Positions 1 to 64,000 of a stretch of DNA of 64,000 bases are shown here, piece after piece. Position 1 is the stretch's first letter; each line of letters begins with the position of its first letter. Where the stretch lies: positions 2,818,322-2,882,321 of the forward strand of contig OY735237.1 of assembly GCA_963457665.1 (NCBI GenBank), read 5' to 3'. Made by a program: the position numbers and the translations under genes. Source of the DNA: Thysanoteuthis rhombus (Eukaryota; Mollusca; Cephalopoda; Oegopsida; Thysanoteuthidae). The notes beneath the pieces are model-generated. The model was not told the origin of the DNA. It worked only from the letters and a program-made list of their open reading frames with translations, and made no database searches.

Positions 1-475
1 TAAAAGGAAATGTTCAGCATGATAAGCCTCGGAGGTATATCTTTCAGTTACGGATTCATTCTTGAGCACTCTCCAGGATGCTAAATGATCTAAGTGAGGC
101 CACGTACATAAAAATTGAAAGATCTGTTGTTGTCATGTACAGTAAAACATGGTCCTGGCTAGAGCAATTGGAACTAGCCAAGAGTTATTCAACTATGGAT
201 CGCACATAACTGGAAATATCCCACCAATCCAAGCAGCACATCAAACATACTGCGTATCAAGCTGGATACGTATGGTGCAAAAGTTTTATCGCTCCATAGA
301 ACTGGGTTGATCATTCTGGACAAACTTCCCTCAAACAAAAAAGTCCAGCAACAAACTAATAAGATGTGGCAGCATATTAGCACGTAGGGGCTGCTGAGAG
401 TGCAAAGATGCTCAGTCACGTTGCACTGAGCTTTGCCTCTGCCAAGGAGCTTTCTGATTTGTGAAGAAATGGATC
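1..475 (+). pseudogene. Decayed coding relic with a CXC-like cysteine motif
   Basis: Three short reading-frame pieces in collinear order look like the end of one protein. At 114-210 the frame reads IERSVVVMYSKTW and continues to a stop. Around 220-290 a second piece contains QHIKHTAYQAGYVW and then stops at 'FIAP*'. At 358-450 a third piece contains LIRCGSILARRGC, an in-frame TGA, then ECKDAQSRCTELCLCQGAF. The spacing of cysteines (C-x-..-GC, C, C-x3-C-x-C) resembles the cysteine-rich CXC-type tail found in uncharacterised, often transposon-associated animal proteins. I recall that family from its general pattern, so the assignment is an inference. Frameshifts and stops between the pieces show it is not functional. 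The 5' part lies outside the window. It could instead be an ordinary processed pseudogene. Confidence 0.45.
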
Positions 476-547
476 ATACATATATGTAAATGCCAAGATG
501 AAAATGCAAAGTTATGATGAAATAAAATGATATTTTGAACCAACGAT

Positions 548-790
548 TTGACCAATAAATCACTTGTCTTCTTCTCTTATTGGGTTCAGCATACCTTGAA
601 AGTGGTAGGAATCTGTGAAAGTTTGTTGAAAATGATTTTAAAAGAAAACCTGATGATTTCCGCAAGAAAAAGTCGTCAATTTCCTACAATAGAAGAGATA
701 GACAAAATTACAACACATGAGTTGTACACTATTCCACAAAACGAATTATAGAATGCATTCTCGAACTACAAAGTGAGTGACATTCCATGT
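548..790 (+). pseudogene. Possible mariner-like transposase C-terminal relic
   Basis: The frame opening at 548 ends in RQFPTIEEIDKITTHEL, then YTIPQNEL, a stop, and NAFSNYK. The order F-x-TIEEI, T-x-x-L, IP-x-x-x and then an aromatic/Phe-rich turn is the layout of the last part of mariner transposases, after the catalytic domain. The typical upstream PYSPDLAPCD block cannot be seen here, and nothing after position 790 matches. The assignment rests on about 40 codons and is tentative. A second, better example of the same region lies at 2440-2660. Confidence 0.35.
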
Positions 791-829
791 CATCCTAACC
801 TGGATATTTCAGCTCAAATCAAACTTGTG

Positions 830-2435
830 TAATAAACCCAGGCAGTATTTCACAACATTTAAAAGTCTATATCTGATCAGATAACCAGTGGGCGTGGTAA
901 GAAGTTTGAATAGGAGACGCCAACATTACCTGCTTTTTTGTACATAACAAAACTGGAAAATAAGTGCAAAAAGTCAATTCCATTTTTTGGCCGACAACTT
1001 AGGAATTAATCCATCAATTATTATTATGGACACAAAAAGTCACAAAAAATAAATATTCAATGTCAATTGACATCCGTGAAATGAATCAACAATTAAAAAA
1101 TCAAAACCTTTCTCTACCTTTACTTCAATTCACCAAACCTACTTATCAGTTGCCACACAGCTTCTGTAAATATACCCTACAGGAATAAAATCCAACTTAA
1201 CCTTTCTTGGACTGCATTGAACAAACTAACTTTGTTAGAAAACCTCCTACTTGTTAAGTTTGTTTGTACAATACTTTGGGTTACCAGACACAAACATGAA
1301 AAGGAAGACAATCTATTTTGAAATATGTTAAAATAAAAAGGACACTTTAAAATGGAACTATATCTCATAAATAAAATTCTATCATAACAGAAGAATATAT
1401 CAAAATTGTATAGCATAGTATTGATACTATCGATTCATGAATTTTGTAGATTCCATTTATATACAAAAGCTTTTCATTTCTCAAAAGATCACTGCTCTAA
1501 GGTGCTTTGTATCCCAAGTGTGCTCTGTGTTACAGATGTGCAGAAAAGTAAAAATACTTTACTATCTAAATAAGAGCAATGGACAGTAAAAGCTTCTTAG
1601 GTACAATGTAGGGAAGGTGTTACTTTTCTATAGATCATCAGCTTTCTTTGATGTTTGTTGGTCATTGTCTCCAAATGCTTGCAGGTCTACTCGGTGGCAA
1701 AAAGAGTTACGTACCAACCACGCCTTTCGGTCTTCAGTCCCATTATTTATCATTGCACTAAGGTAGACTTCAATGCAAGTCTCATTCTCAGATAACTGAT
1801 CTATCAGAACTGTCAAAAAAAAACAATGACAACAGTGTCTGAACAATTTGGCAGTTGCACTGAACTTGAATATTAGAAGCATTATTTCTTGCTTATCTTC
1901 AGCCAGAATCAACTTTTGCAATTGAAAGAAAAATGATAAAAGAAACTACTCCATAATCAGCTATTAATGGATTTATCACTTGACAAATGCTACAGACAAA
2001 AGTTATAACCAATCACAGTGTATTATACAAAGTCAGTCCATAGAGAAGCCAAATTTTTAAAACAGTTCACAAATGAGAATTTTTCCAGCTTTCTGGCTGA
2101 AATGTTACGTAGCACTGAAATGAACTTTTTGTATGAAAGAAACTGCATCAAGTTGCGTTAATTACTTGCCAGTATGAACATGTGTGGAGTGAGGTTGCTG
2201 TCTTTTTCTTTTTTCACAAGTTGAACAATGATGATTTTACTTGAGTGACATGTTAGTATGAAATTCCGTTTTGAATTTGGACAATATTTTGGTGGGTACC
2301 TCCCTAATAATTCATGTGTAAAGGATTGCTGGAGTTGTTCACAATGTTACAAGTGGTATTAGCAATTAAAACTGGGCGGATATCCACCAATGGCCATACC
2401 AAATCTGGATGACATTCTTTTTTTAAAAAGACTCC
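830..2435. other. AT-rich non-coding stretch
   Basis: I see no recognisable gene or repeat family here. A 97-codon minus-strand frame (1628-1921) has a somewhat protein-like composition near its end (EDRKAWLVRNSFCHRVDLQ). I cannot assign it, and no splice sites clearly bound it. It may be a further decayed fragment or chance. Confidence 0.5.
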
Positions 2436-2439
2436 AGAT

Positions 2440-2660
2440 CAAGTCCCTTACTCACTGGATTTTGCCCCTTGCCAATGTCCTTTGTTCCCTGAGCTACAAT
2501 CCACTCGAAAAAGCTGTTGATTTCATACAATAGAAGGATAGAAAATTCACCATGTGACTAGCGCCCTATTCCTACAAAATGACTCCCAGAACTTGAAAAA
2601 TATCACAATAAGTGTATTGATTGTGGAGGGCAACTATTTTGAAAGCAAAAGTCACATAAG
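2440..2660 (+). pseudogene. mariner-like transposase C-terminal relic
   Basis: The frame from 2440 reads VPYSLDFAPCQCPLFPELQ, matching the mariner signature PYSPDLAPCDF-LFP. The segment carries the third catalytic aspartate region, and here that final D has become Q. After a stop come FHTIEG, then HVTSALF, and near 2620 IVEGNYFESK, which equals the EGDYFE motif near the mariner C-terminus. In the neighbouring frame the end can also be read as KCIDCGGQLF, so a frameshift is likely. At least two in-frame stops interrupt it. Only the last third of a transposase is visible. No terminal inverted repeats were located. The element is dead. Confidence 0.6.
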
Positions 2661-3279
2661 GTTGTAGGCAAAGCAATAAATTTGTTTTTGAAAATGGTCA
2701 TGATTTTTTAACATACCCCATATAATAAGATGGTTTTCCTTCAGATTTTAATTCAAAAGTGCAGTAATAGATATACCAAAGAAAAACAAATCAGGTCAAG
2801 CTGCACACTCGAGTGAATCATTTTATAATAATAACAAGCATCAACAGAAAAATACAGGCAGATGTCATCCTAATCCCCAAGTCCCAAACTCTTTTGTATC
2901 TAGATGTCTATTGCCAGCGTATCATAAAACTAGGTTGTATTTCAAGACGTGCACCATGCTCCATCTCATCAGACTATCAATGCTATCTGTAATTGGAGAG
3001 TGTGACGTGCAGTTCTGAATGGAAAACACCATCATAAAATGCGGCCTTGTGCAAGACAAAAGAAGTATAATAAAATACAGTATCGGTCAAAGACAGAGAA
3101 ACTAGTATCATCCCTTGACATTTGAAGGCCTTGTAAGTGTGTTTAGCACCAAGAGTTTTTCAATTCTCTTCACAAATGAATTTTTTGTCAGTGGGGAGGC
3201 GGGTACGATTTAGATATATGCTAAATTGGTCCCTTAATTTGTGTAGGGCAGCATTTATGTTCGTCTTTTGAAAATTCAA
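2661..3279. other. AT-rich non-coding stretch
   Basis: Nothing recognisable was seen. The middle (about 2880-3130) looks less AT-rich than its flanks but has no open frame of note. Confidence 0.5.
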
Positions 3280-3679
3280 ATTTTTTTAGTAATCACAACC
3301 CAACAAAAGGTAAGAGAAGTAATTAATACAATCTATTAATCATTTCTCTAATTTTTTAATTGATCTTGCAGTCATAACCAAGATTAAATCCCCAAAGAAG
3401 ATATTCAATCATGATTGTGCATTTTAAGAGTGTTAAAATGAGCCTCATTGGTGTTGAAAAATTAATCGGTATGTGACGGAGCAGAACAGAAGAAAAAAAA
3501 ATTAAATTAAAAAGAATAAACACTTTTGATAATGACCACTAGGTATATGCCCTGGAGGGAGGCCTTGACACTCAGGAACACCACGAAGGTAAGTGGATGT
3601 TGGGGCTAAAAACTCATGAATCAGATGCCAAATAAAGAAACATATTGAACATCAAAATGGAAAGTTATCTCACAAAGAT

Positions 3680-3760
3680 GAATTCCAGGATCTGTCCCAA
3701 AATTTGATCACTTCTTCCATGCCCCATGTCTTACCTTTCCAAAAACTTTACAGGAAAACA
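3680..3760 (-). repeat. SINE-like core repeat, copy 1
   Basis: On the minus strand this reads 'ggaagaagtgatcaaatttt', then 'gggacagatcctggaattc'. The same core occurs on the plus strand at 3841-3920, 4000-4080 and 32630-32715. It resembles short repeats widespread in invertebrate genomes, but I could not check a library. Confidence 0.5.
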
Positions 3761-3840
3761 TCAGAGAAAGGAAGGAAAAAAAAATTCCCACTATATTTCT
3801 GTATTTAATCCTGTTCACGATATCCATAAATATTGTTGTT

Positions 3841-3920
3841 TGATTTCAATGAACCTTGAGAAACGGTAAGTTATGGCATAAAGGAAAGGTGACTAAACTT
3901 CAGAGTGGATCCAGGAATTT
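3841..3920 (+). repeat. SINE-like core repeat, copy 2
   Basis: It carries 'tgatttcaatgaacctt', an aaggaaaggtgactaaact core and the 'ggatccaggaatttt' end seen in the other copies. It is in opposite orientation to the copy just upstream (3680-3760). Confidence 0.45.
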
Positions 3921-3999
3921 TCTTTTTAATCGAGAAACATTTTTCCCTTCTTTTTTTTCAAATATATTTCTGAATTTGCTCTTGTCTGTCTACAAGAAC

Positions 4000-4080
4000 G
4001 TTCTCAATAAATTTCAATGAATTGGTGGACAATAGGCTATGGAAGAAGTGATTAATTTTGGGACAAATCTATTCACAATT
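4000..4080 (+). repeat. SINE-like core repeat, copy 3
   Basis: It contains 'aaatttcaatgaattgg' and 'ggaagaagtgattaatttt', followed by 'gggacaaatc'. These are the same order and spacing as the other copies. Confidence 0.5.
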
Positions 4081-4850
4081 CATTATTGGAAAAAATATAC
4101 ATCACAGTCATCAACACTGAATTTCAAAACGGCCATCATTTTAGTTAGAAAAACTGGCAACAATTTTAAAAATCTAGATAGTTTATAGATATGATCTAAC
4201 AGGGTCGCCAATATCATACCCGACCCCTAAAATGGGACAGAAAATGATAGATTATCAATGAACTTCAAAGTTAGAATATACTACTACTCAAATTGACAGC
4301 AAAGATTTTTTGTAGAACAAATCTTACTGTTTATTTTCATCAAGATTTGTACAAGTTATGAAGGAGACAAGTTTCATTTCCATAAAGAATGAAAACAAAG
4401 GATTAGACAGAAGATAGAAGATAAATTCATGAATATGTCTAAGAAGACAAGATAAAATTTTCTATTATTTCTTCAAATTCTTCTAAGTGTGAGCATGAAA
4501 TATTTTGTTTATACTCGTAAGTCTGGAAAGAAAAAAATATTAAAAATATTCACAGTAAGTATATTAAAATATATCAAGTAGAATTTCAATCCCATGAATA
4601 CAGTGAAAAAAAAAAATGAAAACACACTCGAATTTAATTGTTGCTGAAATATTAGAATTTCTTTAATATCACCCAATACGTAGATTCTTCTAGAAACGGT
4701 AAAATCTTCTAACACTTTCCTTCAAAAAAACACACCAGAGGAAAAGACCAAAAGAGAAACAAAATTTTAGAATTTAATTTTTTGGTAGCATAGGGCACAG
4801 TTGAATTAAATCAGATTAATCAAGTGTTGATAAACCGTTATATTCTAAAT

Positions 4851-4907
4851 TAGATTGTCTTGTTCTCTTTCTTTTGCCTCCCCCTCAAAAGAGAGCAAGA
4901 CAATCTA
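4851..4907. repeat. Hairpin with about 22-bp stem
   Basis: The left arm (4851-4876, beginning TAGATTGTCTTG) and the right arm (4886-4907, ending CAAGACAATCTA) are reverse complements. There is one 4-nt bulge in the left arm and one G-U pair. The loop is nine pyrimidine-rich bases. The paralogous flank of ZNF-D near 59270-59300 keeps only a relic of the right arm. Confidence 0.7.
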
Positions 4908-6050
4908 ATTCAAGTATCAATAACTAAAAATAATCTGTTATTTTAGATCATTTTTCATGGGAGATTTCACTGAAAAATGAATGTTATTTTCAAAATTATT
5001 CTAATGCATTCTTCTGTATTTTCTCTGGAAAAAAAAATCATGGCGTTTTAAACACAAAAAAGTATAAAATCTTTATATCAAGTGCTTTACCTGAGGATAA
5101 TCTGAATGTACATATCAATAAATATCTGAAATTTTATTCTGTCTTAGAGACATAAGAAAGTTAATCCTTACATATTCAATTTTTAAAAAGTTGTCTTAAA
5201 TGTTAACTTTTTAAATCAAGACAACTGAAGAAGTTCGATCAGAGTTGGAATTTGTCAATTTTCAATGAACAAAAACATTCAACACTGACTTTCAGTCAAA
5301 GAGGTGTAAACATGTTTTTCCTCCCATCTAATAATAATAATTGTTTTGATAAAGGGAATCCTGTATTTTCTTTCGCTTAACAAGGGTAAAGTTTTGAAAT
5401 TCAATTCAGGTAGCTCTTGTCTGAATTTTGTTAGTGTTTAAATCATTGTACGGAAGAATTAAAAGAAAATCCTCTACCATAAGTTATTTTCTGAGAATCA
5501 GATGATTCAAACAAGTACTGCTCCCTATTAGATTGGTCAAAGGTAGTAATCAGCAAAAACATCTGGAATTAAGATAAGGGAAAATGCTACAATGAATGTT
5601 TCTTTGGTGACAATGTAAAACTTATTACAGCTTTATTGAGAAGATTTCACTACACATTCTTCTTTTAGATTTCTACTTAATAAAATTCTCTTTATTAAGA
5701 AAAAATTAAGACTGAAAAGGCACCAAGAGCAGATATTTGTAGAAGATAAAAATTTCTCAGGTGATGGAATGATGAAGTTACCTGAAAGATGAAACGAAAT
5801 GGTAAATACATCGTTGTTCGATAAATTCTGGTCGTTTTTCTTTTTCATATTTTGTTCATGTATTCTCTCCAGTCATCAGTTCAATTTTAAAATACGTCTC
5901 CACTGCAATAGCATGATTTCTCTCTCGTGCGTGTTTGTATACATTGTAATGAATTAGACTTGAATAAAGCTAATGCATATCCCACAAGAATATGGTTTAT
6001 CTCCAGTGTGTATAGCGTATTTGCATGTCGTGCTTTATGATATGTGAATA

Positions 6051-6337
6051 AGCAGATCCATAAACTTCATAAGGATGCTACAATTGAATCTTATTTCTTT
6101 CCAGTGTTAGATAGAATATGTTGCTTTAAATTTGACTTCAGTGCAAATCAAAATCCATGTAAGCCCCTACAATATGGTTTCTCCTTACTGTGTATTATAT
6201 GTATACAACAACAAATGTCTTTTGTGGAGGAGAAAATCATTACACTTCTCAAAAATATGGCCTATCTCCTGTTTGTGTCCGCTTATGCCAGATCAAATGT
6301 GAATTCACTGGAAAGAAGGGCCATACATTTCACAAGT
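6051..6337 (-). pseudogene. Decayed 3' fingers of ZNF-A
   Basis: Directly after the TAG that ends the intact array, the minus strand continues in finger-like code: TCEMYGPSF, a stop, then HIFEKCNDFLLHKRHLLL and further stops. Cysteines are partly lost and the 84-bp finger rhythm is disturbed. This shows the original array was longer and was shortened by a stop codon in the linker after HTGEKP. Confidence 0.7.
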
Positions 6338-7489
6338 CTATGGTTTCTCTCCAGTATGTGTTCGCATATGATAGTTCAAACCTGACCAGTGTGAAAAGGA
6401 AGAGCCACACACTTCACAAGAATATGGCTTCTCTCCAGTGTGTGTTCGCATATGAACCACCAAATTTGACTTCTGTGAAAATGAACAGCCACACACTTCG
6501 CAAGAATAGGGCTTCTCTCCAGTGTGTATTCGCATATGACCCACCAAATGTGACTTCTGTGAAAAAGAAGAGCCACATACTTCACAAGTATATGGCTTCT
6601 CTCCAGTGTGTGTTTGCATATGTCTATTCAAACCGGACTTCTGTGCAAAAGAAAATCCACACACTTCACAAGAATATGGCTTCTCCTCTCTGTGTGTCTG
6701 TACATGTGTCAGCAAACTTGACTTACGTGAAAAAGAAGAGCCACATACATCACAAGAATATGGCTTCTCTCCAGTGTGTGTTCGCAAATGAACAACCAAA
6801 TCTGACTCCCGAAAAAAGGAAGAGCTGCATTCTTCACATGAATATGGTTTTTCTCCAGTGTGTGTTCGCATATGAACCACCAAATTTGACTTGTCAGAAA
6901 ATGAAGAACCACACACTTCGCAAGAATATGGCTTCTTCCCAGTGTGTGTTTGCATATGTCTGTTCAAACCGGACTTCTTTGAAAAGGAAAAGCCACACAC
7001 TTCACAAGAATATGGCTTCTCTCCAGTGTGTGTCCGCATATGGATCACCAAATAAGACTCTCGTGAAAAGGTAGAGCCACACACTTCACAAGAATATGGC
7101 TTCTCTCCAGTGTGTGTTCGCATATGAACCACCAAATGTGACTTCCGTGAAAAAGAAGTGCCACACACTTCACAAGAATATGGCTTTTCTCCTGTGTGTG
7201 TTTGCATATGTCTATCCAAAGCTGACTTTTTTGAAAAGGAAAAGCCACATACATCACAAGAATATGGCTTCTCTCCCGTGTGTGTTCGCACATGGACCAC
7301 CAAATATGACTTTCGTGAAAAGGAAGAGCCACACACTTCACAAGAATATGGTTTTTTGCCAGTGTGTGTTTTCACATGTTCATTCAAATGTGATGAATAT
7401 GGCTTCTCTCCAGAGTGTGTTTGCATGTGTGCCAATAAATTTGTATTTTGTGAAAAAGAAGAGCCACACACTTCACAAGAATATGGCAT
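6338..7489 (-). CDS. C2H2 zinc-finger array protein ZNF-A (13 fingers)
   Basis: The 383-residue frame is almost entirely tandem classical C2H2 fingers of the pattern C-x2-C-x12-H-x3-H with TGEKP linkers. It is presumably a nuclear sequence-specific DNA-binding protein. I count 13 complete fingers with core [11 protein letters not shown]. Between fingers 1 and 2 (residues about 30-46) is a remnant that keeps only [10 protein letters not shown] and lacks both cysteines, so an in-frame deletion removed half a finger. Contact positions (-1, 2, 3, 6) vary: Q-S-N-V, K-S-A-R, R-S-H-V, D-S-N-V and others. No KRAB, BTB, SCAN or ZAD domain is present. The start is the first ATG after an in-frame TAG eight codons upstream, so the true N-terminus could come from another exon. 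The last residues are TGEKP followed by TAG, an abrupt end inside what was a longer array. The promoter and first exon are proposed at 17444-17585. Confidence 0.85.
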
Positions 7490-7919
7490 CTCTACAGCGT
7501 AGGTTCTCTAGTGCTTTTTTTTTCTATTATTTGAACTGTAAGACAATTACCATTGACAAGTGCAAAAACATTCCCTTCTCCTCAATTTTTTGAGGTAACA
7601 AAATTAACTGATGAAACATTCAAATCAACCGAAACATGGGAGTTTATGAAATATTTCATGAAAAGAAAATTCTTCATGTTACAGATCAACATCATTTCTT
7701 TCCATTTTGCGATTGCATATAATTGCCTCAAACTTGATTTCAATGAAAAGGACGGGTTTTTTCACTTCCAAAAAATATGGTTGGTTTCCAGTGCTTTTCA
7801 CGAATGTAGCCTGTGACTTCATGAAAAAGATGATCCACAGTTCATTAGGAAATTAATTCTCTCCGGTGAGAGTTTAAGTTTCTTTTCAAAATTGAAATAT
7901 TGTTTTTATTCTTGAACAT
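7490..7919 (-). pseudogene. Splice acceptor and decayed 5' fingers of the ZNF-A exon
   Basis: A pyrimidine-rich tract followed by TTTCAG (minus strand, AG at 7920-7921) precedes an exon start 'atgttcaagaataaaa'. The same start occurs at ZNF-B, ZNF-C and ZNF-D. Between it and the intact array are broken fingers: NCGSSFS followed by a stop, NPSFSLKSSLRQL, and several frameshifts. The region was once coding. It now probably acts as transcribed but untranslated sequence ahead of the internal start at 7489, if the gene is used at all. Confidence 0.65.
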
Positions 7920-8159
7920 CTGAAAGAAAAAAAGTAAAAATTGAACTTCAGATATGATAGAAAATCAAGAAAAAAATAGATTACATTAACTTGTTCTATA
8001 GGCTTAATAACATCAGATTTTACACACAAATCCCTTATAGTATAAAACAGACAATAACATTCTCCATGAAATCTCTATTACCTCCATGATTCTTTGATAT
8101 AATTAAATCTGGTGAAAATCAATAGGTTTTAGAAAAATTCTTATATTTCACATCTGTCA

Positions 8160-8360
8160 AAAACAGATATTGCTTTTTTCTTTATGTTAATATGAAAGAC
8201 AACAAAATGCATTTTTAAAGGCAATTCAGCAATGACATGTACCTCTACCTGATGAGATAAGAAAAGAGTTAGTTTCATGCCTTTCCCAAATCTAAGATAG
8301 ATATTGCTTTTATTGTATTTATATCATTGTGAAAGACATTGAGAAAGGCAATAGAGTTGA
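8160..8360 (-). other. Conserved intron block with ATG micro-exon candidate (ZNF-A)
   Basis: Two copies of a roughly 50-bp block ('tacaataaaagcaatat' type) flank a 30-bp segment at 8249-8278. That segment encodes MKLTLFLSHQ on the minus strand and ends at CAG|GTAGAG, a plausible donor. The same arrangement occurs at ZNF-B (31270-31430) and ZNF-C (42105-42345), always on the gene's strand. Joined to the downstream exon it runs soon into a stop, so it may be an upstream short frame rather than the true N-terminus. Conservation of the ATG and the donor-like end in three copies is what I see; an exon is inference. Confidence 0.5.
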
Positions 8361-9930
8361 ATTCTATTTCAACTAGTTGAAACTTGACTCAAAATTATCC
8401 ATTACACATTTTTCAACATCATCTTCCTTTCATACTTTTATTCAGTGAAACAAACTGGGAAATTAGCTTTTTTGAAACCTGAAAATCATCAATTTTCTCC
8501 TGGATGGAAGACTAAATTATCATTAATTTTCAAAAACACACAACAAACTATCTTATGAATGAGGCTGGAGCATTAACATATACACTAAGAGACAAAATTT
8601 ACAAAGAGAAATCAGCAATGTCTTAATTTTTTAAAATTGGAATTCAAAGAACACATAATGATTTCCCAATAACTATAATAAAGTATTTATTCTCTAAGCA
8701 ACTCACATATTATTTAAAGAAGTGTCCAATAACAGTGGGTCTATAGCAGAACCCAGAACATTCATATTTACAATGATTCATGAAGATTAAGATATTTGTA
8801 TTGTATAAATTTTAGCCAGGTCTTTGTGCACTTCATTATGACACTTCGAACATTTGATAATCAATAAGAAAAATAACATGTGGAGTACAATGAGAATCCA
8901 TACTTGCCAACAATAATGAAACAAAAAGGTTTATCTTTTGGACATAAGAGAAGTAATTATAAAAGATCCAACTTCAGTCAGTCATCTTTTACAAAAAAGA
9001 TATTTGATATAAAAATAGAAACAATGTTTTCAAAACTAGTTATACAAGACCCATCCATAAGACAATATTCTTATTTTGCCCAAATTCTATCGTTTACCAC
9101 TTTGTCAAGCTTGATAATTTTGTGATGATGAATTCACAAATTTTTGTTTAGTTCTAATTTGCTACTTACCCTTGAAGCACTGGGAAAGAAAGATTTTGAA
9201 AAAGAAAAAAACAAAATTTTTTTATTTTTTTGCTTTGTCAAGCTTTATAATTTGTAGGCACTACCACACACTTTATGTATTGCATTAATATGGGTTTTAA
9301 TTACATGAAAATAGCATAAAGTCGGTCATGAAAAATATCTTCACTTACATAAGTATGTGAAAAACAGCTTCGAGAATGTTTCAGTTACTTGACAGAAAAA
9401 AAGAAAAAACAGAGTAAATGACTTTTCCAAAAGATAGAAATTTTTGTTTTAAACATTGGAAATGATTTCTATATCAAAAAGTTTTTCCAATAATTCTTCT
9501 TACAAATGGCAAGATTATTACTATGAACTCAATTTTTATTTAAGTTTTGGCTGTTTTTTTGTCACATACTGCTTTTTTGCCAAAGGTGTATGGAGGTACC
9601 AGTTTACTACTAACCCTTGAAAAACTTTCAAGTGAAGATTTTGTAAGTAGAAAAACAGGAATTCTATTGGGCAGGCTTTAAGGGTGTGTTACCAGCCATG
9701 AAAACCATTGGCAAAATCAAGTACATTAGGATGGATACACCTAAATTGATGAGGAAGGAAACCATATAACAAATACAAGAAACGGGAATATCATTCAATA
9801 TATGTATTTATATACATCTTTATACACTAGTCTTCAAAAAAGTAATCAATACTTGAAGGTCATGTAGTAAATTCCAACACAGAGCCTTTTAGAGTAGGGT
9901 ATCCAATGCTTTAAGTGGGTCAAAAATGCC
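8361..9930 (-). other. Intron of ZNF-A with paralogous block
   Basis: This is AT-rich intron sequence. The part at about 8700-9110 is paralogous to the ZNF-B intron at 31735-32150, sharing 'aattataaaagatccaact' and 'caagacccatcc' in matching order. No coding frame stands out. Confidence 0.6.
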
Positions 9931-9934
9931 AAAG

Positions 9935-10195
9935 TTATCCTACCCTTGAATTGATCTTTACCGACCACAAGAGGTCAGTTCCACTTATCCTATATTCATC
10001 ATTGAGGCAAGTTACCTCATAAACAAATTGGCAGGCCTTAGGATGTAGCCATCTTAGTTAGATTTGAATTTGTCAAAATTGACCAAACCCTAAATTCACC
10101 ATTAGAGGGTCACCAGAGGTCATTACCACCCATCCTATAAGCAACCCTCACAAACAAATTTTCAGTCTGTAGGATGCAACCATTTAGGAGTCCAT
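9935..10195. repeat. Two diverged tandem copies of about 130 bp
   Basis: 'caagaggtcagttccactt', 'atcctata' and 'aaacaaattggcaggcctta', then 'ggatgtagccat', are repeated about 130 bp later as 'ccagaggtcattaccaccc', 'atcctata', 'aaacaaattttcagtctgta' and 'ggatgcaaccat'. The unit lies within the presumed ZNF-A intron. Its nature is unknown. Confidence 0.65.
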
Positions 10196-10199
10196 AAAA

Positions 10200-12655
10200 A
10201 GATAGAACATTCATCTTCATCAATTCATATATTTATCATCAATTGGTGAGAGAATTGAGAGAATTCCTTCAATTGCTATAATCTATATCTAGCTTCATCT
10301 TTATTTTTTAGTTATTGTTTTAATTACAATAAATTCATCTAATAAAAAAATGAGGCACCATCTAAACAGTGAGCTCCCTATTGAAATGCACTTTCTGCTG
10401 CCTGCACTTGAAGATTAAAGTGTATTATCTGTCATGTTAACAAAACAGCATTAACTTTACGTATTCAATTTAGAATGTTTTTATGATTCTATTTGGCCCA
10501 ATGTTGAAGTACATGGTGTCTCATAAAGTTTTACACAATCTCACTTTAAAATGGAGCACAAATAAAGAGAGATAAGAGAATTAAAAATGATAATATTTAA
10601 AATTGGAAACTGGAATGCTATATTACACGGTTTCCAGTCATGGCAAAAAATTGAATTGATAACTTTTGTTTCAGTCAATAGGAGGAAAATTCAAATCAAA
10701 ATTCAAGAAGAAAATAAAATACTATCATAATGATGTTAAGTACTGGATATGGAAAATTAATGCAATTTTCCATTGACACAGAAAAAAGAAAAAAACTACA
10801 CTTATTATCAATTGTCGAGAGAACCGAGTTGATTTGATTAGGATCCCACTGTTCTGATAGAGTCAAATATAACAAAATATACAATTTGCAAAAGCAGAAA
10901 AAAAATTCAATTGTTGCACTGAATTTTGGACGTTACCTTTCCATATATTTCTGATGCAAGACTTTTCAAATCCAAAGGAGGTAAGTCTTAGCTCTTTTCA
11001 TAATTTATTGTTTTAAAAATTAAGTATAATTGATTACCTATGTTGAATTATATCATAATAGGCATGCTCACACTTTTGAAAAATTTCGACACCCTATTTC
11101 AAAACTGTAAACAAAGCCTTTTTAGATAGATCAAGATTTTTTTTTTTATGGCTAAAAAAAAAAAAAAAAAAAAGAAGAGGAGATTTTCAGCAAGAACATA
11201 GAATTGGACTGTTTAAAGCCAATGTTCTCTTTTTCTTTGGAAAGTATGAACATTATGTACCAGTGGGGTGTTGACAGCCATCACTGATATTTATCAATAC
11301 TGCATCATGATGAATACTTAAAGATGACAGGCAGAATAACTCTTCTAATCAGCTATACAATGAACAAATTAAAAAAAAATTGTGGAGTAATTGAGGTGAA
11401 TTCTGACCTTCCATGGTAGCTAAAAAGGTTTTGATAATAAATGATGAAAAAAACAATCAAAAATACCTCTACTGCAGAATTTTTTTATGATTATTTTTAA
11501 TCAACATCATTCCATAATAATAACAAAATCTCAGGGGTCCAATCAAAGAATAGACATAGGAATTTAAAAAATTAAAGAATAAAATGAAATTATTCAAAAT
11601 ATTCAGAAAATCTCTGGAAAATATTTCAATGTTAATATTTCTTTTCACTGAAAATGGCCAAAAAATTGGGTTAAAAAAAAAAAAAAGTATCCAAGAAGAG
11701 CATATTTTACTTAATTTTTCAGTTTATTCTGAATTTCAAATTGAAGCTTACTTACTGAACTCTAACAGCTTTTTTTTTTACAAATGGTAAACAGAGTTTA
11801 TTCCTTTATGGACCTATTTTTCATATATGTAACTATCACTATTTTGCAAAAATATTAGTAAAATGAATTATCAAATGAATTTAGTGGGAGATACACATAA
11901 AGAAAACTTTTAAAAGCATTTCCCAAAATTTGGAATGGTAACTCCTTGAAATATAAAAATATTTTGTCTGTTATTGTATATACATAGATAGAAAGATATA
12001 TAGATATTTTATCAAGAACCAATAATTAGGTGAATTTTGGTAAAATTTTAAAACATAAAGGTTCGGTGCATAAAAAATCTTTGAAAATTTCCAATGTAAT
12101 TCCAACCTGTGAGTTTCGTTTAAATCGTCAACATTATACACTGTAAAATATCTCCAATTTTATAATGTATTCAGAAATAATTTTAAAATCAGATCTTCTG
12201 GCAATCTTTTGTTCTAGGTAAGTAGGGAGCAGAGTTGATTGCAGTGGATGACTGATATGGGCTTGCCAATGCTGATATCTAAAGAACTGGACAGTTGATG
12301 ACTGATATATTTTGTTTTCTTTGCATTTGATAGAATACAATTTAATAATAATAGCCAATGAGACACAAAAATGCTGAACTTGAATAAACATTTATCCAAT
12401 GTTATTGTCAGTCTGCATTGAATCTGGAAGTAGATCTGCACTTTGTCTCTGCAGGGCATTTATTTCTATTTTTTTTAAGTATTAACTAATTAATATCCAC
12501 AGATAATCAAAAAACTAAACTTTATAACAAATAAATTAACTTATGAATGAAAAATTATCAAGTTTAGTGCACTTAACAACAGAAGACAGCAACAGCTTGT
12601 TTCCGAGAGAACAAAATTTTGTAAATTTACATTATGCATAAATAAATGAAATAAA
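10200..12655. other. AT-rich intron-like stretch
   Basis: No gene was recognised. There is a homopolymer A tract at about 11155-11175. Short open frames exist on both strands (for example 12134-12459, minus) but have no recognisable product and no repeat partner in the window. Confidence 0.5.
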
Positions 12656-12985
12656 TATCAAATTAGATCTGCAACATCGTCTCCCTGAGGAGAAGTAGGA
12701 TCCTCCATCTGGAGGCGCATCTCCAGCACTGCGATGCTCTGAATGATGCAGGAGACAGATCTCTGCCTTGCTCATCTCAAATCATTTATTTGATTAGGAT
12801 CAGAGTCTCAATCAAATTTGAGATGATATCCCATCGTTCTATGGTTGGACAAGTGGTCTTCCATGCCCTTCTGCATACACACTCCAGGCACACTACTGCT
12901 CCAGTGTCTCTGCCAGTATCATCAAGTTTGCAGGACTGTTTCTGAGCACAAGCTCTACTCTTGATTATTATCATAATCATCCATC
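12656..12985 (-). other. Less AT-rich segment with a short open frame
   Basis: This stretch stands out by eye as richer in G and C than its surroundings. The minus strand is open at 12786-12980 and reads CKLDDTGRDTGAVVCLECV, with further cysteines and a tryptophan after it. It then stops, with more open sequence below (EICLLHHSEHRSAGDAPP). It looks like decayed coding DNA of unknown origin inserted in the presumed ZNF-A intron. I cannot name a family. Confidence 0.3.
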
Positions 12986-13099
12986 ATGTCAGAGGAAAAA
13001 AACAGACAATATCAGGGCCGTTTGATTAAAAAAAGAAACCGTTTTTGTATTTTAAAATTTTGATTTTTATCCATTAAATTGGGGGAAATTAGCTAGGTG

Positions 13100-13137
13100 T
13101 AGCCAAAAATGGCTAATTTGGCAACCCTGTGTTGTTC
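13100..13137 (+). repeat. Short dispersed motif, copy 1
   Basis: 'aaaaatggctaatttggcaa' followed by 'ccctg' recurs as 'gctaatttggcaacactg' at 17830 and inverted as 'gggttgccaaattggcca' at 45583. The motif may be the edge of a small dispersed element. Confidence 0.45.
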
Positions 13138-14380
13138 TTCTCTCTTCTTAATATCTCCAGCTTTACCCTCTCCCTTTACTTAACCCCCCTTACCACTTGG
13201 AAAGAAAAAAAACGTATCCATTTAAGGAAAACAAAATAAACATACAATAGAAGTCTCTGAAGTTGTTGACTGAATTCAAAACAAGCCCTCTTAATTTTTT
13301 TCTCTTCAAGTTTCAAAGACGTAAAAAATAACGTTGATGACACAAGGTTTCAATTTCATACAGTAATACCAGTATATGGTTGTCTTTCAAGTTTTTAATT
13401 CACTTGAAGGAATAGATGAATGTTCATGAGAGGAACAATACTTCTGGAGGAAAAAACACGAAATGTGAGTAGATCGCTTGAAAGAATATACACCAACTAA
13501 TGAATTGTTTAATTTGTTTATGGATCCGTATAGGAAAATTCCCGGATCAAAACAAGATTTTTTTTTCTTATATAATCTCCTTGTTGATACGTATGGGAAA
13601 AAATTAACAGATATATTTGGAGGGAGAATTTTTTCTAATTATTTTTTTTTTTTTTCTTCAATACTGAATTCATTCTCTGGGAGGAGTAAATAGCTTGAGA
13701 GAGTGGAATAGGGAGTCTTTTCTTTCTCAGTGGAAGAGTCCAGTGTTACGACTAGTGAATCAAGAAAATCACACTCTCCAATATTATAGTAGATGTTATC
13801 AATTTCTCTTTACACCAGGGAACGTTGTTCACCAATCTCGATTGATTTTTTATATTAAATTTCTTGTGCACAAGTACCATAATTTTCCGGTTGAATAAGG
13901 GATTTTTAGAATTTTCATGAAATCAATCGGAACATGTGAACCATTATGATGTGAAATGTAAGATGAGTTAATTATTGGATTATGATAATATATGGATTCA
14001 ATATTCAGCAATCTTATCAAGTAGACAATATTGATAAAAGTATTACTTAAATCAAGTTTATTATACTTAATAGTAATTTCAAATATTGAAACAATATTGA
14101 AAAGTTTGTTTTTTCGAATAAACAATGTCATTTAATATCATATGATGTGAGCATAAATGCTAAGTAACTTAAATTACGAAGAAATGACAAAATGAAAAGG
14201 CGATTCATAGACTTCAAAATTGGAGAGGGTATTAACAAAGATTATCCTGGAAATCCTTTTTGTGAATATATAATTCTATTTATAGTTTTGCAGTTTCTTC
14301 GTAATGAAATTTACAATGATAAATTACTTTTTTCCAACTTTTTATAACTGATTTTTTATTTTCCCTACGAGTAATCTTAT
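13138..14380. other. AT-rich intron-like stretch
   Basis: Nothing assignable was seen. An open frame at 13478-13693 (plus, 71 codons) and one at 13850-14131 (minus, 93 codons) have no family signature and lie in low-complexity AT-rich sequence. Confidence 0.45.
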
Positions 14381-14389
14381 GTAAAACCT

Positions 14390-14560
14390 TTGCTTCTAAC
14401 AGATATTCATCAGTTTTTGTATGAAACAGCACCTGTTATTTAAGCTTTTTTTATTTAATTGAATTGTTTTACATTTAGGATCTTACTGGGTTGAATATTT
14501 GATAAGAAATAGAAGATTTTTGCAAGTAATCTTTTGGGCATTCCTTCAGGTCTATAATAC
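14390..14560 (+). repeat. Copy of the fold-back repeat family (single arm)
   Basis: 'ttcatcagtttttgtatg', 'ctgttatttaagcttttttt' and 'ttttacatttaggatctta' occur in the same order as in the fold-back region at 34800-35910. Only one arm is present here. Confidence 0.65.
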
Positions 14561-14612
14561 CTTACTTGCAAAAGTTGTCAGTTTTGAGGGGAGATTTTTT
14601 TTCATTTTAAAA

Positions 14613-15140
14613 GGAGGTTCTATTTACTATGTAACTATAATACTAAAGTGGGCACATACTTTCCACCATTTATGAAGAAGTACAGTTTTTCTTTAGTTTC
14701 AATGCCATGATGTTATATACTCATATCAAAACTCATGAAGATTGAACACAGATTTTTTCCTTCATTTCTTTTTATTTGAGCACCATTTTTAACATTGGAT
14801 GTGTGCAAGTGTGGGGTGTGAAAATTTTGCACCTGCACACACCTTATGTTGAACATGTCGTACAAATAAAATTCATACTCCTTTATGAATAGCAAGTAAA
14901 GATATGTTTCTTTGCAACCCTGGTTCTCCAAAAGAAATTTTCTTTTTCTTTTAACTTTAGGTGCTCCCAATCCATTATATTCTAAAACATCTGGAAATTT
15001 GTTAGTTTTTAGAAAAATGAATTTGTTTGTTTAATAATGGGGGATCTATTTACAATGTAACTATAATGCTATAGTCAGCACTTACTTTCTACCATTTTAC
15101 TGGAGGTAGTAACAACCATTTCCATACCATCATAGCTTTT
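14613..15140. repeat. Duplicated segment of about 75 bp, about 430 bp apart
   Basis: 'ggttctatttactatgtaac' and 'tataatactaaagtgggcac', then 'atactttccaccattt' (14624-14675), recur at about 15045-15105 with scattered substitutions. The repeat suggests a diverged tandem duplication of about 430 bp. Confidence 0.55.
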
Positions 15141-15299
15141 ACCTACAGTGTGTGAGCTGCCCTTGGAAATTCTTTCAAGCAATTCAACTTTTCTACCAAA
15201 AAGACCAACAAGCTGTTGTGTTTTTCTATTTATGAATTCAATTATTTTCTCAAATTTACTTTTTATGAATCCTTAATATGAGCACTTTCAGAGAAATAT

Positions 15300-15580
15300 T
15301 TTGCCAATTTTTTCCCTGACCCAGTAATTTTCAAGATGGCTACCATATACATATTTTTGTTGCAATTTTCTGGAGGGGAGGGGTCATATAGGCAGTCAAT
15401 TTGGATGATATACCTTTCCAGTGGTCAGACTGGTAGAATTCTGATAAGTTATCAGGCACACTAAATATTACAAAAATAATGTTGAAAAAGCTTGTCTAGA
15501 GGGAAGTCATGGGTATGATAAGTATCTGGTGGCTATCTTGGACACCATCATGGACATTATACACACAGTGCCACAGAAAA
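15300..15580. repeat. Diverged member of the 'ccagtggtcagac' repeat family
   Basis: Contains 'tttcaagatggctaccat', 'cctttccagtggtcagactg' and 'ggtggctatcttggacacca'. The same boxes recur at 52550-52830 and 53820-54120. Confidence 0.5.
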
Positions 15581-15808
15581 AATTGAAGACATACTTCTTT
15601 TCAAAGTAACAATATTGAGAATTTCGTAAAAAACTTACTTCATGCTTCTAATAAAAAGTTCCCACGGGACCCCAGTAGAGCAACATTCCAACCGGCACAA
15701 TATAACAACTAGCAATGTTAATTAGCGTTCCCTGGAGAAAAATAACTGCGAATATAACAACAAAGACTTACCCTGTTGAAATAGATAAATTTACACCTTG
15801 CTCAAGCA

Positions 15809-16620
15809 TTGAAAGGGGGGAAAAAGTTCCCCTTTGTTTTTGAGCTCCAAAAGTGATGGGAAGTTCTCAATCAAATTTGATCCATGAAAGGCAGAAAAAA
15901 AAGATCCCCCTCGACTTAAATCCTGAAAATGGAAAAAAAAAAGTTCTACTCCTCCATTTCAACCCTGAAAATGAAAACAAAAAAAAAAAGTTCCCACCCT
16001 ATTTCAATAAATAAAAGTGAAAAATTGAAGTTCCCCCTGGATTTTGACTCTCAAGGGTAGAAAAAAAGTTCCCCTTAGATTTTGATCTTTCAATATGAAG
16101 GAAAAAAATTGATTTCCAACAGTGAAAAAAATAATCCCACCTTTTGATTTTGACCCCTAAAAGTGAAAAAAAAAATTCCCCACTCAATTTTGACCTCCCA
16201 AATTGAAAATCTTTCCCTCTTTGAACCCTAAGAGTAACAAATAAATTTTCCTAGATTGACCCCTCAAAGTGGAAAAAAAATCCTCCCCTCGATTTTGACC
16301 ACTAAAATTGAAAAAAAATCTTCTTGATTTTGACTGCTAAAAGCGAAAAAAATAAGTCTTCTCAGATTTGACCTCTCAAAGTGAAAAAAAATTCACCTGT
16401 TCTTGACCTCTGAAATTGAGAAAAAAATGTCTCCTTGAATTTGACCCCTAAAAATGTAAAAAAAAGAATCCATTTGAATGTAAACCCTGAATGATTAAAC
16501 AAAACGACCAATAAGTAAAGACAATATTCTATTTGGATTTGACCCTATATAGGTGAACAGAAAATTTTTCAGATTTTGACCCCTGAAAATTAAGTAAAAT
16601 ATCCCTTCGTAAGTAGGAAC
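15809..16620 (+). repeat. Satellite-like array of about 50-bp units, array 1
   Basis: The array has about sixteen diverged units built on 'ttttgacccctaaaagtg', a run of A, then 'ttcccc'. Unit length varies because of the A runs. The same family, in the same orientation, forms a second array at 19680-20250, about 3.1 kb downstream. Confidence 0.75.
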
Positions 16621-17443
16621 CCCTATACCACTTGACACCCAAATTTTTTAAATACCCCCCCTCACACACACACACAGAGCTCAAAATCCTTAAAATATCG
16701 AGGTTTTTTCAGCACTCTCTAAACCAGCACATTTTAGGGGCACTTTGAATCATTAAATCTAATAGCAATGCACCGTTTGGGGGAAGGAAGCGCACATAGT
16801 CACAAATAGAAGTATATAAAAAGATGGTTCTATTGCATTTAAATCTTATCTAGTGAGCAATTCAATTTTGAAACAAAACGAGGCCAGACTGTCCGGGGTA
16901 GATATGTCCTGGCCGTTTTAATTGCTAATTTCTGTTTAACTATTTAGGTCTAATTGGCCACAAACATTGAATCATATCATAACAACGAGTTAATCTCTAT
17001 CAGAAGGTCTGAAACAAAAATAAACCACCATTGCATCAGAAATAAAACTTAATTAATTCTCAAGATGCAAAATAATTTATCAGGCAAATTATGTAATGGG
17101 AGACAACTCAATGCAATATTTTGAAAAATCATGTCCACAAATAAAACAATTAAAAACAATAAGAAGAAAATAAATAGAAAATTTACTGAGTGAATTATCG
17201 AATCATTGCCAACAAATTTCATTCAATTATTCAACATGTATCATAATGATGAATAATAAAACTGAATAGATATATAAAATACTGTCCCATAATAGTTGCG
17301 GCATTTCTGTATACAATTCCATTTGTAAATGTGAAGATTATTATGGGACATAGGTACAATCGAATTTGAAGCGGTCCTGAGAAAGACTGACTTTGTTACT
17401 ATTTCTCCAAGTTAATTAATAAAACAAAGCTTCAGATACTTAC
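16621..17443 (-). other. Start of the ZNF-A first intron
   Basis: The part at 17130-17443 is paralogous to 34140-34387 beside ZNF-B. Shared stretches include 'caaatttcattca', 'gaagcggtc' and 'aagttaattaataaaa'. The rest is AT-rich, with a CA-rich tract near 16660. Confidence 0.55.
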
Positions 17444-17585
17444 AAGATGATCGAATGCATAAAATTTGGTGGATTTAGTATAGAAAAATATAAGCTGGAT
17501 TGGAATTTCCTACGATAATCTGTTTGATACTTGTGACGATGTCATTAGCCTCAGAGTTGCAGCCATTTTTAACGGAAGTGGAATT
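17444..17585 (-). promoter_or_regulatory. Proposed promoter and non-coding first exon of ZNF-A
   Basis: On the minus strand this reads: an ETS-type ACTTCCG (17573-17579), an AAAATGGC core like a YY1 site (17560-17569), a split CRE-like TGAC-x3-GTCA (17534-17544) and then 'aacagattatcg'. The first exon ends 'gatcatctt' at a GTAAGTA donor, with intron bases at 17443 and below. The same series occurs at ZNF-B and ZNF-C. The exon has no ATG-led frame of length. It points at the ZNF-A array 9.5 kb downstream on the same strand, with no other candidate gene in between. Transcription start position and factor binding are inferred. Confidence 0.65.
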
Positions 17586-17830
17586 TCACCAGTGTCTCTT
17601 CAAAAATGGCTAAATATTTTCCATTTCCAGCTAAATAAAAGGGTTATATATACTCATTTAGATATTATTTATCAGATAAAACAATTACTAGACTCTAGTG
17701 CAAATTTACAATCAAAAGTCTACACTTACTTTAATTAAACTTGATATTTTGTTGTTATACTTTTTAAAGGCCAGATCTTCGTAGATTGGTGGCTAAATTG
17801 GGAGATCATCCAGATCTAGCCAACAAGTCG

Positions 17831-18046
17831 CTAATTTGGCAACACTGCTTTGACATTTGATGAAGCACCGTTATAAATTGAAAGTGACGCCGCTTCAAGG
17901 TTTGTCGCCTCTAAGCTAGGGGCCTTCAAAACTGTTGACGTGGACCCATAGGTATTACAGGGGTTTTCTATTAAACTTTTAGGATCAAAAGCTGACACCG
18001 GTAGAAGTAAGCGGACTGCACCAACATACTTACTACAAATCGACAT
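17831..18046 (-). CDS. Short ORF upstream of the ZNF-A promoter, unknown product
   Basis: A 71-codon frame starts at an ATG at 18046 after a weakly structured leader and ends at a TAG. It reads MSICSKYVGAVRLLLPVSAF and continues through a Ser/Ala/Thr-rich tail (SLEATNLEAASLSIYNGAS). It looks less AT-rich than its surroundings and has a balanced amino-acid mix, unlike chance frames here. The N-terminus with basic and hydrophobic residues and no acidic residue for the first twenty could be a targeting peptide. It may be a first coding exon, since a possible donor G|GTGCTT lies near residue 59. It does not recur beside the other ZNF genes. I do not recognise it. Confidence 0.3.
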   Translation of the reverse strand: MSICSKYVGAVRLLLPVSAFDPKSLIENPCNTYGSTSTVLKAPSLEATNLEAASLSIYNGASSNVKAVLPN

Positions 18047-18800
18047 CTTGGGGGGAAAAAATCACGTCAAATTGTATAAAATTGTATTTTAATGGCGAAA
18101 TCTTAATGTCATTAGTAAGAAGGAAGATGGGGGAAATTATTTGTGTACACCTTATGGAAGCGGAGATTTTCTTGAAAAACATAATCTGCTACAATGTATC
18201 ATAAACTGATACAACGTTAACAAAAATTTTATGATAATTTGCTTTTGAATTTTTTCCTACAACTGATTTTAAAAGAATCTCAAAAACTCAACTTTTTATT
18301 GGATCTTCATGAAATTTCCAGCTCCAATATAATTAGGGACGATTCTTTTTTAAAATGAATTTCCATCCAAAATTTCATGAAAAAACATTTTTTTTAATGA
18401 AAACCCTCCCTGCTCAAATCATTAGATGATATTTTTTTTGCTTAAAATTTCTGTTAAATGAGTTTTACACATACTATATAAAGGGAGATTCATAGCAAAT
18501 AGAATCTGCTTACCCTCTTTAAAAAGGATATGGGGAATTGGCACAGGAGCCTTACTCAAAAAGTTATAAAACTGGGGGGGGGTAAAATATGGCTTTTCTT
18601 GGCAGATTTTTGTCTTTATTTGTTAACTTATGTTCAACGGCTGTTTTACATGAAGAGAAGGAGATATTAACATGAAAGATTTCTCTGAAGATTTGTTTTT
18701 TATTTCTAGACTAAACAACTGGAATAAATTGCTGTCCAAAAAAGAGATTGGAAGATGGGTGGATATTGGATGGCTTTCAATTTAAATAGTTTGTAAACTG
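18047..18800. other. AT-rich intergenic stretch
   Basis: No gene or repeat was recognised here. Confidence 0.5.
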
Positions 18801-19530
18801 ATTTAATACCACTACCTCCAACTAATGCTAGATGAACTAAACGAAGAAAGCAAAAAAGTCGGCCTACACATGAACTTCAGTAAAACAAAAATCATGTGCA
18901 ATGATCATATTGAGAATAAGGACATGACTGTCAAAATCGAAGATGCAAAACTGGGAAAAGTAGACCACTACATCTACCTAGGACAACAAATCTCCATGAA
19001 ACCCTCGGAAGAGGAAGATATCAAGTGAAGAATCACCCTAGGATAACAAGCCTTTGGCAGAACAAGCTCAACCTTCAAAAAACAAGTCAATTCCAATAAT
19101 CCTAAAAAGAAGAATATACAACCAATGTATCCTCCCAATCGTCACTTATGGAGCTGAAACATGGAACCTAACCAAGAGAAAGACTCACAAACTGAGAAGC
19201 ATGCAACGTGCACATGAGAGAATTATGCTCAACCTCACATTGAAAGATCAAAAGGCAGCACAGTATATAAGGAAGAAAACAGGTGTCCGTGACATCATAA
19301 AACTCAAATGGCAATGGGCAGGCATTGTTGCAAGAATGAAAGACAACCGATGGACATCATGTCACACAGCATGGATCCCCAGGGATCACATGCGAAACCG
19401 AGGCCAACAGAACACAAGATGGAGAGATGAACTGGACAGATTCCAGAAATACTTGCTCCGCGACGCCCATGACAGAGAATTGTAGCGAATTCTTGGGAAT
19501 GTCTATGTCCGACAACAGACATTAAAACAC

Positions 19531-19563
<33 letters not shown>
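18800..19563 (+). mobile_element. 5'-truncated RTE-type LINE, copy 1
   Basis: The 3' end of a non-LTR retrotransposon ORF2 is spread over two frames. From 18825 it reads LHMNFSKTKIMCND and YIYLGQQIS, the segment after the catalytic reverse-transcriptase motif. Stops follow at 19026 and about 19042. A frameshift near 19080 leads into KRRIYNQCILPIVTYGAETW and then LKWQWAGIVARMKDNRW and TRWRDELD. These are the conserved C-terminal blocks of RTE/BovB-like and related elements. The frame ends at a stop near 19483, with remaining codons RILGNVYVRQQ. The element ends in (TGA)n at 19531-19561, a tail typical of RTE elements. It lacks the endonuclease and most of the reverse transcriptase, so it cannot move by itself. 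Confidence 0.8.
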
Positions 19564-19679
19564 ACACTGTTACAAAAATGGGGGTTAATATTGAAAAAGT
19601 AGGGGCTAATGAAAAGGGTTGATGTTAAAAAAGGAGGGGGGGCCAAAGTTGAAAAAGGACATTAATGATAGGAAAAAGT

Positions 19680-20250
19680 AGGACTGATCTCAAGCGGGGG
19701 GGGGGGCAACTGTGGGGAAATATTCTCTCCTAATTTTTGACCCTGAGAGCAGAGAAAAAAGTCCGTCTTGATGCCAACACCAAACTGAGAGATAATGTTC
19801 CCCTCAATTTTGAACCCTTGCAGTGAAAAAAATTTCCGCTTCAATTTGGACACCTAGAAGTGAAAAAAAAGTTCCCACTATATTTTGACCCATAGAAATG
19901 AAAATAAACTTCCCCTCTCAATTTTGACCCTTAAAAGTGAAAATAAAGTCTCCTCAATTAGCCCGCTGAAATTTCAACCATAAATGAGGAAAAGAATTTT
20001 TCTCTTCTAGTTTGACCGCATAAAATAAAAGTTCCATTTTGATTTGAACAAACACTTTGAAAGTGACAAGTGAAAGTTGTCCTTTTTTTCCCCCACTCCT
20101 AATTTTCCCTATATTTTCACTAGAAGTTAGAAAAATTCCCCTTGATTCTAACATCTGAAAAATGAAAGTACCTTATGTATTTCAACCCCTGAAAGCGAGA
20201 AATAGAAGTTCTGACTCAATTTTGATACCTTAAAGTGGAAAATTCCCACC
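19680..20250 (+). repeat. Satellite-like array of about 50-bp units, array 2
   Basis: Same family as 15809-16620: units of 'aattttgaccct', 'aaaagtgaaaa', 'ttcccc', about eleven diverged copies. The region just 5' (19565-19680) is G-rich and simple, with related words but no clear unit. Confidence 0.7.
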
Positions 20251-21560
20251 AAGTAATCTATATAACTTCCTATCATCCATGTTTTGGAGAAATGTACCTT
20301 GACCGTACTAGATCAAAACACACATTAATCATAACACTACTATTTGATTGATTTACAACCAATAAACATCACAAAAGTAGGTTTATTAAAAACATGTTTT
20401 AGCTTCTTAAATAAAAAACGCAACCTACATCACATTTTAATTTCAAGAATTGATTTGAAAAAAGTTTCTTTTATTACATCAATAAAAAGTAAGAGATTAT
20501 TTTTATCATGATGAACGAAAATGGACTTCTCTGAATTGAGCAACAGTAAAAAAACAGGGTCAAGAACTTTTGGGGGAATCAATCCATACAGAAAATTCCA
20601 TGGCTTTATGTTAAGTAATTTCAATAGTGAGTACCGACAGACGGACAGACAGATCGACTTTTGGTAAATTATATTATAATTTGATTAATTTGATTTTTTT
20701 CTTAAAAGTCTTGTATATTCTTGCTCTTACTTTTAGAGATCAAAATTTATGTCATTTTAACAAACCAGTGATAAGTTATCAAATACAATATTCTTTTTAA
20801 TGCTGCTCCAGGGAAATTATCAATATATTGTTTTATTTATCAATTGGACAATTTTTTTTGTACAGATAGCTCAACCGTAATAAAATTTTGCCAATCACGT
20901 GACTTCTGGTCATTAGAGAGAAAACTAAGAAACTCAATCACCTAAATTTCTTGTTGATTTGTAACACAAAACTCCTATACTTACCTGCTGCTACCATTGA
21001 TATGTAGCTGTCAACACTTCATCAATCTGCAATGGAAGATTATACATCCCTTTCTGAAGAAAAAAAAACTCCATTGTTTTGAGGGGGGTTGTTTTGTTTT
21101 GTTTTTTAATACAGCAAGTGGGAATTTTCTGGCACAGCTTAGTTGAGTAAAAATGAAACTAATTTTTCCTCATTGTAAGTATGAATTATTTCAAGTAGAT
21201 TTGTTAATGACAGAGTTTGAATTTTCCAAATATTCAAACCTGTAATGAAATGGCATCAAAATTATTGATTTTAAAAACTCAATATTAAGTTGGAATTACG
21301 GAAAATTTCCTGTTAGGATTTTTCCCTTTCCAGTAAAGAAAAATCTTAGAACTCATTTTTTTCAATTCAATTCCATTCTGAAATAAGGTATTGAAGATTT
21401 TGAAAGCTGCGTGATTATGCCTATGTATTAGAGATAAAAATACGATTCGCTGATACACCTTCATTTTACAAATGAATATTTTAATTACTTTTCATTTATA
21501 TTCTTTTTCCTGAAATATATTTTTGATACATCAGTCCTGTGAGGAGGTAACTGGAAGTTC
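20251..21560. other. AT-rich intergenic stretch
   Basis: No gene seen. A short (ACAG/ACGG)-rich patch lies at 20634-20658. A minus-strand 64-codon frame at 20430-20624 has no recognisable features. Confidence 0.5.
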
Positions 21561-22245
21561 CTGCTTCAGTGTCAAAAACCACACAAGAAAGTAGGGTGTG
21601 GTGTGCAGTTTCCCTTCACTGAGGCAAATGGAAACTGCATTTCTACTTCATCATTATTTTTTCTACATGCTTGGGGGTGGTTAATGGATCAAGGATCCCG
21701 TGAAGGGATCTATGGTGAAAAAAAAGGTTGGAGACCTCTGCTCTCACTCTATTTTTATGTATGGCACACCATCACAACTCAAAACTCTTTTAAACCATCA
21801 ACTTTTAATATCCAAGAACTGACATCCGAAATGAAACAACACCAAATTGCTAAGGAAATCAACAGATATGTTGATATTGTTGTTCCACATTGTGGTTGGT
21901 GGAGTATTAGATACCTGACTCCAATTATTAATCCTAAATAAAGCCTAGTTCTCACTTTCATGGTTGGAATGCAAGTCCATGTTTTAAAATCCCTGTTCTT
22001 CCAGCACGTAAACCCAATGGAAACTATTTCTATGGTCACAACAGCAGTGTAAAAGAAGAGCCAGGATATGTCAAGTTTGTGTAAGGGAAATCCACGGAAA
22101 TACCACAGCATCACAGTTGTACCATGGTGCCTACAGGAGCACATGGAGAAAGTCACAGCCTGTCATAGTACACCTGACGAATCAAAGCAAGTGGTTGAAG
22201 TTTTTTTTCTCCTGCATATAAAACTTTCACCATACATATGGATCT
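21561..22245. other. Ambiguous decayed coding-like sequence
   Basis: Both strands are unusually open here: plus 21603-21941 and minus 21779-22156, the latter hydrophobic. On the plus strand the frames chain loosely (MKQHQIAKEINRYVDIVVPH, then FFQHVNPMETISMVTTAV, then WCLQEHMEKVTACHSTPDES), so it may be the upstream part of the transposase relic that follows at 22246. I cannot match these pieces to that family. Confidence 0.3.
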
Positions 22246-22535
22246 AAAGATGAGAAGCATGAGGTCATTCAATGCAACCCCTGAATGATACATTCAACTA
22301 CAAGAAATTCCATTCTGTAGTGTTGATGGCATTAGTGAATGTCAACTAAAGATCTTTATACATCAATGTGGGTGTAAATGGAAGGGGTTCAGATGGTGGA
22401 GTCTTCGGAGATTGTTCTATTGGTGAGATCTCCCATACCAGACCCAGAGACCCTACAGATGGTGACAATGAAATTCTCTATGCAATGGTTGGTGATGATA
22501 CCTTTGATCTCAGAACACAGATGATAGACAGATCA
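22246..22535 (+). pseudogene. PIF/Harbinger-type transposase relic (DDE_Tnp_4)
   Basis: Four motifs of the Harbinger DDE domain occur in order. KDEKHEVIQCNP at 22246 matches the DGKH-V-IQCP block with the first catalytic aspartate. FNYKKFHSVVLMALVNVN at about 22292 matches YKG-FHS-VLMALVDA. YINVGVNGRGSDGGVFGDCS at 22359 matches the DVG-NGR-SDGGVF block, but the VDVG aspartate is now Asn. VGDDTFDLRTQM near 22490 matches the GDDAF-L block. A TGA after the first block, a TAA after the second and a frame change before the third show it is dead. In intact elements this domain works with a separate Myb-like protein, which is not visible here. No terminal inverted repeats or target-site duplication were located. 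Confidence 0.75.
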
Positions 22536-22869
22536 TGATTCCTCAATATTTGGCTTACATGTACATGATCTGACTAAAGCAATTTCTTATTGATTCTCTC
22601 AATATACTGGAATGTGCAAAAAAAAAACATTTTTCCTTCCCCGTTAACCATATTTAGGCATCAATTGAAATTCAGCTCCAGTCTTTTATCAGCTAAATAT
22701 TTTAATAACATCAAACATGGTCATGTTATATATCACTGGAATGGTAATTAATGAGCTGATCATTTTTTAATTTTTCTACAAATGAACTAAGTGTCTAATG
22801 TCAAAATAACTGAGTTATAATGATTTTTGTTCATTAAATTTATTCCCTTGCCAATATAATTTCAAAAAT

Positions 22870-23800
22870 AGTTGACAGTAAATAGATTGTGGGTTTAATT
22901 AATCTTGGAGATAAATTTATTGCTGAAGAAAGAATTTCGTCCACTTCGCAACAGTGTATCATGTCATTTTGTTTCTGTTGAGCATGAAAAGTTATTGCCA
23001 TAAACATGAAGTTAAGCATTTAGCACTTTTTCATGGAAATTCCTAATAAACATGTACTCCGTAGTCCAAAGTCTATTAATTTTTAAATTGATTTTTGATG
23101 AGACACATGCATGTATCGTTAAAAAGAGAAATTTATCAGCTTTCTAATGATGTATTATGTCAATTTGTATCTGTCGAGTATCAAAAGTTACAGCCAAAAA
23201 TATGAACCTTCAGTACTTTATTGTCTGACGCCAATGGATTATGGATTTGATTCTTGAGGAGATATGCATATATCATTAGAATGAGGCATTCATCAGCTTT
23301 CTCACAATGTATTATGTCAATTTGTATCTGTTGAATATGGAAAAGTTACAGCCCAAAACATGAAATCAGATTTTTAACATTTTACAAGAGAAAATTCAAG
23401 TATACATTATAGTCCAAAGTTTATGGATAGTGAATTTGAGTAATGATAGTGATATCATTACAAAAAAAAAAAAAAAAAAAAAAAAAATTTATCAGCTTTC
23501 AAAAAGTGTGTTATATCAATTTGTATCTGCTTGGCAGGAAAATTTACGACCAAACAGAGAACCCAGGTATTTAGCATTTTTCGATTTTGAGTATATGTGT
23601 ACCTCTTAGTCCAAAATCTACTGCTAGTAGATTCTATTATTTATGGAGATACATACATATACATCATTTGAAAAAGAATTTCATCAGTTTTCCAACAGTG
23701 TATCTTGTCAATTCATATCTGTTGAACAAAAAAAGTCATATTGAAAAACATGAAGTTGAGTATTTAGAATTTTTCAAGTTTTTTTCTTTTTTTGACAATT
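22870..23800 (+). repeat. Satellite of about 160-200-bp units, five copies
   Basis: The block 'atcagctttc', then 'gtgtattatgtcaatttgta' and 'tctgttga', followed by 'aaaagttacagcc' and 'aaacatgaa', recurs with centres near 22961, 23156, 23313, 23512 and 23704. Spacings are about 157-199 bp. A degraded sixth copy may follow at 23860-23990. A poly-A tract at 23461-23487 sits inside one unit. The units share little with other parts of the window. Confidence 0.75.
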
Positions 23801-24165
23801 TTGCCTCTGCATGACCCCAGTCTAACCAGAATTTTTGAAAAAACATGTTTGCAAAACTTCGATGAGCTCAATTAATAATACCATTAGTAACAGAATTATG
23901 GAACAATTCTGTGTCAAAAGAACATTTCCAGATATTTAGTGTTTTTAGTTCTTCAAATTTTGAGAGAACACACTAAAATTTTAGTCCTTCCCAAAACTAT
24001 TTGAGCAACTATTCAAACCATCGATATACACTTATCAGATAAAGCATATGAAGGTGGATCATGTGGGGGGGAGGGGGGGCACAGTAGGCCCCTGAGCCTC
24101 CCTGTATACCTGGTTTATCATGTTTGTGCTTGGTCAGCAAACGGAAGAAATATAAATAAGAATGA

Positions 24166-24171
24166 CATATA

Positions 24172-24208
<37 letters not shown>
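24166..24208. repeat. (AT)n microsatellite
   Basis: An uninterrupted AT dinucleotide run is broken by one C at 24190. It could form a cruciform. Confidence 0.95.
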
Positions 24209-24209
24209 G

Positions 24210-24839
24210 CATATAACTTGATTTCTGTTGACTTCAGACCAATGATATATTACATTACGATCATATTAGTTTTGACCTACGGAAGACTTGAGCTGAATTT
24301 CAATCAACACCCACAAATGGTAAACGGTCAAAAGAATGCCAAACATGTTTTTGATATCACAGTGTATTAATATATAAGAAATTCATACTGCCTATTTGTG
24401 CTTCATAACTATTACATACTGTGAACAGGAGAAGGGGTACATTGACCATCTGTGTACCTCTTTTAGTACTTTAGGATCAGACATTCAGGAGAAACATCAC
24501 TGACAAAATTTTTCCACCCACCTTGGCAGAAACTGCAAGTTCTCCACATGATTTGGTGTCAAAAATAAATTTTGTAATTTTCACTTATGCTGTAATTTCT
24601 CCTCAAGTACTGAGATTCTAAACTATCTACTTGTGTCTTAATCTGTGATGAGTTGCACATAACTGTATTCTGTTGCTGTGGAACAGAAAGGACAACTTTG
24701 ATTAGGTGGTCCAACTTGTCCTATGGAATTTTCTTTGCAGAGCTAATCTTTACCGAGCAAGTTAGTCTACAATAGTTGTCTTTGACAGCATCTGATAAAC
24801 ATGATCTCTACGTTAATTTAGTCATTGGAAAAGTTGGTT
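24210..24839. other. Intergenic, possibly upstream part of the next pseudogene
   Basis: A plus-strand piece at 24424 reads EQEKGYIDHLCTSFSTLGSD before breaking off. It is protein-like and collinear with the relic at 24840-25540. Otherwise nothing was recognised. Confidence 0.3.
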
Positions 24840-25540
24840 ATAAAGTCATCAGCGTAAAGCTCCTTCGAGATGAAAATGGTTGAAAATATAAATGCAAGAC
24901 CAATTGTACAACATATGTTCGGGAAAGAAAATCTCAGAGGTGTTTCGAAAGACCTGTAGATTCCCCAAACTCTGATCCAATTCAGAAATCCTGCACATCT
25001 GAGGGGCAAAGTTTGCTTGAACTGTTGATTGAACGTTCAAACAAGAACAAGAAAAGGAGAAATGACAGTATCAAAGAATATAGTGCAGGGAAGGGGGGCA
25101 CCTATGCAGATGAAGAACCTGGAGGATGAAGACAGCTTTCAAGGGGATGACAGCGCTGCTACTGAAAATATCGCGGATATAGATCTACGGCCCAATTTTG
25201 CTAACCATAGGTCTCCAATATCTGGCACTCTATGATCTGGTGAAATTGGTTGTCGAGAAGTCTTATGATTTTTACAGTACCCTGCAGTAAATTTCTCAAT
25301 GCACCCACCTCCCAGTCAACATTTCAAACATTGACAAAGAGAATGTTGTCATGTGCTTGCCCCCACCAAAGTCAGCAAGAGAAACATGCCAAGTCAATTC
25401 TACATCTTCCTGTTGATTTGACCGCCATGATGTTAACAGAGAAATTCTGAGTAGGGCCTACTTTGTATGAAAGAATGACAATCAACTCATACAAGACTGT
25501 ATAAGAAATTTAGAGTCAATAAAATACAAATTGAAACTGA
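24840..25540 (+). pseudogene. Frameshifted pseudogene of unknown protein
   Basis: Four plus-strand pieces in different frames follow each other with little overlap. At 24862: MKMVENINARPIVQHMFGKE and so on to a stop. Near 24955-25120: DSPNSDPIQKSCTSEGQSLL, ELLIERSNKNKKRRNDSIK. Near 25110-25232: NLEDEDSFQGDDSAATENIA. Near 25220-25500: LALYDLVKLVVEKSYDFYST, a stop, ISNIDKENVVMCLPPPKSAR, a stop, FDRHDVNREILSRAYF. The sequence looks less AT-rich than its surroundings and has acidic and basic clusters typical of real protein. Introns are not needed to connect the pieces, which favours a processed pseudogene. I do not recognise the parent. Individual frames are short, so chance cannot be fully excluded. 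Confidence 0.4.
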
Positions 25541-26939
25541 TTTACATCTGTAAATTTTAAATGTATTCAAAAGGTTTTAGAACCAGAATTTATGTATTTC
25601 TTTCACTTTTTTGTCACACATTTTGACCAACGTTTACAAATCTTAATCTCCCCTTCTACAACACTCTTTGGGAAAGACTTGATACCAGCAAATTCTGAGC
25701 AAGAGTCACAAAAGCTGTTACGCGACTCCCAAAAGGCTGAAAAGTAAACCTATGTGTCTCACTCACCCATATTCAACCTGTTTGAACTTTTGTTTTCTAA
25801 TTTCAATGCTTGCTGACCACCAGGCAACAGTTACTAAAGAATAATGAAACTTGTTTGATTTATAATACTGAACTAGACCTTCACTTTCCGTCTGGCATAC
25901 AGAAATACAGCTTCAAAGTATTCTAGTGAAGGTTGCTTCTTTGATATTACTAAAAATGTTTGATGAAGATTTGATTCTTAAAACATCACAGTTTGATGAG
26001 AATTTGTTCTCTTCCAATCCATCAAAGACTCAAATAATCAAAAAAATTTGTTAGTTCAAAAAAAAAAAAAGAAAAAAAAAATTAAAATATTTTTATTAAA
26101 ACTGACAAATTTGCGTGAGGTATCATGGACTGAGAGCATAAAACATTATTTGCTTGAGAGAAAAATATTTGACTTGAACCATTTTTCATAGAAAATTTTG
26201 ATGCAGCTATCCTTGTTTCAATTAAATTGTAATCAAATTATGACTAGCTTTTCATTAGAAAAATGATTCAGCTAAAAGAAAATTGGAATCAAAATCAAAT
26301 AAGTAGATTTTGTTTACTCTTCAGTAACACTGATGTACAAGGTGATGTCATTTGGTGTCAAGTAAGGATGTGACCTTTTCAATAGGATCAAATAGGGGAG
26401 GGCTTTTCTACTCAAGATCCCAGAGATTAACAGTTTAAATTTCGAGAAAATAAGAGACATAACATTAATATCGCTAGTAAAGAAATATAATTTTTTGCAT
26501 TATGGTTTTAGTTTCAAGTCAGCTACAAAAGTCTAAATGATGGATGAATGTTTACATCAAAATATACAGAAGGTGGTTATAGAAGGAAAATTGAGCTACA
26601 AAGATATGAGGAATAATTGGGGGGGAGGGCAGCCCCAGTCAGGCATTATGAAAGACACACGTGACAAAGTGATACTTGACCCTACAAAGTCTTACTTTAT
26701 ATTTATTTTCTTTTTTTTGCTTTTCAACTAATTCATAGAGATTTTGGAAGATATTTTTTCAATATTGTTTGAATTTCTTCTCTCAAAATATTCATCATCA
26801 TAAAAGTGTAAGAATCTGGTTAGACTCGTCAGATTTTCTTTTGAAAACGGAGAGGTTTATCCCAAGGTTTCAGTAGTGTGCCATGCTGGAATTGGGTTGC
26901 TATATCCAACATTTTATCTTTTAATATGTCTACAAATGA
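25541..26939. other. AT-rich intergenic stretch
   Basis: No gene seen. A tract of A runs lies at 26059-26082. Confidence 0.5.
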
Positions 26940-26949
26940 TAAGGAAGGG

Positions 26950-26990
26950 ATAGTGTGATGGAAAAGTTAGTTTCATGCCTTTCTTGAAGG
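26950..26990 (-). repeat. Isolated copy of the ATG micro-exon core
   Basis: 'aaaagttagtttcatgcctt' here matches the core of the conserved block at ZNF-A (8262-8282) and ZNF-B (31335-31355), without the flanking 50-bp blocks. It lies downstream of ZNF-B, so it could be a stray duplicate or a remnant of a lost gene copy. Confidence 0.4.
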
Positions 26991-26999
26991 CATTAGTGG

Positions 27000-28950
27000 T
27001 AAAGACACAACTTTCTTGACTAGAATCAGAACTTGATTCATTGATTGCATTTGCTAACCATGAGGCCACTTCACACTTTCATGAGAAAATAAGGGATGTT
27101 CAAACCTCTATTTTATGAGAAAATAAAGAAAGCAAAGACTTAAATCATAGGTAACATCTTCCATATATTCCTTTCAAATAACCCAAATTGAATATGATTT
27201 AGCAAATCAGAAGTTAATCTCTAAAGTATTTGAGGATAATCAACAATTCCTACAGGTTTAACAGATTGCTCACTGGCCTCCAACCACATTTTTCAGTTCT
27301 GATGAAAATCAATTGTTGAGTACCAGTGAATCTACATTTTCTTTCTTCATGAATTAAAATTAAAAGAACAAAGAAAAGGATTCAACATTAATTTTCAAAA
27401 GGGATGAAGACCTGTTCTTCCCCTCACTGTATTAGTTTTTTTGAGGAATATCTATAACTTTTTGAATCATATTTTCAATATAGAATAGTGTATTACATCA
27501 CAATTCAAATTTCCTTTCTAATAACACACAAAACAAAGGAAACAAAAGAGGAAAAAAAATAAACACAAACATCTAAATATGGACCTAAATGAAAAAAATA
27601 ACTTTGGACAATAAATTTAACTTATTTTGATGGAGTAAATAATGCATTTTCTCATGCTCAACAAGACTAGGTTTTAAAATTCAATTGAGGCAGTTACAAA
27701 ATGACTGAATTATGTTTGGGTGTTCAGATCGCTGTATTAGGTTTGTATGGAGTAGTAATCACACCTTCATTTTTTCACAATGTATAAGTCGTGTATCTGC
27801 TGTGAACTCGGATTTCATATCTTGTTCGAGGAAAGCATGCACCCCACTCTCTATGTGGTTTTTGCATTTCAGTATTTTTCAGAATATCTCCTTCTCACTT
27901 TGATTCTGACCTCCTATCGAGCTTTCCATTTTCATCGTCCATTCCTTCCAAAAGGAAGAGGTGGGGGGCAAACCAACTTTTACAGAATTCTATACGGAGA
28001 AGGATTGGTGGAAAAGGAGGTTGGAAAAAACTACAGATATACTATGGTATATTCAGAAAACTCAATCAGCAGACCAAATTATTTTTTTTTTGTGGCAACC
28101 ACTGATCGCAAACAAGAAGCTGATAAACTTAGGATGGCCCAAGAGATATAATGCGCAAAGCTCAATAAGAGGTCACCAGATAAACACGAAGTCAATTCTC
28201 AGTCTGTTGATCAAGTTCTTTCAGAAGCTTACTCTAAGCTTATTATTCTCAAATATAGTTAGTCATGAAGTCAAAGCAGAGATAAGGAGACATTCCCCAG
28301 AACATAAAAACATGATGTGACATGTATGAGAGCAGTATGCACATGCTCATTAAGACGCGATCACAGACACAAGCAGACAGCCAGGGGCACATAACCAAAA
28401 CATTGAGGAGAATCTAAAAAACAAAGATAAGGAAATTAGAACAAACCACTCAAAAAAAAAAAAAAAAAAAATTTTCAATTCATAAACTTAAAATATCTTC
28501 TCAGCAGCAATTTTTCTGGGAAAGCAAATGTACAAGAACAACATCTTAAATATATCGCTCCACTGAATTTCAATCCAGAGTTTTATTGATATCCAAAATC
28601 AAAAACATTTTAATAAAAGATAGTTCAACAATCTTAGCAAGAAAAACATTCACAGACACAGAGTGTAATCTTTGTAGAAGTAAGTACGCAGAATATTTCA
28701 AAGATATCACCATGAACAGGATTTTAGATCATTTCATCAAAACAGAAAAAGATTTCACAGGATAATAAGTCAAAGTTTTCCAACTTCCTTTAAAATCGTG
28801 CACCATCTAATATATTGATTTTAACCCATCATGAAAATGATATTAATCAAAAGGATCTGCAAAGCTAAATACACTAAAAATACGATAGAGTAAAATATAC
28901 AGATAGATTACAGCATAAGATTATGATTTCTTCTCAAAATCAATGTCTAT
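27000..28950. other. 3' flank of ZNF-B, no gene assigned
   Basis: Plus-strand frames at 27712-28320 overlap in several phases (for example GKNYRYTMVYSENSISRPN and DRKQEADKLRMAQEI). They could be decayed coding DNA, but no family fits. A poly-A run at 28451-28471 follows. The rest is AT-rich. Confidence 0.35.
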
Positions 28951-28959
28951 GGATACAAA

Positions 28960-29587
28960 CAGTGACTTCTGTGAAATATCATAGCCACGAACATCAGAAG
29001 AGCATTCATCTCCTGGGTGTATTCACATTTGTCCTCTCAAATCATATCATATCATTGAAAATGAATGACCAAATTTTTCACTAAACCATGATTTCTTTCC
29101 AGTATGTAGTTTTTTATTTACTGCATCAAAACTGACTTCTCTATAAAAAGTGACAAGATACAGGAGTATGTTTTCCATTTATTGGCTGTCACAATATGTT
29201 GCTAAATTGAATTGTTTGAAGATAAAGATCTCAAAAGATTTGAAAACTTCCAAAAGATTATAGATTTTCTTCAGCGTGTGTCTGCATACGCAGCAATAAA
29301 CTGGATTTTACTGTAAATGAAACGACACAAGATCCACAAAAATATAAATTCCCTTCCATGTGTTTGCAAATAATTTTGTGAAAAATCGAAATCTACATAC
29401 ATTGCAAGTACATGGTTTCTCTGAAGATCATGCTTGCATATGTTGCATTAACTGATGGGAATGGGAGAAAAAAGGTGTGCACACTCCACTAGAGTGGATT
29501 CTTTCCCTGTGTCTTCATGTTGTACGAAAAAAGGATTTCAATAAATAATCAGATCCACAGACTTCACAAGGATGCTACCAATGAATT
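28960..29587 (-). pseudogene. Decayed 3' fingers of ZNF-B
   Basis: Minus-strand sequence keeps the rhythm of the finger array, with corrupted copies of 'cacaagaatatggct' and 'gcatatg' (for example at 29010-29030, 29285-29300, 29420-29450, 29540-29580), but with many indels and stops. It directly follows the intact array. The decayed part is at least seven finger lengths long, so the ancestral array was much larger. Confidence 0.65.
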
Positions 29588-30667
29588 TCATTTCTTTCCC
29601 TTGTGCAATAGCATGTGACGTGTCAAATTTGACACCTGTGCAAAAGAAGAGCCACACACTTCACAAGAATATGGCTTCTCACCAGTGTGTGTTCGCATAT
29701 GTTGGTTCAAATTTGACTTCACTGAAAAAGAAGAGTCACACACTTCGCAAGTATATGGTTTAGCACCCGAGTGTGTTCGCATATGTTGTTTCAAATTCGA
29801 CTTCCCTGAAAAAGAGGACCCACATATACTACAAGGATATGGCTGCTCTCCAGTGTGTGTTCGTTTATGTTTGGTTAAAACTGAATTCACGGTAAAGGAA
29901 GAACCACACACGTCACAGGTATATGGCTTTTCTCCAGTATGTCTTCGCATATGCACCATTAAATGAGAATTACGAGAGAAACATGAGCCACACACTTCAC
30001 AAGAATGAGCTTTCTCTCCAGTGTGTGTTTTCATATGTTGGTTTAAAGCTGTCTTCTGTGAGAATGAAGACCCGCACACTTCACAAGAATATGGCTTCTC
30101 TCCAGTGTGTGTTCGAATATGACGGATCAAATCTGCATTACCTGAAAAGGAAGAGCCACACATCTCACAAGAATATGGCTTATCTCCACTGTGTCTTCGC
30201 ATATGTTGTTTCAAACTGGACTTCTGAGAAAAAGCAGAACCACACACTTCACAAGAATATGGCTTCTCTCCAGTGTGCGTTCGTATATGCACCAACAAAT
30301 GCGACTTTCGTGTAAAGGAAGAATCACACACTTCACAAGAAAATGGTTTCTCTCCAGTGTGTGTTTGCATATGCACAACCAAATGCGACTTTCGTGAAAA
30401 AGAGAAGTCACACACTTCACAAGAATATGGCTTCTCTCCAGTGTGTGTTCGCTTATGTTGGTTCAAATTCCACTTCTGTGAAAAGCAAGTACCACACACT
30501 TCACAAGAAAATGGTTTTTCTCCAGTGTGTGTTTGCATATGCACAACCAAATCTGATTTCTGTGTACAAGAAAATCCACACCGTTTACAAGTATATGGTT
30601 TTCTATCCATTATGGTTTTTTTTTTTTTAAATTCTACTATGAAATATTTTACTTCCACAAGTTTCAA
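29588..30667 (-). CDS. C2H2 zinc-finger array protein ZNF-B (12 fingers)
   Basis: The 359-residue frame holds twelve complete C2H2 fingers with TGEKP-type linkers, preceded by a short basic leader (residues 1-24, with FKKKK). Expected role: nuclear sequence-specific DNA binding. Finger 1 is atypical (CKRCGFSC). Others keep CEVCGSSFS or variants such as CDVCGSSFT and CSICGSSFS. Helix contacts include Q-S-D-V, R-S-H-V, Q-S-S-Q, G-A-D-R and V-S-N-Q, so binding specificity should differ from ZNF-A. Several linkers are degraded (SGDKP, TGEKA, TGEQP, SGAKP). The C-terminus ends KGKK after finger 12. No effector domain is seen. The leader is read from degenerate upstream finger sequence, so the true start may be M at residue 1 or the second Met at residue 20. 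The promoter is proposed at 34388-34555. Confidence 0.85.
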   Translation of the reverse strand: MKLVEVKYFIVEFKKKKTIMDRKPYTCKRCGFSCTQKSDLVVHMQTHTGEKPFSCEVCGTCFSQKWNLNQHKRTHTGEKPYSCEVCDFSFSRKSHLVVHMQTHTGEKPFSCEVCDSSFTRKSHLLVHIRTHTGEKPYSCEVCGSAFSQKSSLKQHMRRHSGDKPYSCEMCGSSFSGNADLIRHIRTHTGEKPYSCEVCGSSFSQKTALNQHMKTHTGEKAHSCEVCGSCFSRNSHLMVHMRRHTGEKPYTCDVCGSSFTVNSVLTKHKRTHTGEQPYPCSICGSSFSGKSNLKQHMRTHSGAKPYTCEVCDSSFSVKSNLNQHMRTHTGEKPYSCEVCGSSFAQVSNLTRHMLLHKGKK

Positions 30668-31032
30668 AACAATTTTCTCTAAAGCAGCTCTTTATGTTTC
30701 ATCTTTTTGAGTTCATGAAGAAAAACTAATGTAACATTCAAATTCAGCAAATTATTCAAGTTGATAGGAAGGAAAATACACACACTGAAGATGAATATTT
30801 CTTTCCAGTTTGTGATATATATTGCCTCAAATTTGACTTCAGTAGAAAGGAAGAGTCACACACTTAACAAGAATATGGCTTGCCACCAGTGCGTCATTTC
30901 AAATGTTGTCCTTGACTTCATCAAGTTCACAAAATCAACACAGTTCGCAAGAGTATGATTTCCCTCCTGTACTAGTTTTCAAGCGTATTTTCAAAATTAC
31001 ACTATAAAACAATTTTATTTCTGCTGGAACAT
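30668..31032 (-). pseudogene. Splice acceptor and decayed 5' fingers of the ZNF-B exon
   Basis: The acceptor TTACAG (AG at 31033-31034) is followed by 'atgttccagcag'. One frame then reads VPAEIKLFYSVILKIRLKTS, then TGGKSYSCELC and TGA, clearly the linker and first half of a finger ended by a stop. Further corrupted finger text follows (CDSSFLLKSNLRQ-like) up to the intact start. It demonstrates loss of the original N-terminal fingers. Confidence 0.7.
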
Positions 31033-31269
31033 CTGTAACAAAAAAAAAATAAATAAAATAAATAAAGAAATGAATAAACTTAATGTACTGTATATTAATT
31101 AAAAAAATTACATTAATCACTTTATTTAAATAGAACTAGTAGAATCCAATTTTCATAATTAAATTTCTTTTATGAACAATGTTCTTCAAAGAATAATTTC
31201 TCCATTAAAACTTCAGTCTTTAGATGAGGTTGACAATTCATTAGTCTTGGGTAATTCGTTGGATCCGTC

Positions 31270-31430
31270 TCCTGTCAAACATTTATATTGCTTTTATTGT
31301 ATCAACATTTGAGACACTTCAAAGATATACCTGAAGAAAAGAGTTAGTTTCATGCCTTACCTAAGTCAAAGATTAATATTGCTTTTATTGTATCAACACT
31401 AATATGGAAGACAGCGAAAAACACTTCTAA
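31270..31430 (-). other. Conserved intron block with ATG micro-exon candidate (ZNF-B)
   Basis: Same two-copy block structure as at ZNF-A. The central segment reads ATGAAACTAACTCTTTTC, then TTCAG|GTATAT. Here the part encoding LSHQ is deleted, and the donor-like GTAT directly follows. It keeps 'taaggc' before the ATG. Confidence 0.5.
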
Positions 31431-32555
31431 AGGCAATATACAAAAATATGTATTTCAATTCATTATAACTCAACATAGCCTTCCTTCCATAATTTTATAC
31501 AGTGGGGGGAAAAAAAACAAAAAAAAAAAATAGCGAAATTAATACTTTGAAAGCAAAAGAAAAAATTTCTTTGAATTATTATTCATATTCCCAAATATGC
31601 ATGAGTTCAACAGTTTCATCAATAAGGCTGTAGAACCAATGAATATACCAAAAAAATTTATAATGAGAATCAACAGTATTTCCATAAGACCAAATATTGA
31701 TTCCCTAATAACTACAAGTACTAGATTGTAATCAAATCACATCCCACCAGAATAAATGTTTTTTATCAGTGGTTGTGTCATGAAACCCAGAATATTTATT
31801 GATGCTTGATTGTTGTGATCCATATAATGATTGAGATATTTGTATTGTATGAATTTAAACCATATCTATGTACACTTCACTATGACTTCACCTACAGAAA
31901 CAGACACTTCAAACATTCATTAAACAATGAGATAAAATAATATATTTTTCATGTTCCTGAAAAGAATGGAAAGCTGCATTCACCAGCAATATTGAAACAA
32001 ATTTCAACAGAAGTGAAGGACTTTTAAATACAAGAGAAGCAATTATAAAAGATTCAAACTTCAAACCACTGTCTTTAACAAAAGTAATTGATATAAGAAA
32101 AACAATGCTTGTAAAACTAGTAATATGAGACCCATCAATAGAATAATAAACAATTATAAAAGATCCAACATCAGTCATCTATGACAAAAATATACTTATT
32201 TTTACCTAATTCTATAATAAAAAATTGTTCATTAGAATTTGAATCATCAAATACGGCATTATAATTGTTTTATTGATAAACTAAAATCTGCCAGAAAAAA
32301 GTCAAATTCTTCATTTTTAAATAATAAAATCTTTTTCTCCATGAAGTTTTGACCAAAAAAAAAAAAAAAATGTGATAAAAAACGTCCTAAATTATGCTTC
32401 TGATGTTCAAAATCAGGCATTTGTTTTTGTGGTGTTGTTACCACTGTATATAAAGATTTGCATCAGAAAAGCTGAAGCGAAACACATCCAGATTTCTACC
32501 AAAATTTAACAAAAGATCAGATTTCAATAAAATTTTCAGTACTTATTCATTCACC
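31431..32555 (-). other. ZNF-B intron, paralogous to the ZNF-A intron
   Basis: The blocks at 31735-32150 match 8700-9110 in order and orientation. No coding frame was recognised. The minus frame 31909-32178 has no family signature. Confidence 0.6.
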
Positions 32556-32559
32556 TCTG

Positions 32560-32730
32560 CCAACCAAGTTGGGAGAGGTATATGTATTCACTCCAGTTTG
32601 TCTATCCACCCAAACAATATCTTCAAGTTTTCTCTATGATTTTCAATGACCTTCTTCTATTATTTAGAAGGGCACGATATGAGCAAGGAAAGAATTGAAT
32701 AATTTTGGGACAGACTCAAAAATTTGTACA
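32560..32730 (+). repeat. SINE-like core repeat, copy 4
   Basis: It begins 'cacctctgccaaccaagtt' and continues with 'ttttcaatgacc', 'gcaaggaaagaattgaata' and 'attttgggacaga'. This is the longest copy and shows the likely 5' part of the unit. Confidence 0.5.
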
Positions 32731-34069
32731 GTTACCACCCTTTGCATCAAGGCTATATTCCAACACAACTCCTTTAATCAGTTAAGAGCTAATTCCTTCG
32801 CTTCCCTTTTAAAAGTTACTTTTTCTTAGAGAGGAAAATCAGATTCAGTCAAAGCAGTTCATACTACATAGGGGGAACATTTTTTCATTATTTTTTTTGT
32901 TATTTTGAGAAATTAAATTACTCATTAACTAATTTCTATCCAATATATTTATACAACAGCTTTCTTTTCCATCAACACAAATATCAATCATGATGTCATT
33001 TGTGAGAATTCCTATGAACCTCACACTAGCACAGCCAGCGAGTGATAAAGAATTGGCAACTCATTACATTGAGAAAGCTATTCAAGAAACTATTTTTGTA
33101 GGAAATTGACCGTATTCAAGTTATTGAAATCCAATGAGCCAATGGTTTTATTAGAGATCTCGGAATAGAAAATTTCAGCCTGAAAAAGGTACGCTTTTTA
33201 TGCCTTGAAGGTAACACGGACCAGCTTCCATTCGGCTGGAGAAGAACCATTAGGGGAACAAGTTACCAAGGAGTCACCGAGTGGGTGCCATACAAATTTA
33301 CTTTGAGTCGTATCTATTGTTACCTAACACAACCTCCCGCATCCCCCAATGGAAGGGATTCATGTACCATCATTGGAAACACAAGCCTCAGCTAGTTTCT
33401 TTACTTCTTAAAGGCCTGTTTTTTGATACTCTGAGCTAGACCTCTATTTCAGCTTTTGCCCCCTAAGTATGTTCAAATACTTTTTGCCAGAATTCCATTT
33501 GTGGAAACCTGCAGCGTCTTACTCATGGAAAAACCTGTCTGGTTTCGCTTTTACCTTTAATATAAAGAACTGTGGAGAGGCTAGATCGCGATAAAGGAGA
33601 ACTCAATTACTATTACAGACAAAGTGAAGATGTTATTTCTCAAACACTTGCAGAGACATTTTGATTAATAATAAAATATTATGGAATTCCCCTTTTTTCT
33701 GGAGATAAGACCTGCTCGTTTTTCTTTTTTTCTTGGTATTGCCTCTGATATTGTCAACTAGGGACAATATTTTAAAGCAGCCCCTATAATTATTTTCTTC
33801 ACAATTTGGAGAAAAAAATTTCCACAAAAGTAATCATACGTTTGAAGAATACTGAATTAAAGACTGTCAAAAATCACTACATGTATATTCTGATTCTCTA
33901 GACTAGAGGTATACGTTGTGGCCCGATATTACCTATCAGTAGATTGTACACTTCAAAGATTAACTAAATTCTATTGTTCACAACTCAATTTATATCACAT
34001 TCTACTACATAATTTTGCTTATAATTATATTCTATTGTTTACATTTTCAAAATTCATTAATTTTTTAAT
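32731..34069. other. ZNF-B first intron, mostly unassigned
   Basis: No gene seen. The part at 33190-33560 looks less AT-rich and may be an old insertion, but no open frame or repeat partner was found. Confidence 0.45.
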
Positions 34070-34075
34070 GAGCCC

Positions 34076-34125
34076 ATGAATTTCTAATTGGTTCGAATTC
34101 GCAACTAAACCCTGGAAGGACCGAG
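34076..34125 (+). repeat. 50-bp dispersed repeat, inverted copy at 46207-46256
   Basis: 'tgaatttctaattggttcga' and 'actaaaccctggaaggac' are present here and as reverse complement near 46207-46256, almost without mismatch. Such high identity is unusual in this old, diverged region. It contains GGTTCGAATTC, which resembles a pol III B box. Confidence 0.6.
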
Positions 34126-34387
34126 AAGAAAAGATGTTTCATGTCCACAAACAATTAAATACAATAAGAATAAAATGAATAGAAAACTCACCAACCGAAT
34201 TATTAAACTATCACCCACAAATTTCATTCAGTTTTTCAATATTGATTATAATGATAAACAATAAAGTGACTGAATAAATGTATAAAATATGAGTTAATTA
34301 CAATCGATTATGAAGCGGTCATAGAAAAGACTCGCTTAGTTACTATTTGTTGAGGTTAATTAATAAAATTAAGCTTTAAATACTTAC

Positions 34388-34555
34388 AAGATGATTGATT
34401 GCATAAACTTTGGTGGTTTGTGTCTTTAAGAAATAGAGGATGGATTAGGATTTACTGATAATCTGCTTGATGCTTCAAACTGTCTTGTTTAGATGACGTC
34501 CATTTTGCAGAATTATAAAAAGAGAGTGACGTCATTAGGGCTACTTCCGAGTAAG
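34388..34555 (-). promoter_or_regulatory. Proposed promoter and non-coding first exon of ZNF-B
   Basis: On the minus strand: CGGAAGT (34543-34549), a perfect CRE TGACGTCA (34527-34534), AAAATGG with an adjoining GACGTCAT (34493-34508), then 'gcagattatcagtaaatcc'. The exon ends 'aatcatctt' at 34388 before GTAAGTA. It aligns base by base with the ZNF-C copy on the other strand and with the ZNF-A copy. It lies 3.4 kb upstream of the ZNF-B acceptor. Confidence 0.7.
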
Positions 34556-34799
34556 GAACAATAAATAAAAAAAACGATTGTAGAAAAAATTGAAAAAGCA
34601 TTTTATTTTCCAGCCAGATTAGAAAAAAAGTAAATTATTTTGATGATTAATTTATTTTAAATAATTATTAACAAAAAAAAAATGATTATGAGGTCAATAT
34701 GGTAGGCGGAGCTATTGGCCGTATATTTTTCTATCTGTACGGGGTTTTAGATGATTTAATACAAACTTGCGATAAAAATAAAGTTAGAACATATTAGGT

Positions 34800-35910
34800 T
34801 AGTTCTACAAATCTCTGTTTGAACCTTTCCGTGCTACTTTTTCACCATTTTCTTCAGCTACGGAGTTTTCGCACAGCTGTTATTTAAGCTTTTTTTGTAT
34901 TTAATTAAGATGTGTTTACATTTAGGATATTATTGGATAAAAAAAAATGATATTAAGTAAAAGTTACAAGTAGGGAGCTCTATTGACTTTTTCACAATAA
35001 TAAACAAAGTGCGTGGGTGGGAATTATAACAGTGAACGAAATCGACGACGAAAAAATCAGCTTTAGGAAAATGCAAATATTTACAATTGACTACGGGTGC
35101 ACAATATGTACAAGAGTTGACTGAAAAATGAAATCTGTGCTGTGAGTCGGAAGTTTTCGTCGTGGAAATGAAATTTGCTGCGATGTGATGAAAGTTTTTA
35201 CAGAAAACATTTATTCAAAATTATATAACAGCCGTTTCTTTATTCCTGTTGGCTTGTTTTTTTATGGACTCGTGGACTAATATTTACACGGGTTTATTAG
35301 CCATCGAAGCTTTTTGATAATAGATAAATAATAATATGAATAAATAAAGACCGAGTTAATAAATGATATCAAAAAATATATGTTGAATTGAGACAATAAT
35401 TTGTTTCAAATTTACAATCAACTCTGTTCGCTATCTGCCTTTGTTTTTGTCTAATCTGTGCACCCGTAGTCGATTTTCTCTCATCGTTATAACTCCCACT
35501 CGCGCACTTCGTTTATTGTTGTCAAAAAGTCAATGGAGCTCCGTAATTGAAAGTTTTTCTTTCTATCAATCAGATATTTAACTCAATAAGATCTTGAACG
35601 TAAAAATAGTATTAATTAAATTTAAAAAAAGCTTAAATAAAAGTTAATTAAGCTTTTTTTATTTAATCAAGATGATTTTACATGTGGGATCTTATTGAAT
35701 AAAACATTTGATGGATAAAAAGAAAAAGTTTCTAACAGGGAATCCCATTGACGTGAAAAAATTGATTAAATAAAAAGTTTAAATAAGAGCCATACAAAAA
35801 CTGATGAATTTTAGTAGCAAGGCAAGAGTTGTGATATTGGATGGTGAAAAAATAGAAATAAAAGGTTCGAACAAAAATTTGTTAAAAAAGAATAAACATG
35901 TACCAACTTA
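34800..35910. repeat. Nested fold-back (inverted repeat) element between two divergent promoters
   Basis: The left arm 34880-35103 ('ttatttaagcttttttt', then 'gagctctattgactttttc', then 'gactacgggtgcaca') pairs with the right arm 35458-35640 read backwards, with about 355 bp between. Directly after, at 35643-35755, another forward part-copy begins with 'attaagctttttttattta', and at 35765-35900 another reversed one. The outermost parts ('ttgaacctttccg' at 34822; 'aaaggttcgaac' at 35860) also pair. So at least four copies of one unit alternate in orientation. No transposase is encoded. A single-arm copy lies at 14390-14560. Confidence 0.7.
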
Positions 35911-36348
35911 TTTTTATGGTAAATTTGAAAAATTGACGGTCAAAAATATCCCCCAACGACTTATCCGTGACAAATAGTTGTCTAAAGCCAATACACCCGG
36001 AATTCGAATAAAATACACGGATGAGCCTTTGAAACGACAACGTATCGAAAAGAGGAAACAATTAAAAATGAATTCAATTTGAATTAAATTACGTAAGGAA
36101 AAAAAGATTGAGTGTTGCCATTACTGTTATAATTGAATTGAAAATTTAGCTATGTTATTGCCAAAATTAACCCAATCGGAAGTATCCATTTCAATGCTAA
36201 CCGTATTGAATCTCATTTTTTACACATTATATAACAAAAAAGACCGTTTTTAGTATAATGCAAAAAATTATTTTTGTTAGATCTCCTCCTATTCTTCCTT
36301 TTCATGATATGGATTTTATGGAAATGGTTCAACACCTTTGATGACGGC
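35911..36348. other. Intergenic between divergent ZNF-B and ZNF-C
   Basis: A plus frame near 35952-36080 reads PQRLIRDK, stop, ANTPGIRIKYTDEPLKRQRI, then EKRKQLKMNS. This may be a scrap of decayed coding DNA. Otherwise it is AT-rich and empty. Confidence 0.35.
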
Positions 36349-36502
36349 TGACGTCACTTCCCCTTTTTTTCCAACTTCCGCAAGATGGACGTAACTTGAA
36401 GCAGACGTACTGAAGCATCTAACAGATTATCGCAGTAAATCTTAATCCATCCAATCTTTTTCAAAAACACAAACCAGCAAGTTTTATGCACCAGATCATC
36501 TT
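36349..36502 (+). promoter_or_regulatory. Proposed promoter and non-coding first exon of ZNF-C
   Basis: TGACGTCA (36349-36356) is followed by CTTCCCC, then ACTTCCG (36374-36380) and CAAGATGGACGTAAC (36381-36395). Then come 'gaagcatctaacagattatc' and an exon ending 'gatcatctt' at 36502 before GTAAGTATTC. The alignment with the ZNF-B copy covers the whole segment in inverted orientation. It is 6 kb upstream of the ZNF-C acceptor at 42531, on the same strand. Confidence 0.7.
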
Positions 36503-36612
36503 GTAAGTATTCAAAGCTTTATTTCAATATGAGGTATAGGTTCAGCTTATGAAGCCAAGCCATCTAACCATATGATGTGCTTTTGGGTACTATCAACGAA
36601 CTTCTGGCGAGG

Positions 36613-36624
36613 CGACACGTGTCG
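36613..36624. promoter_or_regulatory. 12-bp palindrome with E-box
   Basis: CGACACGTGTCG is a perfect palindrome with a central CACGTG E-box, 110 bp into the first intron of ZNF-C. A bHLH site is possible. No equivalent is seen beside ZNF-A or ZNF-B. Confidence 0.4.
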
Positions 36625-39600
36625 ATTAAAACGTCTGTGACTTGGAATCTATCAATTGTGTCTCTATGCTTATCGATAGAAGAAAGATTGCAGTAAATAA
36701 GCTATTTTTCTCCTTTTCACGAAATGAAACCGGAGAAAGATCGGTCGGAAAACTTGTTAACATTTGTGATCCAATTCACTAGCAGAAATAGCGTATCTGA
36801 ATTGTAGCCTGATTTTCACACATATTTTATAAATCCTCCCAAAATATTCTAATGGATCGATTCCAATTAAAAATGTAAGGATGTATACATCTTTGAACGG
36901 ATTTTCCTATGAGAAGTTTATTTTTTAAGAATATCTCCTAGATTTTCTTTCTCCAAATCTAAATCCCCAATTTTGATATTATGAATGAAGTGTCACCCTA
37001 CCATTTTATAGTTATGGAGATGATAGTGCACAGAGACTAAATCTGTGGCAATTTGACTCGATCCTGTGGACTGTCTTTTTTTAAATCTGCCCAGATCAAA
37101 GAAAAAAAAACAAATCGTAAAACAAAAAGATAAAATATTTCCTGTTAAGAAAGTTGTTCATTGATTTTTTTCAATAAAGTACTGAGTGCACTTTTTGTGT
37201 ATTGAAAAAGAAAAAGATATATATCTGCTGGAAACTTGTTCATCATGGTTTTTTATAAATTTTGTCCTCAAATTATTTAATGGTTTTTGGCCTATTGCAA
37301 AGATTTTGAAATTTTATTATCACAAAGAGTGGTATTCTACTTATCGATAAATAAAGTTTTACTAATTCTGAGGTACCTGTTTTTGTTTTTTTTGTTTTTT
37401 CATAAGAATTTTTATTATTTGTGTTTTAATTACAGAAGTTACCATTATCTATACGGTAGCCGGTAACTATCTTTCTTAGCTTTTTACTTTGTTCAACATG
37501 CTATATTGGCCTGTCCAATGTATCCGTATTTACTAGCAGTCAGCGTGCTTTGTGGTCGCAGTAGGTTTAAATTACATTAATCTATATGAGATTAAAGATG
37601 ACCTCTTATTTGATCACCCCACTTGGTAAATTAAATTAGGAAATAATATTTTTTGCATAATCCAGTCAATTAGTCTTCAAATCAATTTTGTTTGATTCAA
37701 ATTTCTCCAATGTAAATTCTATTCTGGAAAGATTTTCAAAGATCAAGATCCTTATCTCTGTTGACACATCAGCCCAACCTTCAAAAATGACAGAATATTA
37801 GTCAGATTACACAACTGCAGTTTGAAGTTGCTTGAAAATCCTGTGAATAGAATATCTCTTTAAATTATCTGCGAATGAAATAAAACAAATATTTGGTACT
37901 GCAGAAACAGAACATCTTGCCTAAATACATTTAATTCAGAGGCTGACAATTACCACTGTCAACAAATAGAGAGAGAGCATCACTCCAGAATTATATCTTT
38001 GACATACAGATTTGCTCCTTGTTATCCATGTCTGGCTAATACAATTCACTTGCTCTGAAACCTCATCAGAACAAATTTACTTTCAATGATGAGTCAGTTT
38101 ATTAGTACTCCCATCACCAGTCAGCAATGCAAATGTTTTGATTTGATTTTTGAAATATTTAAAAAAAAACTCATATATTCAGTTTCTGATTTTGGAAATA
38201 TCTTCCAAAGAATTGGGAGCAAATATTTCTCTTCTCTGACCCCAAAGTCTTAATTTCTGATTTTAAAAAATGGAAATTACATGCTTATCAAGCAAAATAA
38301 TATTTCAATTTATTGTATTTTTCATTTTCCAATTCAGGGAATATTTTGTACATTTCTGGATGTGGTTCCAAATATAGTTTCAACTTATCTAATATCTCTG
38401 CGGAAGTATTTTTATAGAAAAAGTTGGCATTTTAAATAACCTCATGATATTTTATAAAGATTTGATGAAATTAAAAAAAAAAAAGGGTTGATTAACTCAA
38501 AAAATATCCCTGCAGTCTTTTCTTACAAAAACCTTTTTTATAAATGAATTCATGAACTAAAAAGCACTCATAGAGTATATGCCTCTACCATTGCTATTGA
38601 AACTGGAAACTGAATGAAAAATTCATATATAGTCAAAATACAGCGGATGTAACTATAAAATAGCCCATATTCCATCCTTCTACAAAAAGGTTATTGAAAT
38701 TCATGGAGAACATGTAGATGTGTGTCCAGACAGACCAATGGACACAAGACTTTATTAGCAGAAGTAAATGAATGAGTACTCAAAATTTAATTGAAATCCG
38801 ATCATTTGATAAAATCTGGACATGTTCCTCCTAATAGTTTTCACAGTGCTAATAGTTTTCACAGAGACAAAAATCCATTATTCTAAACACTGAAAAGGTT
38901 TTTATACCAGAATTTTCTTCACTCATTCTTCTAATAAATGACATGAGAATAAAATTGGGTTTTTTCATTTTTCAGATAAATATTTGATTTCAAAAATTTA
39001 ATATCATCGTTACTTAACTGAACTGTATAAATATCAACTTTTCACTGTAGAAAAAAAAAAACAATGAAAATATCTTATTCAACTATAGGGATGCTTTTTC
39101 AATTGGTATTTTCTAGAAGTCAAAGTATGGTAACATGCTTGTTAATACCTGATAAGTTATCATGCCTGACAGTCAAGTCAAAAAAGCTGAGTTGGTTTGC
39201 CAGCAATTGTAAAATATAGCATACAAAAAGCTATGATCACAATATGTCACTAGAATAATTTTCCCAAAATATCTTAATCTTATAAATATCTATTCCATCA
39301 AAAAGGGTAAAACTTGGTTATCACAAAAAAGGAGAATAGCTTTCAAAAACATAAATCTGGAACTCTAGTCTCAATGGAAAGAACAGCTAATCTCAAATAC
39401 CATATTTATTTTCTCAAATTTATGGTCACAAGTAATGAAATGAAATATTTTGTATTAATGTTCAGTTGAAATTTAAAAACCTCCACTTGAAGAAAGCCTA
39501 AAAGGGATAAAACCTTTGGAGGACTGTATTGAGTATTGTCTCTTTTGATTGGTTCATGAAAAAAATGTCGGGACTTGTTGGATTCAACTGGGTTTCTGTA

Positions 39601-40250
39601 CGAAAAAATCACTTCTAAAGAACTATAACTAAGAAATTATAAAAATACCTCTGATCAACATTTTTTAATCTTATCAATATATTTGATTATTCAGCATTGT
39701 TACATTCCAATAACAGATTCTCAGTTGAGTAAAGATATTGAAAGAATAGAGCAAGTATTTTTTTTTTAAATGATTGAATCATAAGAATTTGTTTTCTAAA
39801 ATGTGCTGATTTTACTGTTATCTATTCATTATTGCTCAATCCTAAAATTTTTTCTTTATTACGCAAATGATATTGAGCCAAAATGGAATATTATTTAACA
39901 AATTCAAATATTATATTTGACATAAAGATTATCATGCACTAATACTTTACTTTTATTAAAAGATATCAATTTCGTGTTCAATCTTTACATAAACCTACAA
40001 TCAAGAGCAGATGCAATATGACTTTTGCTTGTCTGGTCACATGGTTTCATTATTGAACCTTTTTTTCTCCATGTGCACTGCATTAAAATTTCACTGCACA
40101 GCATAGACCTATGTATGCCAGCTTGAGTGGAAAGGAAATGCCTTCCCATTATAGAAGTCCATCCAGGATAACTAATCAGATGGATTCATCATTACAGAAT
40201 TATCCAGCTTGATGAAGCATAACACACTAGAATTTGGACTAAATAAGCAA
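36625..40250 (+). other. ZNF-C first intron, AT-rich
   Basis: No gene recognised. A small tandem duplication 'ctaatagttttcacag' occurs twice at about 38833-38865. Short frames such as 39406-39612 (minus) have no signature. Confidence 0.5.
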
Positions 40251-40254
40251 AGTC

Positions 40255-40470
40255 TCTTTTTGATGGATCTCATTTAACTAGTTTTGAAATTACTGTTTTG
40301 TATTATTATATTAAGTATGTTTTTGCTAAAGACATCTGATTGAGGTTGGATCTTTGATAATTACTTATTCTCTTATTGGTGAATCTTGTGTAACTAGTTT
40401 TGAAAACACTGATTTCATTATATCAAGTATGTTTTTTGTTGAAGACAACTGATTGAAGTTGGATTTCCCA
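40255..40470 (+). repeat. Two tandem copies of about 115 bp
   Basis: 'taactagttttgaaa', 'caagtatgtttttgctaaag' and 'gattgaggttggat' in the first copy (40275-40352) return at about 40390-40470 with few changes. Confidence 0.65.
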
Positions 40471-40768
40471 TTTCTCTTTCTTGTGTCTGAAAGTTCCTGT
40501 AAACGTTTCTGTTTAATTATTGCTGGCAAGAATGGTTTCCCATTTTATTCCACAACAAGAAAACAAAATTATTTGTTACTTTATCTCTATGATTAACAAA
40601 TGTTTGAAGTGTTTGTGTCTGTAGGCAGAGTCATAAGAGCGTATTAGGGCTTCAACGATTAATCAACAAAAATCAATAACAAAATTAGTCAACTATGAAT
40701 TTCATTGTTTTCTATTTGTTGATGATGTCATTGCATGTTTCTATTGCTGTGGTGCTGAACTTGTTAAT

Positions 40769-41230
40769 GTGAAGATGAAATTACTTTATCATCCATTTTA
40801 TCCCCCTCTCATACTCCTGTTTTTCTCTGCTTTATTTCATATAACCAGCCGTCAGCTGGAACACCTTAAATCCCATCTTCCCTTCGTTTTCTCCGTTCTT
40901 GTTTTGTTTTTTTTTAAATCAATCCTTGAAATGAATAAAGTTGAAAGAAAGAGTAGGAAAAAAGTAAGACTAAGAACTAAGATGACTACTTCCTCCCTCC
41001 ACCAATACTCCTTCACTCTGTGTTGTAAGGTTATCTCTCTATCACTCCAGCTCCACTGTACTTTATCTTTAACTCGGTCATCAATAACTAGCCCCAATCG
41101 GATGTTTACACCTTCGATCTTGCCAAGCCAATGTGGTCTATCAAATGTTGGCAGAACACCAAATTCACAAAAAATTACATGCTTTTTTAGCACCCTTTCT
41201 TTCAACATTTCAACTTTAATTTTAAACTGA
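40769..41230. other. Segment open on both strands, no recognised product
   Basis: The plus strand is open for 153 codons and the minus strand for 118 codons (40852-41208). The minus reading (FGVLPTFDRPHWLGKIEGVN, then IRLGLVIDDRVKDKVQW) has a mixed, protein-like composition, while the plus reading is Ser/Leu/Phe-rich. The stretch is pyrimidine-rich on the plus strand, which by itself lowers stop codons on both strands. I favour a decayed insertion on the minus strand, but no family is recognised. Confidence 0.3.
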
Positions 41231-42104
41231 GAGGTAATTTATTTTCTTGAAAATCAGAAGGCTATGAAATAAGCAAGGGTCCAAAATAAGGATTTTCGGT
41301 TGTAAAAAAAAACTGAAATTTTTTTCAGTTTACCTTTAAGTCTTTGTTGATTTTAAGAGTAACTGTAGAGTTTGAAGAGTACTTGATTTTTCAATTTAAA
41401 GTGCACCTTGGTGCTTTTTTGTTAATAAGATTTCCAATTCCTCGGGTTTGTTTGTTTTTTTTTACTAAAATATTCCTTTGTACTTTGCCTGTCCTTGGTT
41501 TTAAATGAATCAATGACTGACAAATCAAGTGAAATAATCCATAACTAATTGAAAATCAAAATATCTGTTAATTGCAGCTTTGGAGAATATAAGTATGGCT
41601 CAAATTTGTTCAGTGTAAACATCTCAATCTCTATACAAATAGTTGTAAATATCAGTACAGGTATGCCTTAAATATCACAGTCAATTCATTCAAAAATCTT
41701 ACGTGTTGTTCAAAACTTCATGATTTTTACTTTAATCATACTGAATTGAAACCATACTATTCAAGGTACTGCTGTGTATTTATGTACATAGAGACATACA
41801 GAAAGATACAGACAACAGAGAAAGAAAGGTGGAAGAGATATATACGATAGATCACACTATAAGAGAATCTAGTATTTGAGGTTATTGGGAAATCAACATA
41901 TTGTCTTTGTCCATTTTTCAAAATTTTGTGTAATAATTGGAAAGTCAGGTGTGGTGCTCCAGTATAATTGATAAGACTATCATTTATTTACAAAATGAAT
42001 GATAATTTAGTTCTACATTTGGTAGGAAACTGATGCTGTTGGCTTTTGATTTTTTAGTTTTCCGTATAGAAGTTCAAGAGTTGAAAGAAGTTGAAATACA
42101 ATTT
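41231..42104 (+). other. ZNF-C intron, AT-rich
   Basis: Nothing assignable; short simple tracts only. Confidence 0.5.
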
Positions 42105-42345
42105 TAACCTAATCGCTGTACTGTCTTTGAAAGTATCTTTTGCTGTCATATCAATGTAAATACAATGAAAGCAATATATATTTTTGGTTCAGGATAAGCA
42201 TGAAACCAACTCTTTTCTTAGCTCATCAGGTAAAGGTAAGCTTTCTTGCTGTATTATCTCTAAAAGTGTCTTTTGCTATCTGTTATATTGATATGAATAC
42301 AGTAAAAGCAGTAACACCTTTGACAGAAGTCAGATCCAGGGATTT
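42105..42345 (+). other. Conserved intron block with ATG micro-exon candidate (ZNF-C)
   Basis: The two 50-bp copies (42116-42170 and 42250-42315) flank an acceptor-like TTCAG (AG at 42191-42192). A segment encoding MKPTLFLAHQ follows from the ATG at 42200 and ends CAG|GTAAAG at 42229. A second donor GTAAGC lies six bases on. This is the best-bounded of the three copies. Confidence 0.5.
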
Positions 42346-42530
42346 ACCTAAGACTAATCAATTTTCCACTATAGTTACATCACAGATATTAATTATTGAA
42401 GGACAATATTGTCTCTATCAAAAAGGAAATTCATTTATAAAATTTAGATTCTGCTGAGCCTAATCAAATATAGAGTGAATCGATCTGATTTATTTATTTA
42501 ATTTTTAAATCATATTCTTTCTTTTTACAG

Positions 42531-43031
42531 ATGTTCCGACTGGAATAAAATTTTAAAAAGAACTTTGAAACCTGTCAGTGGAGAGCAATCCTATTCTTCT
42601 GAATTGTATGGGTCTTCCTTCTCATGAAGTCAATGGCTACAGGCATGAACTTGCATTGGAGACGAACCGTATTTTTGTGCGGGTATCATCCTTTTTACAG
42701 ACATGAAGTTTGTTGCAGTATTTGCAATCAATAATTGTAGAAAATTATATTCTTTTATAGCACGGATATCCCTGTGCAGAAAATATTTTTGGGAAACTTC
42801 AAAATTTGGTGAATTAGATTGTTTCATTGATTTTGAGTAAACTATAGGAAAATGCCAAAGAAAATATATTGTGGAACTTGCAGGTGTGAATTGTCTAGTA
42901 GATCCAATTTGAAAGAAACACGAGAAAACCAAGGATAAAAACTCGAGAGTGTGGCTATTGAACAGAAATATCAAATTTGGTTATGCATATGCAAACATAT
43001 TCTTGCTGGCTCTTTTTCAATTTGAACAAAC
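42531..43031 (+). pseudogene. Splice acceptor and decayed 5' fingers of the ZNF-C exon
   Basis: CTTTTTACAG precedes 'atgttccgactggaataaaa'. One frame then reads LKPVSGEQSYSSELYGSSFS followed by TGA: a finger in which both cysteines have become serine and tyrosine. More broken finger text continues to 43031. At 43032 an indel in the linker sets the reading frame of the intact array. Confidence 0.7.
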
Positions 43032-44063
43032 ATGCAGAAGCCCACTGGAGGCAGACCATATTGTGAAGTGTGTGGCTCGTCTTTTTCACATAGGTCATAT
43101 TTGATTCGACATATGCGAACACACACTGGAGAAAAGCCATATTCTTGTGAAGTGTGCGGCTCTTCCTTTTCAGAGAAGTCATCTTTGAAAAAACATATGC
43201 GAACGCACACTGGTGAGAAACCATATTCTTGTGAAGTATGTGATGCTTCCTTTTCAGTCAAGTCGAATTTGAACAAACATATGCGAACACACACTGGAGA
43301 GAAACAACATTCTTGTGAAGTGTGTGGCTCTTCTTTTTCACGAAAGGAACACTTATTGCTACATATGCGAACACACACTGGAGAGAAACCATATTCTTGT
43401 GAAGTGTGTGGCTCTTCCTTTTCAGTCAAATCAAATTTGAACTATCATATGCGAATACACACAGGAGAAAAGCCATATTCTTGTGAAGTGTGTGGCTTTT
43501 CCTTTTCAGCAAATTCAGATTTGATCAAGCATATGCGAACACACACTGGAGAAAAGCCAAATTTTTGTGAAGTGTGTGGCTCTTCTTTTTCTGTCAAGTC
43601 AAATTTGAATAAACATATGCGAACACACACTGGAGAAAAGCCATATTCTTGTGATGTGTGTGGCTTTTCCTTTTCAGAGAAGTCAACTTTAAAAAAACAT
43701 ATGCGAACACACACTGGAGAGAAACCATATTCTTGTGAAGTATGTGGTGCTTCTTTTTCACGAAAGGAGCATTTGTTACTGCATATGCGAACACATACTG
43801 GAGAGAAGCCATATTCTTGTGATGTGTGTGGGTCTTCCTACTCGGACAAGTCATATTTGAAACAACATATGCGAACACACACAGGTGAGAAACCATATTC
43901 TTGTGAAGTGTGTGGCTCCTCTTTTTCACGAAAGGAACATTTGTTGGTACATATGCGAACACACACTGGAGAGAAGCCATATTCTTGTGAGATGTGTTAT
44001 TTGTCATTTGCACAGAAGTCAAATTTAATGCAACATCTACGAACACATATTGTAAAGAATTAG
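43032..44063 (+). CDS. C2H2 zinc-finger array protein ZNF-C (12 fingers)
   Basis: The 343-residue frame contains twelve C2H2 fingers separated by TGEKP linkers, with no other domain. Expected role: nuclear DNA-binding protein. Finger 1 lacks one residue before the first cysteine (RPYCEVC). The rest are regular 28-residue units. Helices fall into few classes: E-K-S-S-L-K-K (fingers 2 and 8, the latter with T), V-K-S-N-L-N (3, 5, 7), R-K-E-H-L-L (4, 9, 11), plus A-N-S-D and D-K-S-Y. The order 2-3-4 and 8-9 suggests internal duplication of blocks. The last finger ([10 protein letters not shown]) is followed by HIVKN and a stop. The DNA of the repeats is nearly identical even at synonymous sites. 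It is divergent to ZNF-B, with the proposed start at 36349-36502. Confidence 0.87.
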
Positions 44064-44620
44064 TATCTTAGGTAGTCTTGTGAAGGAACATGTTCAAATT
44101 CACTCGAGAGAAACCACCTTGTGAACTGAGTGTTTCTTTTGTTTCACTCAAGTTGAATTTTGTGTGACATACGTGAACACATACTAAATAGAAACCATGT
44201 CATCGCAATAGGATCTTCATTTTCTCAAGTATCACATTTGCTGCAGCATATGCAGAAAAAAAAAAACATGTTCATTTGGAAGTGAGGATCTTCCTTTTCA
44301 GAAAATTCAATTTATCAACAAATACTGTAACAGATAATTAATGGAAAACATACCTTTGTGAAGTCTTTGTTTCATTTTTTGTCTAAGAAGTCAGATTTGA
44401 TGTTGAAAATATAACACTCACTGGGGGAAAATCATGATTTTGTGAAAAATGCAGTCATTCATTTTCAATGATATTTGAATTGAAAAGACATGCAAATACA
44501 CTCAGGTGATGATAAATGTTCTTAAGATGTTCAGTAATCTTTTACAGAAGTCACTGTTTATATCCATGAAAACTCATGTTGATAAAAAAACATAATTTTG
44601 TGCTCTAATCTAGATGTACT
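44064..44620 (+). pseudogene. Decayed 3' fingers of ZNF-C
   Basis: After the stop the plus strand still shows the finger rhythm: 'cactcgagagaaaccacctt' (44101), 'acatactaaatagaaacca' (44180), 'gcagcatatgcaga' (44244), 'actcactgggggaaaatcat' (44410). Stops and indels run throughout. At least five finger lengths are lost. Confidence 0.65.
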
Positions 44621-45201
44621 CAATGAAATGGCTGGTAGATATTTTACTCTGACATATTTTTTTGGTGTTTGACTTTGCAATTCCACTTTTTTATTGCAAA
44701 ATTTTGAGCAAATGAATTCAATTCTATCATTTTGAGTCTTCTCAATCTTTGTTCTTATCCTCTTTTTCTCCTGATGTATTCAGACAAAGGAAGATTTTGT
44801 GTCTGGATTAATTTAGCTTTTTTATACTTTATTCCTTCTCTTCTATTTCCTCTGATGTTGTATTTCCCTGAAGAAAAGTCTTCAAACAAAGGATCTAGAT
44901 GAATCTAGATTTTCTTTGAGATATTTAACAGGATTGAAATTCAACTCAATTTATCTGAGTTAAATTTTCTGTAGGTAACTTAAAACTCATCAAATGATTA
45001 TGAAGATATAAACAAATATTTTATGCTTACATTTGAAAATCTTGTGAAGAAATTAAAGAAATTTTGTATCAGAAGGGATAACTTTTTTTTTGCTGTTGAT
45101 TAGGAAGTTTTTTTAGTTTTTGCATGACTGGGTCGATATTTGTAGTGTTCTGCATCTTTGTGGGAGTTGGCTTATAGTAGTAGTTATTTTTTTTCTTGTA
45201 G
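44621..45201. other. AT-rich intergenic stretch
   Basis: No gene seen. 'gggagttggctta' at 45162 is repeated as 'aggagttggctta' at 45200, a short local duplication around the acceptor of the next feature. Confidence 0.5.
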
Positions 45202-45394
45202 GAGTTGGCTTACATTAGCAAGGATCAAGAAAGTGTCCAAGCAGTGAGTGCCACCTGTTGGAATGAGAGTTCTTTCTTAGAAAAAAAGGAGGAAATATCC
45301 GGTAGAATAAAAATCAAAATGAATTTTTTTAAAATATCAGTCTTATTTTTACTGTTCAATATTTTGGGGAGTTTGGCACAAGAATACCTTTATG
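45202..45394 (+). CDS. Candidate first coding exon with signal peptide (partial gene)
   Basis: A pyrimidine tract ending TTCTTGTAG (AG at 45200-45201) is followed by a leader and an ATG at 45319 in a good context (aaaATGA). The 25 codons read MNFFKISVLFLLFNILGSLA and then QEYLY. That is a basic N-region, an 11-residue hydrophobic core and a cleavage site after SLA. The exon ends with one base of the next codon at a GTAAGA donor (45395). A phase-1 junction soon after a signal peptide is common in secreted-protein genes of animals. An upstream open stretch in the same frame (from 45205) is probably 5' UTR. No downstream exon was identified, so the product is unknown. It could be an orphan exon. 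Confidence 0.45.
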
Positions 45395-46370
45395 GTAAGA
45401 TCACCTTCGACTCCATAAAGTTAATTTGTTTAGTATGATTTTTTTCTTAAAAAAGTTATTTTTATATTTCAATTTTGCAATTAATTGGCAAGAGAGGCAA
45501 AGTAAAGCAAAAGAGCAAAGCTGATATGTGAACAAACTGTACATAGCTGGGAAGATTTGGAAGGGGGATAGGTGGATAACATAGGGTTGCCAAATTGGCC
45601 ATTTTTCTGACTGATTTGTTTCTAGTTTAGCTGACAAAAATCTACCTTTAATTTCTAAAGCTTTTTTGAAGATGGTGGGTGCATCTAAATTGAATTCATG
45701 GTCTTTTTTTTCCAGATTGAGGTTGGTTCATTCAACTATTTCATTTTTGCAGTAATTCGAAATAATTTGACAGGTTAATTCAGTGGATAATTCGCAGATT
45801 CATATATAACAGATTCATACATCATTTTTTTTTTATGGATGCTCTGCTAGCAACGCTCAGGGTGCTGGGTTTTTTAAAATGAGATCTGGGTTTTATAATA
45901 CCTGTCTGAGATTTGTTATTGTTTTTTACTTCAAAATTTAATGAATTCAAGATAAAGTAGTGCCCTTACACAGACCATGGCTGGCCTTGCTTATGCTGCA
46001 CGCATACCATTACTACTTCCTTGCCCTGTTTACGATATTCAAATTAGACACCTGGAGTGGCCTCACTCTTTTCAACCTGCACTATTCTGCATATAGCTGG
46101 GGGATAGATGGTTTCATGAAAAGTCTGATAATTTGGTCAGTAAGTTACCTATTTATTTCATTGTTGTGTTTAATTGTTCATTCATGGACATGAAAAATCT
46201 TTACTTCCCAGTCCTTCCAGGGTTTAGTAGCGAATTCGAACCAATTAGAAATTCATCTTTACTAAGTTGATAAGTCATAAAACTAGAGCAAGTTGTAAGG
46301 AACAAATCTTTTTTCTTCCTTTGTTGTCATTGACAGTACAGGCGTTGGAGTCGAAGCGAAGGTGTCTGAA
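45395..46370. other. Possible intron of the signal-peptide gene; dispersed motifs
   Basis: Contains the inverted copy of the short 'ttgccaaattggcc' motif at 45583-45602 and the inverted partner (46207-46256) of the 50-bp repeat at 34076-34125. A plus frame at 45960-46193 is rich in aromatic and Leu residues, with no family match. Otherwise nothing. Confidence 0.4.
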
Positions 46371-46374
46371 ATGC

Positions 46375-46875
46375 TTTTGAATCAATATGGCTTGGAGAGT
46401 ACCAAGGAATGATTATGTAGACCGGGTTCAGTGTGTTGACCAAACTGCCAAGTTGCGTGTGTGACTTGGGGTTATTCCCTGACGCTGGCAGACACTCGAC
46501 GGACAGACCATGAAAGACAGAGAACACGGAGTTTTATCCATGCGTGTTTCCTAGAGTAAAAAGATTTAGGAGAGATCGTCGTAACTATTGGACAGTAAAA
46601 AGCATTGCCATTTTATTCATAGGATGTGTATACGCGTTTGGAGCATTTGGTTAGGACACAGTTGAGTAGCTGTGGGTATTGAGATGGCTCTACAATGATG
46701 AAGTTAGTACAGAGATAGGTTACGATGGGAAAATGGTCAAGATCGGATCGACCGGGAGGTTGATGAAATGATACCAATTTTAGGGAGGATGAAAGAGAGA
46801 GAAAGAGTTGCCGGTAACAAATGCCGAGGCCAAAAGTGTAACCAACTAGGAGTGCTCGTGCCAATGAGCGTTTGA
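46375..46875 (-). repeat. Dispersed repeat of about 500 bp, copy 1 (inverted partner at 50222-50740)
   Basis: Read on the minus strand it matches 50222-50740 over nearly its whole length, including 'cggtcgatccgatctt', 'aacctatctctgtactaact', 'aacacgcatggataaaact' and 'catggtctgtccgtcgag'. A minus-strand frame (46613-46864) containing PPGRSDL and VTYLCTNF ends with a stop at the same place as in copy 2. The repeat looks more GC-rich than the region. The two copies form a large inverted pair about 3.3 kb apart. Confidence 0.75.
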
Positions 46876-48175
46876 CAAGAGACTTTTATTGAGGGTCGTC
46901 GAAGGAAATAACGTTTTTGATATCTAGCTAAAAGGAGGTTTTCGTATTTAACTCCTGAGTGAAAGTATAGGGGGTGCTACGGTCCGGAGGGTTGCAGATA
47001 GGTGTAAGAAATAGACAAGCAAAAGAAAGTAGATAGAAATCTAAGAAGGTTTCAACAACGTGATGGAAAAAATCATGGACAAGAATTTTGCAAAAAATCG
47101 ATTACAAAGAGTTGCAATGTGTCAACAAAGGTTTGGCTGATAAGCCAAATAGAGTCGCTAAACGAAATGGTCATGTAGTCTTCGAAATAAAACAAAATGT
47201 CTCTGTTTTTCAGGTGAATGCTGTGTAGAAAATTATGTTTGCAAAATTGTTCGAAAAATTTGTGTTCGTGTATCACAAATTCGCGTGAGCAAAACTTCAG
47301 CAAATAATCACATAAAAGGATAATTGTGTAAATATTACTGTGTGAATGTAGACAGCAAATGGAGCAGTATTGTATATATGTATGAAAAGTTTGGTCATGC
47401 AAATGTGTATCGGTGCTTGGCAAAAGGAGTGCTAATTTGAAGTAGTGTTCATACAAGCGTGTGCGCGTAGAAGTCGTCTACCATGGTACTAGTTGTTGTT
47501 GTAGTCGGTAACCACAATAAATATGTTGTCTGTCAAAGCATCAGAGCTGAATTCAAAGAAATGTGTCCATTGTAAAATGATCGGATGTTTTTGATGGAGA
47601 ATCTGTTCTTGCATTGAGACGAATGATGATTTCTTGAAATCTTGAGTTGAAATAAGTTTTTTTTGGGGGGGGGCATTCTGTAGAAAAACTTTTGCATGAA
47701 GTTGTAAAAGGAGTCACTGTTGGAGAATCTCTTCGCCGTTGGGGTGAAAGTTCCTGATTTTCGAGAGTTGAATTTGAATTTTGAAAGAGCGTTTGTTTTT
47801 AGATTCACCTTCGAAATTTACGTCGTAGAAACTCTCAAGACTTTGTGCCTGAGTGCATATCAAAACAGCTTGAGATTAGTTGAGGCTTTGAAAACTTGAA
47901 AGTTTGATACTACAATTATTAAAAACAAATTACTTTTAAAAAAAGCTTTAGACTCCTTAGTGCTGATCTATTCATAAATAACCCTGCCATTTTGGGTGGG
48001 TATATTCTCGTAGAAGTAATAGTAGAAATAGTAAAAAAAAAAAAGTTCTTGATGGTAAATATGAATGTTCCCGAGGATAAAACATTATTGTCAGGGAATT
48101 CGAGAAACTCTCAAAATATAAAGACACTGGAATACAAATCAGTAAAATGTGGCAACTCAGGACCAAGAAAACAGG
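46876..48175. other. Less AT-rich stretch, no gene assigned
   Basis: Several minus-strand frames of 80-130 codons (47073-47456, 47533-47808, 47972-48367) are open, without recognisable domains. CG dinucleotides look more frequent than in the flanks. The stretch lies between a 500-bp repeat and an RTE copy, so it may be part of a larger inserted element. Confidence 0.35.
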
Positions 48176-48434
48176 AGTTTGAGAAATCATAGAATCTATT
48201 AGAAAACTTGGATGGCAATGGACAGGCCATGTTGCAAGAATGACGAACAACTGATGGACATCACGACTCACAACATGGATCCGAAGAGATCTCATACGAA
48301 ACCCAGGCCGACAGAATACAAGATGGAGAGATGAACCAGACAAATTTAAGAAGTACTGGCTCCGCAACGTTCACGATAGAGAACTGTGGCGAATCCTAGG
48401 GAAGGTCTATGTCCAACGACGGACGTTAAAAGAC

Positions 48435-48472
<38 letters not shown>
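48176..48472 (+). mobile_element. 5'-truncated RTE-type LINE, copy 2
   Basis: It matches the last 300 bp of the copy at 18800-19563: 'ggcaatggacaggc', 'gttgcaagaatga', 'caagatggagagatgaac', and 'gaactgtggcgaatcc'. It ends in (TGA)n at 48435-48472. The C-terminal ORF2 frame is broken by a stop after NNxW (TGA in 'caactgatggac'). It is in the same orientation as copy 1. Confidence 0.8.
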
Positions 48473-48476
<4 letters not shown>

Positions 48477-48769
48477 CCCTGGAATACTCAAAAAGACACA
48501 AGTAAATTAGCTGACAACATACTTGGAAAGTCCAACGTACATGAAATACAGAATATAGTTCTTACTGCACACATCAGAATTTTTTTGTCGATGTGAACGT
48601 ATGTTGCACTCCTAGCATACATCACATGTATATGTAGAAGTAGGTTTTATGAAAATGTTGTATCGTTTGCATATGCAAAAGCTCGGGTTGTCATGAATTA
48701 CTTGAGGTTGCCAGCCTTAGGTCTCCGGTTCAGACCCGTTTGGTGACTTACATAAACTGAAATCAAAGC
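48473..48769. other. Unassigned spacer
   Basis: Nothing certain. 'gtctccggttcagacccg' at 48721 resembles a B box, but no A box was identified. Confidence 0.4.
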
Positions 48770-48794
48770 CGCCACCACCACCACCACCACCACC

Positions 48795-48826
<32 letters not shown>

Positions 48827-48830
48827 CAAC

Positions 48831-48871
<41 letters not shown>
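48770..48871 (+). repeat. Compound trinucleotide microsatellite
   Basis: Runs of CCA, then ACA, then ATA follow without interruption. Each run is one substitution from the next, so the tract probably grew from one repeat by mutation and expansion. Confidence 0.95.
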
Positions 48872-48872
<1 letters not shown>

Positions 48873-49004
48873 CTATGTTTACTAATCATTGTAAATAGAG
48901 AAGGATCAGTAATCATAACCCAAACAGCCTTTTAAACTGATTTTGTTGATAAAAACGACAATAATAATGATCACTACTCGATTGACTATGTAGCATATGC
49001 TACT

Positions 49005-49440
49005 GGCCCCCAAATTTCAAGGGACCCCGCTGATAGCAATATTGGCCCCAAAATTTCAAAGGACCCTGCTGATAGCAATATTGGCCCCAAAATTTCAAGG
49101 GACCCCGCTGATAGCAATATTGGCCCCCAAATTTCAAGGGACCCCGCTGATAGCAATATTGGCCCCAAAATTTCAAGGGACCCCGCTGATAGCAATATTG
49201 GCCCCCAAATTTCAAGGGACCCCGCTAATAGCAATATTGGCCCCAAAATTTCAAAGGACCCCGCTGATAGCAATATTGGCCCCAAAATTTCAAGGGACCC
49301 CGCTGATAGCAATATTGGCCCCCAAATTTCAAGGGACCCCGCTGATAGCAATATGGGCCCCCAAATTTCAAGGGAAACCGCTGATAGCAATATTGGCCCA
49401 AAAATTTCAAGGGACCCCGCTGATAGCAATATTGGCCTCA
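49005..49440 (+). repeat. 39-bp minisatellite, 11 units
   Basis: The unit 'ggcccccaaatttcaaggga' plus 'ccccgctgatagcaatatt' repeats eleven times with very few changes and no spacers. Because 39 is divisible by three and the unit has no stop in some frames, both strands are open over the whole array. The plus reading repeats APKFQGTPLIAIL, the minus reading ILLSAGSLEIWGP. A real protein is unlikely, as no start context, splice sites or flanking coding sequence accompany it. Confidence 0.95.
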
Positions 49441-50221
49441 ATTTTCATAAACGACTCGGTGTTTAAGGTTTGCAATTTCAACCAATTGTCACATTTAATT
49501 AGAGTTATCATTTCAAGTCAGTAAATAATTGGAGTCTGCTATCTCTCTTATACAACGCATACCCACGAAGATATTTGAAACTGATTTTATAGTCATTGCT
49601 AAATAGTCAAAATCAAAAAGTTATTCCATTACGAAAGTATCATATTCTTCATATTGTCAGGCAAATAAAACAAGTACTATACCATGCCAATGAAAAATTA
49701 CGTTTTCACATGATGTGTATTTAGGGACCTTTTATAAAATTGCACACAGGTCCCGAAATAGCTTAATCGAGCACTGATGACGATGATGATGATAATAGAA
49801 AAAGAACAAGAAGAACGAGAAAAGGATTGATGAAGAAGAAAGAGAAGGAATAGCTGAAAGAGAAGAAGAAATGGGTAAGATATGAAAAATATCTGGAATA
49901 AAAAAATATTCAAATACTGAAAAGAAGAAGAGATTGGAACGACCAGGAAGATAATGTATAAATCCATCTTGTATTGTTGGAAAGACCTGCAAACAAAAGA
50001 AGAGACAATTAAAAACTGATTGATGATCGGACTGATGAGTGACATCTGATGTGAAGGCAACAAGTGGCAAGTGACTAACAAAACCTCTTTATTAGTAAAT
50101 ACTAATGTACTGCCCCCCATACTTTTAGTTAAGAATTAAATACGAAACTCTTCTTTCAGCTAAATATCGAAAACGTCACTTCCTCCACCGACCCCTATAG
50201 AACCCCTGGATGCAAATGTTC
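49441..50221. other. Intergenic; purine-rich tract
   Basis: A GA-rich tract spans 49790-49940 (for example 'aagaagaacgagaaaagg'). It explains the long minus-strand Ser/Phe/Leu-rich frames there. No gene seen. Confidence 0.5.
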
Positions 50222-50284
50222 CAAGGCTCATTGGCACCAGGGACCCCTAACTGGTCATGCCTCTGGCCCCGGCCTTTGGTCGGA

Positions 50285-50325
<41 letters not shown>

Positions 50326-50740
50326 CCTAAGATCATTTCGCCGACCTCCTGGTCGATCCGATCTTAAACATTCTTCCTCCGTGACCTATCTCTGTACTAA
50401 CTTTGCCCATTTCCCTTCACTGATATCGAACCTTATACATACGCACAGCTACGCTGTTATGCCACCGTATCTTCACCACATGCTCCGAACGCGTATCACC
50501 TCTCACTCTCGTGAATGAAATGGCAAGGCTTTTTACTGTCTGATAGTCACAATAATCTTTCTTAAATTTCTTCTGGAAACACGCATGGATAAAACTCTAT
50601 GTTCTCAGTCTTTTATGGTCTGTCCGTCGAGAGTCTATCAGCGCCAGAGAATAGCCCAAATTCGCGTACACAACTTGGCAATATGGCTCGCACACTGAAT
50701 CCAGATTCCATGTATTACCTTGGAGCAACCAAGTGAGTGA
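50222..50740 (+). repeat. Dispersed repeat of about 500 bp, copy 2
   Basis: Inverted partner of 46375-46875. It contains a (CT)n microsatellite at 50286-50325 at the place where copy 1 has only 'ctctttctctctctttc'. The plus frame contains RRPPGRSDL and VTYLCTNF and stops at SRE*, as in copy 1 (SYE*). The shared frame might be a remnant coding segment of the element. Confidence 0.75.
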
Positions 50741-50917
50741 TACCACTTCAGGTGCTTGCTGCATTTCTATTTTGCATATCGCAAACGAAGACTATAAACG
50801 AGTAATGTGATATGTTGAACGGATGCAGCCGGCGTAAGGGCATCACTTACTGTCATATAAATATTTCAATACCCAAAGTTTGCATATATTATGGCATGCC
50901 ATAGTGCAGTGCAGCCT

Positions 50918-50994
50918 GTAAGCATTGCAGGATGCAGCATGACATATAAACTTTGCAGGATGCAGCATGACATGTAAACATTGCAGGATGCTCC
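50918..50994 (+). repeat. 28-bp tandem repeat, 2.7 units
   Basis: 'cattgcaggatgcagcatga' with a 'catgtaaa'-type spacer repeats almost perfectly. Confidence 0.9.
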
Positions 50995-51730
50995 TTAAGT
51001 AGTAACAGCTATAGTGTATCCGATGTCCCTTGCCGGATATCTGCATTTTGTACATAGGGTCATTCACACGTACCCGATATACATCGTTTTAGAAATCTAG
51101 CCACTTTTAGTCATTCAAAACGGAAGCTGCATAGTGTTTAATCTTAGCCATTCAAAACAATTACCGAAATGTATATTAATGAATCACCTAAATGACGTCA
51201 CTATCCAGTCATTTTTCTATTGAGACGTCATAAGTGATACGTTCTGACCAAAACATTCACCACCATATTTCGAAGAACTCCTTGGAGGACGTATTCGCAA
51301 ATTGTTCTCAACTTGTCCCCCTTTTACGAAAACCTTTAAATGATACATTTTTAATTTCATCGAAAAGTAAGCAATTATTTTGTATCGTTATTTAACTACC
51401 GACTTTGCTTTCCACTAAAAAGATTCTGGTAATCGTTAGAATAGGGTTCGTAAAAAAAGGATGTAACAGCCATGGACACATTTATTCAAGCTATTGCTTC
51501 TAACTAATTACGGAATAAATATATAATTTTGTCTGTGTAACACTTTCTGATATTTTTACAAAAAAAAAATGATGACAATAGACAATTAATCATTTTCAGT
51601 TTGCGAGAAAAAAAACTGCAAAATTTCATCAAATTATTCAGAAATCATCCAGATTCATTTTTATTTCGTTGGCGCTTATTTTCTTACAAACGGTGAAATA
51701 TACGATTATTTATTTATTACTTTTTTTTAC
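50995..51730. other. Intergenic with CRE-like site
   Basis: TGACGTCA at about 51193-51200 and CGGAAG at 51122-51127 recall the ZNF promoters, but the rest of that promoter alignment is absent and no gene follows. Nothing else seen. Confidence 0.35.
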
Positions 51731-51736
51731 ATGTCC

Positions 51737-51760
51737 ATATATATATATATATATATATAT
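51737..51760. repeat. (AT)n microsatellite
   Basis: A run of AT dinucleotides. Confidence 0.9.
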
Positions 51761-51876
51761 TATATAAATGATCATTAATTGTTATATCAAATCGAAACTT
51801 AATTTGAATTATTCTGTTACACCATGAATGTATCACTTGGTCTAGACAGCACATAATCGAATAAACAATTAAATGG

Positions 51877-51960
51877 AACTGCTGCAGGAATCGAACCAGC
51901 GACCGATAGGGTAGACACTTCAACGTAGTGTTGTTCTTACCTTTGAGTTAAATAGCAGCT
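51877..51960 (-). repeat. tRNA-like element, inverted partner of 51999-52079
   Basis: On the minus strand a perfect B box GGTTCGATTCC (51887-51897) lies below an A-box-like 'ttaactcaaagg' (51941-51952). In between, 'acact' and 'agtgt' can pair as an anticodon-type stem with a 7-nt loop. The 5' 'ctgct' can pair with 'agcag' at the 3' end. The A box is weaker than in the partner. It is probably a tRNA-derived SINE head or a decayed tRNA gene. Confidence 0.55.
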
Positions 51961-51998
51961 GGTAATGAAAAGGCCAAAATAACTGTTTCAACTCGAAA

Positions 51999-52079
51999 TA
52001 GCTGGCTCAATGGTAAGAGCAACACTACATTGAAACAGCGACCCTATCGGTCGCGGGTTTGATTCCTGCAGCAGCCCCA
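51999..52079 (+). repeat. tRNA-like element with A and B boxes
   Basis: An A box TGGCTCAATGG (52003-52013) and a B box GGTTTGATTCC (52056-52066) sit at nearly tRNA-like spacing. Between them 'gcgacc' and 'ggtcgc' (52038-52054) form a six-base-pair stem like a long variable arm of a class II tRNA. The anticodon stem is poor, so a working tRNA is unlikely. It matches the upstream element in reverse over about 80 bp, so the pair forms a 200-bp palindrome with a short centre. Confidence 0.55.
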
Positions 52080-52549
52080 TTTTTCTTTAATTGTTTCTTC
52101 TGATATATTCACCGTGTAATGACGGTAGATCATTTCAAAGAGTTTCAATATAATATAACACAATTATCAATCATTCTGTCGGATCACAAGTATCCATTTC
52201 TTAATAATACAGTTATTCAGAAAATGATTAGTTTACTAAATGTATGGTAGCTGTTAATCCGTATAAGATTCATGCTGCCGGATGCGTATGTGTACACGAG
52301 ATGTTTTGAACTTTAAAAAATTTAGACATAAGAATTATTGCCAGGCTTTATCGAGGGTTGGTAATTCACTCGACAATGTTATTAGACATAATTATTGGGT
52401 GGTTATTCATTAATTCGCACAATACAATCATTGTCTGACCGTATCGAGCATTGAGAATTCATCTGACTATGTTGTCGGACCTAATTATTGAAAGGTTACT
52501 TACTAATTTATGCAATACAATCATTTATGAATGCAAACAAATAAATCAG
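52080..52549. other. AT-rich stretch with partial tandem similarity
   Basis: 'ggctttatcgagggttggt', 'attcactcgacaatgtta' and 'gacataattattg' at 52340 recur in altered form at 52437 ('accgtatcgagcattgagaa', 'ttcatctgactatgtt', 'gacctaattattg'). This is a diverged tandem duplication of about 100 bp. Confidence 0.5.
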
Positions 52550-52830
52550 CAGTCACCTTGGACGCCATCTTGAAAATTATATCTTCCCCAGTCGTTAGAC
52601 CTTGGTTGACTTTTGATTTGTAATCAACCTCACTTTATATAAAAGAAAACTATTGGGAAAACTTGTCGTCAACGAACGATAATTGGGCATCCAAGGATTG
52701 GACTCCATCTTGGAAATCATGCCTCTCCAGTGGTCAGATTGTTGTACACTTTTAGAATGTTATCGCACACACTTGATACCACAAAAATCATAGAGAAACC
52801 TGTTGATGGGGGAGGGTTGCAGTGTTTTAT
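52550..52830. repeat. 'ccagtggtcagac' repeat family, second member
   Basis: Boxes 'gacgccatcttgaaaat', 'ctccatcttggaaatcatgc' and 'ctctccagtggtcagattg' alternate with spacers of about 100 bp. This implies a diverged tandem repeat with a period of about 130 bp. Confidence 0.5.
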
Positions 52831-53095
52831 TTTCCTAAATGCATCATAAGATGAATACGGGAAATGCAAATGCAAATGATGATGCCGTAAATTCTGGTCT
52901 GGAAGAATGCAAATAAGAAAATTGCCACCACCTAATTTTGACTAAAAGTCCTAAGGATTCCAAAAATGTAAAAATCCCAACAACTTATTCGTGAAGGTTT
53001 CCACCAATTATGGCTAGAATCAATCGTGTCTCGTCTTCCAATGGGACACAAACACAAATGAAGCTAGTCTTGCGTTCACCCCGTTAGTATGATGA

Positions 53096-53123
53096 GGAAG
53101 TGTTGCCTGAGGGCAGCACTTCC
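53096..53123. repeat. Short strong hairpin
   Basis: GGAAGTGTTGCC and GGCAGCACTTCC pair over 12 bp with one G-U, around a TGAG loop. It lies inside a plus frame (53089-53289) of unknown nature. It is too short for an animal pre-miRNA. Confidence 0.6.
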
Positions 53124-53819
53124 AAATTACTGTAAAGGGATTGATTCAGGGTACACCTCGACGCCTGCGACTAATGGTCATCTTGTGTCATACTTGCTTT
53201 CCTTGGAAGACAAACGAATGCCCTTGACTAATTTGAACAGCCAAGACAAGTTCAAATCCCTTTCCGTTTCCTCTTACTCGTCCTTGTAGTGGGTGGCAAA
53301 TTTCTGTGTCTGTGTCTATGTGTGGAGCCCTCCTCCCTCGGGCGTAAATTTTGACCGATTCACCCAAAATCAAGACAGATGGTATTTTTTTTTTTTTTTA
53401 AGTATAACAACAAAATGTGAAGGAATTACATTTCTGCACACAAACATACACGTATAGAAAGCCTTTTTTCACCAAGTATATTCAAATTTCCATATTTTTT
53501 TAGGGGATTAACTGGATTTCAAACTGATTAGACAGGTGGAAAAAAATGCAAAATCAGGTTAGACCCTTCAAAAAAGTTGTTGGGGTTCTTGCATATTTGG
53601 CACCCTCGGGGCCTCTAGTCTACATTTCTAGATGATAACATCAAAAATTGGTGATGGTAACATTTCATTTGCATTTTTTGACTCCATATTTATGACGTCA
53701 TTATTTCAGTAATTCATCTCTTCTATCACATAGTTGGATGCATTTCTGGAATTAAAAAAACAAAAACAACATATAATCCCCAAAGGATTTCTCAACGGTG
53801 GTTTAGGAGTTGATATACT
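53124..53819. other. Intergenic, no gene assigned
   Basis: The plus frame at 53089-53289 continues into this stretch and has a mixed composition (GIDSGYTSTPATNGHLVSYL) but no family match. The remainder is AT-rich with T runs. Confidence 0.4.
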
Positions 53820-54120
53820 AAATGTCTGCTGCAGTCTGACCATTGGAAAGGTATCATTTTCAAGATGACCGACAATTCCTTAAAATGTCCATTACTCGTT
53901 CACTATTCACCATAAACATCTTTCTCCAGAGATCTTTTGTAGTATCAAGGGTGCTGGATGACAAATTGAACATGCATCACAGTCTGGATTCTGGGAAGAC
54001 GTCATTTTCAAGATGGCTGCCAAATCATTTTGTTCTGATTTGGGGAGGGAGGGGGTTTTCATGAATGCAACCATATTGTTTGGCAGTCAACTTGAATGCC
54101 ATTTTCAAAATTTATAATTT
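53820..54120. repeat. 'ccagtggtcagac' repeat family, third member
   Basis: 'gcagtctgaccattggaaag', 'cattttcaagatgaccgaca', 'cattttcaagatggctgcca' and 'gaatgccattttcaaaat' are the same boxes at a spacing of about 100-160 bp, in opposite reading for the first box. Confidence 0.5.
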
Positions 54121-54955
54121 CTGTCTTTTGACAAGTTCGATACTTCTATCATTCCAAGAACTTGTCCAGCTGTTACTTCTGTCCCATTGAACTGTTTCTA
54201 AGATTGATGGATAGATAAGGAAAGAATGACAATGTGACCAATACAGTGTGAAAACCCGAGTGTACGGAGATTGTGAAATGCCAGCTTGACACCCCCTTTG
54301 TCATCAATAAAGGAAAATTGGATTGAAATTTTTTTTAAATTGAATTGATCATTAAATCATGTCAAGTTTTTTTTTTAAAGTTGGGGGTATGTATGAAATA
54401 AATCTTACTTTATCCAAAGTGGAAGTGTAAAAACGAAACAGTTGAAGACAAAAGTTCAGTCTATCATGGAAAAAGAGATTCATGTTATTTTCAAGTCCTC
54501 TTTCAGCAATGCTTAACTTTATAGGCGAAAAGTGGTTAAAAATGCATTTAAGGACAGTGATACGAAATATCAACATGTTTTCCCAGTTGCATGTTAGACA
54601 CAGAGGTATTAATATGCAGGGAGGAATATTCAACAAGCTTAGGAAATAATCTAAGTAAAAGAATAGAAGAAAGAATAGCGGCAGACAGCCCTTCAAACAG
54701 AACGTTGATATGTGCATGATTGTAAAGATGCGTCTCTCTGACAGCACTTGGACAACTGACTCGTTGAATTTAGCAAATCCTTGGTTTGGTGGTTGGTGAA
54801 ATCAACCAATCAGAGAACGCATTAGAACATAGATGCGTTACTAAGTTGGAAAACGAGTTATGAAAACTTCAACTCCATATTATATATAAAAATTTTTTTT
54901 AATTTGTCATGTAATTTTACGCAAAATTAATCCCTTTGTGTTCAGGATCTTTTTA
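54121..54955. other. Intergenic, no gene assigned
   Basis: A minus frame of 131 codons (54352-54747) is Leu/Phe/Ile-rich, with cysteines and no motif. I do not call it a gene. Confidence 0.45.
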
Positions 54956-54959
54956 AAAT

Positions 54960-57900
54960 TCAGGCATTTTTTTTAGTGATCACAGCCCAATAAAAGGCAG
55001 AGAAGTAACTTATTTATTGACCATCCCTTTTCCAACTTTTAGATAAATCATCCTGAACACAGTCTGCTGCTAAAAGATATTGGTCATGTGATGGTTTCTA
55101 TTGGATGACTACCCAAAATTGATATTCTTAAATTTTGGGTGCCTAAAAATATCAAGCTTTCAAAATGTGTTGTTATGATATGAGGATGGGTAAACACTTT
55201 TCCATATCTAAGAATAATAAAGCAGGTCAAAAAATAATTAGTCAACAGTTACTCAAAATTTTGTCCTGTTTGAATTAAGTTTTTTTTTTTTTTTTGTCCT
55301 ACTTTAACTGAGGTGGAATTGACCTAGATCTTTCATCTAAGAGTTTTTGGATTTTTTCCTTGCATCAAAGAAGAGTTTGTTTTGCACTTCCTAAATATAC
55401 ATTCACATTAAAGAAAGAACTACATAAATTATACTAATAGTTAAAATTTAATGCATCCTTCAATATTTATTGATTGATTACCAAATTTATTTGTGGAGAT
55501 GTTACTTTAGAGGTACTATTTTTCTTATGCACAAATCCTCTCCACGTTTAGTTCATTTTATCCCTCAAGAATCGAATTTCATTGTTCTCTAAAATTGATC
55601 TGCTGGGGATTTATTAATGCTCTAAATCTGAATCTTTAAGATGCCTTTTAACCGTCCAGTCACCATTCATTAATGCCCTGAATCTGAATATTTAAAGCTG
55701 CAAATAAAATATTGCATTGTCTGAAAAGTTTCGAATTTCATTTGTTGAAATATATATCAGAAGGCCTTTGCCACGGAAGAATGTACCTGGTCTTCAATGA
55801 TTTTGAGGTCAGTAGTACACGACAAAGTACCTTCAACATAAATGATAGGATCCAGTTTTTTCCCCACAGAACATTACAAAATTATCTCACTGCCTCCACT
55901 GACATGGTTTCCCCATAGGGAATTATGGTGCCATCATCACCTACCTTATTCAGGAGAGAGTAAGACATCAGACCAGGTGACCTTCTCCCATTGATACAAG
56001 ATCCACTTCTGACAGTCCCTTGCTTGTTGCGAAGAAATTTAGCAATGGGCATTGGCTAGCATAAGTATTCTGACAGGTCTACAGTTACGTAATCTCATAT
56101 GCAACAGTAATTGATGTGATGTGATGCATTCCTTCCTTCACCTTGATTAAAACTATCTTCAATTTGTGCCACAGGAACTCAGCTACCACAAGGTGCTTGG
56201 TGGAAAAGACTCAATTCACTTTTGCCACCCCCCTTAGAACATTGCCAATAAGTAATCACTAAAATAAACATTCTCCGATTCAGCTGTTCAGAACAAGAGG
56301 TATTATTGTTTGAAGATTATTTAGAGAATTCAATAGATTTAGGAAGATCTTTTAGAAATTCTTTTGATGATTATCAAATGCACTTTTTTTTAAAATTACA
56401 AATATGTAATCTAATACTGCACTTTATGTGTATTATCAAATATTTTTGTAGAATACATATAAAGGCCCATAATTTTCTTCATATAAAAAGACCATGCTGA
56501 AGAGTTGATCAAGGAAGCTGATTGTCTCCAGCACAACACAATGTGTCACACGTGAAATATGTCTGTTTTGATTGAGATATCATTCCATACCAGAAATCCT
56601 TTCATTTTTTTTTCTTTAAGAAATACTTATTTGATTCTCAATAGTATTTCACTTGAGTAGTAATTTGTCAAGCCATTAGTATTCATTTTTTTTGTATTTT
56701 ATGATTATATCATTTCTAAATATTCAAAATTTCTATTTCAAAATTTTCAGGGCCACAAAATTCATGGAATGACTTCACCTTGTCTTCTTCCTAATCAATA
56801 TGAATATTGATTGAAAAATAAAATAAAATATAAATGAAGAAAAAAAACAGCATCTGAATATAAATGTTATCAGCATATCTTAGATCATTATCTATGTATG
56901 AATTATTCGAATTCAAATTAAAAAAGAAATTTATTCACACTTCATAACTATTATGCAATAAAGAAACATTTTCATTTTAGTTCACTACTCTCAATTCATT
57001 TCAATTAAAAGTTATTTAAATGGAAAAATAGAGCAATAAATAAAAAAGGAAAATTAATTTTATATGATAGTTTGATAAATAAAGGAAGAAATAAACAAAA
57101 TAGAAGTAAATTAAAAACGTAGAAATATACATAGAATCATTTTTAAGAAAAAAGTTCAACTTTCTGCTTACAGAACCATATAAAAACAGTCTATAGTTCC
57201 CCTTTTGCCCATCCATAGGAAAGGAAGCATACTTTAAAACTGCAATAGCATGGGTAGACTTTTCCTGAAAAATTACTATCTTCAATATATTTCAAATGAA
57301 AAATAAATATTATCTCTAAATTCAGTAAAGTGAGAGTCGAAGTAATTTTCATATTACATTACCATAATGACATCTATTCTATTTTTTTAAAATCTATTTA
57401 CAGGATATTAAATTCGTCTTGATCATAGAAAAATATTGCAATAACATAAATATAGTTGGATGCATTTATTCACGGATATGAAGGACGAGACACCTTTTTT
57501 TCCTACTTCTTTTCCTTCCTTCTAATTCCCCCCACCCCCGATTTTCCTTTAATTTGATCTTCTTATATCACAAATTTTTCTTCCATATTTCTAATACATT
57601 TTCTTCATCTTGTCACTTTTTCAACATCTTTCCACAAAACATTTTCAGTTATTCCTTCCTACTCTCTCATGATTTATTTGCCTTTTTTTCCCCCTTTCAT
57701 TCCATTTTTATCCTCGTTACCATCTTTTTTTTTGAGTATGTGTCAAAGAATTTCTTCTTTGTGAATGAATTAAAAATGTTTTATTAAAGATCAGGCTTTA
57801 CCAAAGAGTTTCATTTTAAGCTCCATATTAAAGAGATGAGTCAATGAAACATTAGCCTTCTTAATATTCTGTTACTACAATAAGAACATCAGTACACATT

Positions 57901-60110
57901 AATATGGCAGCATTTGGGGTGAACAATCCTATTTGTATTATTAATTATATATTTTGAATAAATTAATGGGAAATTTAATTAAGTTGATGAAGGATTAATT
58001 ATAGCCTTTTAATTACTTGGTTGAGGGAAACTAGGAAAACTTGTGAAAATGGGTAATGTTCGACCTGCTTGTTGATCCATAAGGAACAAAAAATACAAAA
58101 CAATAATAGTTACATAAAGGTAACTGGGGGTAGTTTACAAGAAAGAAAAATGTTCTCAATTATGATTGGCTGCAAAGTATCATGCATCTCCACTTTTGAA
58201 ATTGCTATAACATTTTCTATAAGATATCCTGAGAGAAACCTCATTGAAGTACCATCGTAGGGCTGAATATTCCCTATCCAATGGGGCAAACCCCAGGATT
58301 CTATCTTAATTCAAATTCTTGTGAACATAGGGTAGATCACTCAAATGTCAAAAATTGAGGGGGTTGTAGCCTGTCCCTCAATTGGAATTTGTAAAATTGG
58401 ATTTCATTTTTGGAGGTTTGATTGAAAACTCATGCCAATTTTCATTAAAATCTGGGTAGGGGGGGGTCATATGTTCTTTCTGTAGTTAATGCACCTATTG
58501 GAGACTTTTCTAAAGGCAGGGGAGACCAATTTCATCACTAGAAGCATGCTGGGTTGATGTCGTGGGTTGCAGTTTCATCACGAGACAAAGTCTCCTTTGT
58601 TCATTGTTGAAGAAGTGTGAAGATTAAAAGCCAAGTTTATCTCCTAATGCTTGGAGAAAAGGTGTTATTTTGAGTAACTGATGCCTTTCTCTGTAGAAAA
58701 AAACTTAATTTAAGATTTATGAAAATAAGCTTTCTTTGATAGTACAAAAAGTTATGAAGGAAACAGTTTCCATTTCCATAATGTATGAAGAAAAGAATCA
58801 GGGAAAAGATTGAAAATAAATTCATGTCAGAGTATGTCAAAGTAGAAAACAAAAAAATTCTCTCATTTCTCTACAAGATCCCTTTTCTTTTTCTGTGAGC
58901 ATAAAATATATTTGCTGCAGGAATCTTAAAACTAATTGAAATACATTAAGTAAAATTTCAATACCATTAAATATGGTGGAAAAATGAAAACATACTAAAT
59001 TACACAATTTTCATAAAAGGAAATTGTTCTTGATTATTCTTATAGTTAATTAGTGGTAAGAGATTGAAGAATTTATTTAGAGTCGTCCAATGTATAGATC
59101 CATTTAGAAACTGTAGAATCTTTTATCTGAATACTTTTCTATAAGAGAAACAAGGCATCAGTGGAAACAGGAAAGGAACAAAATATCAAAGAAAATCAAA
59201 ATTATAGAATTAATTTTTTTTCACTGACATCCATGGAGAAATATTTGGTTACAATAAAGGAAGAAGAAAGATAATCTAATTTAAGTTATCTTCCTTAATA
59301 AAATGTACAATTTGTGTATTTTTATGTTTTTCTAATTTATTGGATGATAGTTAATTTCGCTGAAGAAAGTGAATGACTTTGAAAATCTTTTCCAAAGCAA
59401 GGATAAAATTCATCTATATTTTCATCAAAAAGAAAGGATCTGAGACATTTTAAATAAACAAAACCTTTTCTTACTGAACTAAAAAATAAAAAAATTCAAA
59501 AAAAAAAGACATTTGACATTTACTTTCAGTCAAAATGGATCCGAAGCTGTTTATTCTATTCAAGCTTTTTTTTGTGGAATATCTATATTTTTTTGAATAT
59601 TGCATCTTAAGTATTCTAAAGAATTTAACTTTTCTTTTGAAAAAAAAAAATAAAATAAAATTCCTCATGATACACAGAACATAGGAAGCACAGGACATGT
59701 AAACTCTGATGAAATAATTTTAAACGAACAATTCAAACAAGTACTGCTCCCAATTTGACTGATTGAAGACAGTCATCAGCAAAAGGGATCAGGAATTTGT
59801 TAAGATAAAGCAGAATATTCCATCAGGAAAATGCTAGAATGCAAGCTTCTTTGGTGATAAGGTAAAACTCATTACAGCTTCACTGGGATGTTTTCAGCAT
59901 GAGAATAAATCGAGTTCCTGGAAGACTGCAAAAAGCACCAACAGCAGTTATTTGTTGAGGAATATAGAAATTTCTGATGATGGAATTATGCAGTTGCCTG
60001 AAAGATGAAACAAAGAGATAAACATGTTGTTATTCAATAAATTATTTCATCTTTGTTTTTTCATGTTTTGGTTGTGTACTCTCCAGCCTTTTCTGAGTGT
60101 CCATTGTGTT
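54960..60110. repeat. 3' flank of ZNF-D, paralogous to 3280-6050
   Basis: Matching blocks are at 54978-55110, 58700-58850 and 59734-60110. The region is longer here than beside ZNF-A because of insertions, one of which holds the Tc1-like relic at 55715-56140. A pyrimidine-rich tract lies at 57490-57730 and explains the open plus frame there. No gene was recognised in the rest. Confidence 0.7.
55715..56140 (-). pseudogene. Tc1-like transposase relic
   Basis: On the minus strand the frame around 56000 reads CQKWILYQWEKVTWSDVLLS, matching the Tc1 block W-x(n)-W-x-x-V-x-WSDES-F with the second catalytic aspartate in WSD. Downstream pieces are IIPYGETMSVEAV, which corresponds to the RRP-GE region, and KLDPIIYVEGTLSCTTDL, which then runs on through KIIEDQVHSSVAKAF. 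This equals the block after the MVWGCF region. At least three stops and frame changes interrupt it. The N-terminal helix-turn-helix part and the last catalytic residue are not visible. No terminal inverted repeats were found. It sits inside the duplicated ZNF-D flank and is absent from the ZNF-A flank, so it inserted after that duplication or was lost from the other copy. Confidence 0.6.
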
Positions 60111-60122
60111 CTAGAATGCATC

Positions 60123-61007
60123 TCAAATCTTGTGCTGAGAAATCATACAGATACACATATGTCGCTTCAGATTTGATTTATCAGCAAAGGGAGATCCACA
60201 CACTTCACAAGAATATGGCTTCTCTCCAGTATGTATTCGCATATGAGATTTCAAACCTATTTTCTGTGAAAATGAAGTACCACACACTTCACAAGCATAT
60301 GGCTTCTCTCCAGTGTGAGTTCGCATGTGACAGTTTAAAACTGACTTCTGTGAAAATGAAGAGCCACACACCTTACAAGAATATGGCTTTTCTCCAGTGT
60401 GGGTTCGCATATGGCAGTTTAAAACTGACTTCAGTGCAAAGGAAGATCCACACACTTCACAAGAATATGGTTTCTCTCCAGTGTGTATTCGCATATGAGA
60501 TTTCAAACCTATTTTCTGTGAAAATGAATAGCCACACACTTCACAAGAATATGGTTTCTCTCCAGTGTGCGTTCGCATATGACAGTTTAAAACTGACTTG
60601 CGGGAATAGGAAGAGCCACACACTTTGCAAGAATGTGACTTCTCTCCAGTATGTGTTCGCACATGAACAACCAAATGTGACTTCTGTGAAAAGGAAGATC
60701 CGCACACTTCACAAGTATATGGCTTCTCCCCAGTGTGTGTTCGCATATGATCATTCAAACTTGTTTTCTGAGTGAATGAAGAGCCACACACTTCACAAGA
60801 ATATGGCTTCTCTCCAGTGTGTATTCGCATATGAGCAATCAGACTTGTTTTCTGTGAAAATGAAGAATCACAAACTTTACAGGAATATGGCTTATCTCCA
60901 TTGTGTGTTCGCATATGTTGGTACAAATTGCACTTCTGTGAAAATGAAGAACCACAAGTTTCACAAGAAAATGGCTTCCCTCCAGCGTGTGTTTGCATAT
61001 GGGTCAT
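60123..61007 (-). CDS. C2H2 zinc-finger array protein ZNF-D (9 full fingers plus two partial)
   Basis: The 294-residue frame starts inside a broken finger (MTHMQTHAGGKP keeps only the two histidines). It continues with nine complete C2H2 fingers and TGEKP-type linkers. The tenth finger (CEVCGSPFADKSNLKRH) has its last histidine replaced by cysteine (HMCIC), so it would be C2HC if it folds. The protein then ends MISQHKI. Fingers 5-6 and 8-9 repeat the same helix pair (K-S-V-L-N-C then K-I-G-L-K-S), evidence of a two-finger block duplication. No effector domain is seen. Expected role: nuclear DNA binding. Unlike the other three, the sequence after the stop shows no further fingers. Its promoter must lie right of the window. 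Confidence 0.85.
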   Translation of the reverse strand: MTHMQTHAGGKPFSCETCGSSFSQKCNLYQHMRTHNGDKPYSCKVCDSSFSQKTSLIAHMRIHTGEKPYSCEVCGSSFTQKTSLNDHMRTHTGEKPYTCEVCGSSFSQKSHLVVHVRTHTGEKSHSCKVCGSSYSRKSVLNCHMRTHTGEKPYSCEVCGYSFSQKIGLKSHMRIHTGEKPYSCEVCGSSFALKSVLNCHMRTHTGEKPYSCKVCGSSFSQKSVLNCHMRTHTGEKPYACEVCGTSFSQKIGLKSHMRIHTGEKPYSCEVCGSPFADKSNLKRHMCICMISQHKI

Positions 61008-61117
61008 TCAAATGGTACTTCTGAGAATAGGAAGTGCGCACACTTCACAAGGATATGTGATATATCTCCAGTGTGTGCACGCATACAAACCACCAATTGT
61101 GAACTTTGTTCAAATAT
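61008..61117 (-). pseudogene. Splice acceptor and decayed 5' fingers of the ZNF-D exon
   Basis: The acceptor 'ttttttcacag' (AG at 61118-61119) is preceded by a long T run on the minus strand. The frame then reads SSQLVVCMRAHTG, followed by a frame change and ILVKCAHFLFSE, then a stop. The poly-A tract on the plus strand at 61122-61140 is this pyrimidine tract. Confidence 0.65.
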
Positions 61118-62160
61118 CTGTGAAAAAAAAAAAAAAAAAAATCCAAATATGAGTAATTCAAGAAATAATTTACATCATAATCATCGCTTTTTTATTTCAA
61201 TAGACTCAGCAGCATCCAATTTTCTATACATAAATTCACTTTATTATGATATAAGGAACATCTGATTTTCCATACAAATCCCCCTTATACAGACAATTAT
61301 GTTCTTCAAGAAATACTTTCTCTTATATACCTTCAGACATTGATAAAAGTGAATGCAGTGGAAAATTTACCAGTCTTAGGTAAACCGTGGGATTTCAACT
61401 TACGTCAAAGATAGATATTGCTTTTATTGTATTCACATTAATGTGACAGACAGCGAAAGTCACTTTTAAAGGCAATACAAGATAAATTTGAAATGTATTT
61501 CAAATTCTTCTAACTCAACTCAAAATTATTTTATTTTATATTTTTATTCAGTGAAAAATCTTCAAAAATTAGCTTTCTGAAAAGCTAAAAGACATCAGTT
61601 TCGATAACTGAATTATCATTCATTTTCCCAAACACCCGACCCTCAGTCTTTTCAACTCGGCTGGAACAACAAGACCGACACCAAAAAGAAAAATTTACAC
61701 AGAGAATCAGTAATATTTTGAAATTTGAAAAACAAAAAAAAGATCATACCAATTTTCCAATAATTGCAAGAACTTCATTGTCTCTGTTTTCAAATTACAA
61801 CTCATCAAAATCAATGTTTTATATCAGTGGGTCTGTGATGGAACCCAGAACATTTATTGAAGCTTGCAATGATTTGTGTAAAGATTAAAATTTCATAAAT
61901 GGAAAAATTCAAGCCATATCTTTCTGCTCTTCACTATGACTGTGTCTCGAGACATAAAACACTTTTTCAATTAGATTGTTGATCTGTGAGAAGAACTAAC
62001 TGATCATTTCTTTTCTATGTTGTGGAATCAAATGAGAAACCACACACAACAGCTAGCATTTCCATCTCAAGAATAAAATAGATTTCTGTAATCTGAGCCG
62101 CTATTAAACCAAAGGATAAAGTATTAAATGCATGCAACTGTACAGCCTGTTCAAGAAGAA
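61118..62160 (-). other. ZNF-D intron with conserved block lacking the micro-exon
   Basis: At 61375-61480 only one copy of the 50-bp block is present ('tattgcttttattgtattca'), and the ATG segment is missing. This is as expected if recombination between the two block copies removed it. A further match to the ZNF-B intron lies at 61840-61935. No other coding sequence. Confidence 0.6.
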
Positions 62161-63060
62161 AATAAATTATTGGTAGATAGAGCTTGGATAACCATTGCTC
62201 TCAAAGAGGGTTCCAAAGCCTCAAACAATGCACCTCTTCCACCCCAGTCTCCTCAAGAACCAGCAAGTATGTTGAGTGATATTCTAAAATAACCTTTGAG
62301 CCTAAATTCAGCAACTCAAGGTATCGCCAGCTGCACTATCCTGTAACTTTCAACAGTGCCACTTTGATCTAATGGGACTGGGCAACATATCCCAACTACT
62401 CAGCCCACAAAGTCTCATCCTGATGCTAACCCTCACAGCTCCTATGCCATAGGGTAAAATCAGTCACTCCACTCTATCTCCAATGATCAAGCTCCTCATA
62501 CTCTTTCTGCCGGCAGAACATCATTCAGCAACATCGCTAGATTCTTTGCTTGATACAAACTACTGAGCTCAGGTCTCACCAAATTGAACAATAGTCCTGA
62601 ACCTGACATGAAGGTCAAGCCTTGTATACTTCATAGAAGGAGCAGCAAAGAGTTTGATCTCCCAAGTGATAAGGCCCACAGTCTTCAACTCACGTGAGGA
62701 GGACTCAAGCCATCCACATTACTGACCCAGCTCGAGGCCAGCAAATGGCATGGTCCCACTTTCAAGATTGCTATTGGTTGCCAGAGATGGATTGAGAAGG
62801 CTCTCTTCAATAGACAGGGGAGATTTCCGAAAACCAGCAATAAGAATTCTCAGAAACTCAAAGGGTTTTGTGATCTGCTACAAGAGATATTGTTTGTGAA
62901 GATAATCTAGCTCAGCTGACTTCTCTAGATACTGCTGGAGGCCTGAACCCCATAGTGAGTAAGTTCCCATACCGCCCCAAAGAAAAATGATCCCGGGCGT
63001 AGAGGAAAATGAATCCAATGTTTGCTTACTGTGACTAATTGTTCCGGAATCAGAGAACTG
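62161..63060 (+). pseudogene. Decayed coding sequence of unknown protein
   Basis: One frame stays open with only six stops over the 240 codons of 62161-62880. It begins NKLLVDRAWITIALKEGSKA and passes through a Pro/Ser-rich part (APLPPQSPQEPASMLSDILK). It then reads KVKPCILHRRSSKEFDLPSD and LTQLEASKWHGPTFKIAIGC, followed by QRWIEKALFNRQGRFPKT. After a +1-type shift near 62880 it goes on as RDIVCEDNLAQLTSLDTAGG, then LNPIVSKFPYRPKEK. The stretch looks clearly richer in G and C than its surroundings. It is opposite in strand to ZNF-D and inside its presumed intron, so it is probably a retroposed or inserted gene. I do not recognise the parent. Confidence 0.45.
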
Positions 63061-64000
63061 TGAAGACTGACTGACTGACTCCGAGACTGGTAGAAAATCA
63101 CTCATATTCACAACTGCTTGGACACATCTGGGTCCACCCACACATCATGGAAATTTCCAGCAGTCATTAAAAGTTTGATTCCCAGCTTCTCTTCAGTAGA
63201 TGACCCCAAAGGTCAATCAAACCCAAAACTTTGGTTCATAGGCCATTTTGATTCACAGTAGCAAAGATGTTATGTCTAGCAGTTATTCACTCTGGAATCA
63301 GGTAATCGCACAACAAAAGCAATTTTGACGTCTAACTAAAATTCTCCAAAACATTGTATTGAATAATAGTATCAGCACCTCTGAAAAGATACTATTCTAC
63401 ACTACTGTACAGAATTCAAACCAAAATCTCGTGGTAATTACTTTTCGAGCATCAATTTCCAAAAAATGATTCCATGCTTCCAAGATCCACATCAACTATG
63501 GTGTCACAGCAGGAGTGATTAGGTACATTCTATGAATGCTATAACTGCAGTAACTTACCTATAACTGTTGAATGATAGTAGCACGAATCATGTGGAAGGC
63601 CAAATAAACCCTTTGTCAGTCCATACAATCCCAGAAATACTATGTACCAACTGACCAGAACTCAACAGATATAGAAATCAGATCAGTACCTCTAGCATTG
63701 CTAGAAATCTATTTTAAATTTGTAATTTAGTTTTTTCTTCTTTTTGCTTAGAATCGATAAGCATATTTTTGATCTGAAAAGATTATCATTAATTGGAAAA
63801 TAGAATTTGGCTCAATATCAATTCTACAGTAAGCCAAAGTAGATAGCAACAAATCAAAAAAAAATCAAACTGAATGGTGAGTGAAGAGTCTATTAAAAAT
63901 GAAGTAATTGACAAATCAAGATGACTATGAGAAGAATAACCATGATGCTAATTACAAAAAAAGGAAAATAACAACAACACCTAAAGAGTCCCGTACAGAA
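63061..64000. other. Right edge, no gene assigned
   Basis: AT-rich towards the end. The first 150 bp may continue the decayed sequence to the left (a plus piece reads WVHPHIMEISSSH). Nothing else recognised. Confidence 0.45.

Follow-up and report, generated by a model that had tools for sequence, protein, structure and literature searches.

Head-to-head zinc-finger genes with homologous start regions in a large C2H2 family of the cephalopod Thysanoteuthis rhombus

The window, by which we mean the whole analyzed stretch of 64,000 nucleotides (C42:2818322-2882321 of a 2.73-Gb genome in 514 contigs), contains four zinc-finger genes, here called A, B, C and D, in all of which Pfam recognizes zf-C2H2 and zf-H2C2_2. 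The fingers lie in a predicted second exon: a 13-finger C2H2 array in gene A (6338..7919, minus strand), a 12-finger array in gene B (29588..31032, minus strand; about 420 nt precede the array, with an ATG near 30610), another 12-finger array in gene C (42531..44063, plus strand; leader of about 500 nt, ATG near 43032) and a 9-finger array in gene D (60123..61117, minus strand). An acceptor-like site stands before each of these openings, and at 31032 and 42531 the sequence ATGTTCC follows directly; judged by consensus, exon 1 would be spliced to exon 2 at 7919 (A), 31032 (B), 42531 (C) and 61117 (D). The corresponding predicted first exons belong to short start modules. That of gene B (34366..34534, minus strand) comprises a CRE at 34527-34534, the core CAAAATGGACGT at 34496-34507 and an exon 1 ending at 34388 before the donor GTAAGTAT, while that of gene C (36349..36524, plus strand) comprises a CRE at 36349-36356, ACTTCCG at 36374-36380, the core CAAGATGGACGT at 36381-36392 and an exon 1 ending at 36502 before the same donor. 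The donors after 34388 and 36502, like the acceptor-like sites at 31032 and 42531, are found exactly where the preliminary description of this DNA had placed them. Gene A contributes a third module (17417..17579, minus strand) with an ETS-type site at 17573-17579, the core AAAATGGC, an exon 1 ending at 17444 and no CRE; its exon-1 copy at 17417-17532 (minus strand) is situated 17 kb away from the B/C pair. A, B and C thus each combine an exon-1 copy with a matching exon-2 opening. The exon-2 leader of gene D matches those of the other genes at only 46-53%, and from position and strand we infer that its exon 1 is the copy at G000:C42:2884820 (minus strand), about 2.5 kb past the end of the window, so that each of the four finger arrays open over at least 100 residues in the window likely has a module. 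Elsewhere in the window, a tandem repeat at 48936-49466 lies on an open frame and can be read as a series of DPADSNIGPKISR-like units, and an open frame at 19042-19485 seems to resemble the end of a non-LTR reverse transcriptase. Rfam reported nothing at gathering thresholds for 28000-45000, and ARAGORN found no tRNA.

The reading frames of these genes indicate a degree of decay. In two relatives whose modules are strong, the frames are open (8 and 12 fingers) and share an N-terminal start, which by eye is absent from A, B and C: the longest frames of these three begin at the ATG just before the first open finger, so some decay has taken place. In the leader of gene C, again by eye, the fingers are decayed and the N-terminal start is broken, with stops between its N-terminal region and its fingers; finger-like sequence at 42531-43020 is in frame with an exon-1 ATG (by eye), which suggests that this gene has lost fingers on its N-terminal side. 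The lost start and these stops would also suit the view that the genes are decaying pseudogenes and their promoters mere relics. We consider this unlikely, although it carries more weight than the two rival accounts of the B/C pair below, as the 12-13-finger arrays are still open with an ATG just before them and the donors, the acceptor-like sites and, in B and C, the CREs have been retained.

The preliminary description had portrayed the regions upstream of B and C as an inverted pair at the start of two head-to-head zinc-finger genes, and the pairwise alignment it called for bears this out: 34366-34534 (minus strand) and 36349-36524 (plus strand) align in inverted orientation with 143 of 180 columns identical (79%, E 9e-28), at a score of 75, whereas single-base shuffling of B gave at most 14 in 500 trials. 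When the whole window was scanned with low-complexity masking on, only two inverted pairs less than 3 kb apart reached E<=1e-10, namely the B/C modules and an intergenic repeat. Both modules display the palindromic CRE TGACGTCA (at 34527 and 36349, 1822 bp apart, in agreement with the earlier estimate of about 1.8 kb between the starts), a core of the pattern CAA(A/G)ATGGACGT (on the minus strand in B and the plus strand in C) and the exon end CATCTT/GTAAGTAT. The claim that the ETS-type ACTTCCG is a further shared element did not hold, and we rejected it as an aligned site: in C it lies on the sense strand between the CRE and ATGGACG (36374), whereas the aligned position in B reads TTCTG. B does possess an ACTTCCG at 34543 on the plus strand, but this copy precedes the CRE of B and, in the orientation of the gene, appears as CGGAAGT.

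Beyond the window, the modules belong to a family. The module of C has at least 41 matches in the genome including itself (40 of 124 candidates were scored), and B ranks 20th among the 40 non-self matches scored. The 16-base string ATCATCTTGTAAGTAT at the exon end and donor occurs in 77 exact copies, compared with 3 for its reversed control. A module profile run over the fetched copies identified 89 places, 86 of them with a recognized donor (the other three, two cut by locus edges and one variant, were left out); 81 of the 86 score above 60 bits and five are weak (20-50 bits). Since copies were fetched via the module of C or the exact donor string, these counts and the apparent donor conservation lean toward C-like members. 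Similarity among the copies continues beyond +200 into intron 1; in the upstream direction it is lost gradually between about -170 and -250. For detailed comparison we used 33 C42-like copies, which were picked by contig (C42, C32, C5 and one from C47); two near-identical tandem copies had been removed, and 51 of the 86 were not included. Three modules at C42:496968, 508101 and 519531, spaced by about 11 kb, have equal scores and motif positions, which suggests a recent tandem triplication. The finger family itself is very large, as indicated by a search with the N-terminal region and first fingers of one member, in which 13,233 candidates passed the first look and 194 matches were scored. For the distance between modules and fingers, 149 listed hits among these 194 matches were collapsed to 125 places: 17 of them have a module on their own strand 3.0-10.3 kb upstream, and as controls, 8 places precede a module on its strand and 0 follow one on the opposite strand. 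As no module was detected within 15 kb upstream on the own strand of the remaining 108 places, and the same-strand control reached 8, the module marks a subfamily at best; either this is the case or many divergent copies were missed.

The first exon, roughly 120 nt in length, is probably non-coding. An ATG whose position is -17 relative to the donor recurs in 25 of the 33 C42-like copies but in only 29 of the 86 overall, and its frame, followed from -89, is open in 23 of the 33. Third positions of this frame evolve somewhat faster than the others (0.632 compared with 0.476), a difference that is non-significant in a permutation test (0.19). In A, B and C the frame closes ahead of the fingers after no more than 15-37 residues; hence it amounts to a short upstream frame at most.

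The elements ahead of the exon recur across the subfamily. In the 33 C42-like copies the CRE is present exactly in 14 and with one mismatch in 4, CTTCCG in 13 and ATGGACG in 18, where shuffling yields means of 0.005, 0.085 and 0.015 for CRE, CTTCCG and ATGGACG, respectively. The corresponding exact counts are 14, 16 and 22 among all 86 copies and 8, 7 and 13 among the 22 copies on C42 that the donor string had retrieved. Fixed motif positions across paralogues could be explained by shared descent alone; for this reason, we compared site rates instead. The CRE evolves at 0.55 between flanks of 1.28 and 1.04, the ETS site at 0.77 and the ATGG core at 0.71, with 0.53 for the exon, 0.75 for the intron and 2.09 far upstream. 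Ranked among overlapping windows from a biased sampling of copies, the CRE window is the 4th lowest of 72, the ATGG core the 7th of 69 and the ETS site the 19th of 73. Five of the 33 copies have GGYNACACD in place of the CRE, and this sequence never occurs beside an exact CRE. Such a pattern of rates is what a selected core promoter would give, although it is no proof of one. From their consensus sites, CREB/ATF, ETS and YY1 may be the factors concerned; because the CRE columns are among the slower-evolving ones of the promoter, shared control of a CRE/ETS/YY1-like kind is plausible at the level of the subfamily. If co-regulation holds, it would concern this subfamily rather than the B/C pair. 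The elements are not uniform even within the window, since B has no aligned ETS site and the modules of A and D carry CTTCCG but no CRE. Tentatively, and with more doubt than confidence, one may go further and suppose that both the subfamily promoter and the non-coding exon 1 are under selection, so that dozens of paralogues could be switched together, and that the exchange of the CRE for GGYNACACD in some of them creates two regulatory classes within one cluster. Provided that the promoter constraint is real, the module would offer, from sequence alone, a handle on start sites and on tests of shared control for part of a very large zinc-finger family.

The identity of the B and C modules (0.765) is slightly below the mean of 465 C42 pairs (0.779, sd 0.049), and 62% of these pairs match each other no less closely. 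In a tree of the 81 copies above 60 bits, C takes place 28 when the other 80 are ordered by distance from B, and B takes place 12 when they are ordered by distance from C. Past the donor, intron 1 of B still matches that of A (79%), while C ceases to match both about 25 nt in. Further intron pieces match between B and C in broadly the same order, some of which may be repeats, and the homology includes exon 2 with its finger array: the arrays of B and C are 68% identical, within a range of 63-72% over all 15 pairs compared. The preliminary description had suggested that promoter and first exon were duplicated in inverted orientation. With a B-C identity close to the average, an A-like intron start in B and homology that reaches exon 2 and the array, such a partial copy is not supported, and we rejected it. 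An old inverted duplication that gave rise to B and C, followed by exchange among copies, is possible, the tree being built on about 155 bases.

The gap between the two modules is largely occupied by a dispersed palindromic (foldback/MITE-like) repeat at about 34731..35976 (approximate edges), with inner arms at 34877-35050 and 35465-35643 and outer arms at 34762-34848 and 35841-35927. Its right arm and neighboring sequence (35465-35760) have 58 matches and the part enclosed by the inner arms (35051-35464) has 44, in both cases on many contigs, with those of the window itself included and copies sometimes counted more than once. An outer arm is matched as well in five of the six other loci compared, which identifies about 34731-35976 as one dispersed element. 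We therefore rejected the B/C palindrome as a single unit: its center, and with it the extra intergenic symmetry, is on this evidence that of the dispersed repeat. By arithmetic, the distance between the CREs would be about 0.6 kb without it. Pieces of the repeat at C42:2885785-2886326 and C47:99878-100204 also lie less than about 1 kb upstream of two other modules, which may reflect either insertion preference or inheritance with duplication.

Bidirectional promoters are usually defined by starts under about 1 kb apart. That the 1.8-kb gap is one unit driving both B and C is suggested by the head-to-head modules and their matching CRE and ATGG elements; this is improbable, however, because the CREs are further apart than that limit with about 1.25 kb of repeat in between, because the ETS element is out of register and because divergent pairs are a minority in the family, where 51 neighboring pairs of detected modules less than 60 kb apart divide into 34 tandem, 10 divergent and 7 convergent ones. 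Four divergent pairs are tighter than B/C, with 344 to 1436 bp between profile ends compared with 2158. At G000:C5:9299199-9299509, two head-to-head exon-1 modules have donors 300 bp apart and form a palindrome of about 370 bp (74% over 380 columns) with facing ETS-type CGGAAG/CTTCCG sites 51 bp apart. As a tighter mirror pair than B/C, it would fall within the limit of 1 kb and is the stronger candidate for a shared promoter.

Least probable is a local inverted duplication in which the promoter and first exon of one gene were copied inverted alongside, giving both the pair and its palindromic gap: the B and C modules do enclose two further repeat pairs in a symmetrical nest, but the central repeats are part of the dispersed element, B and C are not closest relatives, and the homology includes exon 2 with the arrays although it is interrupted 25 nt into intron 1, at a point where B continues to match A, so that the identity, outer-arm and intron comparisons largely refute it. 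Very probably, then, B and C are paralogues in a large, mostly tandem and partly inverted C2H2 family that have kept the start region of their subfamily, and an inserted palindromic repeat supplies the intergenic symmetry. Each gene would inherit a short promoter, in which CRE, CTTCCG and AA(A/G)ATGG often follow one another within about 40 bp, and the probably non-coding exon 1, which would be spliced to an exon carrying leader sequence and finger array. Transcription presumably starts near the ATGG core; CREB/ATF, ETS and YY1-like proteins may bind there, and the shared promoter may lead to related expression. Inversions within the array would account for the head-to-head layout, and insertion of the dispersed repeat into the 1.8-kb gap for the remaining symmetry. 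The mirror symmetry of the two genes would thus be of ordinary origin, due partly to homology within the family and partly to a dispersed repeat that is itself palindromic.

Within the literature searched, we found no paper on this module family. Several known systems nevertheless invite comparison. In mammals, the head-to-head (bidirectional) Surf-1/Surf-2 promoter reportedly binds ETS and YY1; the B/C starts differ from this mammalian case in being 1.8 kb apart, and binding is deduced from consensus only. The CRE TGACGTCA and ETS sites are localized in mammalian proximal promoters of the CpG type [PMC2267717]; the same CRE and ETS sites recur here, but in a pair 1.8 kb apart and with factors named from consensus only. 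Cephalopods have undergone very large lineage-specific C2H2 expansions, and the duplicates often fall into different expression modules, as described in a paper whose main text has no occurrences of promoter, exon or UTR [PMC12513265]. The likeness to our family lies in the very large lineage-specific expansion, and the different expression modules of duplicates advise caution against assuming simple co-regulation. A shared first exon is on record for the FiNZ zinc-finger family of fish, part of which has a distinct promoter architecture including a sharp-peak class with a TATA box [PMC10547256]. There the target is the translation start, whereas in the cephalopod family exon 1 looks non-coding and the motifs are CRE, ETS and YY1-like.
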